From Odiellus spinosus (Eukaryota; Arthropoda; Arachnida; Opiliones; Phalangiidae), in the NCBI GenBank assembly GCA_963920705.1, contig OY987226.1:4838501-4902500 (forward strand): DNA of 64,000 nucleotides, written 5' to 3'. This document shows positions 1 to 64,000 of the stretch, in pieces; position 1 is the stretch's first letter, and every line of letters begins with the position of its first letter. The notes beneath the pieces are model-generated. The model was not told the origin of the DNA and made no database searches. It saw only the letters and a program-made list of their open reading frames with translations. The translations under genes were made by a program, and so were the position numbers.

Positions 1-402
1 AACTGACATCTCTCCAGAATTTCTATAAATTTAGCTTCAGCTTAAGTTACTTGATTTAAAATATACTAAACACTTATTGTAAGTGACAAAAATAGTTAAT
101 TTAAGCTTAAGAAGAAAGTACAAATCTTATTTACATAAAATTCCCTCAAACCTAATTAGAACGCGAGTCTTAAATGCATTTTATAATTTTGTGTTAAAGA
201 TGTTAGAATTTTAGAGTAGGTGTATTATTCCAATATCCTGTTTTTAAGACATTTCCCGGCAATGTAGAAGCACACGGGCAGGAATTTATAATCGTACTGA
301 ATCAATAATACATGTATAGATTAATATATGTTTTATATACATTTTGAATAGGCCTAAGAATGGTATTTTAAACTCCCCATTATAATAACTATGAAGTAAA
401 AA
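1..402. other. AT-rich flank, no gene seen
   Basis: No open frame or recognisable repeat. It lies downstream of the minus-strand gene ending at 403 and probably contains its 3' untranslated region. I did not find a convincing minus-strand AATAAA. Confidence 0.4.
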
Positions 403-781
403 TTAAAGATTATCTACCATGAAGTCTTGAACTCCAGGAATAAGGCGTTTGCTAGGTTGTGGGCTTTCGGGGAAATCAACTGTTTCTGGTTGATAATTCA
501 CAGTTTCCGCGGTAGACATTTCTGGTGAATCTTTTTCCATATCGCCATTTAGTTGACTATGAGTACCATTATCAGTATTTTTCCTCCACAAGGCATCTTC
601 TTTCTTAATGCTGGTTTCAGGGACTTCGTTCCTGAAATTTTGGTCGAATAGGTCCCATTATGTATACACTATCCTAGTTTGTTTTTGAAAGTGTTTAAAA
701 AGTTATTTACCTTTGAATATCACCATTTACATGATCTTTGTTAGCTCCATTGGCTTTGCTTTCACTCTCTAACGAAGGCAT
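403..781 (-). CDS. Small hydrophilic, probably disordered protein (two exons)
   Basis: I read two coding exons on the minus strand: 781-711 (starts ATG, opens MPSLESESKANG) and 631-403 (stop TAA). The donor is AAG|GTAAAT at 710-709 and the acceptor TTTCAG is at 633-632. The phase-2 junction makes an Arg codon and keeps the frame open, giving a 99-residue product. It is rich in Asn, Glu, Ser, Asp and Pro, has no membrane segment and no cysteine, and ends in a Pro/Ser stretch followed by RLIPGVQDFMVDNL. I do not recognise the family. The clean splice junction and open frame support a real gene, but the N-terminal exon is short and the model is unconfirmed. It is divergent from the RING gene that starts at 2971. 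Confidence 0.55.
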
Positions 782-2970
782 TATTTGCATTTGAACAAAA
801 TTGAATCAACGTTCGCCGACCATTTAGATTAAGTTTGAATATACTTTCGACTAAACCTGTAATCTTTACAAGAGATATCGCGTCTAATTACTCATTCGAA
901 TGGGTTAGCTCTAATCAGTTCTATAATTAGTTGTTTTAAAAAGAAGGGTTTATTATTATTATTATTATTGAGCAAATTTCGTACTTTTAGGAAATTTAGG
1001 CTGATTTAGGTACCGTTTTAGCAGGAAACCAAGCCTTTGTTGGAATGAGGGGTTTTACAAAAATTAAATACCGGGTTACGAATTACGATACGAGAATGGA
1101 ATGCCCGCAAGGCCAACGTCGTAGGAAGATAACTTGAATTGCAGAAAAGCGTGGGGTAAACATTGGGTGTTGAAAGAAATTAAAATCTATGCAATTTTAA
1201 AATTACATGTATTTCAAATGTAACTATTCATTCGCTCAAGGGTCAAGCGTGAAAAGACTCGTAAACACGTAAATAAAATACAAATACGCCACCACGGGGA
1301 AGAGAGCCACTGATGTGACCACCCAACCGACTCCTAGTAAATTATTGTTATTAATACCAATGCTAAGGACTGAGGTTGAAGCCCTCCCACTTTCGCAATG
1401 CAAAGGAACCGGTGCGGAACTGAATTTGCATAATAAGCCTATCCCATTCTTTAGAAAGGAGAGGAGGTATTAACCATTGAGTTGGGAATAAAATTTCTTC
1501 TAGAGATTCATTGCCGTTTTCAGTTCACTTCACGATCCATTTTTTAAAATATGGGACGGACATACATCTTTATCATTTATTCATGGAAAGGCGGATTGTC
1601 ACGTGCCAAAACTGCCAAAACATTATCATCGCGCGCGCCACTTAACTTGATTTTAATATTGATAAAGTTTATTGAGCGAGATTAAATTTTCGAGAAATGA
1701 AAAAAGATTTCTAGTCTCAATATTCCCAGCTGACGTTTCGCGAATAAAAAGAGTAGGTAGCGCTGCGGCGCTGATGCTTTTCTCGTCTGCTAAGTGTATG
1801 CAGCCAATAGCCATGCTTTAAAACTCAACCTCTCAGATTTTCAACATCGACCGACAGATGGCGCGGTGCTAGTTTTCGGTCGCGAATAGAAAATTAATCT
1901 ACAGACTTTTGATTATGATAAAACGTGGGCTCGATTACCTTCGGTCATTCTCCTAATACCTACCCTTTTCAGTTATAAATTTGTAATATATTAATAGGGA
2001 AATCCCATGGGACAAAATTGCACTCCTATGGAGCCCTATTAAATATTTACTTCTGCTAAAAGTAATCTTATCTTTAATGTTAAGTATATAAAAGTGTATT
2101 AAACTTTGACCAGAGATAAACACCCAACTCCTTGAACAAAATCGACTTGATTTGCTTGTCCATTATAATTGATGTGTTTTATCATAGATTTTCTCTATAT
2201 TAAACTTCGCTAAAACCAAAGACTATATAAGGTATTTGTGTGGAAAAATGTGATAGCATGATATGTACCACAAATTGGCCAATCAGACCCTTGAATTTGA
2301 ATTTCTAGATCATGATTGGAGTAATAGAGTTCCCTTACATATTTCAGTGCTATAGTCCATTTTAGGTGCAATCCTCACCCCAAAGTCTAGTTAGGTACGT
2401 GCTGAATACTTAGTTTGAAATAATCTATAGTATTAGTTATAGGGATTTGTCAAGAAGAGGTTGAGGAAATGGATGTATTTTCCCGCTAACTTATGTTATT
2501 AGTATTTTAGATGGTAAAAAATCTATTTCAAGAGTTAAAAATTTAGTTTATATTAAGTCTCGGGAATTTATATCAGTGTAAAATTCAAAACAATAAAATC
2601 TAAAGTAAGTGTATTATTTATGTAATTTTATCTACGTAAAAATTAAACTTTAAATATAAGCCTTGGTTTTATAATTTTGTTTACTCCATCAGTCTATTTT
2701 TTAACCTTTAGCACAGCTCTCTTTTACGATTGCATAAGGTTTTTTTTTCTCCTTATTGTAACTTTTGGTTCTTCTAATAGTTTTTGAATTTAAAACCGTA
2801 ACGTAATTTTTTTACGAAATTTTAACTTTTAAATAGTATTTTTTTTCTAACAGTAAACACCTTGGTAACTAATCTAACCCAAGCTTATTTTTTTTAACCA
2901 TATATAGATATGATTATTCAAAAAAGGATAATAGCGTAACTCACCTATATAAGCAGAGAGGGCAAATTAT
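782..2970. other. Intergenic region between two divergent genes
   Basis: AT-rich DNA between the small minus-strand gene and the RNF111-like gene. It holds a short ATT microsatellite near 950-968 and otherwise no supported gene. It should contain both promoters. A TATATAAG string at about 2946 lies only about 20 bases before the ATG at 2971, too close to act as the TATA box for that start, so the RNF111-like transcript probably begins further upstream. Confidence 0.4.
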
Positions 2971-5900
2971 ATGGACTACAAAGTCAGGAAACGGATGTTG
3001 AGTGAAAGCGAAATTGAAGGAGGCTCGAACAAAGCGGGAAAGATATCTCCCAAAGCCGTAGCATCTTCGGGTAGTAGCAGTTTACATCGAGCTGTAGCTA
3101 TATTGGATGAGAACGTACAAAATCACTTGACAGAAGACAGACGTAGAAATGGTAAATAAAATGTCACTATCTATTTTGACTCTCCACGTATAAATTTATA
3201 TATAAACTTAACTAGATGTAAAAGAAGAAAGACCATTTGCTATGTGCTCGCGCAAAATGAAACTTGAAACTAACAAATCAGCGTGCAATACTGCGACATT
3301 TGAGAAGAAATCATCCTCAGCCTCTTCTCACCACAACCATAAGGAGAAAGTGAACAATTGGGACATTTTGCCCGATATTATAATGGACACCTCGGATAGC
3401 GATAGCGATGTTGATATATTAAATCACAATCCACGCACCAGTGCCGAAAATGTTTCTCACTTACCCAAAAGTAGCCGAAATGGCGTAAATGTAGAATGGA
3501 ACCACGAAAGTAGCGCTCGAACTAACACCGAAGTTGTACAAGCTTCAAAACGGAATTCTTGTAATGTTGAATGGAACCACGATCATGTGTATGTTGCGAC
3601 GAAAAATGGCAATCGGTTTGAGGCTAGTGGATCTAGAAAAGAACTTGACTTAGCTGGTAAGTTAAATCATCAAATTTAAAGACTTTGATAAACCTAATGT
3701 AGTATATATATTACTCGATTAAGGTCCCTCTCATCGTAAAAATGAAGCGACGAGTCAAAGAAAAGAATCCAAAAATGCCCAAGAAGAAGATGATAACTGG
3801 CCCGAAGCTCCCGATTTGCAATTAGATTGTTTAATAACCGATGATGATGACGATAATGAAGATGATGACGATGATAGTTCTATAGAGCTTGTTCGAATTG
3901 AACCTGCAAGGTGAAAGAAAAAAATATTTAATGATAATGTTTTAAGGCAAAAGTAACCCTCATGTTTTAATTCTTAAACAGGAAAGCTCAATATCCAATG
4001 AGTAACAAAGTCCCTGTCATATCGCACGAAGGCAGTAGCGCTCGTGGCACCAGTCGAGACTGGAGAAACCAACCTAGTGGTAGTAGCGCAATTGGAACCG
4101 GAGGTGGTCCAAACGTCAGTGTAGCAAATATTCCTCAAAACCGTAAAAGAAAAGAAAAACCCGCTTTAGTCGTAGATTTAACACAGTCCGATGAAGAAAC
4201 CGCTAATCCTAGACCCGATTTGTTTGTCTCAACCGCCTCGCAAACAACCGCGACTGAAGTGGCTCCTTCGAGCACTGCCAGGTACGGGTAAATAAAATTC
4301 AAACCATTTTATATATCTTTGAAGTTTATTCTTGAGTACCGCATACTCATTGATCATTTCGTATTCTCTTAATAGCAATAACAATCGACCTCAGACTCAA
4401 TCCAATATGAACCGGGCCTTCCAACCCTTACATTATAGCGTCGCATGCGCTGCAGCCAATTTTGTCGCGAATCCTTCGAACCTCAATCATAATCCTCAAT
4501 TTCTCAGCGCTCCAAGACCAAGCTGTCGATATCATTATAATCATTATCAGCAACCAAATTGTCAAGATCCCGCTGATAGTTGTCTTCGATCGGTGGTAAA
4601 TTTACCAACATGCAACCCTGACTCGATACAAATTGATCTCGCGCAATTAATTTTAGAAATTGAAAAACCCTAGAGGCAATTTTTTAATACGTGTGACAGC
4701 AGTTTTACTTTTTAATTTCAATATGCTCTATAGAATATGGAAAGAAATTGCCTTTCCTAATAAGGTAAAAATGGTCCAGTTTGTAAAATTCCAACAGAAA
4801 TTGACCAAATAGAGCAAATGAAAAAACCCAAATTAAACAAAAGTGAACCAAAGGCATTGTAAATTTTGGTCCTTGTTTTGTTTGAATTCTGGTTTTATTT
4901 GATTGAATTCTGTTGGAATTTTTCAATTTGGGACGATTATTTTATGGGAGAACATTGAAATGAACAGTAAAACAGCGTATGAAAAAGGCCTGAAACGAGT
5001 CTGGTTGCACGGTCTACTTCTAAAAGGTTTTATAATAATGTTATTGACGCAATATTTTGTTTTTTACAATAGGGAACGCCCGTTGAACAATGTCGCGCCT
5101 ATTCAGGTTGCCTAGGTCCGAGTCTTTCTCCAACTCCCGCGACACCGTGTCGGCACACTCACGTTTATCCCGGTCCTCCTAGTCCACACGTGCCTTATAT
5201 AGCCGCCGCCAGAAACGCGCACGCTAACACGACTCCGCCGCCTCCGACATTTCATCATTTCTACAACCCACCGCCGCAAGAGATTCCTCATAGCCATAAT
5301 TTTCCTCCTCCTCCTTTAACCAGGATGAATCCGACGCATCAAAGGCTTTGGCTTGTACGTTACCTTTCAATAAGTCTATCTAATCTAATTTTAAAACCTA
5401 TAACGTATTAATGAGTATCTATTTCATTTAGACGCAACAAAGAATGACTGAAATGCAGAGGCGTACCATGTATCATCATCCACTAATCTTGCAACGGTAA
5501 CTTATTTAATTTAGCATCTATTCGCATGGATTGGCTTTGAATATTAATTATAAAAGGGTAACAACTGTCAATCGAGTTGAATAACATTCATATCAAACAT
5601 ACTGGTTATCTTATAAATTTAAAATTAAATCCTTTTTTATGAAAATTTTATATTATATTTTCAAAAACACTTTAAACCACTATTTTAAAAGGGACACTAA
5701 GCTCTTGAAACAACTTTTTTTTAATCCGTTAAAATATGCATAAAAAGTATCAAAACTAACCAAAGGTTTTGAGGTAATTGTAATTTACAATTAATTTAAA
5801 TTCATTTTGAAGAAATTTAAGTATGTAACAATTCTCGCGAAAAGGTTAATTCTGATCACATATAAAACTGGCACATGAACCAATTTAACTCTAAAGTGCG

Positions 5901-7924
5901 TGCCATTTCTAACAACATTTCTTTCGGTTTACGCACCAGTGACCCTTGAATTTTCTTGAAGCCTAATTTTGTAACTTTATAATTCATCTCAAATTACTAG
6001 TTTGGTTAGTTTAATTTTTTTTAGGCATGTTTTAAAAGTCAAAATCGATTAAAATTAAGTCTATTTAAGCTCATGGTTAAATTTACAACCAGATGTGGTT
6101 GTGGTTTTAGCCAACCTTGTTAATCAAATAGACTACATTTCTTTTTTTGACCAAATTTTCAGTCAAAGGGATGCACTGACTCTCCAAAGACTAATTGACT
6201 CTCAAGCCCATCCTCCGGCGTCTAACTTTTACATCTGCCCAGAATCAATGTCAGCGGCGCCTACTATAACCATGGCTCCCACGGCCGTTTTGCCCAACCA
6301 GTTAACTTCCAATTTAGCGGCCGCAATGCCTCATCCTACGGATAACCTTTTTGGCCCACACCCTAGCGTTCTTCTGCCTCCCGTCACGACGGCCAATACG
6401 GGAATGCCTGGAACATCTTCCCCCTCCATGGTGCATCCTGGTTCCAGTCACATCGCCGTTTCTGTCACGACCATGCCAGCTCCAGCCGTTGATATTATTG
6501 TCGACCCGGCTGGTAGCATCCAATCGGAAATAATAGTTTCTGGCTCTCCTAATGACAATGGCCATTCTCATTTGCACCATCACTTACACCAACACCATTA
6601 CCACCATCCCGCTCCTCCTCCACCGCCTACTCCGCCACGATTGCACCATTTTGGATTTACTCCAAGTTTAAGTTTCGGATTAACTTCGTCGATGGTAAAA
6701 CTTTTTATGAAACTAACCAGGAATTCATAAATATAGAAGGAATTCTCGTCTGCTTTCATGGTACCTTTCATGGGAGGGTGGGTAGGAAAGATGAGGCGAG
6801 CCAATAAAATATTCTTGGGCTGGCTACTGTAATGGCAATAAAGCCAATATTCCTTGTATATTTATGAATTCCTGTCTAAACTAACTCGGTATTTTAATTT
6901 CATTTATTTTTTTAAACACAGCCTGTCAACCAAAGGACTGCGCCAGAAATGTTATCTTTCTCCGAGATGGCTCCGCTACATTCGCATTTTATGCCAACTA
7001 TTATGTCGCGATATTTAACACCGCCTAGATTTGGGGAATTTTATCAGTTAGTGGAACAACGTCGTTTAAGTATCAATCGAGGAGCTACGCAGGAAGTGAT
7101 AGAAAGAAATACATTCTTTCATAAATATAAAAAGGTTAGGCTCATGTACCTTTTAAAAATCAAGCAGTTATGCTTTTCTTTTATATTTAACTCTAAATTT
7201 GATCATTTATAGCTTCAGAGAAATATTGACAATGAGGATAACATTGAAAAATGTACTATTTGCCTCAGTGAATTTGAGAACGAAGAAGATGTTAGGTAAA
7301 AATAATTTTTATACATACTAGACGTTAAGACGGACTTCAGTAGTTTTTGGGGGACTGAGGCTGGCAGCTACCGTTTTGATTGAGCCAACAATGGATGCAC
7401 TAGGAAGAAAAACAAAAAAGGGCCAGAATTAATCTATTGATATAGTTAATTTGGTTAAGTTTGGAAGTGAATTTTTCTGAAGCTTTTTGAAAAAAAACTA
7501 CAAGTTGGTCAAAAGTTTAAAATGATAAAAGACAGAGCGAGGGATGGCAGATAATGTTTCGATTGGGCAGACGACAAATGCTCTTGGAAGTAAAACAAAA
7601 CAACTTTGAATAATTAACGTCATGATGTGACTTTGGTGTGCTATGCAATTACTTTTAGAAGAATCAGTTTTTACTTTTTAGCTTGTTAGGTTATTTAATT
7701 AACTGAACGCAACCATGGTACTTTGGGGGGTGATAAAAGATGGTGTTATTTACTTATCAAGATGCGTTAAAAATTGATTAGAGAATATTCATTTCAGGCG
7801 TCTACCGTGTATGCATCTGTTTCACAGTGAATGTGTCGATCAGTGGTTAACTACTAACAAACAATGTCCAATATGTCGAGTGGACATTGAAGAACAGCTA
7901 AAGGAATTTGGCGTTACTTCCTAA
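2971..7924 (+). CDS. RNF111: RNF111/Arkadia-like RING-H2 E3 ubiquitin ligase (11 exons)
   Basis: Exons: 2971-3151, 3216-3656, 3724-3910, 3982-4281 (or 4287), 4376-4595, 5073-5354, 5432-5496, 6163-6694, 6922-7134, 7213-7295, 7798-7924. All junctions are GT/AG, phases agree, and the total is 876 residues. The C-terminus is a RING-H2 domain: C821-x2-C824, C839-x-H841-x2-H844-x2-C847, C858-x2-C861, with [12 protein letters not shown] and CPICRVDIE as in Arkadia. Just before it is the Arkadia box, seen here as NRGAT...IER...HKYKK (exon 9). SUMO-interaction-like motifs are [10 protein letters not shown] (about 333-342) and, weaker, [13 protein letters not shown] (about 113) and IELVRIE (about 261) beside an acidic run. 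The middle is rich in Pro, His and Ser. Known role of the family: nuclear SUMO-targeted ligase that degrades SnoN/Ski and promotes TGF-beta signalling. Identity is strong; the exact N-terminus and exon 4 donor are less certain. Confidence 0.9.
4690..5045. repeat. Interspersed repeat inside RNF111 intron 5 (long-TIR family, degenerate)
   Basis: The 477-base intron 4596-5072 carries sequence related to the repeat at 8610-9020: a segment around CAACAGAAATTGACCAAAT, and an end like AAGGCCTGAAACGAGTCTGGTT followed by GTCTACTT. It is diverged and incomplete. Open frames here are incidental. Confidence 0.5.
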
Positions 7925-8609
7925 AATCCCCAAAAAAAAATAGAGTACCAGAGACGTGAGTTTAAACCCCATTTCAAAAGTGTTTTATATAAACTACGCG
8001 TAAAGGGTACGCTTGAAAAAATGCTTTAGATTTTAATTGGGCTGGATTTTAAATTTTTTTTTTCTTCTATAAACGCGCAAAGGAATATATAAGTTTATAG
8101 AAACGCTTAGGATAATTATAATGACAATTTTGTTTTTCATTTGTTTAATGAGAAAGGGATTTTTTTATATATTTTACTTGGAACGAATGGAAATTATGAA
8201 ATGGATATAAACGAATATGGGATAGAACTTTTACGAGCACTTAATGTCATTGAAAACATTTTTTAAAGGTTATGTTGCGCGATTTGTTTCATAAAAGAAA
8301 TTTGTGTATAAAATACCACCAGTAGGAATAATTGATTATATTTAGGATTAGATTATTGATATATAGATTATTTGAATAATTTCTTCTTGTAAGTTTCTAT
8401 AGATTATATTTTTTACATTTATCTATTTATTTAATGGTATATAGGGCGCATGTTCTTTGTAAAATAAAATATATTCTCTGTAAAGCTGTGTTATAGAAAA
8501 ATTTAATTTAGTATCTAAAAGTATTGGTTTGATAGCTTATGGCTGGCTGGCTGACCAGTCAGTATTTTAATGTCCAAGGCCCAAAAGTGTTGTTCCAATA
8601 GCTTTTCGC
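7925..8609. other. RNF111 3' untranslated region and downstream DNA
   Basis: No coding potential directly after the TAA at 7922-7924. An AATAAA at 8463-8468 is the likely polyadenylation signal, which would give a 3' UTR of about 550 bases. Confidence 0.5.
8463..8468 (+). promoter_or_regulatory. Polyadenylation signal of the RNF111-like gene
   Basis: Canonical AATAAA, followed by further AT-rich sequence, about 540 bases after the stop codon. It is the best candidate, but unproven. Confidence 0.45.
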
Positions 8610-9020
8610 TAAAGTAGACACAGAACCTGACTCAAATCGGGCCTTGTCAAATTGACCTCGAGCCAAGCATGCGAATATAGTCTTTAAAAGTTTACTTTTC
8701 ATTTCAATATGATCCCATTAAATCGAATTTAGTCAAAAGTGGTCCTCTTTTATTGAATTTGGGTTGTTTTATTTGATCTATTTGGTGGAATTCTGTTGTA
8801 ATTTTTAAATTTAGACCATTTTTGACAAAATTAGATTTTTCATCACTGGGAAAGTTGATTTGTTTCGTGTGAGCACATTAAAATTAAAAGTAAAACCGAC
8901 GTCACGCGTAAATAAAAACAGCCTCTGGAATTTTCAATTTATGAAGATTAAATTCCCGAGCTTGGCGCAAGATCAATTCGAAAAGGCCTGAATAGAGTCC
9001 GGTTCCGTGTCTACTTTAAG
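8610..9020. mobile_element. Long-TIR non-autonomous element, near-complete copy
   Basis: The two ends form an imperfect inverted repeat of about 70 bases. The left end reads AAAGTAGACACAGAACCTGA, then TCGGGCCTTGTCAAATTGA and CCAAGC. The right end reads GCTTGG, then AAGGCCTGAAT, GAGTCCGGTTCC and GTGTCTACTTT. No protein is encoded. Related sequence occurs in RNF111 intron 5, at 26.7 kb, at 29.8-30.9 kb and at 35.85 kb. Target duplications are unclear, so the superfamily is not assigned. Confidence 0.65.
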
Positions 9021-12000
9021 GCTAGGAGTCCTTTATAAGTCCTAGAATAATCCTATCTTAATAGACAAGAAAGGATAGACTTTTACACTGGGAATTCATG
9101 CGTACCCATATACCACTTTATAGGATGGTTTTACCAAAAAAATTGATTGACGATTGATTCTGAATGAAATTTTTTTCCCTCAAATCCTATGTACAAGGGC
9201 CCGAGCTCGACTCCCACTAGATCGCGCTAGTAGTTATGGAAAAAAAGATAGGCGTGGTTTCGAAGTAGTTATATATCCAGACAGCATTCTATTATTTATC
9301 CCAGCTTTGTAGAAATTTTCAGAATTCACGCTTATGTATTTAGTTATCTATTTACAATACAATCGTTCAACATAACCTTTGAACTTTCAAGCCAACATTA
9401 ACTATATGGTATTTAAATATTAAAAGGCCCTCTGATGAAAATAAATTTTTTTTGGCCTATAAAAAAAAATCAATTTATAAGTTATAATTTAGGGTCAATC
9501 GGTGAAAGGGAATATCTTAAGTTATCGCTGCGCTTTTAATTCATAACTCAGGGACAGTCATATCTTGAAATGTTGTTTTTGTTACGAAACAAAAAAGGCA
9601 ACATGAACAGAAAAAAAGAGCTTTGTTCTACATGACCTTAAAAAACTAAAAGCTAAAATATTTAATTCAATTAATTCATAAAAATAATCAACTAACCGAA
9701 TTGCTGTGCTAACTTTTAATAAATACTTCCAAACCAAAAATGACAGATTTTGGTCCCCCCTCATAATTAAAAACCCGTATTTTTTTAACTATCAAAAACC
9801 CCCAAATTTTTTAATCTCCCTTTTTGAAGTGATTCCTAACTTTTTCAAATAACACAGTATAAAATATTATCAAAAAAAAAATATATAGAAATGTGCTCAT
9901 GTTCAATCATGTTCGCGCGTTTTTTAAATACTGCTCAATCGATGTTTCCAAAACGTTTTTACTTAACCGGGTGCAGTGATTTATTTTTCGTTTTACGTTA
10001 ATTTATAAACCTTGTTGCGAAATTATCATCAGTTATTTTAATTTTGGAGATTTTTTTAAAATAAATTTTAAATGTTTCCATCTTTCCCAAAATAAATATT
10101 TTGTAGCTAACCCACTTTTTAAGAAATTAAGGTTTAAAGGGAATATAACCTTATTCCCTTAAATACTGCTTAAACACTCGAGGCAATTAACTATGAACGG
10201 AAATTTTTATCAACTTTCAGAATTTGCATGTTTACGTAAATTTTTTAGAAATGTTTTTTAAGTTTCAATTTCAATGAGGAGGGAAATTAAACTTAACTAA
10301 TTTTATTTACTCAATTACAAGCGATCTAGTTCTGACAGGTTTTCAAATTTAGCGTGCTGATTCTGAATATAAAAATCTTTGGTTTTCCTCAGATCAACAG
10401 AGGTGCCTTCGCCCCTTCCCCTAAATGTTTTTTTTTTGGTCATCTGATTGGTTTAAATGACCTTATAAACTTCCAAATACCTTTTAAACAATAAATTTTT
10501 TAAAAATTAATTTAAATTCAAAATTTCGGCTTGAAATCATTCCAATAGATATTTTCGCAACTTTGGTTTAAACTTTCGCTTAATTTTTATTTAAAGTTTT
10601 AATTTGAAAAGATTTTAATTTTAAATGAAACTCGAGGTTTCTGCCTCGGGCAGTGTGTGTGCTAAGTGTTAATTAACAAAACAAAATATATATATTGAAG
10701 CTTAAAACTTTCTCGAGCTGATTGTATTAAAAATGGGATAAAAAAAAATGGCAAAATTAAATTAGTTTTTTCCTTTAGAATGGTGCGTAAATTTGGGTTG
10801 CAAATTAATGATTCTTTAAACCCCCTTAAATGTTAAACCAAAATCATTTCTACAGTTTTGAAATTGTGGAAAAAAAGTTTCCCCATTTTCGTTTACCACG
10901 TAAGCAACCAATCAAAAAATACGTCCATTTTCATAGTGCATTAAAATAAAATTAAAAATTAAACCAGGTATCATTCTAAAGTTAAAAACTATATTTAAAT
11001 TCTGACCATAAACATTTGCCATCTAGCACACTTACATTTAGGTCTTCCACTATTTCAAAAATAAATGAAAATTTAAAAAAACCTTGAAAAAACTCCTTAA
11101 AACTAAATAAAGTGCATTGAAAATTGTTCATCCAAAAAATTTAAAATTCTACTACCATAAGTGGGGGTATAAATATTAATTAATATTCGCAAACTTTTCC
11201 AAAAAAAATAAATTAACATTTTACGTGTTCGCAAATCGCAATATATTTATCCTAAAAAAATTTCAAAATGGCTTAATTTTTTAAATTAAAATGGGGTTTA
11301 AATAAATTAATATAAGACTTAATTAGCCCCAAAGTTTTTCTCTTAAAAAAAAACAAAAAAACAAGCTGTATTTGTGAACTAAATTTCTTTAAAAAACAAA
11401 AAATGGTGTAATTTTATGGATATAAAAAATTATCTCTATATATTTAAATGTGAAAAGAAACGCTAAAAACTGAAAATTTAAGAGTTAAAAATTAAAAAAA
11501 ATTACGCAAAAATTAATAAATGTTCTAATGTGAGTATAATATTAGCTGAATGGTGCTAAAAGGCATTTAATTTAATTTCTTAAACCAAATGGCTTATTTT
11601 AACCATTCGAATTTAACTGAAGTTTAAATGGAATAGAACCTACAAGGCGTTATTTATGTTAGATCCCTAAAATATACGGATTAGTCGGATTAGCGCCAAA
11701 ATTTCCAGAAAAGGAATAACCTTCTGCTGGTTTTATGAATAAAGAGGAGTTCTATTCCATTTAATAATTATTTTCTCCATGAAAAATATTTCAGTGGTTG
11801 TTTTTGTGATCCAAAAAGGAACATCAAACTAATTCCAAGTTTTGCGCGATTTTGGTCTTGAGCAACTTGTTGAAAAGGTAATTGGGAAAGGCTTAGCCGC
11901 TTCCAACTTCCAACATAGACAGAAAGACTAGAAGGAATAGCGTAATATGAATTTTAACAGCCACGTGATTTCTATGACGCCAGAGGTATTCAGCCAGGGT

Positions 12001-14102
12001 CGTAAACTGGACATTCAAAGTTTAATAGAACCATGGACACGGGTTAAACAATTTTAACATGGCCTACAACAGCGCTGGCCACATCTAGTGACATATTACA
12101 GTAATGACGCGAGTTACTTTAACATGGCTGCTCGATTTTTAGAATCGCCCATACTCCTCGCTGAAAATGAGCTATATCATTCTTAGGAAAATAATCAAAG
12201 CCTACATCAAATCATGGTCGTTTGCCTAAAAGGTCATGACTTGATAGCTAATAACCAAATTCTAAAAACGAAATAATCATAAAACCAAGGCTTAGTTCGC
12301 TTCCTTCCACCCGTCCAACCTAAACCAATAAGCCATAAAATCCGCGATGTGGGTTTAAATTAAAAATGAAACAGTTTGGGAAGAATATGATGTTTCAATT
12401 TCGAGCAATGGAATTAAATTTTTGTTTTTGAGAAAATATCTTATACTTCAGATCTTAAATAATTAAAAAATAAATTAAAATCTTAGGAAAACTATATTTT
12501 AGCTCTTTTTTACAAAAGAAATAAAATTCAAATTAAATCTTATTATATATCTATAAGATATCTTTCTTTCAGATTTCTTGGTGTTATCACTTTATCAATT
12601 TTAAAATGAAAAACCAATAACTCGTAATTCAATTTTTTTGGGGAATTTAAAAATAACAAAATTTCATATTTAAAAAAATACTTAGAAGATAAAATAAAAT
12701 TTGCATCATCTGCCTTTTTTTTTTAACTAATTTTATATTAACCAATAACAGAACTCTCTCTATTGCCTTAAGATTCGAATTTTTCAACTCTCGTTTCAAA
12801 ATATTGCGAAAGCTCTAATAATAAAAATGATTTAGACTAATTATAATATTTAAATAAAGTAAAATAATTAGTATCAAACCTAACTCAAGTTAAATATAAA
12901 AATAATACTTTAGTTTAAAGGACATGAAATTTAATAGGAGAATATGAGACTAAATCTTTGATTCTGTAAAAAAAATACCTGTAATTTGATTTTTGTCTAA
13001 ACAATTAACGCAAAATGAATACTTTACAGATTAAATCTTATTAGCCAATCAAAAGTAACCCTTACCTTGGCTCAAATCCCAAAATCTCTGAATTTTCCCA
13101 TAGAAACCCCCTTGATTTAACTCATGCCATGATTGGTTTAAAAGTTTTTCAAGGCCAAATATTTTTGCTCTTATTGGTCAAACATGTTTTGCATAATTGA
13201 ACTCATATTTTTGTTAAATTAAATTTCATGGTTCTTGGATTAAATTTAAATAAAAAATTATTAAAAAAGTAAATCTGATAAAACTTAAATTTATAAAAAA
13301 AATCTAATATTAGTTTTAAATTTAAACGAAAAATTGCTAAGCTTCGTAAATTTTTCTCAAGTCTATCTCTTAAATAGCCTTATCAACGTCTAGAAATCAG
13401 GAACATATTGAGTTTCCAAATTTTAATCTCTTAACTTTGCCTTAATTTAGCCTTAATATCGTTAAACTGTGGTTTATGATCTGCGATTGCATTTCAAAAC
13501 TACCTTATTATCGCTAAGGATAAATTAATGTCAGAAAAAGAGCTAATTGAAATCACGTAATTTTAAAAATTATAGATTTAAAATTATTGTAGTAAATACA
13601 AAATTAAGCTAAAAAGCGTTTTTTATAGAAATCAATATATTATTCTGGCTAAATTACGTGTGATCATTAAACAAAAATTATTATAAAATGGTAGTTCATG
13701 AAAACAATATTCAAAATTAAGAACAATTACATGGTAGCCACGATAAAAAATTTTGAAAAATAAAAGGAGTGATTTGATATATATAAAAATAAATAAATAA
13801 AAATTCTGTATATATTTGTAATTAAATGGTCGTGAATTTTTTTAAATCCATGTAATTTTTGTAAGGCTCGCTGGCAGAAAACAAAAAAAAAAAGATTTAG
13901 CTATAAAAAGATGTTATAGAAATTCTGTAAAATCATGTCATTGCCAATATATGTATATTATATACTGACTATAAAGACTCAATTTATTATTTAATTTAAT
14001 GTGCAAGGATCAGAAGTGCATGAGACCCCGAAGTAAAACCTGGCTGGCCTAAAGTACCGAGTTTTTTGGAAAACAGTAAATTACGCGAATTTATCTTAAA
14101 AA
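9021..14102. other. Long AT-rich gene-free region
   Basis: About 5 kb dominated by A and T runs. Open frames are short and none resembles a protein family. I saw no splice-linked exons, tRNA or obvious tandem array. It may be intergenic or hold diverged transposon remnants. Confidence 0.4.
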
Positions 14103-14699
14103 GTTGATTTGAAGTTTAAAAACGATTTGTAAACTTCTAGCGTGAACGTAACTGTCTTTTTTTAGCAGCTGAAGGGAATAGTAGTCAGTTTTCTTGCGCC
14201 TGACATTGTCAACTTGTCAAGTCCTAGAAGAATGCTCACGGGTGAACGTGGTCCCCCGTGGTGTTAACACTTTTGTTAAGCTAGCAGGCAAGAATTTATA
14301 GTAAAAGCTACCAAAAATATTTCAACCACCCCCAGAAAAAAAAATGAACTTGCCAGGGTTGGGGGTCAGAGTGGATGTTGAATCAAAGTTAACCAACCGA
14401 AAATTACAATACATTCAATACCAAACCTGCTTTATAGTATCTTTTTCTTTAGGCATGTAAGCAATGCAATCTCGGCTTGAAATAAACGGTAACCCTCTAA
14501 TCTATAACATCGGACTTTGCGGGTTCGTGACTAGTATCTTTTACTCCCGATGCCCCTTACTATCTTTCCCCTTCGAATAAAAAGAGGGCGGGTGGACAAA
14601 AATCACAAAACTTTGCAGTCTTTTCAGAGTCCCACTTTTTGTGACTGTCATTTGCCAAATTGCCAGTAGCCCTGCCCAGTACGCGCTTTGAACGCTGAC

Positions 14700-14938
14700 G
14701 TGCGCTCGTGGTAGTAATGCACGCTGTATTTGGAAACTTTTAACTGGAAAGAAGACGCAATTTCATCTACTCCACATTCTCCCGGAGAGAGTAACTAGCG
14801 AAAAGTTACGAAAGACACTTTCTGAAGGTACGTTAAATTTATCGTTTAATAGTACTCGTATTAAACCATTTTATCGCTAAATTTTAATATTTTAATCGAT
14901 TCAATTTTATTTTAACAGTTAAAATTGCACCTTGAATA
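14700..14938 (+). promoter_or_regulatory. Promoter-proximal and 5' UTR region of zinc-finger copy A, with 5' UTR intron
   Basis: This block is nearly base-for-base the same as 17560-17795 upstream of copy B, so it was duplicated with the gene and has been kept. It includes the string AACTTTTAACTGGAAAGAAG, the donor AAG|GTACGT at 14828 and the acceptor TTTTAACAG ending at 14918. No clear TATA box was seen and the transcription start was not located. Confidence 0.55.
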
Positions 14939-16390
14939 ATGTTTGAGGGGTGTGAGCGGATTCAAATCAAGATAGAGAAGGACGAGGAGGACTGGCTCAT
15001 GGGTGGTGAGCCCGACACCTCCAATTGCAAAGAGGTCAAAAGAGAACCGGGGTCACCAGCGGGAGAAAAAAAAGAAAAAAATCCGAGAAAAAAGTTCAAA
15101 TCTGACGAGCCCAATTGCATAATCTCTCCAAATTACAAAGGAAATATAAAAACACACGCGATAATTCATTCTGGTGAAAAGAAGTTCAAATGCGACGAGC
15201 CCGCATGCAAGTATTCTACTAATTATAAACATAATTTAAAATCACACGCGTTAATTCATTCAAAGGAAAAGAAATTCAAATGCGACGAGCCCAATTGCGA
15301 GTATTCTACTAATATTAAACATAATTTAAAATCACACGCGTTAATTCATTCAGAGGAAAAGAAATTCAAATGCGACGAGCCCAATTGCGAGTTTTCTACT
15401 AATTATAGAAACCATTTAAAAGCGCACGCGTTAATTCATTCAGGGGAATTGTTCAAATGCGACAAACTCAATTGCGAGTATTCTACTAATTATAAAAATT
15501 ATTTAAAAGAGCACGCGTTAATTCATTCAGAGGAAAAGAAATTCAAATGTGACGAGCCCAATTGCGAGTATTCTACTAATAATAAACGTAATTTAAAAGG
15601 GCACGCGTTAATTCATTCGGAGGAAAATAAATTGAAATGCGACAAGCCCAATTGCGAGTATTCTACTGATAATAAACGTAATTTAAAAGAGCACGCGTTA
15701 ATTCATTCAGAGGAAAAGAAATTTAAATGCGACGAGCCCAATTGCGAGTATTCTGCTAATAATAAACATAATTTAAAAGCGCACGCGTTAATTCATTCAG
15801 AGGAAAAGAAATTTAAATGCGACGAGCCCAATTGCGAGTTTTCTACTAATTATAGAAACAATTTAAAATCGCACGCGTTAATTCATTCAGGGGAATTGTT
15901 CAAATGCGACAAACTCAATTGCGAGTATTCTACTAATTATAAATATAATTTAAAAGCGCACGCGTTAAATCATTCAGAGGAAAAGGAATTGTTCAAATGC
16001 GACAAACTCAATTGCGAGTATTCTACTAATTATAAATATAATTTAAAAGTGCACGCGTTAAATCATACAGAGGAAAAGGAATTCAAATGCGACGAGCCCA
16101 ATTGCGAGTATTCTACTAAACATAAAATTTATTTAAAAGCGCACGCGTTAATTCATTCAGAGGAAAAGAAATTCAAATGCGAAGAGCCCAATTGCAAGTA
16201 TTCTACTTGTCGTAAGAAATATTTAAAAAGGCACTCGTTAATTCATTCCAAAGAAGAAGAAAAAAAGAAATTGGACGAACACAATTCTGAAATTAATTAT
16301 AAAAGTAGTGTTTCGGGCGTCACCGCCCTTCCCTTTGTTCGCGTCAAAATTGAACTGAACAATGACGTCATTAAAGAAGAAATTGTTTAA
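14939..16390 (+). CDS. C2H2 zinc-finger protein, 12-finger array (tandem copy A)
   Basis: The product has 483 residues. The N-terminus carries SUMO-acceptor-like sites: IKIE at about 10-13 and VKREPGSP at about 33-40. A degenerate finger whose first Cys is Ser (FKSDEPNC) follows, then 12 intact fingers of the form C-x4-C-x12-H-x3-H. Linkers read HSEEKK rather than the classical TGEKP. Asn is common at helix position 3, which in known fingers favours adenine contacts. The C-terminal tail has VKIE and IKEE, again SUMO-like. The start is in a second exon: the 5' UTR intron is 14828-14918 (GTACGT...TTAACAG). AATAAA at 16464 and 16478 are likely polyadenylation signals. It is probably a nuclear DNA-binding regulator; the targets are unknown. 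Copy B follows 1.4 kb downstream. Confidence 0.85.
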   Translation: MFEGCERIQIKIEKDEEDWLMGGEPDTSNCKEVKREPGSPAGEKKEKNPRKKFKSDEPNCIISPNYKGNIKTHAIIHSGEKKFKCDEPACKYSTNYKHNLKSHALIHSKEKKFKCDEPNCEYSTNIKHNLKSHALIHSEEKKFKCDEPNCEFSTNYRNHLKAHALIHSGELFKCDKLNCEYSTNYKNYLKEHALIHSEEKKFKCDEPNCEYSTNNKRNLKGHALIHSEENKLKCDKPNCEYSTDNKRNLKEHALIHSEEKKFKCDEPNCEYSANNKHNLKAHALIHSEEKKFKCDEPNCEFSTNYRNNLKSHALIHSGELFKCDKLNCEYSTNYKYNLKAHALNHSEEKELFKCDKLNCEYSTNYKYNLKVHALNHTEEKEFKCDEPNCEYSTKHKIYLKAHALIHSEEKKFKCEEPNCKYSTCRKKYLKRHSLIHSKEEEKKKLDEHNSEINYKSSVSGVTALPFVRVKIELNNDVIKEEIV

Positions 16391-16810
16391 TTAAATATAA
16401 TGAATATAATTTAAAGATGATGATGAGTTCAGGGACATGTAACGACGAACGTTTTATTCTTTTAATAAATGTTTCTTAATAAATTTTTTCTTAAAGTTAC
16501 TTGCGTACTGTGAATTATCTGTTTATATTTATGTAATCTTGCTCAATTGTTTCACTCTCCCTCCAATTATACTTCTTTCACTTTCCCTTTAAAACTATTA
16601 TTAGCCTCAAACATTTAAAATTCGTGAGACTCAAACGCAAAATTCCACACACCTGCATTTATATAGAGTTCAACCCTCTCTTAGTCCAGTCCTACTGGCA
16701 TCTACTCCTCCCTCTAATACCCAATAACTCAAATCCGCTTAAATCTTCCCCCGTTGAACTACGCTATCCTAATACCCTGATCTATCGAACTTTCCCCATG
16801 TTATACTTAG
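16391..16810. other. 3' UTR of zinc-finger copy A and spacer
   Basis: AATAAA occurs at 16464-16469 and 16478-16483. The rest, to the start of duplication unit B at about 16811, is pyrimidine-rich unique sequence with no supported gene. Confidence 0.5.
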
Positions 16811-17795
16811 GTTGATTTGAAGTTTCAAAACCATTTGTAAATCTCTATTTAGATAATTGGGCTTTTTAGCAGCTTAAGGGAATAGTACCAGAGATAATTT
16901 CTAAATTCTCTATGATAGTACACTGTATTATCAGGCCCAAATTGGGCCTGACGTCGTAAATTCGTAGAAGAATGTTCGCTGGTGAACGTGATCCCCCGTG
17001 GTATTAACACTTTTGTTTAGCTAGCAAGCAAGCATTTCTAGGAAAAGCTACCAATGAACTTGCCAGGGTTGGGGGTCAGGGTAGATGTAGAAACACAGTT
17101 AACCAACCGAAAATTACAATACAAATACATTTAATGACAAACCTGCTTTATAGTATCTTTTTCTAAGGTTTAAAAACATTTTATACGTGTAAGCAATGCA
17201 ATCTCAGCATGAAGTAGACGGTAACCTTCGGACCAGAACTTAACCCTAGACTTAGTAGAGTGTTCAATATAAATGAACTATTAACAAATATTAGGGGAAT
17301 ATATACAATTGGTAAAGGCCATCCCATTGGAATATATATTCATCGTAGCTTCGAATCTGTATTACACCGGACTTCGCGGGTTCATGACAAGTATTTTTTG
17401 CTTCCGATGCCCCTTACTATCCTTCCCCAAAGTTCTCCTTCGAATAAAAAGAGGGCGGGTGGACAAAAGTCACAAAACTTTGCAGAGCGGCCCCTACCCC
17501 TACTTTTTGTCATTTGCCAGAATGCCAGTACGACTGTACGCGCTTTAAACGCGAACGTGTGCTCCTGGTAGTAATGCACGCTGGGTTTGGAAACTTTTAA
17601 CTGGAAAGAAGACGCAATTTCATCTACCCCACATTCTCCCGGAGAGAGTAACTAGCGAAAAGTTACGAAAGACACTTTCTGAAGGTACGTTAAGTTTATC
17701 GTTTAATAGTACTAGTATTAAACCATTTTATCGCAAAATTTTAATATTTTAATCGATTCAATTTTATTTTAACAGTTAAAATTGCACCTTGAATA
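16811..17795. other. Upstream region of zinc-finger copy B
   Basis: This is the upstream half of duplication unit B, diverged from 14103-14938 but collinear. The stretch 17560-17795 holds the promoter-proximal block and a 5' UTR intron (donor at 17685, acceptor ending 17775). Open frames between 17260 and 17580 are incidental: the equivalent stretch of unit A does not keep them. Confidence 0.55.
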
Positions 17796-19340
17796 ATGTA
17801 TGAGGGGTGTGAGCGGATTCCAATCAAGATAGAGAAGGACGAGGAGGACTGGCTCATGGGTGGTGAGCCCGACACGTCCCATTGCAAAGAGGTCAAAAGA
17901 GAACCGGGGTCACCAGCGGGAGAGAAAAAACAAAAAAATCCGAGATATAAAGGAAATATAAAAACACGCGCGATAATTCATTCTGGTGAAAAGAAATTCA
18001 AATGCAACAAGCCCGCTTGCGAGTATTCTACTAATTATAAAAAAAACTTGAAAACACACGCGTTAATTCATTCAGGTGAAAAAAAATTCAAATGCGACAA
18101 ACTCAATTGCGAGTATTCTACTTATTATAAAAGTAGTATAAAAGCACACGCGTTAATTCATTCAAAGGAAAAGGAATTTAAATGCGACGAGCCCAATTGC
18201 GAGTTTTCCACTAATTATAGAACCAATTTCAAAGCGCACGCGTTTACTCATTCAGGGGGAGTGGGGTTCAAATGCAACCACATCAATTGCGAGTTTTCTA
18301 CTAATTATAAAAGTAGTTTAAAATCACACGAGAAAAAACATTCAGAGAAAAATAAACTTAAATGCGACGAACTCAATTGCGAGTATTCTACTAATTATAG
18401 AAATAATTTAAAAGCACACGGGTTAATGCATTCAGAGCAAATGCTCAAATGCGAGAAGCCCACTTGCGAGTTTTCTACTAAATTTAAAAGTAATTTAAAA
18501 AGGCACGCGTTAATTCATACAGAGGAAAATAAATTCAAATGCGAAGAGCCAAATTGCGAGTATTCTACTTATAATAAGATGTATTTAAAAGAACACGCGT
18601 TAAAACATTCAGAGGAAAAGAAATTCAAATGCGACAAATGCGAGTTTTCTACTAATTATAAAAGTAGTGTAAATTCACACGCGCTAATTCATTCAGAGGA
18701 AAAGGAATTCAAATGCGGCGAGCCCAATTGCGAGTTTTCTACCAATTATAAAAGAAATTTAAAAGCACACGCTTTAAGACATTCAGAGGAAAAGGAATTC
18801 AAATGCGAAGAGCCCAATTGTGAGTTTTCTAGTTATTATAAACATCATTTAAAACCGCACGCGTTAATTCATTCTGGTGAAAAGAACTCGGAAAATAAAT
18901 TCAAATGCGACGAGCCCAATTGCGAGTATTCTACTATATATAAAACAGGTTTAAAAAGACACACGTTAATTCATTCAGAGGAAAAGAAATTCAAATGTAA
19001 CGAGCCCAATTGCGAGTATTCTACTTATTCTAAAAGTTATTTAAAAGCGCACGCGTTAATTCATTCTGGTAAAAAGAACTCGGAAAAGAAATTCAAATGC
19101 GACGAGCCTAATTGCGAGTATTCTACTAAATATAAAAGAGGTTTAAAAAGACACGCGTTAATTCATTCAGAGGAAAAGAAATTCAAATGTGACAAGCCCA
19201 ATTGCGAGTATTCCACATATTCTAAAAGTTATTTAAAAACGCACGCGTTAATTCATTCAGAGGAAAAGAAATTCAAATGCGAAGAGCCCAATTGCAAGTA
19301 TTCTACTTCTCGTAAGAAATATTTAAAAAGCACTCGTTAA
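17796..19340 (+). CDS. C2H2 zinc-finger protein, 14-finger array, truncated by frameshift (tandem copy B)
   Basis: A paralogue of the gene at 14939, 514 residues as read. The N-terminus is nearly identical (IKIEKDEEDWLMGGEPD, VKREPGSP) but the degenerate first finger is shortened. Fourteen intact C2H2 fingers follow; one is the compact C-x2-C form (FKCDKCEFS). The fifteenth finger loses both His residues because one G is missing at about 19330: copy A reads TTTAAAAAGGCACTCG and copy B TTTAAAAAGCACTCG. The frame ends at KYLKSTR and stop, removing the conserved tail with VKIE and IKEE. Finger number and contact residues have diverged from copy A, so it is probably still a DNA-binding protein, but without the C-terminal SUMO-like sites. 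A sequencing error is possible. Confidence 0.8.
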   Translation: MYEGCERIPIKIEKDEEDWLMGGEPDTSHCKEVKREPGSPAGEKKQKNPRYKGNIKTRAIIHSGEKKFKCNKPACEYSTNYKKNLKTHALIHSGEKKFKCDKLNCEYSTYYKSSIKAHALIHSKEKEFKCDEPNCEFSTNYRTNFKAHAFTHSGGVGFKCNHINCEFSTNYKSSLKSHEKKHSEKNKLKCDELNCEYSTNYRNNLKAHGLMHSEQMLKCEKPTCEFSTKFKSNLKRHALIHTEENKFKCEEPNCEYSTYNKMYLKEHALKHSEEKKFKCDKCEFSTNYKSSVNSHALIHSEEKEFKCGEPNCEFSTNYKRNLKAHALRHSEEKEFKCEEPNCEFSSYYKHHLKPHALIHSGEKNSENKFKCDEPNCEYSTIYKTGLKRHTLIHSEEKKFKCNEPNCEYSTYSKSYLKAHALIHSGKKNSEKKFKCDEPNCEYSTKYKRGLKRHALIHSEEKKFKCDKPNCEYSTYSKSYLKTHALIHSEEKKFKCEEPNCKYSTSRKKYLKSTR

Positions 19341-19489
19341 CTCATTCCAAAGAAGAAGAAAAAAAGAAATTGGGCAAACACAATTCTGAAATTAATTATA
19401 AAAGTAGTGTTTCGGGCGTCACCGCCCTTCCCTTTGTTCGCGTCAAAATTGAACTCAACAATGACGTCATTAAAGAAGAAATTGTTTAA
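19341..19489 (+). pseudogene. Out-of-frame remnant of the zinc-finger C-terminal tail
   Basis: Nearly identical to 16241-16390 of copy A, which encodes the Lys/Glu-rich tail ending IKEEIV and TAA. Here it lies after the premature stop and is reached only in the frame shifted by the one-base deletion. Its frame is otherwise intact, including the TAA at 19487-19489, so the deletion is recent or is an assembly error. Confidence 0.75.
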
Positions 19490-20028
19490 TTAAATATAAT
19501 GTATATAATTTAAAGATGATGATGAGTTCAGGGACATGTAACGACGAACGCTTTATTCTTTTAATAAATGTTTCTTAATGAATTTTTCTTAAAGTTACTT
19601 GTGTGTCCGTTTTATTTTAATTTATTCTATAAGTATAAATTTGAAATCTTTTTTTTTGATGATCTTTCAAAAAATGATACACATTCCATTTGAAACTGGT
19701 GAAAAATCTGTTACAGCCTCACTTTAACAATTCGTTTAAAAATAACTGAAGCAAAATTGCCTCGGTCATCAGCGCAACTCCATTTTTATCCGTGTTTTCA
19801 ATCAATTACTTTTGAAATGGATAGAGGCTTAAAGGCACGTTTATCTCGTAACAGTGATCTTATCAACCGACTCAACCTTCTATCAAAATTTCTGTTCATA
19901 TCGTACAATACAGTCGTCATGGTAAAATTTACACCTGTTCCATAAATTAGCTTAAACAAACGCACTTATAAAGCCCTTCTGACGAATCTAATCGTTGCGC
20001 AAACTTTCTACTAAAGTCGCATTCAATC
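19490..20028. other. 3' UTR of zinc-finger copy B and spacer to the MATH cluster
   Basis: AATAAA at 19563-19568 is a likely polyadenylation signal. CAGCCTCACTTTAAC at about 19717 resembles the right end of the TTAA-flanked repeat family seen at 41-63 kb. The TATA box of the next gene is at 19967. Confidence 0.45.
19967..19973 (+). promoter_or_regulatory. TATA box of the short MATH gene
   Basis: TATAAAG lies 62 bases upstream of the ATG at 20029. That spacing fits a transcription start near 20000 with a short 5' UTR. Confidence 0.6.
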
Positions 20029-20508
20029 ATGTATTCGATTCTGTGTCTCGTTCTAAGTTTCGTGGTCTATTGCCAAGCCATACCGGCGTACAACCAAAAA
20101 ATTTATAATTTTTTAAACGCCACGACTTCACTGAGTTTGGAAGGTTACCTACAAGACCCCAGTCAAGTCTACTTAGGAACGGCTTTTCCCTCGGACCAAG
20201 ACCTTCAATTTCAACTGGAAGTTAGTGAAAACAGGGGTCTGGGCACCTTCTTCGGAATATCTACCGTCGATTACGATTCGCCGAAATGGGCTCGTATTAT
20301 AGTCGACATTGTGTTCGATTGTAGCCTCGAGGACGACTCGGGACAATGGAACCAACCCTTGGGAAGATCTTCTATCAAAAGTGGACCTTTCATCTCAGCT
20401 GGTTTCACTTCGTTGACTTGGGGCGAGCTCTGGGATGTGAAAAACACTCTACCCGCGCAAGATAATATGAATTTAAAGTGTTTGATTTGGCTTACCACGG
20501 GTTACTAG
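20029..20508 (+). CDS. Short secreted MATH-domain-like protein, no BTB
   Basis: Single exon, 159 residues. The N-terminus MYSILCLVLSFVVYCQAIPA is a clear signal peptide. The rest aligns with the MATH part of the downstream genes, with a divergent core. The best match is the end: FTSLTWGELWDVKNTLPAQD then NLKCLIW corresponds to the F-x2-L...LLPNG-LTVQC-I strand pair of the paralogues. The WxIENF start is degenerate (IYNFLNATTS, which carries an NAT sequon). Only two Cys positions match the paralogues. No BTB-like sequence follows the stop. It is probably an extracellular or lumenal protein of unknown partner and the most diverged member of the cluster. The family assignment is an inference from pattern similarity. 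Confidence 0.7.
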   Translation: MYSILCLVLSFVVYCQAIPAYNQKIYNFLNATTSLSLEGYLQDPSQVYLGTAFPSDQDLQFQLEVSENRGLGTFFGISTVDYDSPKWARIIVDIVFDCSLEDDSGQWNQPLGRSSIKSGPFISAGFTSLTWGELWDVKNTLPAQDNMNLKCLIWLTTGY

Positions 20509-22313
20509 AGAAGTTATTGAACACTATAGCTATTATACCCGTCCAAAAAAAGATGGACGTGGCATTACAATATACGTAATACATGTAATTATATTATAAC
20601 ATTAAATTACAGCAATTCCTCTTACTTTGTTTCATTTCACAGCTGTTCGAAACAGTGATTTCCTTCCATTCGTGAAACTAAACTTAATTTAAAACGATTG
20701 TTAAATAACGTAAAAACATTATAATTATAAAAATTGTATAGTCTGAACAAGGCTTTAGTGACTTCCATAAATTTTCCTGCTTTATGCCCAATTTTTAGGA
20801 GTTAGTTTCCCTTATTTTCTGACAACCTTAAAATTTCCTGATATTTCTAGTTTTTGTATGACCCCTCTAATGAGCTTTATTTTTAGACTAAAGTTAGCTT
20901 CACACGTAACAATTTGAAACAGTTTCCAAACTGTTTTTAAAATGTTCAAATCGACTATTCAATTAGAGAATATTTTTTATCTTGATCAAAAGTCTACAGG
21001 GATGACCCCGAAACTCGATTGAAAATGCATTCAAATTGCGTAAAGGCCGCATTATTTGGTCTCTACGTTATTTGAGCTCTACGTTAAATCTATCCTGAGA
21101 CAAACGTCAATTTAAATTAATCTTGCGATTAATTATAAATTAGTTTTTAATACGAATACGAACTGAAATATAATTTAGAGGTCGAAATTGAAAGACGTAT
21201 TCTACGCCGTATAACAGAAAGCGTAGTCAATCGTTTAAATAGATTGAGAGCTGTCAGTTTAAAACCAGTTCCAATTTGGTTTCGTTGATTCATCTAGTCA
21301 ATTTGGGTTGCTTTACTAGACTAGAGACGGAGGAGGGAATCAATTTGACAACTGCGCAGGAAGGTATTGGGAACGGAAGTCTAGCGTTACGTAATTATAA
21401 ATCAAGATGTTCAATCCCAAATAAACTCTTTTGGTAACATTTATTTCGCAACAACGAACCGAATCTAAAGGGTTCGAGAATTTGGAGTGTAAACGGATTT
21501 AGGGGCCCTTTTGACTCAAACTGGAGGTTTGGTTATCGCCCTGTCGAAAGACACGTTGATCCACCAGTAAAAAAAAATTACAAACAAAAACTAGAAATCA
21601 ATGTAAAACGTAACAGGAAAATAGGCTTAGCTGGATTCAAGGAGATCCTGAATTTATTCGCATTGTAGAGTCAGCGACCAATCGATTGGAAGTCTCCAGG
21701 AGATCTTGCTTTAACAACGGGCCTTTGCTCATTGGCCCTGACCCTTCAATGCGAAGTAACTCAGGATCTTCATGAATACAGCTAAGCCTATTTTCCGGGT
21801 AAGTTTAAAATTTATTTCTAGTTTAACATTTAAAATTTTTACTAATGGACGATGGAATCGACAAAAAATACTTCTTATTACTAGGTTGCATTTTCCCCAA
21901 CCTTGAGCGGATTTCAAAGCCCACACACAACCTCAACGTACAGCCTATGAGTAGCAAAGCCAACGGTACACCCTTTACAGGAAATAATCGAAACGTTTAT
22001 TCTTATCAACAACTCGAACTTCAACTACACTTATAGCTATTGTATAAGAAGGTCAGCATATTATTAGCCTGTTTAGAAAAAAAAACTCCAAACGTTTATA
22101 CCCAATTCATTCAATTGATTAAATGAATAATAACCAAAAAAAAGTTTTGAAAAGCATTGAACTTTCTTCGAGTGGATCAATTTCAATAAAAGGATGTATT
22201 ATATAAGTAATACGAGTTTATATTGTAATAGAAAAATATGTATATCACGAATCTAAGGCGACAGCATCCGCATTAGTATCCCAACCGAAGCGGTCCTCGG
22301 AGGAACAAAAATT
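20509..22313. other. Spacer in the MATH cluster
   Basis: No supported gene. It holds an imperfect hairpin element at 21586-21827. A TTATATAAG string at about 22199 could be part of the promoter of the next gene, though it lies about 110 bases before the ATG. Confidence 0.45.
21586..21827. mobile_element. Hairpin MITE-like element
   Basis: Two arms of about 80 bases are imperfect inverted copies. The left arm has AAACTAGAAAT, GGAAAATAGGCTTAGCTG and AGATCCTGA...TTCGCATTG. The right arm has CAATGCGAAG...TCAGGATCT, CAGCTAAGCCTATTTTCC and ATTTCTAGTTT. No coding capacity. Target duplication is not clear. Confidence 0.55.
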
Positions 22314-24179
22314 ATGATGTTTCCAATCGCGTTGCTTTTCGGTATCGTTATCAACGGAGTGGCGTTGTGCGAAGTGTCCGATATTATGTTGATTACCAAG
22401 TACAAGGGGGAATACAAGAGAAAAATTACCTGGACAATCGAAAAATTCCTGGACATGCCCTATTTCGACGATTCCGAAACATATTACTATTCGAAAGACG
22501 AGCCCTATTTCCGAAGCCAAAAGTTTCCGCCTAATCCCGACAATGGAGTGAAATGGTCGTTTCGATTCGAATTCAACGACTATCCCAACAAACGATACGG
22601 ATTTGGATTGTTCTTGGATTTTCATCCGCCCAGTAACGTCTCCAGTCTCTCGGGTAATTATGATAGAATTCTTGGGGTGATTTCAAGCCCAGTGCCCCTA
22701 AACCCTTATCTGTATAGAATAAACTTATCTGTTTCGAGTATCAGATATTCTACAAATAAGTTAGAGGATAAAAACTGAAAATTTGTCTATTCAATATATT
22801 TTTAACTGATTTTAATCTCAGAATTATTTGTCCAAACTGATTCCATTTTTTATGAGCAGATATCTAAGGGTTAACCGATATCTGTCAATTTAACTCTAAT
22901 TCTATTATTTTCTCGAGAAATAATGTGCAATTACCTGACAATAGCTCGAATTAATCCTTTAAGCAGAAGCCGATGAAACCCTCCTTTGAAGTCTATTACT
23001 CCCGGGTCTTGTCTACCCTTCTCTGTATGGGTTAGTTTCAAAAAGCGCGATTCGTACGCCTCCTAGCGGTAGATATTTTCGGAGCGGGAGTTCGTCGAGC
23101 GAATATCTCTAGCTGCCTTGGAGTTCGTCATAAAAACGTCGTCGTTTGTGGAGAGAGAGAATTTCCAATTTTCCGTAGACAGGGGGGTATGAAGTAAGAC
23201 CCCTCCGATCTCGCAAAAATGGGAATTTTACCCATACAGAGAGGAGCGCTATATGGAACATTAGAGTAGTAGACTTCAAAGGAGGGTTTCATCGGCTTCT
23301 GCTTTAAGTGATTATTAATTTAAAAATAAATGGCTGACAGATAGAAGAACCGCATATAAAATAATATCAAACCGCATATAAAATAATATCAAATCTGGAA
23401 ATATTTTTATCCTAAATTCCTATAATTGGTAATGGCTCGGTATTGATGGAATGTCTAATACATGAACGGGTTTATAAAACAATACTATGGACTTAAGCCT
23501 TTTTTTCCCGGAAAAATAATAAAGGCATACAAAAATCCGCCCACTCCACGTTCACCGCAAAAAAATATTAATTGCGCATGTTCGCCTTCACCCTTCAGGT
23601 ACATGCCAATGCTCTAAAACCAAGGACTTCCGAGGAGAGAGCTTAGAAAAGGTAACCCGCAGCAACTCGTTCAGTTTTGAAAACTTCATCAGTCAAGTCG
23701 AAATGGATAACAACAAGAAAGAATGGCTACCGAACGGACAACTCACCGTCACGTGTATCGTCCAGGGTGAACTGAAACTGGACCGTAGTAACACCGAACA
23801 CCGTCTGCCGACGGAAATCGTCACGTCAACCCAATGTGGAAAGCAAATAGCCAGCGATTCGGCCTCCAAGATAGGCCTGAGGTTCCCTAGACGCGTCGGG
23901 GACTCGAAACAGGACGTCTTCGTCTCTTCAACCGGTAAAGAGTTTCATTTTCAGAAGGATATCTTGTTCGCCCACGCACCCGGCTTGAAAATGAACAATA
24001 ACGAATCAAAAATAAGTCTGTCCGATTTGTCCGACAAGGAGATGCAAGATTTTCTGAACTTTGCCTTGAAGGGAACCGCCGATAATTTGGAGGAAACGTG
24101 TCCGAAATTGTATAAGGTGGCTGGGAAATACGGATTTGATTGTTTGAAATTAACTTGCCAGGAAGTAATGAGGACTTGA
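22314..24179 (+). CDS. Secreted MATH-BTB protein (two exons, MITE in intron)
   Basis: Exon 1 is 22314-22653 and exon 2 is 23599-24179. The donor is TCGG|GTAATT, the acceptor CCTTCAG. The junction rebuilds a Gly codon and restores the paralogue motif: SSLSG joins TCQCS, matching SSFSG-SCRCG in the intronless gene at 25606. The product has 306 residues: signal peptide about 1-19, MATH from ITWTIEKFLDMPY to LPNGQLTVTC, then the clearest BTB of the cluster (DVFVSSTGKEFHFQKDIL, then DFLNFALKGTADNLEETCP and LYKVAGKYGFDCLKLTCQE). It ends there, without the BACK/3-box found in SPOP. All seven cluster cysteines are present. Unspliced, the frame stops at 22778 after a partial MATH domain. AATAAA is at 24268. 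By homology it is a substrate-binding fold; its lumenal or extracellular role is unknown. Confidence 0.8.
22964..23301 (+). mobile_element. MITE family 1, copy 1 (in an intron)
   Basis: 338 bases with terminal inverted repeats beginning CAGAAGCCGATGAAACCC, and a perfect 7-base target duplication CTTTAAG at 22957-22963 and 23302-23308. It sits wholly within the intron of the MATH-BTB gene at 22314, so it does not alter the spliced protein. Short open frames inside are not genes. Confidence 0.9.
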
Positions 24180-24267
24180 GTTATGCGAGCAAAAATTAAT
24201 TTCGGATGAATTACAGATCTAACTATATAGTTATTAATGCCTCATTAATGTTGTAATTATTCATTTT

Positions 24268-24273
24268 AATAAA
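24268..24273 (+). promoter_or_regulatory. Polyadenylation signal of the two-exon MATH-BTB gene
   Basis: AATAAA 89 bases after the stop codon at 24177-24179. Confidence 0.55.
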
Positions 24274-24723
24274 GAAACTCATTTTAAATATCGTACACAT
24301 TTTTCTATGGAAAACTATTCGTTTTTCAATGCATACGGAACTTAAGCCGCGTTCATATATATATTGGGGTCTTGGAATCGATTCCAAACTGTTTGAAAAG
24401 GTTGTACACTGCAGGAAACCGTTTTTTCTCGAATCGATTTGAATAGGTTTCTCGAAACTGCTTTTGGGAAGCATGCAGTTTCACGCCGATTCGGCTTCAA
24501 CAGCACAGACATATGAAAAAAAATATTAAATCGATTTATGTATGTTATGAGAGAGCCTTCCGGGCGATTTGAATATAGGTTTGATTTTACCATTTTAAAT
24601 CGATTTGAATAGGCTTGTGTGAACGTAGCTACAATATACCCAAGAACATGGAGATAGAAATTTTGACGCAGTGGACGTTTCTGCCATCTATACCAATACC
24701 CGAACTTAATTTGGGGACACCAC

Positions 24724-25005
24724 CAGGCTGGGAAATAAGGATTATTTTTGAACTGGACTTGTGGCCAGTAGAGCCCAAGTAGTTTAATTAAAAAACTGGA
24801 CATGGGCCAGTTACAATTTTCATGTGCTTGACAAACTGTCACTATGACGTAGGACTTTGACGTAGGCTTAGAAAAGAGACACAATTTTGGAATTAATTAA
24901 CTGGCCTTGTGGCCAGTAGATCCCCAAGCATTTAATTTTTAAACTGGCCAAGCTAATTTTTAAACTGGACTTTTGTCCAGTGAAACTGCCTTATTTCCCA
25001 GCCTG
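24724..25005. mobile_element. hAT-like MITE
   Basis: 282 bases with inverted ends CAGGCTGGGAAATAAGG and CCTTATTTCCCAGCCTG, flanked by a perfect 8-base duplication GACACCAC at 24716-24723 and 25006-25013. An 8-base duplication and CAGG-type ends are typical of hAT elements. Inside are several copies of ACTGG(A/C)C and GGCCAGT motifs in both orientations. No transposase. Confidence 0.85.
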
Positions 25006-25605
25006 GACACCACGTCCCAAAAATAATGCCACCCCACGTTCTTGCTGATTTTAATTCTCTCGTATAACCCATTCATACATGAAATTCGTATCTCTAAACC
25101 AGTAAAAGTAAGAAAAAAATATATATAACTAAGAATTTCTTTGATTCTATTAATCTCTTAAACTAAACATTTTTTTAATCTATTAATCTTAAAATTAAAT
25201 ATTTTTTAAACAGGCAATCTGGGTAATAAAATATCAATGTAAAACCTCAATATAACTAGAACCAGGTTGAATCTGTACCACGCGCAATGCTATAAACGCT
25301 ATTATCTCTTTGAAACCAAGGCATATAGTATTTAGCTCAAATTTTAAGCTGCGTTTTTTAAAACACTCACTCAGTCAGTAATAAGAGTTTCAAGGTGACA
25401 TTCAATACGCTTTATAGTCATCAAAGAAATTGTTATAGGAAAGTTAACCATTGTATCCTCCGTATCTATATCACGTAAGATATGATCCTTGTATAAAGAT
25501 GATAGTAAAATATATGCCTATTTTAATGAGAGAGAATCGACAGAAAATCATTTATAACTCGCGAACCTTAATTGAAAAAGTTCACATCGAAATTTCGTAA
25601 CGAAT

Positions 25606-26586
25606 ATGATGTCGCCAATCCGAGTAATATTCCCGTTGCTCGTAATACTCTTAACCACGAAGGCCAAGCAAGAATATAACTTAGTTTCCATGTTAACATC
25701 AAACGAAGGAGAGTACAAAACGGAAGTACGATGGAAAATTGAGAATTTCCTAGAAATTCCCTACGCCAAAAAGCACTTGAACAAAAACAACGAACCATTC
25801 TTCAAAAGCGAACCATTCCCGCCTAAATCGCCAAACGGAGTTAAATGGCAATTTTATATCGAACGAAATGGAAGCGAGACACTAAAGCGAGACAAAGAGA
25901 CTTCGATCAACTTGATGCTGCTATTCAATGCACCGGAAAATATATCCTCTTTCTCCGGTTCGTGTCGATGCGGAATTTTGAGCGCTAATGGAACGGAACT
26001 CAACGAAGTCACTTTGGTGAAAGAGGTGACGACGAAGGATCCCTTCAAATTTTATCCATTCGTCAATTTAAATCAATTAAAAACTAGTAACGATTTGCTT
26101 CCGAACGGGCACCTAACCGTACAGTGTATCATCGAGGGTCAATTGTTGTTGAACATGGATTCGACAAACGACGTTATTCCGACAAAGTTTACAATGCCGA
26201 TGGGCGATGAGTATACATGCCGCTCGAAAATAATTCAGGAAAATCTACATATTCTATCAAAATTCGATAGTAATTATACAGTTATTTATAATCTGGAACA
26301 AAAAAATTATAAACCTTTATATATAAATAGAGATATATTGTTTAAGGTTGTTCCCCTTAATTTTTACGCTTACGGCGAATGGCAGCCCTCACCGCAAGAT
26401 TTCGCGACTGACGCGGAAGTAGAAGACTTTCTTAATTTTGCCTTAAAAGGCGATGCGGACAATTTGGAAGAGACTTGTCCCCGGTTATATGAAGTCGCAA
26501 AAAAATTTAAGTTCGAGTGTTTGATGATTGCTTGCCAAAAAATAATATACAAATCCAAATGGCTAAACGGAGATATTTGTCAGTAG
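25606..26586 (+). CDS. Secreted MATH-BTB protein (single exon)
   Basis: 326 residues. Signal peptide MMSPIRVIFPLLVILLTTKA; MATH domain from about 44 (VRWKIENFLEIPY) through FFKSEPFPP...NGVKW, SSFSGSCRCGIL and LLPNGHLTVQCIIEG (about 180). A degenerate BTB region follows to about 315: LYINRDILFKVVP aligns with the BTB F-x-A-H-K-x-I-L strand, and FALKGDADNLEETCPRLYEV then KFKFECLMIACQK align with the YTGKAPNL...LL-AA-KY...LK-MC part of SPOP. There are four N-glycosylation sequons (NGS, NIS, NGT, NYT) and all seven cluster cysteines. There is no intron where the 22314 gene has one. The 5' flank TTATAAC...AGTTCACATCGAAAT...GTAACGAATATG matches that of the 28573 gene, its closest relative. Confidence 0.85.
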   Translation: MMSPIRVIFPLLVILLTTKAKQEYNLVSMLTSNEGEYKTEVRWKIENFLEIPYAKKHLNKNNEPFFKSEPFPPKSPNGVKWQFYIERNGSETLKRDKETSINLMLLFNAPENISSFSGSCRCGILSANGTELNEVTLVKEVTTKDPFKFYPFVNLNQLKTSNDLLPNGHLTVQCIIEGQLLLNMDSTNDVIPTKFTMPMGDEYTCRSKIIQENLHILSKFDSNYTVIYNLEQKNYKPLYINRDILFKVVPLNFYAYGEWQPSPQDFATDAEVEDFLNFALKGDADNLEETCPRLYEVAKKFKFECLMIACQKIIYKSKWLNGDICQ

Positions 26587-26689
26587 TTAAGTTGAATTCG
26601 TATTTAGTGATTTTTTAATTAAATAATACGATTCTCTGTATTACCCGAGTAATAATGTAGTTGATTTGTAACGAAATGAAATAACCTGA

Positions 26690-26858
26690 ATACAACAAAA
26701 GCGGACCAAAATTTAAAATGCCTTTCGTTATGAAAAGTAAAACCGACGTCACGCGTATGACGAAACAGCCTCATGTATGTTTTCAAAATTCGTGAGCTTG
26801 TCGCGAGATCAATTTGACAAGGACCGAATCGAGTCAGGTTGCGTGTCTACGTTAAGGC
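26690..26858. repeat. Long-TIR element, right half only
   Basis: Shares AAGTAAAACCGACGTCACGCG, GAGATCAATTTGACAAGGA and GAGTCAGGTTGCGTGTCTAC with the right end of the 29798-30883 copy. The left half is missing. Confidence 0.6.
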
Positions 26859-28517
26859 TACTTTCCAAGCAAAATAAGAAACAACCTAATTCTTTTTTTC
26901 CACAAAACATCTTCACCATGGCTATGAAATCAAAATTTAAGAAGAAAACAATATATAATTAAGAACGTCTTTGTTTGTATTAATCTCTTAAAATAAACAA
27001 TTTTAGAAACAGGCCATCAGGCAAATAAAATAATAGTTATATCAAAGTTACTCAAATATGAATGTTTCGGAGAGATTCTAATTGAATCTTCAGCATACGC
27101 AAAGTTTACGTGATATCTCTTCGAAACCAAGGAATAGTTTACAAAATGGAGTTAATCTTATTACGGGCTTAAATTTCAAGCCGAGTCTGTATCTCTCACT
27201 CTATTTTTGTTTGTCACTATATCCTCAGTCGAGAGTTCCAAGGTGACTTTCAATAAGACTTATCACCAACCCTTTGATGATAGACAAATCCCTATCACAT
27301 AAGATAAAGGCTCCCTTGATGTTTATATGATCTTTATTTTTAAAAATTTGAGATAAAATTCCATGACCAATCACGACGGCGTTTTAAAATCACGCACTAT
27401 AGAGAATAATCTCGTATCAAGGGCAGTTAAACGCTCAAAAAAGTTGAAATATAAAATCCTACGCGTGACATTAGATTCTTCTCTAAAACTCATGAATTAT
27501 CAAAACGTTATGATTGGTCAAGGAGTTTAATCTCAAATTTTCGAAATAAGGATAAATTTTATGAAGTCGCATCGTCCTTGGAAAAAGCGAATTTGAAAAA
27601 ATTAAAGTGTCCATTTAAGTGCGTCTGTTACTGGCGACCGTCGGCCTACACCGGCCTACACTAAAGTTACATATTTCCAGTTATTTAATTAATGGCTCCC
27701 ACAAAAAATGATAAAGAATCAAAGTGAAATATTATGTGGGAATAGTGACCAAATATTTTTATAATAGGAACGAATTATGGCTAGTAAAAGACAACAAGGA
27801 GATCATCCTTTGGTCCTGTCCGATCTTAAATAAACAGAGCCGGACCTACTGTAGAATCAAATACCTGACTTATTTTAAGACATATATTGGACATCTAAAA
27901 CATATAAACGGGAACTTTAAACATTCTTATGTTGGTACTTAAAATGAAACTTGTGAGAATATTTTTAAATTTTAATAGCGTGATGAAATTACATACGAAT
28001 GTGACTTTCATTTTGAAATATTGTTTCAAAATATTTTTTTATCGCTGCCATCAGTCAGAAACTTGATATTAGGTTGCCATTTAATAAATAGCTATACTAT
28101 CGAAAAACTACAAGCTAAAATCATTTGTGAAACCCCATATGTTATATATTATGCAATAAAATTAAGTAATTTAAAACAGATGTTGAATGCGTTTTAAATT
28201 AGACCACAAACAAATAATATACTATATTCTGGACAGCCAACCAGGGAACCAAAATTCACGGAATTTTGATCGACGGAGCCTATAGTTCGTCCTACAAGTA
28301 ACCATTCCTTTCGCGCTGTTTCTTTGATACTGTCTAATTCATCCGCGAATTTGTCTTACGCTGAAATAAAATTTTGTTTTGAATTTTATTTCGCCAGCAA
28401 ACCGTATTACGGCTTTGTAAACCCACGTGTTTTTTTATAAAACGCGATATTTAGTAACGCCGCTACATAAACATATTTAATCAACTATGATATTCGAGCC
28501 CCACTTCGTTAGTAAAG

Positions 28518-28525
28518 TATAAAAG
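28518..28525 (+). promoter_or_regulatory. TATA box of the MATH-BTB gene at 28573
   Basis: TATAAAAG 55 bases upstream of the ATG. It aligns with TATAACTC upstream of the 25606 gene. The shared AGTTCACATC after it is a plausible transcription start area. Confidence 0.65.
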
Positions 28526-28572
28526 CGAAAGCCTTGAAGAAGTTCACATCAAAAGTATAATTCGTAACGAAT

Positions 28573-29520
28573 ATGATGTTGCCAATCCGAGTAATATTCC
28601 CGTTGCTCGCAATAGTCTTAGCCACGAAGGCTACGCCAGAAAACAACTTAGTTTCCATGTCAACATCAAATGTTGGAAAGTACAAAACGATGGTATATTG
28701 GAAAATTGAGGATTTTCTGGAGATGCCCTACGCCAAAACGCATTTGAACAAAAACGGCGGACCATTCTTCAAAAGCGGGGCATTTCCGGCTCAATCGCCA
28801 AACGGGGTTAAATGGCACTTTTATTTGGAACGAAATGGAAGCGAGACGCTAACGGGAGACAACAACACATCGATCAACTTGATGCTAATTTTCAAGGCAC
28901 CACAAAATATATCCTCTTTCGCGGGTTCATGTCGATGCGGAATTTTGAGCGTCAATGGAACGGGACTCCTCGAAATCAGTTTGGTGAAAGAGGTGACGAT
29001 CAAGGATCCATTCGTATTTTCCCCATTCGTCAGTTTAAATCAAATAAAAAATAAAAATGATCTGCTTCCGAACGGAGATCTAACTGTACAGTGTTTCATT
29101 GAAGGACACCTGATGTTGAATATGGCATCGACCAACGACGTCATTCCAACAAAAATTACCAAATCCACACACGGTGGGCTATGCGGTTTAAAAATAGCTC
29201 AGGAAAATCTAAAAATTCTATCAAAGTTTGAAATCGATCCGGTAATGGAGATTTATGGACATAAAACATATTTCTACATAAATAGAAACATCATGGGTCA
29301 GAGTGTACCCGAAGTTACACAATCGATAAGTAGATGGCACACTTCGAATGAAGATTTCGCAACAAAAACAGAATTGAAAGATTTTCTAACTTTTGTCCTA
29401 AGAGGCGAAGCCGATAATTTGAGAGAGACTTGTCCCCGGTTATACAAGGTCGCCCAAAAATATAATTTCGTATGTTTAATGAGCACTTGCCAAAAAATTA
29501 TGAACTTTTTCAGTATTTGA
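28573..29520 (+). CDS. Secreted MATH-BTB protein (single exon)
   Basis: 315 residues, the closest relative of the gene at 25606. Signal peptide MMLPIRVIFPLLAIVLATKA; MATH with VYWKIEDFLEMPYAKTHLNK, SSFAGSCRCGIL and LLPNGDLTVQCFIEG; then the degenerate BTB with FYINRNIMGQSVP, DFLTFVLRGEADNLRETCP and LYKVAQKYNFVCLMSTCQK. All seven cluster cysteines are present. Sequons include NGS, NNT/NTS, NIS and NGT. It ends shortly after the BTB helices, with no BACK domain. The promoter has TATAAAAG at 28518 and the 3' flank has AATAAA at 29616. The high similarity to its neighbour and the duplicated upstream block indicate recent tandem duplication. Function unknown. Confidence 0.85.
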   Translation: MMLPIRVIFPLLAIVLATKATPENNLVSMSTSNVGKYKTMVYWKIEDFLEMPYAKTHLNKNGGPFFKSGAFPAQSPNGVKWHFYLERNGSETLTGDNNTSINLMLIFKAPQNISSFAGSCRCGILSVNGTGLLEISLVKEVTIKDPFVFSPFVSLNQIKNKNDLLPNGDLTVQCFIEGHLMLNMASTNDVIPTKITKSTHGGLCGLKIAQENLKILSKFEIDPVMEIYGHKTYFYINRNIMGQSVPEVTQSISRWHTSNEDFATKTELKDFLTFVLRGEADNLRETCPRLYKVAQKYNFVCLMSTCQKIMNFFSI

Positions 29521-29615
29521 GAAGCTGAATTAGTATATTATAAGTCGCATTGGGCTGATCTTTTTTTAATTGTAAGGTTATCTATACCATCTAAATACTA
29601 TTGTAGTGTATTTGG

Positions 29616-29621
29616 AATAAA
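29616..29621 (+). promoter_or_regulatory. Polyadenylation signal of the MATH-BTB gene at 28573
   Basis: AATAAA 95 bases after the stop, overlapping a second AATAAA at 29620. Confidence 0.55.
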
Positions 29622-29970
29622 TAAAATATCATTAAATCTAATACGAAAAACTCAAGATTTCAGATAAAGACGATTTCCTTCAAGGGACTGGAAACAAGGT
29701 AGGTTAATAATCAAACTTGAATCTATTAATATATATTTTGTGGTAGCATTTACATGTGTTTGCGAAATTTCTATCAGCAAAGGTTCTGATTTTGTTACAG
29801 TAGACAGGCAACCCGACTCGATTCGGGCCTTTTCTAATTGATAGGCTTTGCCTAAGTGGATGCCTACAACTTTTCGTTGTAAAATAAATCTCACGCCAAG
29901 CTCGCGAATTTAATCTTCAGCAATTGAAAAATTTTGGGAGACTGTTTTTACGTACGCTTGACGTCGGCTT

Positions 29971-30122
29971 AGAGGTTGGGGTTTGGACAAGATAATCCAT
30001 AAATATTTGGTTAATCAGTTAATTATGAATAATAATTAGGTAAATATTCGCGATTACATTGCATTTATCATAGACTTCCCGTGGATAATTTCAAATTTTA
30101 TCTTGTCCAAACGCCGACCTCT
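29971..30122. mobile_element. Small hairpin MITE with 10-base target duplication
   Basis: 152 bases. The left end AGAGGTTGGGGTTTGGACAA pairs with the right end TTGTCCAAACGCCGACCTCT. It is flanked on both sides by ACGTCGGCTT (29961-29970 and 30123-30132). A 9-11 base duplication points to a Mutator-like group, but this is an inference. It lies inside the long-TIR element. Confidence 0.8.
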
Positions 30123-30311
30123 ACGTCGGCTTTAGTTTTCATTTCCATGTCCTCCCATAGAATAACCAAAAAATGGGCTTATCCAGCAATTAGGAAAAAT
30201 CAAATTTTGGTACAAAATTGTCCAAATTAGATAAAATCCATCAGAATTCGATCAAATATGGATCAAAGTCATTTCAAATTTTGGTTCACTTTTTGTTGAA
30301 TTCAGTTTATT

Positions 30312-30648
30312 CAGAAGCCGATGAAACCCTCCTTTGAAGTCTATTACTCCCGGGTCTTGTCTACCCCTCTCTGTATGGGTTATTCTCAAAAGGCGCGATT
30401 CGTACGCCTCCTAACGGCAGATATTTTCGGAGCCGGAGTTCGTCGAGCGAATATCTCTAGCAGCCTTGGAGTTCGTCCAAAAAACGTCGTCGTTCGTGGA
30501 GAGAGAGAATTTCCAATTTTCCGTAGACAGGGGGGATGAAGTAGGACCCCTTCTAACTCGTAAAATTGGGAATTTTACCCATACAGAGAGGAGCGCTATA
30601 TCGAACATTAGAGTAGTAGACTTCATAGGAGGGTTTCATCGGCTTCTG
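30312..30648 (+). mobile_element. MITE family 1, copy 2
   Basis: 337 bases with CAGAAGCCGATG ends and a perfect 7-base duplication GTTTATT on both sides. Inserted into the long-TIR element 29798-30883, so it is younger than that element. Confidence 0.9.
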
Positions 30649-31356
30649 GTTTATTTCATTTGGACAATTTCATCGAATTCTTTTTGACCAAAAATTGATT
30701 TTTCCTCATTGTTTAATTCGATTTCTTTCGTTATGCTATAGGGCAAAAAGCAACTGTGACGTCACGAGTATGTAAAAACAGCCTCGGAATTTTTTCAATT
30801 CTTGAAAAGGAAATTCACGTGTTTGGTCGCGAGATCAATTTGATGAGGCCCGAATTGAGTCAGGTTTGCGTGTCTACTTTAAGGTGGATGCACCAGGGAG
30901 TAGTATAGAGTTGGGCGTGATATAGTTGGGACGTATTGCGAGTTTGACTCCTTAGGGCGGAAGCACATACAGCATCCTCTCTGGCGCTATTACTGTTTTT
31001 TAAAATAACTTTACATCGTTTTTCCCACGTGAATATTATACTAATAAAATTATTAAAAGATATTATCTGTCCTTTCAGACAATTGAGGTAATAAAGGTTC
31101 CTTTATTGCCTTTGATTACAGAGTCATTTTTGATTATGTTTATGGCGCAAGACGTTGAAACAGAGTTATCACTGTGTAATTTTAACCAGATGATTAAAGC
31201 ATAGCTGTAAAGTTTCTCATAAAAACCGCAATCTTTATCTCCTTATCTTCGAACATTCAAATAAGACTCATTATTATAATTTTCCCCATTTTTCTCGAAA
31301 ACTATTTATGTCAAACGGATTAACCGCGTAGAATTAAACCATCCTAGAGCTTCAGA

Positions 31357-32700
31357 ATGTTGCGGTTGTACGCTTTAATCGCCCTGCTAACCGGTTCCGC
31401 TTTGGGTTCCAAATATGCTGAAACCCATTCGGTAAACTTGCTAACCCAGGACGAAAATCAGTACAAAACAGTTGTCAAATGGACCATTGAGAATTTTCTC
31501 GAAATGCCTTACGTCAAAATGAGCCAATCGGGAGACAGACCTTTCTTCAAAAGTCAAAAATTTCCGGTTACATCGACTAACGAGGTTAAATGGTACTTTA
31601 CCATGGAATACGACAATAAGACTCAATCCGAAAACCAGATGGAATTATACAGTCAATCATGGATCTTCGACAACATAACCTGGTTCGACAACACAACCGG
31701 ATTCGACAACGAAACCGGATTCGACAACACAACCGGATTCGACAACACAACCGGATTCGACAACACAACCGGATTCGACAACACAACCGGATTCGACAAC
31801 ACAACCGGGTTCGACAACACAACCGGGTTCGACAACACAACCGGGTTCGACAACACAACCGGATTCGACAACACAACCGGATTCGACAACACAACCGGAT
31901 TCGACAACACAACCGGATTCGACAACACAACCGGATTCGATAACACAACCGGATTCGACAACACAACCGGATTCGACAACACAACCGGATTCGACAACCA
32001 AACCGGAATCATCAATGACGACACGGGCTTCAATTTGGTACTACATATCGAAACGAATTCTAGAATCCACGGTATGGGTGGTTACTGCGAGTGTTCGATA
32101 CTTGACGTCAACAACACGCGACATAAATCTAAAATCATTCGCCAAGAAGCGAGGAACAACGATCCTTTCTACTTCCGGTCGTTCGTAACCAGAACGGAAC
32201 TAGAAAACGAGGAAACTCTTCTACCGGACGGTGATTTAACTGTGGAATGCATTATAAATGGTCATTTGAAACTAGATCTGTCGACACAACACGACACAGT
32301 CCCGACGGAAATTGGAGGTAGAGATGGTTGGTTGTGTACCCGGGGTATCGCCGAACAATCTTTGAATATCGTTTTGAGTGATATTAAGGGTAGAACGGAA
32401 TTCATAGATATTAAATTCAAAGATGTTTACAACTACGCCAATTTGCGTATACGAAAGGATAATTTACTGGAACCGGTCCCAAAATTGATTAGTCGGATAT
32501 TTAATGGAGAGTGGGATGCCCAGAACGATTTCGTAAATATGCAACAGTTTCGGGATTTCATGAGCTTCGTTTTGAAAGGAGACGCCCCTAATTTGGAGAA
32601 GACTTGCAAAAGGTTGTACCAAGTCGCTGAAAAATACGAATTCGATTGTCTGAAAGTCGTTTGCAGCGATATTTTACAGAAAAATAGTACAAAGAAGTAA
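31357..32700 (+). CDS. Secreted MATH-BTB protein with a 19-unit sequon repeat
   Basis: 447 residues, single exon. Signal peptide MLRLYALIALLTGSALGSKY; MATH with VKWTIENFLEMPYVKM, FFKSQKFPV and EVKWYFTME. Then, in the loop before the next MATH strand (GFNLVLHIE), 19 six-residue units FDN(T/I/E/Q)T(G/W) occupy residues 104-217. MATH resumes with GGYCECSIL and LLPDGDLTVECIINGH, followed by the BTB-like part with DFMSFVLKGDAPNLEKTCKR, LYQVAEKYEFDCLKVVCSD. All seven cluster cysteines are kept, so without the insert it matches its paralogues in length. Every unit contains an N-x-T sequon, predicting a heavily N-glycosylated arm if secreted. AATAAA is at 32777. The repeat keeps all six frames open, so other frames there are artefacts. 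Confidence 0.85.
   Translation: MLRLYALIALLTGSALGSKYAETHSVNLLTQDENQYKTVVKWTIENFLEMPYVKMSQSGDRPFFKSQKFPVTSTNEVKWYFTMEYDNKTQSENQMELYSQSWIFDNITWFDNTTGFDNETGFDNTTGFDNTTGFDNTTGFDNTTGFDNTTGFDNTTGFDNTTGFDNTTGFDNTTGFDNTTGFDNTTGFDNTTGFDNTTGFDNTTGFDNTTGFDNQTGIINDDTGFNLVLHIETNSRIHGMGGYCECSILDVNNTRHKSKIIRQEARNNDPFYFRSFVTRTELENEETLLPDGDLTVECIINGHLKLDLSTQHDTVPTEIGGRDGWLCTRGIAEQSLNIVLSDIKGRTEFIDIKFKDVYNYANLRIRKDNLLEPVPKLISRIFNGEWDAQNDFVNMQQFRDFMSFVLKGDAPNLEKTCKRLYQVAEKYEFDCLKVVCSDILQKNSTKK
31666..32007 (+). repeat. 18-base minisatellite, 19 units, inside the MATH coding region
   Basis: Nineteen in-frame units of TTCGACAACACAACCGGA. Unit 1 encodes FDNITW, unit 3 FDNETG, unit 19 FDNQTG; the others encode FDNTTG. 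Differences between units are few and mostly silent (GGA/GGG, GAC/GAT), which shows recent expansion by slippage or unequal exchange. Confidence 0.95.
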
Positions 32701-32776
32701 AATTAGTTTCACGAATGGTTTAAAAAGCGCTTCTGAAACAAAAAAATTTGAGGTGAAAGTTGAAGTGTTCATGAGT

Positions 32777-32787
32777 AATAAAATAAA
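32777..32787 (+). promoter_or_regulatory. Polyadenylation signal of the repeat-bearing MATH-BTB gene
   Basis: Two overlapping AATAAA hexamers about 80 bases after the stop at 32698-32700. Confidence 0.55.
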
Positions 32788-33020
32788 GTGCATATCCTTT
32801 TCGTTGTTCCTTTATAAATTATTCGTATAGCTTACGACTACCAATCCCGCTTCGATATAGGTTAGGTAGACTTAAAGTGATGCTATAAGAGAGGACTTAC
32901 TCCTCCAATTAAGGACCAAGGTACGTATAGTTAATTTGTCTGTATTATTTCCAGCTATTGTGGTACGTTCATAACTACTCAATCCACCTAAGACTAATTT
33001 CTGGGTGGATTAGACCAATA

Positions 33021-33574
33021 CACCTGAAAAACAAATAAACAAGATGGGTGGCCGCGTGTTAAGAGGAAGGGATAAACCAGGAGGTCATGTGATTAGCAGA
33101 ACAAACCGCAGTGCCATCTAGAGAAGGGTTAAGGATTATGAGATAGTTCGATTATTTTATTGGCTATATTACGTAGTCTGCTAAGTGCTAATTTTTCTAA
33201 AACTACATGAACTAGGCCTAGACGATATCAAGAAGTAAATAACCTTAAAAGATTACATTGACGTTTCTTTTATCAATGTCAATTTTTTTCTTTTAGTTAC
33301 CAGTAATAACCTAAATCACGATAATATTAAGTTTTGAGATTTAATATCTATTAATCAATAAAATAATATTGATATTACCGAAATCGCCATAGGACTTTGG
33401 AAATGTTACAGACAATCTATAGCAGAAGACAGATACAGTTTTTTTTTCTAAACTCAAAAAATCAGTCTTTGCGCAAGACAAAAATCAGCCAATCAATCGT
33501 TCCCTTCCTCATATATTTCCCGGCAAACTAGACTGAGGCCGTTAGAATATTTCAAAGGATTTGTTTTTCAGGTG
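33021..33574. mobile_element. Candidate Tc1/mariner-like non-autonomous element
   Basis: The inverted ends CACCTGAAAAACAAAT and ATTTGTTTTTCAGGTG are 16 bases long, perfect, about 554 bases apart, and flanked by TA on both sides. No transposase frame is visible. Short perfect ends could arise by chance, so confidence is moderate. Confidence 0.45.
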
Positions 33575-34775
33575 TAATAGGTTTCTTAACTCCCTATAAG
33601 CCTAACTTAGAGGGAGCTATCTGGTAATTAACTTATAGCCCTACAAAATAGAGTCTGTTATCGTAAACAATTTAATTAAAATTTGTCCTATAAGAGACGC
33701 AGCACTTGAGAGAAAACACTTTTCGATTCTAAACCCTATTTATATTTAGGCCTAGCAAAAGCAACGAGTAATCCAACAAGATATAAACATAATTTCGTGA
33801 TCGCGTGATTCCCCAATGACACTTAAACACTCGACAAGTTTCTCGAGATTAAAAACTTTTCTTCCCAAAAGTTTAAATCTAATAAATATGGCAAAACAGG
33901 TGATCCACACGACATATTTTGGCCACAAAATACGATAATAAAAAAAATTTCAACGACATTTGATATAAAATATAAATGCTTAAGCACAATTTGTGAAAAA
34001 CAGCTGCCTCTCGATGACCACGCGTTTCAGAAACACTGCCTGAGATAAACTTGTATATTTATATACCTCTTATATATTATTAGATATCGTTATAGTGGTA
34101 AAAACCAACCACCCCTAATATTAAAGAATTCAAGATTTATATCAAATATGATCGTACATTTTCGTAGTGCCTTAATTAAACCGCGCTGATTATAACACGG
34201 TATTTTAATAAAACTATTGGTTTTAATTTATGCCAGAAAATAAATTAACATAATTTTATAAGAACCGCCTTGAGACCCTCTTGCGACTCCAGTTGGAGTA
34301 AATATATAAATGCTAAGCACCATGCACTCTCCGGAGAAATTCTGGAGACCCTTCTATATACCCTGGCTGAAAATCTTGAGGGAGAATCCATATCACTGAA
34401 GCGTAACAGGGGTGGTAGGTTTCGTTATGCACCGGCTCGAGCTTGTTTAGAGTACATTAGAAATTTTCTGCGTTATTACAATTATTCCTATAATAATTAA
34501 ATATTTTGCCTATATTATACCATTTTTCCTATCTTTCGAATATATTCCTATAATTGCCTACAGTTCCTATATACCAATTAACATTTTTTCCGGGGATTCG
34601 ATTACTTAGCGCCTTCCATTATACGAGTTATTTTGTTTTTAAAATTGCACTAGAAAAAGTAGTAAAATAATTTTTGAAAATTATTAAAATTGTTGCCAGA
34701 TCCACTGAAACATATATCTTTAAAAAGCTCGAGTGTATTATTTTCCATGAACTTGAATTTCAACCTAAATTATAT

Positions 34776-35112
34776 CAGAAGCCGATGAAACCCTCCTTTG
34801 AAGTCTATTACTCCCGGGTCTTGTCTACCCCTCTCTGTACGGGTTAGTTTCAAAAAGCGCGATTCGTACGCCTCCTAACGGTAGATATTTTCGGAGCGGG
34901 AGTTCGTCCAGCGAATATCTCTACCAGCCTTGGCGTTCGTTAAAAAAACGTCGTCGTTTGTGGAGAGAGAGAATTTCTAATTTTCCGTAGACAGGGGGTA
35001 TGAAGTAGGACCCCTCCGATCTCGTAAAATTGTGAATCTTACCCATACAGAGAGGCGCTCCTTATGGAACATTAGAGTAGTAGACTTCAAAGGAGGGTTT
35101 CATCGGCTTCTG
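34776..35112 (+). mobile_element. MITE family 1, copy 3
   Basis: 337 bases, CAGAAGCCGATG ends, perfect 7-base duplication ATTATAT on both sides. Confidence 0.9.
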
Positions 35113-35929
35113 ATTATATTTATAAAAGTACTATAAATTAATTGAAAACTCCCTATTTTTAGGGGTTTTAGAATAGTCGGCCTGATTTATTATCAATCAT
35201 AATTAAGTACTTATTGGTTGTTTCTCCTATAGAAAGTAAACCCGTACAGTAGGAAAACCAAGAGTACAGGGAAGTTGGTCACTCTCTTGTTACACAACTA
35301 AAGCGTCAGTGGCTCCCTTCTCCAAATATGTCCTTCTACTACTATACGATTTAGAAAGGTTGGTGGATTTTTTCGACTCCTAGAATTTAGTATTTAATAT
35401 ATAGTTCGCAAAGTAGTGAGATTGTGAGAAGAATTTCAAATGAATTCCTTAGAGGCGAAAATGTATAAAAGAAAAACGCTTATCCGCGGTATATCATTTT
35501 TTGACACCTTTCTAGCTTGATCTTTATTTGAATGTTTTGTTATTCAACGATGTCCAAATAGGAGGAGACAACCCCAAATTACCCGGCACCCATCTCCACC
35601 TCAAATTTTGATCGCGCTTACGTGAATTGAATGTAAAATTCAATATATTTATACCCGCTTCAAAGAGAATGATTCTGATGAAGATTTATATAGACAATAA
35701 ATTGTCGACGTACGTTTAGTTCGTAAAGGACGAAAGACTGCGTCAATAGTAAGTAACACTGATAGAATAGGAAGGTTGCTGCCAGCACGTAGATTATTTA
35801 GTGAAATATGAAGATTTCCCGCGCTTTTTGACAGGTAGAGTTTATATTAAGGTAGACAGACAACCGGACTCAATTCGGGCCTTGGCAAATTGATCTCACG
35901 CCAAGCTCGTGAATTTAATCACGAGACAT
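35113..35929. other. Gene-free spacer with a long-TIR element left end
   Basis: Mostly unique AT-rich sequence. From about 35851 it carries the left end of the long-TIR family (GGTAGACAGACAACCGGACT, CAATTCGGGCCTTGGCAAAT, CCAAGCTCGTGAATTTAATC). Family 2 copy A lies immediately after it. Confidence 0.5.
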
Positions 35930-36234
35930 CAAAAATATATTCAGGTTCCATAAGAATATGGGAGGATAGCTTTAGCCTCTGGTACCATCCTCCCAAACTT
36001 TGTAACAAAAGTTCGTCCGCAATTTTCGCAACATTTGTACGCTTAGATCTTTTTTCGGTCTGCTCCATTTTTATTACCCAAAATATTATGTCAAGGTCGT
36101 TAGTGACTATAATGTCAAGTGCGATTTACTTGAAAAATCGATTCGAAGCGGACGAACTTTCGCTACAAAGTTTGGGAGGATGGTTATTCAATCGCGGCCC
36201 TCCCATATTCTTATGGAACCTGAATGGATTCTTG
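35930..36234 (-). mobile_element. MITE family 2, copy A
   Basis: 305 bases. Ends match CAAGAATCCATTCAGGTTCC (left end mutated to CAAAAATATATTCAGG) and GGAACCTGAATGGATTCTTG, flanked by a perfect 7-base duplication GAGACAT. The internal sequence is inverted relative to copies B-D. A long open frame over it is incidental. Confidence 0.85.
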
Positions 36235-39200
36235 GAGACATTGAATAAATTAGCGAGGTTCTTTGTACATACGCCTGATGACGTCAGTTTTAGTTTTAAT
36301 TTCAGTGGGCTTTCAATGAATAACGAAAGAAATTATTTTGTTACATGATAATGAAAATAATTGCCTTAAATCCGGCCCTATACTTAAAGTAAAGGAATCA
36401 AACATGGCCTATAATATAGCTTTGTACTAGTTGCCAACACTCCAAGAGTGTCTCAGTGGAATTCCATATTTATTGTATTTAGGCTTAGCCGCTACGGAGG
36501 TTTTTTAACTCGTTCATTATTACATAACTCTCTTTGTCGAAATCGATCACGCGATTATATCATTAGAATTTCATCGCCAAATTAATGGTACGTCAAAATG
36601 TCGAATTCTATTTTATTGATTATTAAAGGGTGTACTATGACTGATAACTTTAGTATTGTTCCAATATGCGTAACTCTTATTTGTGGCTTTGTTTATATAG
36701 TCATTGAAAATGGATCAATCAATTGGTAAGCTTGACATTGAAAATAAGGGTTTTTAACAATATCTTGTACTTTTATAAACTATAGACCGGGATTTTCGGT
36801 CGCTCTATTAATGCGCTGATTCGGATTCGATCAATCACGCCGATTCGTTACACGTCAACGCGACTAATATACGCTGCCATATGTTGAATTATACTCGCTC
36901 GTAACTGCGGTTTAGGGTTAGAGTTAAGTTAATTGTATTCATGTTCGTTGTAAACACAATAGATCTATAGGAAAATTCCCAACAGGGAAAATACCTTCAA
37001 GGATCGAATAAACAAGGTATTCGGAGTTTTTCAATTTTAAGAGTATTTAATTGGATAAAATAATAAACTTGATAAATTTTCTAATGCTACATATTCAAAA
37101 TAATCTAATAATTAACTTCAATTTAGTTTTCAACTATAATTAAATATTTAAAAATTGTATTAAATCGTATAAATTACCCAATCTATCTTTTAAAACTCGA
37201 GTTAAGTTTCTTGAACAACCTGACTTGAAAATTATCCACCATACATCGAGCTCTAGCGGGTCAAGTTTGCTTGCTCATTATTTTTCAAGAGAGTAACCAT
37301 ATGAGAGAACTTTTCTAACTCATTTTATTGGGGATATATTATTTTTAAAATTTTACGTTTTAGCGAGCGAGGGCAAGCGCAACTAGGTTTTCAGCGAGAT
37401 TCGGAGCATTCTGAGATTATTAAAATTCAACCCCATGTTATGGGTCAAATGAGAATTAGTGAAGTTGTTAATTACGGCCCGATTTCGTAGTAATTGATAT
37501 AATTTCAAAGCTCTACCTATTCCAATATCTAAAGTAACCAAAAACGAGAATTTAAAGACTTATACTTTGAAGATTCGAATTTTGCACCTCAAAAGTTAAA
37601 CTAAAAGTCCGATTCCATTCTTTTCTACAATATTTTCACTAAAACAAATTTAAATGTTAAGACAGTTTTCCTATAAATATATATATATGAAGACCATCAA
37701 CTGCAGAGGTACGCGCCTTTAAGGTAGTTAGGAAAGCAAACCCATTAGTTTTTCGAGAGAGAAAATAGCGAAAGGGCATAAAAATACCATTTTAAACAAG
37801 CGTACTATATAGCTAGCTAGCCGCTTGTAGAGGGGGTATAAAAAGAAAATTGCTGGAGCTAATAAAAAGTTCAAATCGTTGCTTAAAATTGCCGCTTAAG
37901 GCGCGTAATACGTATAATACTCTCATCAACAAAATCTGATGACGGCCATGGTCGGCTAGGAACCAGGCTAATAGGTTTAGCGTAACCCCTATTTGTTAAA
38001 AGCGCTTCTAGATAAACCATCATCACTTATGACTAATAAACTGGGACATGCAACGTATTAAGCCGCGCTCAGAGGCACCAGTTTCATTAAACCAAGAGAT
38101 TCGGAGCTTCGTCATTTACTACTTCAAAGAGAAGATGAAATTGGGAAATTTTTAAAGTTGTAAAATTACCATAATTTTGGAAATTCCTAATTTACCATCT
38201 CACAGTAATTTACCTGGTATTCTCAGGTATATCTTATTTCCGTATAAACAACTCCTACACTCGTGAAAAATGTAATGTAACGTTTGACCATTTAAAGGGA
38301 GAATGCAACCTAACAACAAGTAATTGATTTTGCAATTTTTTGAAGCGTTTATGGCGTTTAAATTAATTTCTAACGTATGGTAAATTTTGAATAAAAATAA
38401 ATATAAATTTGGGCCAATCATATGATTTCCGACATTAATAGCGCTTGTAATGTCTTGACATTAAAATAATAGTCCGGCGTATTTGTCCAAGACCTTATAC
38501 ATGCCTATTCTTTTAATGTTAGGACATTACAAGCACTGTTGAAGGATGAATAATATGATTGACCCGAATTACAAAATTTTCAACATGTTTTCAAAATATC
38601 CTAAATCCAAATCAAAGAAAATACAAATATGGATGGAAAAATTCCGAACGAAACTAGGATCCCCCCATTCAGTTACATCCTCCCTTTAAAGATCGGTCTT
38701 TTATTATCCATAATTCGGTACCTGGTGCGAAATAACCGGTTTTCAGAAAAGCATCCCTCTCTACCACTCGGCTCTTACTAGCTTGGCAACTAACCCTCGC
38801 TCTAGTAAATACACTTTATTTAGATCTCCACTCAAAAATAAATCGGCGGGATGGGTAATTTTCGGAATAGTGGCATCCGAAATCGGTTACCTCCTACACA
38901 TCGCTCCTCTTTCATTAAACCGCGGCCCTAAGGACGCTAGCCGCTTTAAAACGCGTCGTTTTCCAACCCCCTAGATACCCGCTACGCCGCAAGCATACTC
39001 TGGAAGAGGACCTAAAACCACGCCCATCGACAGGGCTTGAACCTCTTGGAGAGCAGCTGTTAGATTCCCAGCGCCATCTCCTGGGTTCCCGGACGATGCT
39101 AGGCATTCGTTTTTAGTTGCGCTTAGTAAAATTACAAGTTAAATTATTAATATTAACAAATTGTAGTGTTTGGATAAAAAATGGATAACTATTATTAATA

Positions 39201-39450
39201 AATAAAGATAACAGAAAGAAGGGTAACCTCATTTCATATATTCCCAATATTTTCAACTCCTTCCTATTTTCTTCAAATCCGCCATTTTAGTCACCAAGAA
39301 ACGAGGTGATAGTTTTTTCTAGACATTAGTAGAGTCACAGCGGCGCAAAGATCCTACGCTGGAGATATTTCATATTGGTCTTTCGCGCGACACCCTCACT
39401 CCCCAAGAAGCCTCTAGTTCCCACAACACGAACTATATAGTCGCCGAAAC
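36235..39450. other. Gene-free region with a TTAA-flanked hairpin element
   Basis: About 3.2 kb without a supported gene. It contains the hairpin-family element near 38283-38697. Sequence at 38.78-39.11 kb is relatively GC-rich with short frames on both strands that match nothing I recognise. Confidence 0.4.
38283..38697. mobile_element. Hairpin-family element, copy 1 (TTAA-flanked)
   Basis: The outer ends TTAAAGGGAGAATG and ACATCCTCCCTTTAA are roughly inverted. Inside, 38438-38541 is a strong hairpin: AGCGCTTGTAATGTC and ACATTAAAATAATAG pair with CTATTCTTTTAATGT and GGACATTACAAGCACT. The outer pair CCAATCATATGATT / AATAATATGATTG extends the stem. Similar cores occur at 48428-48549 and 52129-52233. 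No coding capacity. Confidence 0.65.
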
Positions 39451-39742
39451 CAAGAAGGATCAGATAAGGAGAGGAAAAGTGGGGCTGCGTTGAGTTAGAG
39501 AGAGAAGAGCCAACCTCCCACTCGGGTGGAAAGGGGGGATATGAAATTCTCGAAGTAAACTGTTGTCACGTGGTCGCTAGCTAGCGCGTCTCATAAAGGA
39601 TTCGTTTTACCCACGTGACAACAATTTACCACGAAGCATCTCTACCCCCGTCTGTCCCCCGTTCTCCCAGAGTGGGAGTTTAGGCCGACGCAGTAGGAGC
39701 CGCGCCGTTCCCACTTTTCCTCTCCTTATCTGATCCTTCTTG
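39451..39742. mobile_element. GC-richer hairpin MITE with 7-base duplication (family 6)
   Basis: 292 bases. The ends CAAGAAGGATCAGATAAGG and CCTTATCTGATCCTTCTTG are perfect inverted repeats extending through AGAGGAAAAGTGGG. A second internal pair is TTGTCACGTGG / CCACGTGACAA. It is flanked by the 7-base duplication CCGAAAC at 39444-39450 and 39743-39749. Termini and duplication length match families 1 and 2. Confidence 0.85.
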
Positions 39743-41278
39743 CCGAAACTCTATCTATAGTAGTTTTAACCCTAACAGTATGAATAGTACGTACTGCGTC
39801 GACAAACACTTCCTGAGGTCAGGGTTACCAAACAATCGTTTAAGATGGCGATTTTCAATTTAAGGCGTCGTAAAAAGTCAATAACATTTAAAATCCCCTG
39901 CCTCAGCAACTGCCTCCCAGATATTAGTGATAAACCCAACAAGAGGTGAAGCAATTGTTACTACGTTTCTTATCTTGTTCATTCTTTAACCTATAAGATG
40001 ACGTTATAAAAATTCGTCTTTTATTAGACGGGAGTAATAAAGTGTTCCGGGGATGCTATGGAACTGAAAGTTGCCCCTATCATAACCCTATAGCTGATAA
40101 CGGCGCCCTTTCGGAGATTTTTCCTATATTAATAGGGATATAAGCATCTATTTATGATTTATCAAAATTTAACATCTCTATACGTACGTCATATCGAAGA
40201 TTGGAAAGATGGAGTACGACTTTTTGAGATTTAATAAAGGATTATATCCTAGCATTCGTATCATCGAGCCAAATACACAGATAGACTAAACAGAGTGGTC
40301 ACGGTATCCTTGATTTATAGAATATGTAGAATTAATTTCTGGATTAAGTACTTTTACGAAAATGACCGCGGGAAAGCAACTTTATCACCTGCCATAATTA
40401 AGCCCTTAACGCGTGAGAATCAACTGTAGGCTTTACAATAGCTACGCCATGACGTAGTTTTTGCGCGAAATTTTTACTTAAAAAAAATTACGAATCTCAA
40501 ATTTATAGGAACACATTTAAAACAAATTAAATTGTGGTACCGTTTCATAAATAATTTCAGCTTGATACGCATTACATATCGGCATTTACTTTTTTTTTAT
40601 GACTTCCCAGACGTTTCTGAGATATAAGAACCATGTTATATTATCTTTAATCCCAAAAAATATTAAATACTAACTCATGATATAAAAGAGTCATCAACTA
40701 AAACATGACATAAACTAAAAATATAAACAAAATAAAACATTAATAGAAGCTAAACTCCTCCCATCGCGATGGACTCTACAATGATATAAATAAGGCACGC
40801 ATTAAATATCTGAAATTTTCTTAACCTCTCGCGAAACATACAAGAATCAGCTTCAAGCTTCAGGTTCTTCAAAACTACACTATCTACCGAGATAATTCGC
40901 TTTTTCAAGATATTAAAAGTAAGTCTATTCTTGATAAGAATTGAAATCTTCGACTGAATCAGACGAGTCTCGCGGGGGAGTTAAGGAGTCGAGCATCCCA
41001 TGATGGATGGTTGAAAACCGTGAGCTGTCTCTAAAGAGGATAGAAGAACCCCCCCTTTTTAAGAAAAGAGCGTGACTTCCTTCGCTCTCCAAGGCGAGAG
41101 GGCTCACCGACTACGTGGCTCGGGCTAAATCATATAGTGTTCAATGTATAAACATGGAAATAATGACTACTTTTTCCACTATAAGGATTAATATTGTATA
41201 TCAATCCACCTCAGATTTGAACACGAGAATATAGAAACGAATATAAAGGCGTGTAGAGCACTAAGCGATGTATGTTTA
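39743..41278. other. Gene-free region
   Basis: Contains a partial copy of the TTAA repeat family at about 40330-40460 (TAAGTACTTTTACGAAAATG, GACCGCGGGAAAGCAAC, ATGACGTAGT). Nothing else is supported. Confidence 0.4.
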
Positions 41279-42042
41279 TTTAAAGTGAGGCTGAATGCCC
41301 ATAGTTTTATCATACTATTAAAACGTCATATTCAATATTTTATACCTCTGGGTTAACGCATTAGAAAGAAACCTCAAAATGAAAACTCTAATAATGTTTA
41401 CGTAATCTTTTACCAATATAAGACGTAGTTTATTTCTGGAACGTTATTAACTTTTAATTTTCATACGAAAGGTAGGACTTTCTGGGTTAAGTACTTTTAC
41501 GAAAAAGACCACGCGAACGCAATATTATCACGTGCCAGAACGCGCGAGAATTAAGTGTAAGCTCTACAATAGCAACGCGGCCATAGTGATGACGTAGTAT
41601 CAAGAATCCATTCAGGTTCCATAAGAATATGGGAGGGCCGCGATTCAATAACCATCCTCCCAAACTTTGTAGCAAAAGTTCGTCCGCTTCGAATCGATTT
41701 TTCAAGTAAATCGATCCTGACATCTATTATTAACCCGCGCCACTAACGACCTTGACATAATATTTTGGGTAATAAAAATGAAGCCGACCGAAAAAAGATC
41801 TAAGCGTACAAATGTTGCGAAAATTGCGGACGAACTTTTGTTACAAAGTTTTGGAGGATGGTACCAGAGGCTAAAGCTATGCTCCCATATTCTTATGGAA
41901 CCTGAATGGATTCTTGGTAGTATTGTATCGGCATATGTATACATATTTAAAATCGCTTTTTTACGATCTTTTCGAAAATACTATCCAATTTTCATTTGAA
42001 GCTCATGAAAAATTGAGAAATCCGTGAGAGCCTCACTTTAAA
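41279..42042 (+). mobile_element. TTAA-flanked element (family 3) with nested family 2 MITE
   Basis: Starts TTTAAAGTGAGGCTG and ends AGAGCCTCACTTTAAA, so the inverted ends AGTGAGGCT lie inside TTAA target sites, as in piggyBac or Kolobok elements. The internal block TAAGTACTTTTACGAAAAAG then TATCACGTGCCAGAACGCGC is shared by several copies in the window. It is interrupted by family 2 copy B at 41601-41916. No transposase. Confidence 0.7.
41601..41916 (+). mobile_element. MITE family 2, copy B
   Basis: 316 bases with CAAGAATCCATTCAGG ends and a perfect 7-base duplication GTAGTAT. Nested within the TTAA element 41279-42042. Confidence 0.9.
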
Positions 42043-43145
42043 GGGAGAATGAAAAGAAGCATCAAATTCTTTAATTATTTAAAAGGGATACTAGACTCTG
42101 ATAAGAAGTTATTTTTAATCGATTTGGACGGATAACAACCATATTAAAAACACGTCAAAGGTTTCGCGGCAATCTTAATTGAGTAAATTATCAAAGCATA
42201 AATCCTTTGAGAAAAAATATTAGACTGCAAAAATTCTCTAGACAACTGGCTGATGATAAGGGAATTCGAGACTAATTTTTGAAAAGATAATCAAACCAGA
42301 ATAAATTTACTTTCATTATCAGACTCGTTAGCCTCCCTTGAAAGTGGGGTTAAAGGCTCAACCATTACAATACCATCTATTCGGGTCGTAGAAAGGGAGA
42401 GGGGCAATATAGTTTTTGTTAGCGCATAATACCTACACTTCTATTACAGCCACATAAAAATGCTCCCCCCTTTCCACCTCCTTTCTTATAAACACAGATT
42501 TCTTTTGATATTTTCGTTGTTTAGACGTAAGGGATCGTGCATAAATCATAGTTTAAGACGAAAGTTGTGTTTTTGATATAAAAAGTGGTATTTTTCATGA
42601 AATAGTTACCCTGGGATAAGTTCTAAAAACTTAAAACCATATCATAATCGTAATTTAATTACATGTAATTGACATATTAAGTTGTTTTCCTAGGACACCG
42701 GTGTCCGTAGGAATAAACATTTCTACAGGGGCAGCGTAGAAAAAGCATTACGAGCTAGCTCCTACGTGGTTGCTTTGCCACGCACACTAAAGAGCGGCAG
42801 TTGAAACACTTTTACAGGCGCTATTGGTTTTGCACTACGGATATTTTAGTAATTTATATTTTACATTGGAAATTAATTTTATAGTATTAAAATTAATATT
42901 TATTAATTATATTTAGAGCTTAATCATGTCAGAAAAAAAAATCACAGGTTAAAGTGTGGCTGCCACGGATTTTAAATGAGCTACAAATAAAATTTGAGTA
43001 GCATTTTCGAAAGGGTCGTTTAAAAAATTACCTAAATATAAATCTAACCCTATATAAATCTTCCTTTAAGTTTACCCTCTTCGACTAAAATTCAACCTAC
43101 AATGGGTGCGTCAATGTGAAAGGATCTTAGCCTATTTCATAAATG
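42043..43145. other. Gene-free spacer
   Basis: Unique AT-rich sequence. A short palindrome around GGACACCGGTGTCC lies at about 42687-42713. TTAAAGTGTGGCTGCCACGG at about 42948 looks like a left end of the TTAA family. Confidence 0.4.
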
Positions 43146-43461
43146 CAAGAATCCATTCAGGTTCCATAAGAATATGGGAGGGCGGCGATTGAATAACCAT
43201 CCTCCCAAACTTTGTAGCAAAAGTTCGTCCGCTTCGAATCGATTTTTCAAGTAAATCGCTCCTGACATTATATTATTAACCCGCGCCACTAACGACCTTG
43301 ACATAATATTTTGGTTAATAAAAATGGAGCCGACCGAAAAAAGATCTAAGCGTACAAATGTTCGAAAATTGCGGACGAACTTTTGTTACAAAGTTTGGGA
43401 GGATGGTACCAGAGGCTAAAGCTATGCTCCCATATTCTTATGGAACCTGAATGGATTCTTG
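43146..43461 (+). mobile_element. MITE family 2, copy C
   Basis: 316 bases, CAAGAATCCATTCAGG ends, perfect 7-base duplication ATAAATG on both sides. Confidence 0.9.
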
Positions 43462-46126
43462 ATAAATGTCAATAGTAGATCATGTTTAAAATATTTCATA
43501 TGATGATTGTTAAAATTATGTAGCTTTAGCAACACCAACAAAACCAACCCTAATCCAATTCAAATAAAACACCCTTCAAAAATTACTAGCGAAACTTTAT
43601 ATCTGCCCCCTGGATCCGGTCCCTTACCCTCAAAACTCTGGCAGAAAGAAGCAGAAACACATGGTCGTAAGGCTTTTTCGAGCAAATTACCCATCTAGTT
43701 TGAACGAGAGTTATTACATTTATCACTCCAGAGGCATGCCCTCCTCCTCCTCTACCTTACATACCTCTCTCTCTGTTCTCTTTCTAGCGAGCTAACCCTA
43801 TTCACCCCTCCCACCTATTCTCGCCATATAAAACTCCCAAAATTGACCATTTCCACTATTACCCAATATCAACCGTCTCTTTTTTTTATACACTCAGCAC
43901 TACTACTAAAAGAGTAGGAGGTTTAACCCTCGGCAAAACGTTTTCATACGAGGCCGCGCGGGGCCAAGTTCCCTCCCCCCTCAATCGGCACAGATGTGAA
44001 AATACCCATGGTGCTACGGAGAGCATCCAAAAAGCATCCAGAGCGTTTGGCGCAAAAAGAGCGCGCAATCACGCACGCGTTTTCTATAGGAGTTAGGCTT
44101 AGCATCCTGTACAGCGTTCAATGTAGCGTAACAGCTAGGATTAAAGGGATCATGAAGTTACGTCGAAAACGGTCGCATCTGTTGTCGATAACAATGCCAC
44201 GGTAATAACAGTATGTCAGATTTAAAGGCTTTAATTAAAATTAACCCAACATCTCAATTAATTACGAGGAGGCTCTTAAAGTAAACAAGCACCTCTAAGG
44301 CCCATAGATTTGCGGCTCCAATCAGATCACGCATCTATACAGGAACAGCCAATCTATGGGTCTATATCATGCCGATAAATCACGAGCAGGTACATGCCCA
44401 ATTGCAAAGAATAACACTTCACTTAGGACATTACAACACGCGCGAGAGCTTTTAGCATTACTGTGCTGTAGTTATTGCGCAACTATGTTTTTAGCTTTAC
44501 TAAAGGTAGTAATTAATTACGTAATCATGTACAGATTTTAATAATACGGTTAGCCACTCGGACATTACTTCATGTTCTCTTTAAAAGATCCAAGTAGTGG
44601 CTGGTAGTTGGGGTGCGTATTTTTCGCCTCCCTATAGTTTTCTGCCCAATCAAAATGTGGATTGTTTATAGGGTTAACGTATTATAAGTCAGTTTTATAT
44701 AAAAAAAATTATATTATAACACGCATGCATGTGGCAAAGATTTTGAATTTTTTTTAATTTAATAAAATAGATATATTAACACGAATAAATTATGCTAATT
44801 TTCAAGTAAAGCTTGCCTTCGCGCTTGAGGATGTGAAAATACAAATTCGAAATTTTAACCATCTTTAAATTCATGACTTCGTTAGTTATTGCCCGATTTT
44901 GGAGTCATTAGTCTGATTTTGAGGTCGTTTTCAATATATTGATAAAACTAATTGTAGGAGACTTAAACCACAAATAAATTCGAAGCTATAGACCAATTTC
45001 AATTTTTGAAAATTAGTTATGGTCCAATTTTGGAGTCTTTGGTCTCATTTTGTTGTTCACAATGAGTTCATTATCAATATATTGGTAAAGAAAAATTCAT
45101 TTGAAGCATACCTTAATCTCTAATGAAATAAACTGATAACATAGCTTTGATCGTACTGCCAAGGAACTATACAAAAAACCCTTTTTTTACAACGTATTTG
45201 CTCCAAAGGACATCAGTTAGTTTTCGATTCGCTTTTACGGACGAAATAGGAGGAGCCAGTTTATATAAAGAGAAGGGGAGGGGGTGGGACTTTAGCTAGC
45301 TTAATCGGGTTTTTATCGGGAGAGATATAAAGGTTATCAAATGAGATAAAAAGCAGCATCGTAAAAAAAAATAAAAGTTGTGCTTTTGGCTTCTGTACTA
45401 GAGGGATGTAGCTCTTTTTTCCCCAGCAAACTCCGCGTTTAAGCCCCCCTCTTACCATCCTTAGTAGGAGGAGTTTTTTTTTCCAGGGATGAGAGAGAGA
45501 TAGAGGCAGTTAAGACGTATACGGAGCAATTTTGGGCCTCAGAAATGATAAAGTATTAAATTAAATTTTGCTTGTAAGCGAAACCCCCCTTTATGGTCGA
45601 CGGTTTATGTTTTTATTTAAAGGGTTATTTAAAATATTATATTTGGAAGAGTTTTTAGTGAGTTATACGTGACTGATTTTTTTACGAAAATTAAATGGAA
45701 TTTAAGAGTGATAAATCATGGATTAATTAATAGGGCCTATTAATTAATCCATGGATAAATAAATGACACCCTAACCTATTAAGATGGTTGTATTATGGTC
45801 TAAAAAGCGCCTATTAAAAATTTCATTAAAAAATATTCAACCGTTTTATCGTAAAGAATATTTGAAATTAACGTTTTTCTCAAGAGAGAAAAATTTTAAT
45901 TTTCAGAAAAGGGGTGTGGTCAATTTTCGCGCGATTTATAGTTCCCTGTGGTTGGAATTGTAGCTATGGTTTTGAGTCATATGATTGGTTCTGTTTTATA
46001 CTTGCACTTATATTCAAAGTTTTCCAAAACTTTGAATAACTTTAGAAAATTAAATTAAACACCAAACAAATGTTTTGGCATGTTGGTCCATAAGAGTTCT
46101 AACTCAATGCACTGTCAAAGCTGTAC
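43462..46126. other. Gene-free region
   Basis: About 2.7 kb with no recognisable gene. It holds pyrimidine-rich tracts near 43735-43830 and 45255-45480. A short imperfect inverted repeat lies near 44300-44360 (CCCATAGATTTGCGGCT / AGCCAATCTATGGG). A perfect 37-base palindrome is at 45717-45753. Confidence 0.4.
45717..45753. repeat. Perfect palindrome, 18-base arms
   Basis: The arm CATGGATTAATTAATAGG is followed after one base by its exact reverse complement. It could extrude as a cruciform. No flanking duplication was identified. Confidence 0.8.
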
Positions 46127-46467
46127 CAGAAGCCGATGAAACCCTCCTTTGAAGTCTACTACTCTAATGTTCCATATAGCGCGCCTCTCTGTATGGGTAA
46201 AATTCACGATTTTACGAGATCGGAGGGGTCCTAATTCATACCCCCTGTCTATGGAAAATTGGAAATTCTCTCTCTCTCCACAAACGACGACGTTTTTTTT
46301 GACGAACTCCAAGGCTGCTAGAGATATTCGCTCGACGAACTCCCGCTCCGAAAATATCTCCCGTTAGGAGGCGTACGAATCGCGCTTTTTGAAACTAACC
46401 CATACAGAGAGGGGTAGACAAGACCCGGGAGTAATAGACTTCAAAAGGAGGGTTTCATCGGCTTCTG
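46127..46467 (-). mobile_element. MITE family 1, copy 4
   Basis: 341 bases in reverse orientation, CAGAAGCCGATG ends, perfect 7-base duplication GCTGTAC. Confidence 0.9.
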
Positions 46468-47333
46468 GCTGTACTAAATGAACTCAGATGTACAGCGAGT
46501 TCAAGAGTGTCGGATCCCTCGATTATTAGTGATTTTATAAAAAACGTTGTTGAACTAACCCTTTGAAAGATGATTTTTACGTTTCAAGTATAAAAACTAA
46601 AATAAATGTTTTGAATTTGAATTAGGCTGTAAAAATTGTCTGCACGAGAATAGATTTCGGTTGAGTTTTTATGATTAACTGATTTAATTTCATTTTGATA
46701 TAATGTAGAGCGGTTTAACTTTAAACGCGATATTTATGGGTTTAATTTTACGAATATACCGCCTTTTATATATAGTTTATTTTAATAGAAGAATAAAAAT
46801 GTTTCAAAGCTTAAATTAAAGCTACTTCTTGAAAAATATTTCAAGTTAATTAAATTCAGTTATTGGAAAATAATTCATAGATTTTTACTGGCCCTAAGTT
46901 TTCAAATATAATTTTTGGTAGCATTTTCTATGACAATTTGTTTCAGTACCCAATCTCCAATTAATTCTAAACAAACAAATTATATTCCTTACATAATTTT
47001 ATATTAAAACTAATCCAAAAATTAATTCAATCTAAATTTCCACGAACACGAATTTTGCCCTAAAAATGACAATTTTGTATACAAATTTATTCCAAAACAT
47101 TTTCATTTGATCACCATTTCCCCTAATGAATTTATTTACCCAAAATTTACATTTTCCTACAATTTCCCAAGTTTTCACTATACCCAAAAATTTGGCGAAA
47201 TTAACCAATTTTTGCAATTGCGTTCGCCAAACCTTTTGCACCCGTATCTTTGTTCTAATCTACACAACTGACACCGTCAGCTTAAAATCTTTTCTGCAGA
47301 TAATGATTTTAATTTCCTGGCTTCTTGAAACAT

Positions 47334-47462
47334 CTTTAAATTCCCTGACGTTTCCCTGACTTTTTAAAATATCTGAAAATTCCCTGACATTTCCCCGACC
47401 TTTTTGGCTCATTTTCAAATTCCCTGACCTTTCCCTGTTTTCCCTGACCTGTGGCAACCCTG
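47334..47462. repeat. hAT-like repeat fragment (TTCCCTGAC motif)
   Basis: Several TTCCCTGAC(A/C/G)TTTCCC-type repeats end in CCTGTGGCAACCCTG. A related, inverted fragment is at 61785-61910 (GCCACAGGTCAGTGGAAACC, TCAGGGAATTT). CAGGGTTGCCAC ends are a common hAT-type terminus in animals; that recognition is from memory. Confidence 0.5.
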
Positions 47463-48427
47463 ATAATGCTGCACTGCTGTGTATCAAGTTGGATGTACGC
47501 ATCACCATTTGAACGAGAGTTCTCAAAAAGGGAAAGTTATCCGGAAATTGTAAATTAAATCGGTAATTAAATATTATAAATATGTCGCTACTAAATTAGT
47601 ATTTAATATTTTGATTAATATTATAATTATAAAATATAGAGGTAGTATTAAATTTAACTGAGATTTTTTATATTATAGGTATTGAAATGTTATATTTTCT
47701 TAATTATATTTAAATAGATCAAAGCCATACTCCTAAATTAAATTATGTTACGAATAAATTACATGAATTCAAAATGGAAACCCCCAACGTATTTTAAAAA
47801 CTGATTCTAAATACTTAAAAAACTTTCCATATACAAAACACGTATAAGAACTTATATCTTAGATAATATAACCCAATATAAAATTAATAAAACTCCAAAC
47901 AAAACCGGAAGTGACCGAAACACGCCGGAAGTACGTATATATAGAAAAGATAAGTTCCCCTCAAAAACATTGTAGGTTAAATCATATTACCATTAACCTC
48001 ATAGGCTCCCAAAACCCAAAACAATACAGGTACAATCAATACAAATAAAATATTAAACGTATGTACTCACTCATTTCGTAGAAAAGAGAACCATATCATC
48101 CCGTTAAATCCAGTTTCCATCCTCATTTACTTCCGGTAAGGTATTTCCGTTCGGGGTAAAAACAACCTACAAAAATAATCATCGATTAGCATTATTCGCT
48201 TTTAAAGATAATAGTTTTAGGATAGGTTATAGGTATAAAAAAAACACAAGTTTAAAGGGATAGTGAAATGAATACACTTATAGGGTATAAGGGAAACTTG
48301 GAGCTAAATCACCATCCCAAAAACGAGAATTTTTTTCAGAATTTTTAGACACGTTTTCGGTGTTTAAATTAGTTTGTTAAAATTTGAAAAAAAGGAAATT
48401 TAAATTTGGGGCAATCATTATTTCATT

Positions 48428-48549
48428 CTTCAACAGAGCTTGTAATGTTCTAAAATTAAAATAATAGGCCAGTGATTGATGGCCAAGGTCTTAGGCATGA
48501 AATGCCGGCCTATTATTCTAATGTTGTGACATTACAAGCGCTGTTGAAG
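48428..48549. repeat. Hairpin-family core, copy 2
   Basis: TTCAACAGAGCTTGTAATG at the left pairs with CATTACAAGCGCTGTTGAA at the right. Inner arms AAAATAATAGGCC and GGCCTATTATTC also pair. Confidence 0.75.
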
Positions 48550-49258
48550 CCTAAAATATGCTAGGAAGAAATAAGTGTAAAATATATGATAAAATTGGAA
48601 ATTAATTAATTAAAAGTAGGAACCATGTTTATTATTTAGGAGGCTATGCTGCTTTGTATTTTCCCTCCAAGATCGTATGCTATGTGTTTTTTTCTAATTT
48701 AATCAAGCCTTGAAAAGGCCATAGGAAATACTCTCGCCACCGGTTTAAACATGGTATTTATATGATCCAATTGCTTAAATAGTATGGAATTTTACAGACT
48801 ATTTTAACTGGAAAATGTACAGTTAAGCTAAAATAATCTTATATACAGCCACAGCTGACAGTATGATTTATAACTTTACCCTTAACTAGAGATTTTGAGT
48901 AGAAATATAGGAGATTATAGGAATTACCATTAAATTATAGGAGAAAATAGGAAGAAGGTGAAAATATAGGAAAAAATAGGAATTATCGGAAAAGCGGTCA
49001 CCCTGATATAGTCGTCCTTTATATATTAAAAATAATATTAATTACTAATCACGTGTTAAAAATATCAATACACTTTCCCTTTAAAATCCTATTCTTCTCC
49101 CCTTTTCATAATTTCCCCCTCATAATTCGGTATCACCTGCGCCTCAGGGGTCCCGGAGTGCGCGGACAGGCACCCAGGTATAGGTCTATAATTTTCCCTC
49201 TTCAAGCTCCGCATATGGAGAGAAAGATACCTTGATATATACAACACACACTCAGTCT

Positions 49259-49265
49259 TATAAAG
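49259..49265 (+). promoter_or_regulatory. TATA box of the 49557 gene
   Basis: TATAAAG 298 bases before the ATG. The intervening leader has several short upstream frames, for example ATG at about 49357, 49387 and 49481, each closing within 15 codons. If transcribed they could reduce translation. Placement is tentative. Confidence 0.4.
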
Positions 49266-49556
49266 TTAACGGAAACCCACGTGATTTGGCACGAGCCGGG
49301 CGTTCGTCCAATCAGAGAGTTAACCGCCGAAAACCAAAAAATCGGAAGAAAAAAAATGTATCTGAGCTCCGGAAATAAATTCTCCGGATGAAACGAATTC
49401 TCGAAGCTACTTTGAAAAGATATTCGAAGTGAAACTCGGCATACAAACACGAGTGTGATAACGTATTTTGAATAGTGTTCGTATGAAATGTCAAAGATAT
49501 TAACGAATTCGTGGAACAATTAACAAAATTAATTAACCGTCGTAATTATATTTAAA

Positions 49557-50148
49557 ATGGAAGTCGGACAATCTAGTCGGTCAGTCACTCCTAAATCTCC
49601 GGATTTAGAAATTAATAAAAAGAACAGTTGGAAACATTTGAACAAATCGAATTCTAGAACGTCGGCATTCACGCCGGTACACCCGGCTTCAATTCCAAAC
49701 ATTTTTCCGTCGAATCTTTTCGAATTCCCGCCAGATTCGGTGAACAACCCTTTCCTATCATTCGTTCCCAAATTACCCGGGTTAGCGGGATTATCGAGCG
49801 GGGTTTCCCGTCGCGCTACGCCGTCACCAGACACTAAAGGAACGCCTGGTTCGTCGGAACATTTGTCGCCGCTTTCCTCGGCATCGTCTTCCGGGGCCCC
49901 CGCTCCCTTGACGGGATCAAACGGTGGAAATCAGGCCGACGAATCTTCGGATTCGTGCGGTCCAGCACCCGGTTCGACGGGGAAGACGACGACGGAGGAT
50001 AGAAATTCGGAGACGGCGTCCTTGGCAAACGTTCCTCCGCTCTTTCGGCATTTTCTTCCGCCTTCGGGATTGTTTGGATCTGATCCGACTCTACTCTATA
50101 GGGGATTTCCCGATTATCCAATTTCGCCCGCTGGGTTACCCGCATTTT
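49557..50148 (+). CDS. First coding exon of a Ser/Pro-rich, possibly transcription-factor-like protein (partial)
   Basis: 197 codons from ATG, then a strong donor TTTT|GTAAGT at 50149 (unspliced, the frame stops at 50156). The product is rich in Ser, Pro, Gly and Asn, with short Phe/Pro motifs: PNIFPSNLFEFPPD, NPFLSFVPKLPG, and LFRHFLPPSGLF near the end. Codon use is more GC-rich than the surroundings. No known domain is complete, and this style of N-terminus is typical of homeobox or other developmental transcription factors, but I cannot assign one. No matching second exon was recognised in the remaining 13.8 kb, so the intron is probably long and continues beyond the window. Confidence 0.6.
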
Positions 50149-50678
50149 GTAAGTAATTAATAATTTAATTGCCCGATTGATCTAACGCGCTTAAGTTGTA
50201 TTAGCAGCTTTAAGAATTAATCGGGTTTTTGTCACCTACAAGTTTACAGTTTTTACACTAGATTTCTTTGAAATCGAACGATTTTAAATCGTTTGGAAGT
50301 TCAAATCGACTTTTCAATCAAATTCCATTTTTGGGCAAAGAATCTTGACCACAAAATTTTACGTTTTGACTTTTCTAAAACGGTTAAAAACGGTTTCAAA
50401 GATTGAATAGTTTTTATTAATTTGTTTGACTCGAAAATTGATAGTTAAATTTTTCATATCTAAGAGTATTTAACTTGAATAATTTTAAGATAAGGCCATT
50501 TTCGGATCAAAAAATTACACGAATATAATTTATTTTATAATCGGATAAACTGACTCGAATAAAATATTTTTAAGCAAAAGGAGATCTTATCATCCAATTA
50601 TTGAAAGTTATACGAAATGCAACCGAAATCGGATCACTGCGATATGTCAGGCTATTCGTCTTTAATGTTCTTATGTTA

Positions 50679-50941
50679 AATTGAGGCTGTCACCATTTAT
50701 TCCGAATGCATATGTATTATATTCTTGGTTTAATTATACTAGTAAAGCGTCATATTCAATATCTTTTAAGAAAAATGACAAAAATTTAACCTAGAACTTA
50801 ATTTACGATCATTTTGATTCGAAATGTATGGCTATATTAAGTACTTTTACTAAGAAGTTCGCGCGAAAGCAACCTCATCACGTGCCAGAACTGTAGGCTC
50901 TACTATAGCCACGCCACCCTAGTGATGACGTAGATCGCGGG
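50679..50941 (+). repeat. TTAA family 3, truncated copy
   Basis: Starts TTAAATTGAGGCTGTCACC and keeps the internal TAAGTACTTTTAC, CGCGCGAAAGCAACCTCATC and ATGACGTAG blocks. The right end is missing. Confidence 0.6.
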
Positions 50942-51109
50942 GAACTAACAAATCCACTTGCTTGGCTGCTATGAATAAAGAGTAGGCAGACATGCTTCCT
51001 ACTTTTGACACTGTTTCCCGTTAGATGAAGCCATGTTTTGTTATTCATCTTTAATTATTAAGTTAATTATCCATTGTCAATAGTCCTAGATATGACCTAC
51101 ACATAATAA

Positions 51110-51449
51110 CAGAAGCCGATGAAACCCTCCTTTGAAGTCTATTACTCCCTGGTCTTGTCTACCCCTCTCTGTATGGGTTAGTTTCAAAAAGCGCGATTCG
51201 TACGCCTCCTAACGGTAGATATTTTCGGAGCGGGAGTTCGTCGAGCGAATATCTCTAGCAGCCTCGGAGTTCGTCAAAAAAAAACGTCGTCGTTTGTGGA
51301 GATAGAGAATTTCCAATTTTCCGTAGACAGGGGGGTATAAAGTAGGACCCCTCCGATCTCGTAAAATTGGGAATTTTACCCATAGAGAGAGGAACGCTAT
51401 ATCGAACATTAGAGTAGGAGACTTCAAAGGAGGGTTTCATCTACTTCTG
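51110..51449 (+). mobile_element. MITE family 1, copy 5
   Basis: 340 bases. The right end is mutated (CATCTACTTCTG). A clean 7-base duplication is not visible; the flanks ATAATAA and ATAACAT are only similar. Confidence 0.85.
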
Positions 51450-52128
51450 ATAACATAAAATCGACGTTTTATAACGGATCACAAAATCTACGAAACGTTT
51501 ATCGAACCTCGTAAAAAAAAAAACGTGACTTCACAATGTAATTGTTATGACTGTAAAAACGTGGCATCATTTCGTTTTCAACAGATAATTCCCCTCAATT
51601 TAATCCCATCAAAATTTCCATTCTCTCGCTCATTTACCTCTTATATAACTTTCCCTCAATATGTGGATAATCCTAGTTTGATCCAAAGGACCACGTAAAA
51701 ACGCTGCTATCTAATCATTATCGGATCAAGTCGACACGTTTTTTTTTTATTTTCCCCGGAGACCTTTTTGAAACTATATATATGGTTGGGGTAACTGTTT
51801 AACGCTAAAATACAGTATCTGATAAGTGTATTATAGGCTAAAGATACTTGAAAGTGGCTTTCAAAATCTGGATAGACCCTTACATGCGGATGATAAAAAT
51901 CTCATAAAACCATAGGTTACTTTAAAATTTACCCTATCAATATATTAAGAATCTTTCACACAAACCGCAAGTAATTGGCAGAATTCTATAGCTTCAAATT
52001 TCAATAACAATTTCATTGTATAATTCCATGCCAAGTTTTTCACAATAATTTGAAACATTTTTGATGTTTAAATTAATTAAGTTTGGTTAAGTTTGAATTT
52101 AAGTTTCGGACCAATCATTATTTCAGCC

Positions 52129-52233
52129 TTCAACAGCGCTCGTAATGGCATATCATTATTATAATAGGCCGGCATTTGATGCCCAAGACCTTGGTCATCA
52201 AACAATGTTAGGACATTACAAGCGCTGTTGAAG
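52129..52233. repeat. Hairpin-family core, copy 3
   Basis: TTCAACAGCGCTCGTAATG pairs with CATTACAAGCGCTGTTGAA. The outer arms GGACCAATCATTATTTCAG and CTGAAATAATATGATTGGTCC extend the stem to about 52108-52258. Confidence 0.75.
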
Positions 52234-52711
52234 TCTGAAATAATATGATTGGTCCGAATTTACCATACGCTGAAATTCAAAATGGTGACAGGCTTCACAC
52301 TTTCAGCAAAACGCGTTAAAAGAAACCATCAAAAATTAAAATAACTCAATTCAAAATTGGCGTTGAGGTGAAAGCGCCTTTATACTTTTTTGTTTAATAG
52401 GAGTTGGCCAAATGAGAAAAGGTAATGCCCAGTAATACACGATGTTAATCCTCGTAAAAATAAAGTAGTCGTTGCAAACTTCACTCGAGGGGGGGAAGAC
52501 AGTAATGAAAAATGAGTGGGTCTCTAGAAAGGGTCACTAGCTGATGTGAAGATCCAAAATTTAAGGATTAGATTAAATTGGGCGAAGGAATTACTCTTGT
52601 TGGACTTTATAAGGATTTGACATTGTATATTCTTGACTATACATGGATGGAGGATAATATAAATGTTGTCAAGATAAGGTGGTTTTACAAGCGTCTATTT
52701 TAGTGTTAAAA

Positions 52712-53556
52712 GCGAGGCTGTCATCTTTTTATTTTATTTTTTTTTTTTTTGGAATCTATATGGATTCTATTTTTAGAAAAAGCCGATGAAACCCTCCCTT
52801 GAAGTCTACTACTCTAATGTTCCATATAGTGCGGCAGTGTGCCTCTCTGTATGGGTAAAATTCACAATTTTACGAGATCGAAGGGGTCCTACTTCATGCC
52901 CCCTTTCTACGGAAAATTGGAAATTTTCTCTCTCCACAAACGACGACGTTTTTTTGACGAACTCCAAGGCTGCTAGAGATATTCGCTCGACGAACTCCCG
53001 CTCGGAAAATATCTACCGTTAGGAGGCGTACGAATCGCGCTTTTTGAAAATAACCCATACAGAGAGGGGTAGACAAGACCCGGGAGTAATAGACTTCAAA
53101 GGAGGGTTTCATCGGCTTCTGTTTTTAGTTATATCATTCTATTATAAAACGCTATATTCAAAATGAAGATGTCAAAAATATATAGGTAATATATGACGTA
53201 GTTTATTTCTGGAACGTAATCAACGATAGATTTAATATGAAAGGTAGGACTTTATTGGTTAAGTACTTTTATGAAAAAGACCGCTTGAAAGTGACCTTAT
53301 CACGTGCCAGAACACGCGAGAATCAATTATAACCTCTAAAATAGCCACGTGACAATAGTGATGACGTAGTATAGCGGGCAATATCCATTTTAAAAAAAAC
53401 TGGCGATTATAAAATATGTATTTATACTGTCTCGGTAATTTTTTCTATGACAAATGTGTATATATTTTAAATAGTTTTTTACCGATATTTCCGAAAATGC
53501 TACTTAATTTTCATTTGAACTTCATGAAAAATTCGTGACTTCCTCACTTTAAAATC
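52712..53556 (+). mobile_element. TTAA family 3 element with nested family 1 MITE
   Basis: Left end TTAAAAGCGAGGCTGTCA, right end CCTCACTTTAA. The internal blocks TAAGTACTTTTATGAAAAAG, CACGTGCCAGAACACGCGAG and TAGTGATGACGTAGTAT match the copies at 41 and 62 kb. It is interrupted at 52777-53121 by family 1 copy 6. Confidence 0.75.
52777..53121 (-). mobile_element. MITE family 1, copy 6 (nested)
   Basis: 345 bases, left end mutated to AAAAAGCCGATG, right end CATCGGCTTCTG, perfect 7-base duplication TTTTTAG. Inserted in the TTAA element 52712-53556. Confidence 0.9.
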
Positions 53557-53902
53557 ATTGTTGAAAAAGGTGATAAGAGTTCCATAAAAATTTTATCGTT
53601 ATAAAATTGAGATGGATTGAAGTGAAAATAAGTCGTTTGTAATCATTATTTTGATGGAGTTTACGTGTGTACCATACCTTATAGTTTACTCGGGTTTAAT
53701 CTTAAGGATTTTCAGTAAAAGTGATGATGTAACCTTCATGGTTTTAAACAGAAACTTGTATTCTCAAATCTCAATAAGGGGTATAGTGGATTTATATTCA
53801 TAGCTGAATAGGTTAGGGATTTCCCTGAACACCAAAGCTAAGTGTTTGAAACGCTTTTACAGGCGCTATATATATACTAGTTTCCCATGATAATAGTAAT
53901 AT

Positions 53903-54196
53903 CAAGAATCCATTCAGGTTCCATTCAATAACCATCCTCCCAAACTTTGTAGCAAAAGTTCGTCCGCTTCGAATCGATTTTTCAAGTAAATCGCTCCTGA
54001 CATTATATTATTAACCCGCGCCACTAACGACCTTGACATAATATTTTGGGTAATAAAAATGGAGCCGACCGAAAAAGATCTAAGCGTACGTATGTTGCGA
54101 AAATTGCAGACGAACTTTTGTTACAAAGTTTGGGAGGATGGTACCAGAGGCTAAAGCTACGCTCCCATATTCTTATGGAACCTGAATGAATTCTTG
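53903..54196 (+). mobile_element. MITE family 2, copy D
   Basis: 294 bases with CAAGAATCCATTCAGG at the left and a slightly mutated AATGAATTCTTG at the right, 7-base duplication GTAATAT. It has an internal deletion after GGTTCCAT compared with copies B and C. Confidence 0.85.
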
Positions 54197-55663
54197 GTAA
54201 TATTAACTACATATAACTGTTGAGTATACGTTTATTAATGTACGTTAAGGGGTCATCCGCACTCTTAAACGGCGCCCCGTACGACAAAACGTCATAGAAC
54301 ATTTTCGTCTTAAAATGATTCTTAAAACCCACTGTAGCTCGATCCTACCATCATTTTCGAAACACCAAACCTATACATGCACACCAACAAATGATATTTG
54401 AATATATTTATTTTATAATCCTGAAACGTGTGGCTTAATCCATCAAGATGTCATAGACAACATACAGTTTTGAAATGAGGTATGAAAGGAATATAACGTT
54501 GAGTACTTTATTGGCAATCATGCAGAAAATATTGGAGATCAGTCCCGCCGTCGGATCAAAGCGCGAACCACGCCTAAAGGATACCCTGGCAATCCACCCT
54601 AGAAATTGCTCTAAATCCGGACTTGATCTATCTCTCTCTCTATCCTTCGGTTTCCTAAAGCTAGCTATATATGGCGTCATCAACATCATACGCCCATGAA
54701 CAACTTCTGACGGAGCCCACCCACCAAATTTGGGAGTAACTCCCGTTACACGAGCTAGATTAACAATGGATTAGCGATAGACGGTTTTACACCCTTTTCT
54801 CCAAGTATATTTTCTTCGTAATAAAAGAAAGCCGACTTCTCCATTGGGTCGATTCGCAATCAGCCGAATCTCCTACGATCGACATTCGGCATTCTCATTC
54901 GAAAGACTAATTTAATTTCAACCTAACTTAAAGAAACAGAACTAATCGAATGCGTATGATAAAAATTAATATAAGTATTAATCGTTGTCCGATTTCATTG
55001 TAAATGGTCTTATTTTAAAGATTTCATTGAGTTTTACTATAGAATATCGTAAAATATCGTGAGGGTGTCACGGGTTTTTCACGAATTTCAATAGAAAGCG
55101 AGTATCATTTTCGAAAAGATCGAAATTAAGAAAACATTAGATTTTGTAAGCATTTCCACATCATTAATAATAATAATTTAAAATAACCGAAATTAAATGT
55201 TTTAAAGAAAAAATTCTACGCATTTTGAATAGGCCTATAAGACTTGTACTTAAATTAAAAACAACTCTGCAGAGCCGTCCAAAAATAAACCTTCAATCAC
55301 AAACATCCGAAATAACATTTATATTTACCTCAACGAAACATTCCCCGTTATATATAAATGACCAATCATATAACAATACATTTCTATGAGCATCAAACCG
55401 TGTTTACGCTTAAACGCACAATAAAACCTATAATTTAAGCTATGGCCTCAAAAACATATCAAACCTAATAAGTAAATTATACGATGAGGTATAATGTAAT
55501 AATGAACACCCTTATATATAAAAATAAGTTCAATTTCAGCTCAAGCTAAAGGATGCCAATATACCTAAAACCAAAAGGGGACAGAAAGTTTCAATCCCCT
55601 TTTGCTAAAACTATACAATGAGATAACGGTTAGCGCAAATTTTTACGACCTGACAAATAAAAG

Positions 55664-56002
55664 CAGAAACCGATGAAACCCTCATTTGAAGTCTATTACT
55701 CCCTGGTCTTGTCTACCCCTCTCTGTATGGGTTAGTTTCAAAAAGCGCGATTCGTACGCCTCCTAACGGTAGATATTTTCGGAGCGGGAGTTCGTCGAGC
55801 GAATATCTCTAGCAGCCTTGGAGTTCGTCAAAAAAACGTCGTTGTTTGTGGAGAGAGAGAATTTCCAATTTTCCGTATAGACAGGGGGTATGAAGTAGAA
55901 CCCCTCCGATCTAGTAAAATTGACAATTTTACCCATGCAGAGAGGAGCGCTATATCGAACATTAGAGTAGTAGACTTCATAGGAGGGTTTCATCGGCTTC
56001 TG
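55664..56002 (+). mobile_element. MITE family 1, copy 7
   Basis: 339 bases, left end CAGAAACCGATG, right end CATCGGCTTCTG, perfect 7-base duplication ATAAAAG. Confidence 0.9.
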
Positions 56003-56224
56003 ATAAAAGTGAAATAAACTACATTATGTTACAATTTGAGTTGACAGCAGACACAAAACTATGGGATTCTTATATCCTAATGTAAAAACAAATACAATGA
56101 GGTAACAGTTTGCACACACTAATAATTCAAGATTATTATTAATTAGCATGGTCCATTTATCTCAAAGTTTCAACAAAAAAATTAAATAACTTCTCGTGTA
56201 TCTTTGTACCAAGTGTTTCGAATA

Positions 56225-56605
56225 AACCTTTGTGTTGAAGCGTTCTTAAAAAACTTCCAAAATGAAAATATGTCAAAAACAGATAGGTAAATTTTTTCCC
56301 CGATTGTTTGTTTTGGAACCTAATTAACGATAATTTAGATACGAAAGGACTTTCTGGAGTAAGTACTTTTACGAAAAAGACAGCGCGAAAGCGACTGTAT
56401 CACGTGCTAGAAGAATCAACTGTAGGCCCTACACAAAGCCAGGCGATCATGGCGATGACTTATAGCATCGCTTAAAATTTTGATTTTAAAAATTTCAAAA
56501 ATGGTGATTATAAAATGTATTTTTACTGTCGCGGTAAAATTTTTCTATGAGATACGTATGTATATTTTAAATCGTTTTAAAAAGACCTTTCCGAAAATCT
56601 CACTC
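56225..56605 (+). repeat. TTAA family 3, partial copy
   Basis: Holds the internal blocks AAGTACTTTTACGAAAAAGA, AGCGCGAAAGCGACTGTATC and CACGTGCTAGAAG, with both termini missing or degraded. Confidence 0.5.
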
Positions 56606-57517
56606 TAACTAACCGAGTTGAAATATTAATATCCCTCCACCATACCTTTGTACCTGCTCTTATATTGAACTGATATACGCGTATGTGTATCCACCCTGTA
56701 AGAATGAATACAGATAATACTGAAGCTGCATTTCAAACCATATGCTTATTTCTATCTCCTAGTAGTATTTTCCTCATTACACCTTCCTTCTCGAATAGGG
56801 ATTACAATTGCGAAGCAAAACTTCAACCACCCACCCAAAGGTCGTGAGCGAGGGTTGCGGTTATTCCCTCTCGAGCAAAAACCGCGCTGTAATGCTGTAA
56901 TTAGCCCCCTGAGTGGGTATATAATCGGAATATGAATGTATATAATCGAAGCTACTAATATTTATACATAGCCCAATGCACACCCATCATGTATGGCGTC
57001 TGCTCTACCCGTAAATCAGCGCTTCTCTATAATATGACAAGATGGCCAAGTGCGTGGTAACCTCATTTTGTTACCATCTATAATATCCTCTACGAGTCTT
57101 AAAAAATTATCACAACCAAGGCTTAGGAATAATACCAGGAAATCTTCCCAAAAATATGCTTTACAAACTCTACTAGAATGATATTAGCTGGGGAAGGAGC
57201 TAAGAAACGTGACGTCAATATTGAAGGGTATGCTGATAATCACCAAAAACCTCCAATACGTCTAAGTTTCTTAAGATCGCGACAACCCAAAAGTATAAAA
57301 TTTTAAATATGGCGTTTTAATAGTATTATAAAACTAAAAATGTAATAGGCATCCGAAAAAACTAATGACAAACTCAATTAAAAAGGTTTAAGGAACCAAT
57401 TCGAAATTAAATATTGGAAATAAAGTTATTTCCCAAGTCCACCGCCAGGTTAGTTACTTAAGCCACGTTTTCAAGCAAGTTTTTTTTTTGCTAAGGTAAA
57501 TTTACTATAGATATGAC

Positions 57518-57854
57518 CAGAAGCCGATGAAACCCTCCTATGAAGTCTACTACTCCAATGTTCCATATAGCGCTCCTCTCTGTATGGGTAAAATTCCCAA
57601 TTTTACGAGTTAGAAGGGGTCCTACTTCATCCCCCCTGTCTACGGAAAATTGGCAATTCTCTCTCTCCACAAACGACGACGTTTTTTGGACGAACTCCGA
57701 GGCTGCTAGAGATATTCGCTCGACGAGCTCCCGCTCCGAAAACATCTACCGTTAGGAGGCGTACGAATCGCGCCTTTTGAGAATAACCCATACAGAGAGG
57801 GGTAGACAAGACCCGGGAGTAATAGACTTCAAAGGAGGGTTTCATCGGCTTCTG
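57518..57854 (-). mobile_element. MITE family 1, copy 8
   Basis: 337 bases in reverse orientation, CAGAAGCCGATG ends, perfect 7-base duplication ATATGAC. Confidence 0.9.
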
Positions 57855-60800
57855 ATATGACGAAATATTTTAATTGTAAGCGCGCCTTTGGACATTCAGC
57901 GGCGATATCTCCATTGTTCGTGATTTTCCACGAGTTAACTCATACCTCCCCCTCCCAAAGGGGATTTCTTATATCCTCCTGCTTAAAGTGGTAATCCATT
58001 TTCACCACTACACTACTACAAAATATAAATAATAGTAGTTAACTAAATAATTTGAGTGGTTGATCCGAGTAAAATCGGGGCAAAGCGGTGTAGGTAAGAG
58101 GTGCTACCATCATCTCATGGGGTCAATTTCCAGGGCACCCCTCTAATACGTTCTCCCTCTCTACTGGATAAATTTTACCAGCTGGAAAGCGGTCCCTTGA
58201 GAGAAAGGGAGATAGAGCGAGACTATAGTGTAGGAGAGAAACACCTATGGAATTTTTTTTATCGATATTTCCTGTTTTATACATATAGACTTCAGGAGAG
58301 TTAAGATTGATTGAGAGAATTTCAAGGAAGTGAAAAAGTTTTACGTAAATTTTAATAAATTGTTAGTGAGTAAGCAAAGTTCAAAGTTCTTCTAATTAGT
58401 CTATGGATGGATGGCAAATTAAATTTAAAGGGAACTTTTTAAATTGGTCAATTTGCTTTTTAAATTTGTCAAATTTAGAATTGCTAACTGGTAATTAGCT
58501 AGTGTTAAACATTTATCGAAACTGAATCAGCTAGGCTCACAGCTTACACTGTGAAAGCGTTTAGATTATAAAAATCAACTATTCGTGATATTAATTGCGT
58601 TAATTAATGAATTTGATCAAAGATATATATGGGTGAACCAGACTTTTTTGTATTCGACCTTTCGAAAAGGGTTAAAAATAGTTCCAAAGTCTCCGCGAAT
58701 GCGGCTTAAGTTTGGGTGTAATTAAAAGTCTTACTTACGAAGAATTGGTCAGGACCGAAACTTCAGGCAAAAGGACTTGGAAACAGGTAACCTGTATCAA
58801 ATAAAAAAACAACGGAATTCGGATTAGCAAAAGATTGGCAAATTATATATGGAACAAAGAACTGGATTAAAGGGAATATAAACCAAGTAACTAGCGCTGA
58901 TTTTCAGTGACGTAGTGGCGGGAATGACAATTTATTTTATACCATCTACCACCTTGGCTTCATACTCCCTTTAAGCTATCATAAGGCTGAAAACACTCGT
59001 GGGAAGCTTATACCTTTGGACGTGCAGCAATCATCTCTAATTTTTACTGAAAAAGATCTTGAATTCGGCCAAGAAAACTGAAATTAAAATTCTCGCCTTT
59101 ATCTTGAAAACGCGATTATTTTGCGCGCGAATCTACGCGTTTAACCGGCGCGAAAGTAAATTAGTTACTTACTCGACCCCGACGTCATAGTACTTTGACA
59201 ACGAGGTCAAGGGTTAGTAAACCTTAATCATTAATCCTAACGTATGCAGGCGAAGGGGGCTAACCGCGACATGGGTAGTGCCGCCTGGTAAGCTTAATTC
59301 TAAGGTGTGGTTAGTAAACTTAATTATTGTAGCCAAAAAAAACCTTCCGAGTTCCCTCAACATAACGTCAAATTTGACCGCGATTGTTAGAACTAAAGCT
59401 ACGAGCAACGTCCACGTTAGGGACGCAACTCGACCTCGGAAGTAAAAAAAACCCGACCAATTTGGGGATTATTTTTAATTCCCACGAAGAACTATAAACA
59501 ATGCAACAATAAAAAATGATACCGCTCGCTGGTTTGATTCGCGACCAACGCGTCGCGACCCTAGTTTGGTCACGAACCCACATGGCGCTCGGTATCCTAA
59601 AATTAACGGGCCTAATTAGGGCAGTCTCGAAGTTTTCGATCTCCCACGCAATCGATTGAACTCAAGCGTTGCGCCCTTTCTCTTGGATCCCCCGCGGCAG
59701 TCACCTTGAGATGAAAACATTTTACACTTTGACCCTATCAAGGAAGCTAGCCTCCACCGCGCTTCGCCCAAAAACGGCGGACTCTTCGCCCGCCATTAGT
59801 GGACGAATCCCCAAACCACAGTTAAACAGTTCTAAGCATAACCGAAATAGGAATTAACCTATTCGGCAAAAACATCATTGAAGAATCCAGCGACGGTTGA
59901 AAATGTTGATGAGAAAGGGCGAGAATGAACATACATTGAACCTTAGAAAAAATATCCTCGAGACTGCCATTGAAAAAATAATTAGAGGGAAACCCTCCTT
60001 AAAACTAAAAACAGAAAAAGGTGACTCTACAAGTACCTATCACTAATCCTAAGAAGCTCGTATTAATTTTAATTTTAAGTTACGTTAATTTTAATTTATT
60101 GTTAATTTACTGTTAAGTTAAAATCTAGGTCTAAGAGCCCCAAAAAAAGGATATATTTCGTCGCTGCCGACGTTAATTTTAAGCTAAAGAGTCACCAACA
60201 AAACGAAATATGACCTTTAGGTCTAAAACTTTAGCTTACGCGCGAAGGTCTGGAAGTTCTCGTTGCACAGACATCGTAAGATCATCTCCAATTAGTCACG
60301 ACGTGGGAACATAATGATTACTGAATCAACTGTAAATTAATCAGGCATATCATTCGGATTACGGGCGGCTAAGAATCAGGCATCCTGTTTCAAATAAAAA
60401 ATAGCCGATCTTGAGAATGACAAAATACAACATGGTTGGAAATAAGTTTGGATTTTCATAAAAATTAGTTATTTTACAGCGAATTTAAATACCGAAAATT
60501 AAATTATGTTAAATGAATAACTAATTTTAAGGCCGTTAAAATTACAAATATGATTATGTGATATTAAAAGGCATTAAAGATTTTGGGTTTTATATTACAG
60601 GGTATGAAAAAAACGGTTCCACTAATTTAAAACCTCGCGATAGAAAAGAAAGTGAAGCTTTGTTTGATTTTCATTATAAAATCTACTTTTATATTTCAAA
60701 CATCTGTCTATAGATGGACGTATATAAGAGCTATAGGTTTCAAAAGCGCAATTTTTGAACGAGTTTTCATTCGATGGGCCTCTTAACTATATACGGAGGT

Positions 60801-61022
60801 ACCTTTTCAATTGAACCGATATTTATATAACTCGCCAATATATATAATCATCCTCATCCCAGACTTTAATAGAAAATATTAAAAAAATTAGAGGAAGTCC
60901 TATTTCAGGAAATTATCCTGTGTTGGTTTTTGCCATTCTTCGACAACCAACTGCTTGATATTCTGTTATAAAAATCTTTATATATCGGTCAAAGTATTTA
61001 GCTTCTGGAAATTTCTATAATA

Positions 61023-61215
61023 TTAAAGTGAGGCTGTCAAGGATTTTTCATGAAATCAAAAAAGAAATTGAGTAGCATTTTCTGATACGAGTAACAAGGT
61101 CACTTTCGCGCAGTCTTTTTAGTAAAAGTACTTAATCCAGAAAGTTTAGCTACCTTTCGTATGAAAATTATCGTTAATTACGCTACAGAAATAAACTAAC
61201 TTCATGCTCCCTTTA
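61023..61215 (-). repeat. TTAA family 3, internally deleted reverse copy
   Basis: Starts TTAAAGTGAGGCTGTCAAGG; then the reverse complement of the internal block (GTCACTTTCGCGCAGTCTTT, AAAAGTACTTAATCCAG) follows, ending near CTCCCTTTAAAA. Confidence 0.6.
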
Positions 61216-62034
61216 AAATTGAGACCATTGACGCCCGTGGAAAAAAATTTGCATTTTAAATTAGAGTCCCCTAATTAGTCTTTTGCATTAAAACAAACGT
61301 TATTAGCCTCCGCCACCCTTCGACACACCGAGCAAATTATACCACGAACCCAAAACGTATGTATATGCTCTAATCAAGCCTCAATTATGTTAATAAACGA
61401 TTTAGGAAACGAATAGGTACTCGAATAAAAACGATCTATAGGGGAAAGTCCGTCTCCCCCTACTGCCTACGTAATAACCTCAAACCACACACAAAAGATT
61501 GAGAACAAAGACTGGCTACAGAATTGATTATAGACACGAAAAGAGCCGAACGCTCGAGCGCCCAACAGATGTTATTAAAAGAGAGGGAATCATCTTCGGG
61601 AAATGACATGGGATAGCGCGTCGATTGAGCCCCCTATAACAACGATATATTTGTTGCTGATTTTGATCGGTGTCAATAAGGCCCGCGAACACACAAAATT
61701 TAAAATCACATCTTAGCTAAGATGCGATGATTATTCTTAAAAGAAACTAATTAGTTAAAGCTAGGACTATTAGCAAATGAACCTGCAAGGTTGCTTGCCA
61801 CAGGTCAGTGGAAACCTGAAAATATCAGGGAATTTGATAATTGAGCCTAAAGACCCAAGGAAATTCATGGAATTTAAAAATTGTTCCAAAAGGTCAGGGA
61901 ATATTTTCATTTAACTCAGTAAAATATCTATTTGACTACAGCTGTAAATTTTTAAGGCAAATGTGCATACCGAAAATGCTAGTTAAATTAAAATTTTAAC
62001 TCCGTAAAGTAAATTAAACAACCTAAATTATTTA

Positions 62035-62884
62035 AATGAGGCTGTCACCCTTTTTTTCGAATAAATATGGATTATATTTTTAGTTTCATCATACTATTAA
62101 AACGCCTTATTCAAAATTGTTTACCTCTGGTTTGACGCGTTCTTAATCAACTTCCAAATGAAAGTGTCAAAAATTGATAGCTCGTTATTTTTAGATATAT
62201 ATGACGTATTTATTTCGAGAACGTAATTAAAGATAATTTTCATACGAAAGGACATTCTAGATTAAGTACTTTTACGAAAAAGACAGCGCGAAAGCAACCT
62301 TATAACGTACCAAAACGTGCAAAGAATCAAAAGTAGGCTCTACAATACCTACGCGACCATAGTACGATGATGTAGTATTTTTATTTTTAAAAATTTCGAA
62401 AATGGAGATTATAGAATATATGTTTTTACTGTTCCCGTAATTTTTTCTACGACATATCAGAAGTAGATGAAACCCTCCTTTGAAGTCTACTACTCTAATG
62501 TTCGATATAGCGCTCCTCTCTGTATCTGTAAAATTCACAATTTTACGAGATCGGAGGGGTCCTACTTCATACCCCCTGTCTACGGAAAATTGGAAATTCT
62601 CTCTCCCCACAAACGACGACGTTTTTTTGACGAACTCCAAGGCTGCTAGAGATATTCGCTCGACGAACTCCCGCTCCGAAAATATCTACCGTTAGGAGGC
62701 GTACGAATCGCGCTTTTTGAAACTAACCCATACAGAGAGGGGTAGACAAGACCCCGGAGTAATAGACTTCAAATGAGGGTTTCATCGGCTTCTGGACATA
62801 TGTATATATACTTTGAATAGTTTTTTAACGATTCCTTCGAAAATTCTACTCAATTTCCATTTGGAGTTCATAAAAAAACTGACA
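62035..62884 (+). mobile_element. TTAA family 3 element with nested family 1 MITE
   Basis: The left end is AAATGAGGCTGTCACCC, and the same internal blocks appear at 62255-62370. It is interrupted at 62458-62794 by family 1 copy 9. The right end is degraded. Confidence 0.65.
62458..62794 (-). mobile_element. MITE family 1, copy 9 (nested)
   Basis: 337 bases in reverse orientation, left end CAGAAGTAGATG, right end CATCGGCTTCTG, perfect 7-base duplication GACATAT. Confidence 0.9.
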
Positions 62885-63455
62885 GAATTTAACAAATTCT
62901 TAAATTTCGATAATTTTGAAATCTTGCGCGCCCTTTTGACATCGAAATAAAAAAGTTAAATAAGAGCGCGGGCTCTTATGACAATAAAGATGGGTGAGTT
63001 TAGAAGGTGGTACACTTTATAGACCCTCATGTAGGTAGACAGATCATCGATGATGGGTAACCGCTAGAGCTTGAAGAGACGAGGCTAATTTGTTCTTGGC
63101 ATGACAATAAAGAGGATCTATAGGAAAAGATAAAAAGGCCCTGGGGGCCCCCCCTGGTACGGGCTAACAGCTTTTTAAAAGATTGTAATAGGTCGGAAAA
63201 ACTAATGATAGAGCTTGTAAAAAGATTAATCGGAACACGCGCTTACAGCTAGACTCTATATGATCTTTTTTGGGACGTGAAACACATTGTGAAAGCTTAT
63301 ATACGAGACATCCCATCGAGTTAGGTTTTGAAACGAGCAACGGAAGCTCTAGAGGGGGGGATTTATACACGATTATGTATTACAATTATTTAATTTGTTG
63401 TATTAATTTATAATTTAATTTATAATTAAGGAAGGTGAAAAGGAATATCAATTTA

Positions 63456-63850
63456 AAGAGAGGTTGACATGGATTTTTCAGGAATAGCTCCAAATGGAAA
63501 TTGAGGAACATTATAATCGCTATTTTAGAAATTTTTAAGATAAAAATTCCCAGCAATACTACGTCATCGATATGGTCGTGAGCCTACAGTCGACTCTCCC
63601 GGGTTCTGGCACGTGATAAGCTAGCTTTCGCGCTGTCTTTTTCGTAGAACGCTTTTTGATTGGCTGCAGATGGAGTTTCAACCATTTTTTATTTTTTCGT
63701 ATTAAAATTAGTTCTGTCACGTGATAAGGTCGCTTTCATGCGGTCTTTTTCGTAAAAGTACTTAATATTTTATAGCGCTCTTTGATTGGCTGCAGATTGA
63801 GTTTCAATCATTTTTCAAATTTTTTTGCGTATTAAAATGGAGTTAGGCTT
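63456..63850 (-). repeat. TTAA family 3 reverse copy with internal duplication
   Basis: Starts near TTTAAAGAGAGGTTGACATGG. It then has two tandem, diverged copies (about 63610-63712 and 63717-63838) of a block with CACGTGATAAG, TTTCGCGCTGTCTTTTTCGT and TTGATTGGCTGCAGAT. No coding capacity. Confidence 0.5.
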
Positions 63851-64000
63851 AGCGAGCGAAAATCGCAACTTTGCTAATTAAGTTTAAATTAACGTTTTTT
63901 TATATGTTTTAAAGCTATAATCGATTAAAAATAAAATGTTAATAGTCTTCATTATCACTTTAAAGTGCTGTTATCAATATACTTTAGACATTTTAATTTT

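Follow-up and report, generated by a model that had tools for sequence, protein, structure and literature searches.

SPOP-like MATH-BTB proteins of the harvestman Odiellus spinosus that are probably redirected to the secretory pathway

Four clustered genes of Odiellus spinosus (g2–g5), together with relatives elsewhere in the genome, encode homologues of SPOP-like MATH-BTB proteins that have probably been redirected to the secretory pathway. Judging from their sequences, they would be secreted, disulfide-stabilized ligand binders and would no longer serve Cullin-3. The textbook role of MATH-BTB proteins is that of Cullin-3 adaptors in the cytosol and nucleus. We analyzed a window of 64,000 nucleotides (the whole stretch of DNA under study), for which the original prediction was that five paralogues begin with a signal peptide and a MATH domain and that four of them continue into a degenerate BTB domain. 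The features are:

g1, 20029..20508, + strand: 159 amino acids; signal-peptide-like N-terminus (about aa 1–17); a MATH-like C-terminus had been suggested; no BTB
g2 exon 1, 22314..22653, + strand: signal peptide (about aa 1–19), then the first half of MATH
g2 predicted intron, 22654..23598, + strand: GTAATT...CTTCAG, with a MITE-like element inside from about 22963
g2 exon 2, 23599..24179, + strand: the rest of MATH, and BTB with a QKDIL strand; stops right behind the last BTB helix
g3, 25606..26586, + strand: signal peptide (about aa 1–20), MATH (42–175), and BTB, without 3-box/BACK
g4, 28573..29520, + strand: paralogue in tandem with g3, 65% identical to it at the protein level; same architecture
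g5, 31357..32700, + strand: architecture as in g3, plus an inserted repeat within one loop of MATH
g5 coding tandem repeat, 31666..32007, + strand: 18 bp x 19, encoding FDNTTG units

g3, g4, and g5 are single open frames. For g2, the intron at 22654–23598 was the best among the six splice pairs listed by the scoring, and it brings back the family's C-x-C motif. We considered whether g2 might be two genes or a gene broken by a transposon, and rejected this because the complete protein is recovered by removing a single intron whose splice sites are good. TATA-like words lie 54–83 bases upstream of g1, g3, g4, and g5, which is a weak signal in AT-rich DNA; there is none in the 110 bases upstream of g2.

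To compare these proteins with known structures, we used two profiles, one with only the window's proteins and the other with ten signal-peptide proteins from across the genome (lineage A). With the first profile, there were 24 distinct sequences from PDB at E up to 10, and every one was SPOP (best E = 6e-11). With the second, SPOP was found at E = 1.4e-22, in an alignment that spans MATH and BTB, and SPOP chains with just one of the domains were also found (BTB only, E = 1.2e-12; MATH only, E = 5.4e-9). The family also aligns with five cytosolic relatives from the same genome (hhalign, 99.9%, E = 2.8e-36). Pfam matches are weaker: at E ≤ 0.01, six of the ten lineage A members match MATH_2 and five match BTB. 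Exon 2 of g2 is the only part of the window's MATH-BTB genes that exceeds a Pfam cut-off (BTB, E = 3.2e-6, 27.7 bits, cut-off 20.5). The BTB match of g5 (18.9 bits) is under that cut-off, as is the MATH_2 match of g3 (E = 4.1e-5) under Pfam's cut-off for that family, and neither g3 nor g4 has a Pfam BTB match of its own. The profile searches confirm that four of the window's proteins have a BTB domain, and g2, g3, g4, and g5 are indeed MATH paralogues with signal-peptide-like N-termini.

For g1, the signal-peptide-like N-terminus stands but the MATH domain is unconfirmed. g1 has no Pfam match and just one genomic match (by tblastn). Its match to the family profile is weak (hhalign, E = 0.022, probability 2%) and was equalled or beaten by 18 of 1,000 shuffles. 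When the family profile was compared to 1506 frames from the window, g1 was not among the matches with E ≤ 10. Full membership of g1 in the family is therefore unsupported. The two cysteines of mature g1 do align with C122 and C174 of the family.

The 443-Mb genome has TTAGG, the arthropod-type telomere repeat, at 5 of 10 contig ends. It gave no match to PBP_GOBP, a negative that carries no weight. Besides g2–g5, it contains at least 8 further signal-peptide members of the family, and it also carries ordinary SPOP and cytosolic MATH-BTB genes. (The gene models for g2, L011, and L013 depend on predicted splicing.) In the tree, lineage A forms a single clade (support 99/99), and its mean column identity is 36%. 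Two other proteins with signal-peptide-like N-termini, L015 and L082, have intact BTBs and were placed outside this clade. The test rejects a single clade for these ten and the two outsiders (p-AU = 0.0023); the signal peptide must therefore have undergone two or more changes, either gain and loss or repeated gain. We do not claim two separate gains, because one gain and one loss would account for the tree's two changes. Pattern searches for relatives of the family gave 34 stretches from a viral collection and 26 from a prokaryote collection, none of which was confirmed.

The family is very likely lumenal, as judged from sequence. We scored each N-terminus by its maximum Kyte-Doolittle mean (over 11 residues) within the first 40 residues. 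The scores are 2.11–3.05 for 12 of 12 signal-peptide proteins and 0.35–1.04 for all five cytosolic relatives, which were sorted by eye; L082, in addition to these, scored 2.99. As a control, we took the best 30 of 121 BTB matches, of which 28 had a methionine ahead of the domain. None of these 28 loci, which overlap in part with the five cytosolic relatives, reached 2.0 at the N-terminus (at most 1.78 from the first methionine and 1.99 from any methionine). Internal stretches score up to 2.15 in L015 and 2.19 in the cytosolic L022, so for the lowest-scoring members (g5 at 2.11 and L013 at 2.25), the evidence is the position of the hydrophobic stretch rather than its size. None of the 13 listed signal-peptide proteins has a KDEL-type C-terminus, which points to secretion. 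We consider secretion quite a bit more probable than residence in the ER. Outside the g5 repeat, we discarded sequon enrichment as a sign of secretion, because across 17 proteins there was no excess over shuffles (lowest P = 0.058, for SPOP).

The cysteines are as an oxidizing lumen predicts. Across the 10 proteins of lineage A, 26 alignment columns are invariant, and six of these are cysteine; 60 of 81 cysteines are in invariant columns, versus 200 of 3,314 other residues. In seven other MATH-BTB proteins, 23 columns are invariant and none is cysteine. This contrast, along with the ten-member clade, supports the proposal that the MATH-BTB fold was recruited into secretory-pathway proteins. 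Taken singly, four of the six sites hold cysteine in some cytosolic relatives: SPOP has cysteine at the C174, C205, and C310 sites (g3 numbering), and the cytosolic expansion has it at the C291 site. At the C122 and C305 sites, cysteine is absent from all five cytosolic relatives, from L015, and from L082; these last two proteins have at most one of the six. Three of the invariant cysteines are in the last BTB helices. Our guess is that C122 pairs with C174 within MATH and that C205, C291, C305, and C310 pair around the BTB helices. In 6 of the 10 members, the number of cysteines after residue 25 is odd.

The BTB domains of g2–g5 have lost both the HKxxL strand and the 3-box/BACK. As predicted, the H-K-x-I-L strand is altered (for example, QKDIL in g2 and NRDIL in g3), and the chain stops soon past the last BTB helix in g2–g5, as well as in L003–L005 and L013. 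This genome's SPOP does have Pfam's BACK_BPM_SPOP. The description of the BTB as degenerate holds mainly for the branch on contig C2. It fails for signal-peptide relatives elsewhere (L008, L011, L015, and L082), in which the HK strand and a tail beyond BTB are still present, so export preceded BTB decay or was separate from it. In the MATH domain, the groove residues of SPOP (which we take to be Y87, F102, Y123, and W131) are not retained in lineage A, except for a tryptophan in the W131 column of L013. The groove has drifted from SPOP in the cytosolic relatives as well, so this change is not special to the secreted members.

The open frames and the dN/dS of 0.45 for g3/g4 suggest that the genes are functional. 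For this pair, dN/dS is 0.37 in MATH and 0.22 in the last BTB helices, and within the mature protein, dN peaks in the linker and the N-terminal half of BTB. The repeat in g5 has 19 N-glycosylation sequons (aa 105–217). It stays in frame, and 18 FDNxTG units keep the N-x-T sequon.

Could these genes have some other explanation? They might be ordinary intracellular adaptors whose hydrophobic N-terminus is an artefact of the choice of start (a later methionine or an upstream splice). g3 and g4 do have a later methionine at residue 29, ahead of MATH. But the hydrophobic N-terminus recurs in 12 of 12 members and is missing from the cytosolic relatives, every window gene has an in-frame stop 3–19 codons upstream of its ATG, the six cysteines are invariant throughout the clade, and the window branch lacks the HK strand and 3-box/BACK. 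We consider this explanation very unlikely. Even less likely is that these are decaying duplicates whose degenerate BTB reflects a loss of function. In four pairs that were split by region, dN reaches 0.37–0.53 in the linker and N-terminal half of BTB, as decay might produce. However, dN/dS is 0.37–0.80 in the 9 of 11 pairs that have finite values (two of the nine pairs are cytosolic), the last BTB helices are at 0.14–0.49, and neither the open frames nor the invariant cysteines fit with decay.

The proteins might instead be lumenal without being secreted, as residents of the ER or the lysosome with a role in quality control, for example. Signal peptides and cysteines suit any lumenal compartment, and plant MATH-domain proteins are reported to be in a complex with the ER-body enzyme PYK10 (PMC3947992). 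The missing KDEL-type C-termini and the glycan-rich repeat of g5, which better suits an exposed protein, make this improbable. Alternatively, the proteins could be secreted but have a structural or reproductive role (in a secretion matrix, or as seminal or egg-coat proteins) rather than recognizing ligands. Proteins of reproduction and of glands often duplicate in tandem and change fast; also, the coding minisatellite of g5 resembles components of glycoprotein matrices. We give this a substantial chance, though below even.

If the family is a set of secreted ligand binders, then a cleavable signal peptide would send the chain into the ER, and the six invariant cysteines would pair into three disulfides, which would stabilize MATH and BTB in the oxidizing lumen. 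Lacking a KDEL-type tail, the protein would be secreted. There is no Cullin-3 outside the cell, and the window branch lacks HKxxL and 3-box/BACK, so BTB would be at most a module for dimerization and scaffolding, with a dimer that is perhaps covalent through a seventh cysteine (C120). MATH would remain the head that binds ligands; its groove has changed, and in g5 one of its loops has about 18 glycosylatable hexapeptide repeats. Tentatively, the most likely job would be to recognize an extracellular protein or glycan in haemolymph or in a gland secretion. More speculatively, an intracellular E3-adaptor fold may have been exported in this arthropod lineage, the signal being gained or lost at least twice, and one branch may have turned into a recognition family that is disulfide-locked and diversifying. 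In it, BTB would be an extracellular dimerizer, and the MATH groove, accompanied in g5 by a glycan-coated variable loop, would read foreign or mate-derived ligands.

This one genome contains a graded series: SPOP, a cytosolic expansion, proteins with a signal peptide and an intact BTB, and proteins with a signal peptide, the cysteines, and a decayed BTB. Such a series would illustrate a way in which an adaptor for degradation inside the cell can be exported and reused, and the order of the steps is testable. More broadly, proteins that annotation pipelines name "speckle-type POZ" or "TDPOZ" may not always be ubiquitin-ligase adaptors.

Like SPOP, TDPOZ, and BATH proteins, to which it is homologous along both domains, the family has MATH followed by BTB. 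It differs in having a signal peptide and six cysteines that are invariant as a set, while the window branch lacks HKxxL and 3-box/BACK and lineage A lacks the groove residues of SPOP (besides the tryptophan of L013). Among the papers listed in our literature search, which covered few subscription papers, there was no published precedent for a secreted protein that pairs MATH with BTB; this does not prove that there is none. Meprins are M12A metalloproteases with MAM, and neither of these is among the Pfam matches of the family members; meprins are not known to have a BTB. The MATH domain of meprin alpha and beta is reported to work outside the cytosol and to take part in oligomer contacts (PMC9581967). 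The other comparison is to LGALS3BP (90K or Mac-2-binding protein), which has an SRCR-like domain, BTB, and IVR but no MATH, whereas in the family MATH precedes BTB. SRCR is absent from the family's Pfam matches, and none of the 55 matches of the family profile in PDB is a 90K chain. Still, LGALS3BP has a signal peptide and a BTB as the family does, and it is reported to be a secreted glycoprotein whose BTB has conserved disulfides, dimerizes, and forms rings (PMC6026745). The statement that a signal peptide would make no sense on a MATH-BTB protein was thus too strong: LGALS3BP and the meprins are precedents for each of the two domains outside the cytosol.

The cluster lies in G000:C2:4838501-4902500 of a 443-Mb genome with 286 contigs. 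TTAGG repeats occur at 5 of the 10 contig ends that we examined, so the genome is of the arthropod type. We modeled the five same-strand genes as follows:

20029-20508, g1, single open frame
22654-23598, predicted intron of g2 (GTAATT, CTTCAG), the top-scoring of the six splice pairs listed
25606-26586, g3, single open frame
28573-29520, g4, single open frame
31357-32700, g5, single open frame

g2 was originally listed as two pieces, which we joined via this intron. The spliced model (306 amino acids) matches the family along its whole length, including the C-x-C motif. All five genes have an in-frame stop 3-19 codons upstream of the start.

A MITE-like element of ~330 bp with inverted ends (by eye) has four copies in the window (22963-23310, 30311-30650, 34775-35115 and 46125-46454), and the first of these sits within the g2 intron. 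Near-identical direct and inverted repeats (93-98%) at 41601-41919, 43146-43464 and 35930-36247 are probably another mobile element. Immediately upstream of the cluster are two tandem C2H2 zinc-finger genes (14939-16390 and 17796-19340), whose flanks are 96-97% identical.

To find relatives, we ran tblastn against the genome with g3 (24 matches) and with L008, a related locus (30 matches), and built eight further proteins with a predicted signal peptide:

Contig C2: L003, L004 and L005, signal-peptide proteins
Contig C11: L008 and L011+L020, signal-peptide proteins
Contig C6: L013+L012 and L015, signal-peptide proteins
G000:C11:21896500-21897720: L082, signal-peptide protein

Three models depend on predicted splicing (g2, L011+L020 and L013+L012). 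We omitted weaker or partial matches (such as L017, L018, L021, L036, L037, C2:24491203, C5:19776109, C11:5806855 and C11:18785792), and the family therefore has at least as many signal-peptide members as are given here. For contrast, we used the genome's SPOP (L019) and four other MATH-BTB proteins without signal peptides (L014, L016, L022 and L024). Pfam matches only BTB, and not MATH, in L082 and L016; these score 69.3 and 72.5 bits against the whole-family profile. L027 (G000:C13:9285052-9287556) is a single open frame of 873 amino acids with five consecutive MATH domains. By their matching scores, the MATH-BTB loci L017/L021 (C8, a chromosome) and L018/L022 (C244, a contig of 245 kb) are near-duplicates, possibly a haplotig.

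The family is homologous to SPOP-type MATH-BTB proteins. On its own, Pfam is marginal for family members. A profile of the window proteins only finds SPOP in PDB at E = 6e-11, and every distinct sequence matched up to E = 10, 24 in all, is SPOP. A profile of ten genome members (g2-g5, L003-L005, L008, L011 and L013; lineage A) matches SPOP across MATH and BTB (1.4e-22), as well as BTB-only (1.2e-12) and MATH-only (5.4e-9) SPOP chains; other BTB proteins rank after the SPOP chains, among 55 sequences in all up to E = 10. A profile check of this kind had been proposed for the BTB domain of g2-g5, and it bears that claim out. The alignment to SPOP begins at profile position 40-41, so the family's N-terminus is extra relative to SPOP. 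By hhalign, the family matches the five cytosolic relatives at 99.9% (E = 2.8e-36, 296 columns). The original prediction placed a MATH domain in all five window proteins, which holds for g2-g5. In a family-profile search of the window's 1,506 six-frame translations, the only hits below E = 5 were the two exons of g2 together with g3, g4 and g5; g1 did not appear among the matches listed. The MATH comparison for g1 is weak (hhalign E = 0.022, probability 2%), and its score was equaled by 18 of 1,000 shuffles, or 5 of 1,000 with cysteines fixed in place.

The extra N-terminus is hydrophobic. The maximum 11-residue Kyte-Doolittle mean within the first 40 residues is 2.11-3.05 in 12 of 12 signal-peptide proteins, and L082, scored separately over its first 30 residues, reaches 2.99. 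The contrast set, whose five proteins were sorted by eye beforehand, gives 0.35-1.04. As a less biased control, we took the 30 best of 121 BTB matches: a methionine precedes the domain in 28, and none of these reaches 2.0, although these are the most canonical BTBs, overlap in part with the contrast set, and have open frames that may miss the true first exon. Internal strands are also hydrophobic (2.19 in cytosolic L022, 2.15 in L015), so N-terminal position counts as much as the value. By eye, each signal peptide has an acceptable putative small-residue cleavage site.

The strongest new evidence is the cysteine pattern. Lineage A has six invariant cysteines (C122, C174, C205, C291, C305 and C310 in g3), and 60 of its 81 cysteines are in invariant columns, versus 200 of 3,314 other residues. 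In the seven other MATH-BTB proteins (the contrast set, L015 and L082), none of 23 invariant columns is cysteine. The Fisher P value overstates independence because the alignment rows are related; the contrast itself is plain. Cysteines also occur in SPOP at the C174, C205 and C310 sites and in the cytosolic expansion at C291. At C122 and C305, there is no cysteine in the five cytosolic relatives, L015 or L082. The seven contig-C2 members add C120, giving them seven cysteines in common, an odd number. C120 and C122 align to SPOP positions 102 and 104, the former of which we take to be a substrate-groove residue.

In g5, 19 copies of an 18-bp repeat (95% match) encode 18 FDNxTG units, and 19 of the protein's 22 sequons lie within residues 105-217. 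The repeat aligns to a loop between two MATH strands, whose locations we assume from SPOP. Sequons outside the repeat are not above shuffle frequency and are neutral for secretion.

Did export or decay of the BTB domain come first? In an IQ-TREE analysis of 17 proteins (without g1), lineage A is monophyletic (support 99/99), and L015 and L082 group with the cytosolic proteins (99/99). A tree built earlier, before L082 was added, had the same shape. A single clade of all 12 signal-peptide proteins was rejected (p-AU = 0.0023), and the tree needs at least two changes of signal-peptide state. With SPOP as the outgroup, the cheapest scenario may be a single gain with a loss on the L016/L022/L024 branch; the alternative is that the signal peptide was gained repeatedly. 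L015 and L082 are signal-peptide MATH-BTB-like proteins outside the main clade, and L082 combines a signal peptide with a canonical BTB, five sequons and at most one of lineage A's six cysteines. The altered HKxIL strand and missing 3-box/BACK tail that had been described for the window genes hold across the C2 branch, which lacks both the HK[DE]IL strand and any tail after the BTB, whereas L008 and L011 retain both; L013 has no tail but still carries the strand's H. Because L008 and L011 belong to lineage A, BTB decay is not required for export, and export may have preceded it.

Of eleven pairs compared by NG86, nine gave finite dN/dS (0.37-0.80, with the cytosolic pair L024/L022 at the top) and two were saturated. 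The ratio is 0.45 for g3/g4 and 0.62 for L003/L004. Within g3/g4, it is 0.37 for MATH and 0.22 for the last BTB helices; dN is 0.45 for the linker and N-terminal half of the BTB. This contrast is not uniform, because in g4/L004 the helices (0.49) exceed the linker (0.23). The signal peptides of g3 and g4 differ at 7 places over 22 codons, and 6 of these changes are non-synonymous, which is too few to interpret. None of this points to pseudogenes, nor does it prove positive selection.

Judging from these sequences, the proteins very probably reside in a lumen and are likely to be secreted; that they recognize an extracellular ligand is a more tentative suggestion. The homology, the hydrophobic N-termini, the cysteine pattern, the domain losses and the open frames are shown directly; beyond these, the proteins would enter the ER, form disulfides, be secreted, dimerize, and bind a ligand. 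In the literature that we searched, we found no report of a secreted protein that pairs MATH with BTB, and none is described in the available text of PMC5935387, PMC2895663, PMC6744408, PMC10509276 or PMC7217486. That of PMC10509276 has three wild-rice BTB proteins that are predicted to be extracellular, with their domains unstated. Neither domain alone is new outside the cell, as there are precedents for each. In the available text, LGALS3BP/90K is a secreted glycoprotein that carries a BTB, contains disulfides and assembles into ring-like oligomers (PMC6026745); an extracellular BTB is what we predict for our family too. Similarly, the available text on meprins indicates that MATH works outside the cytosol (PMC9581967), which is where we predict the family's MATH domain to be.
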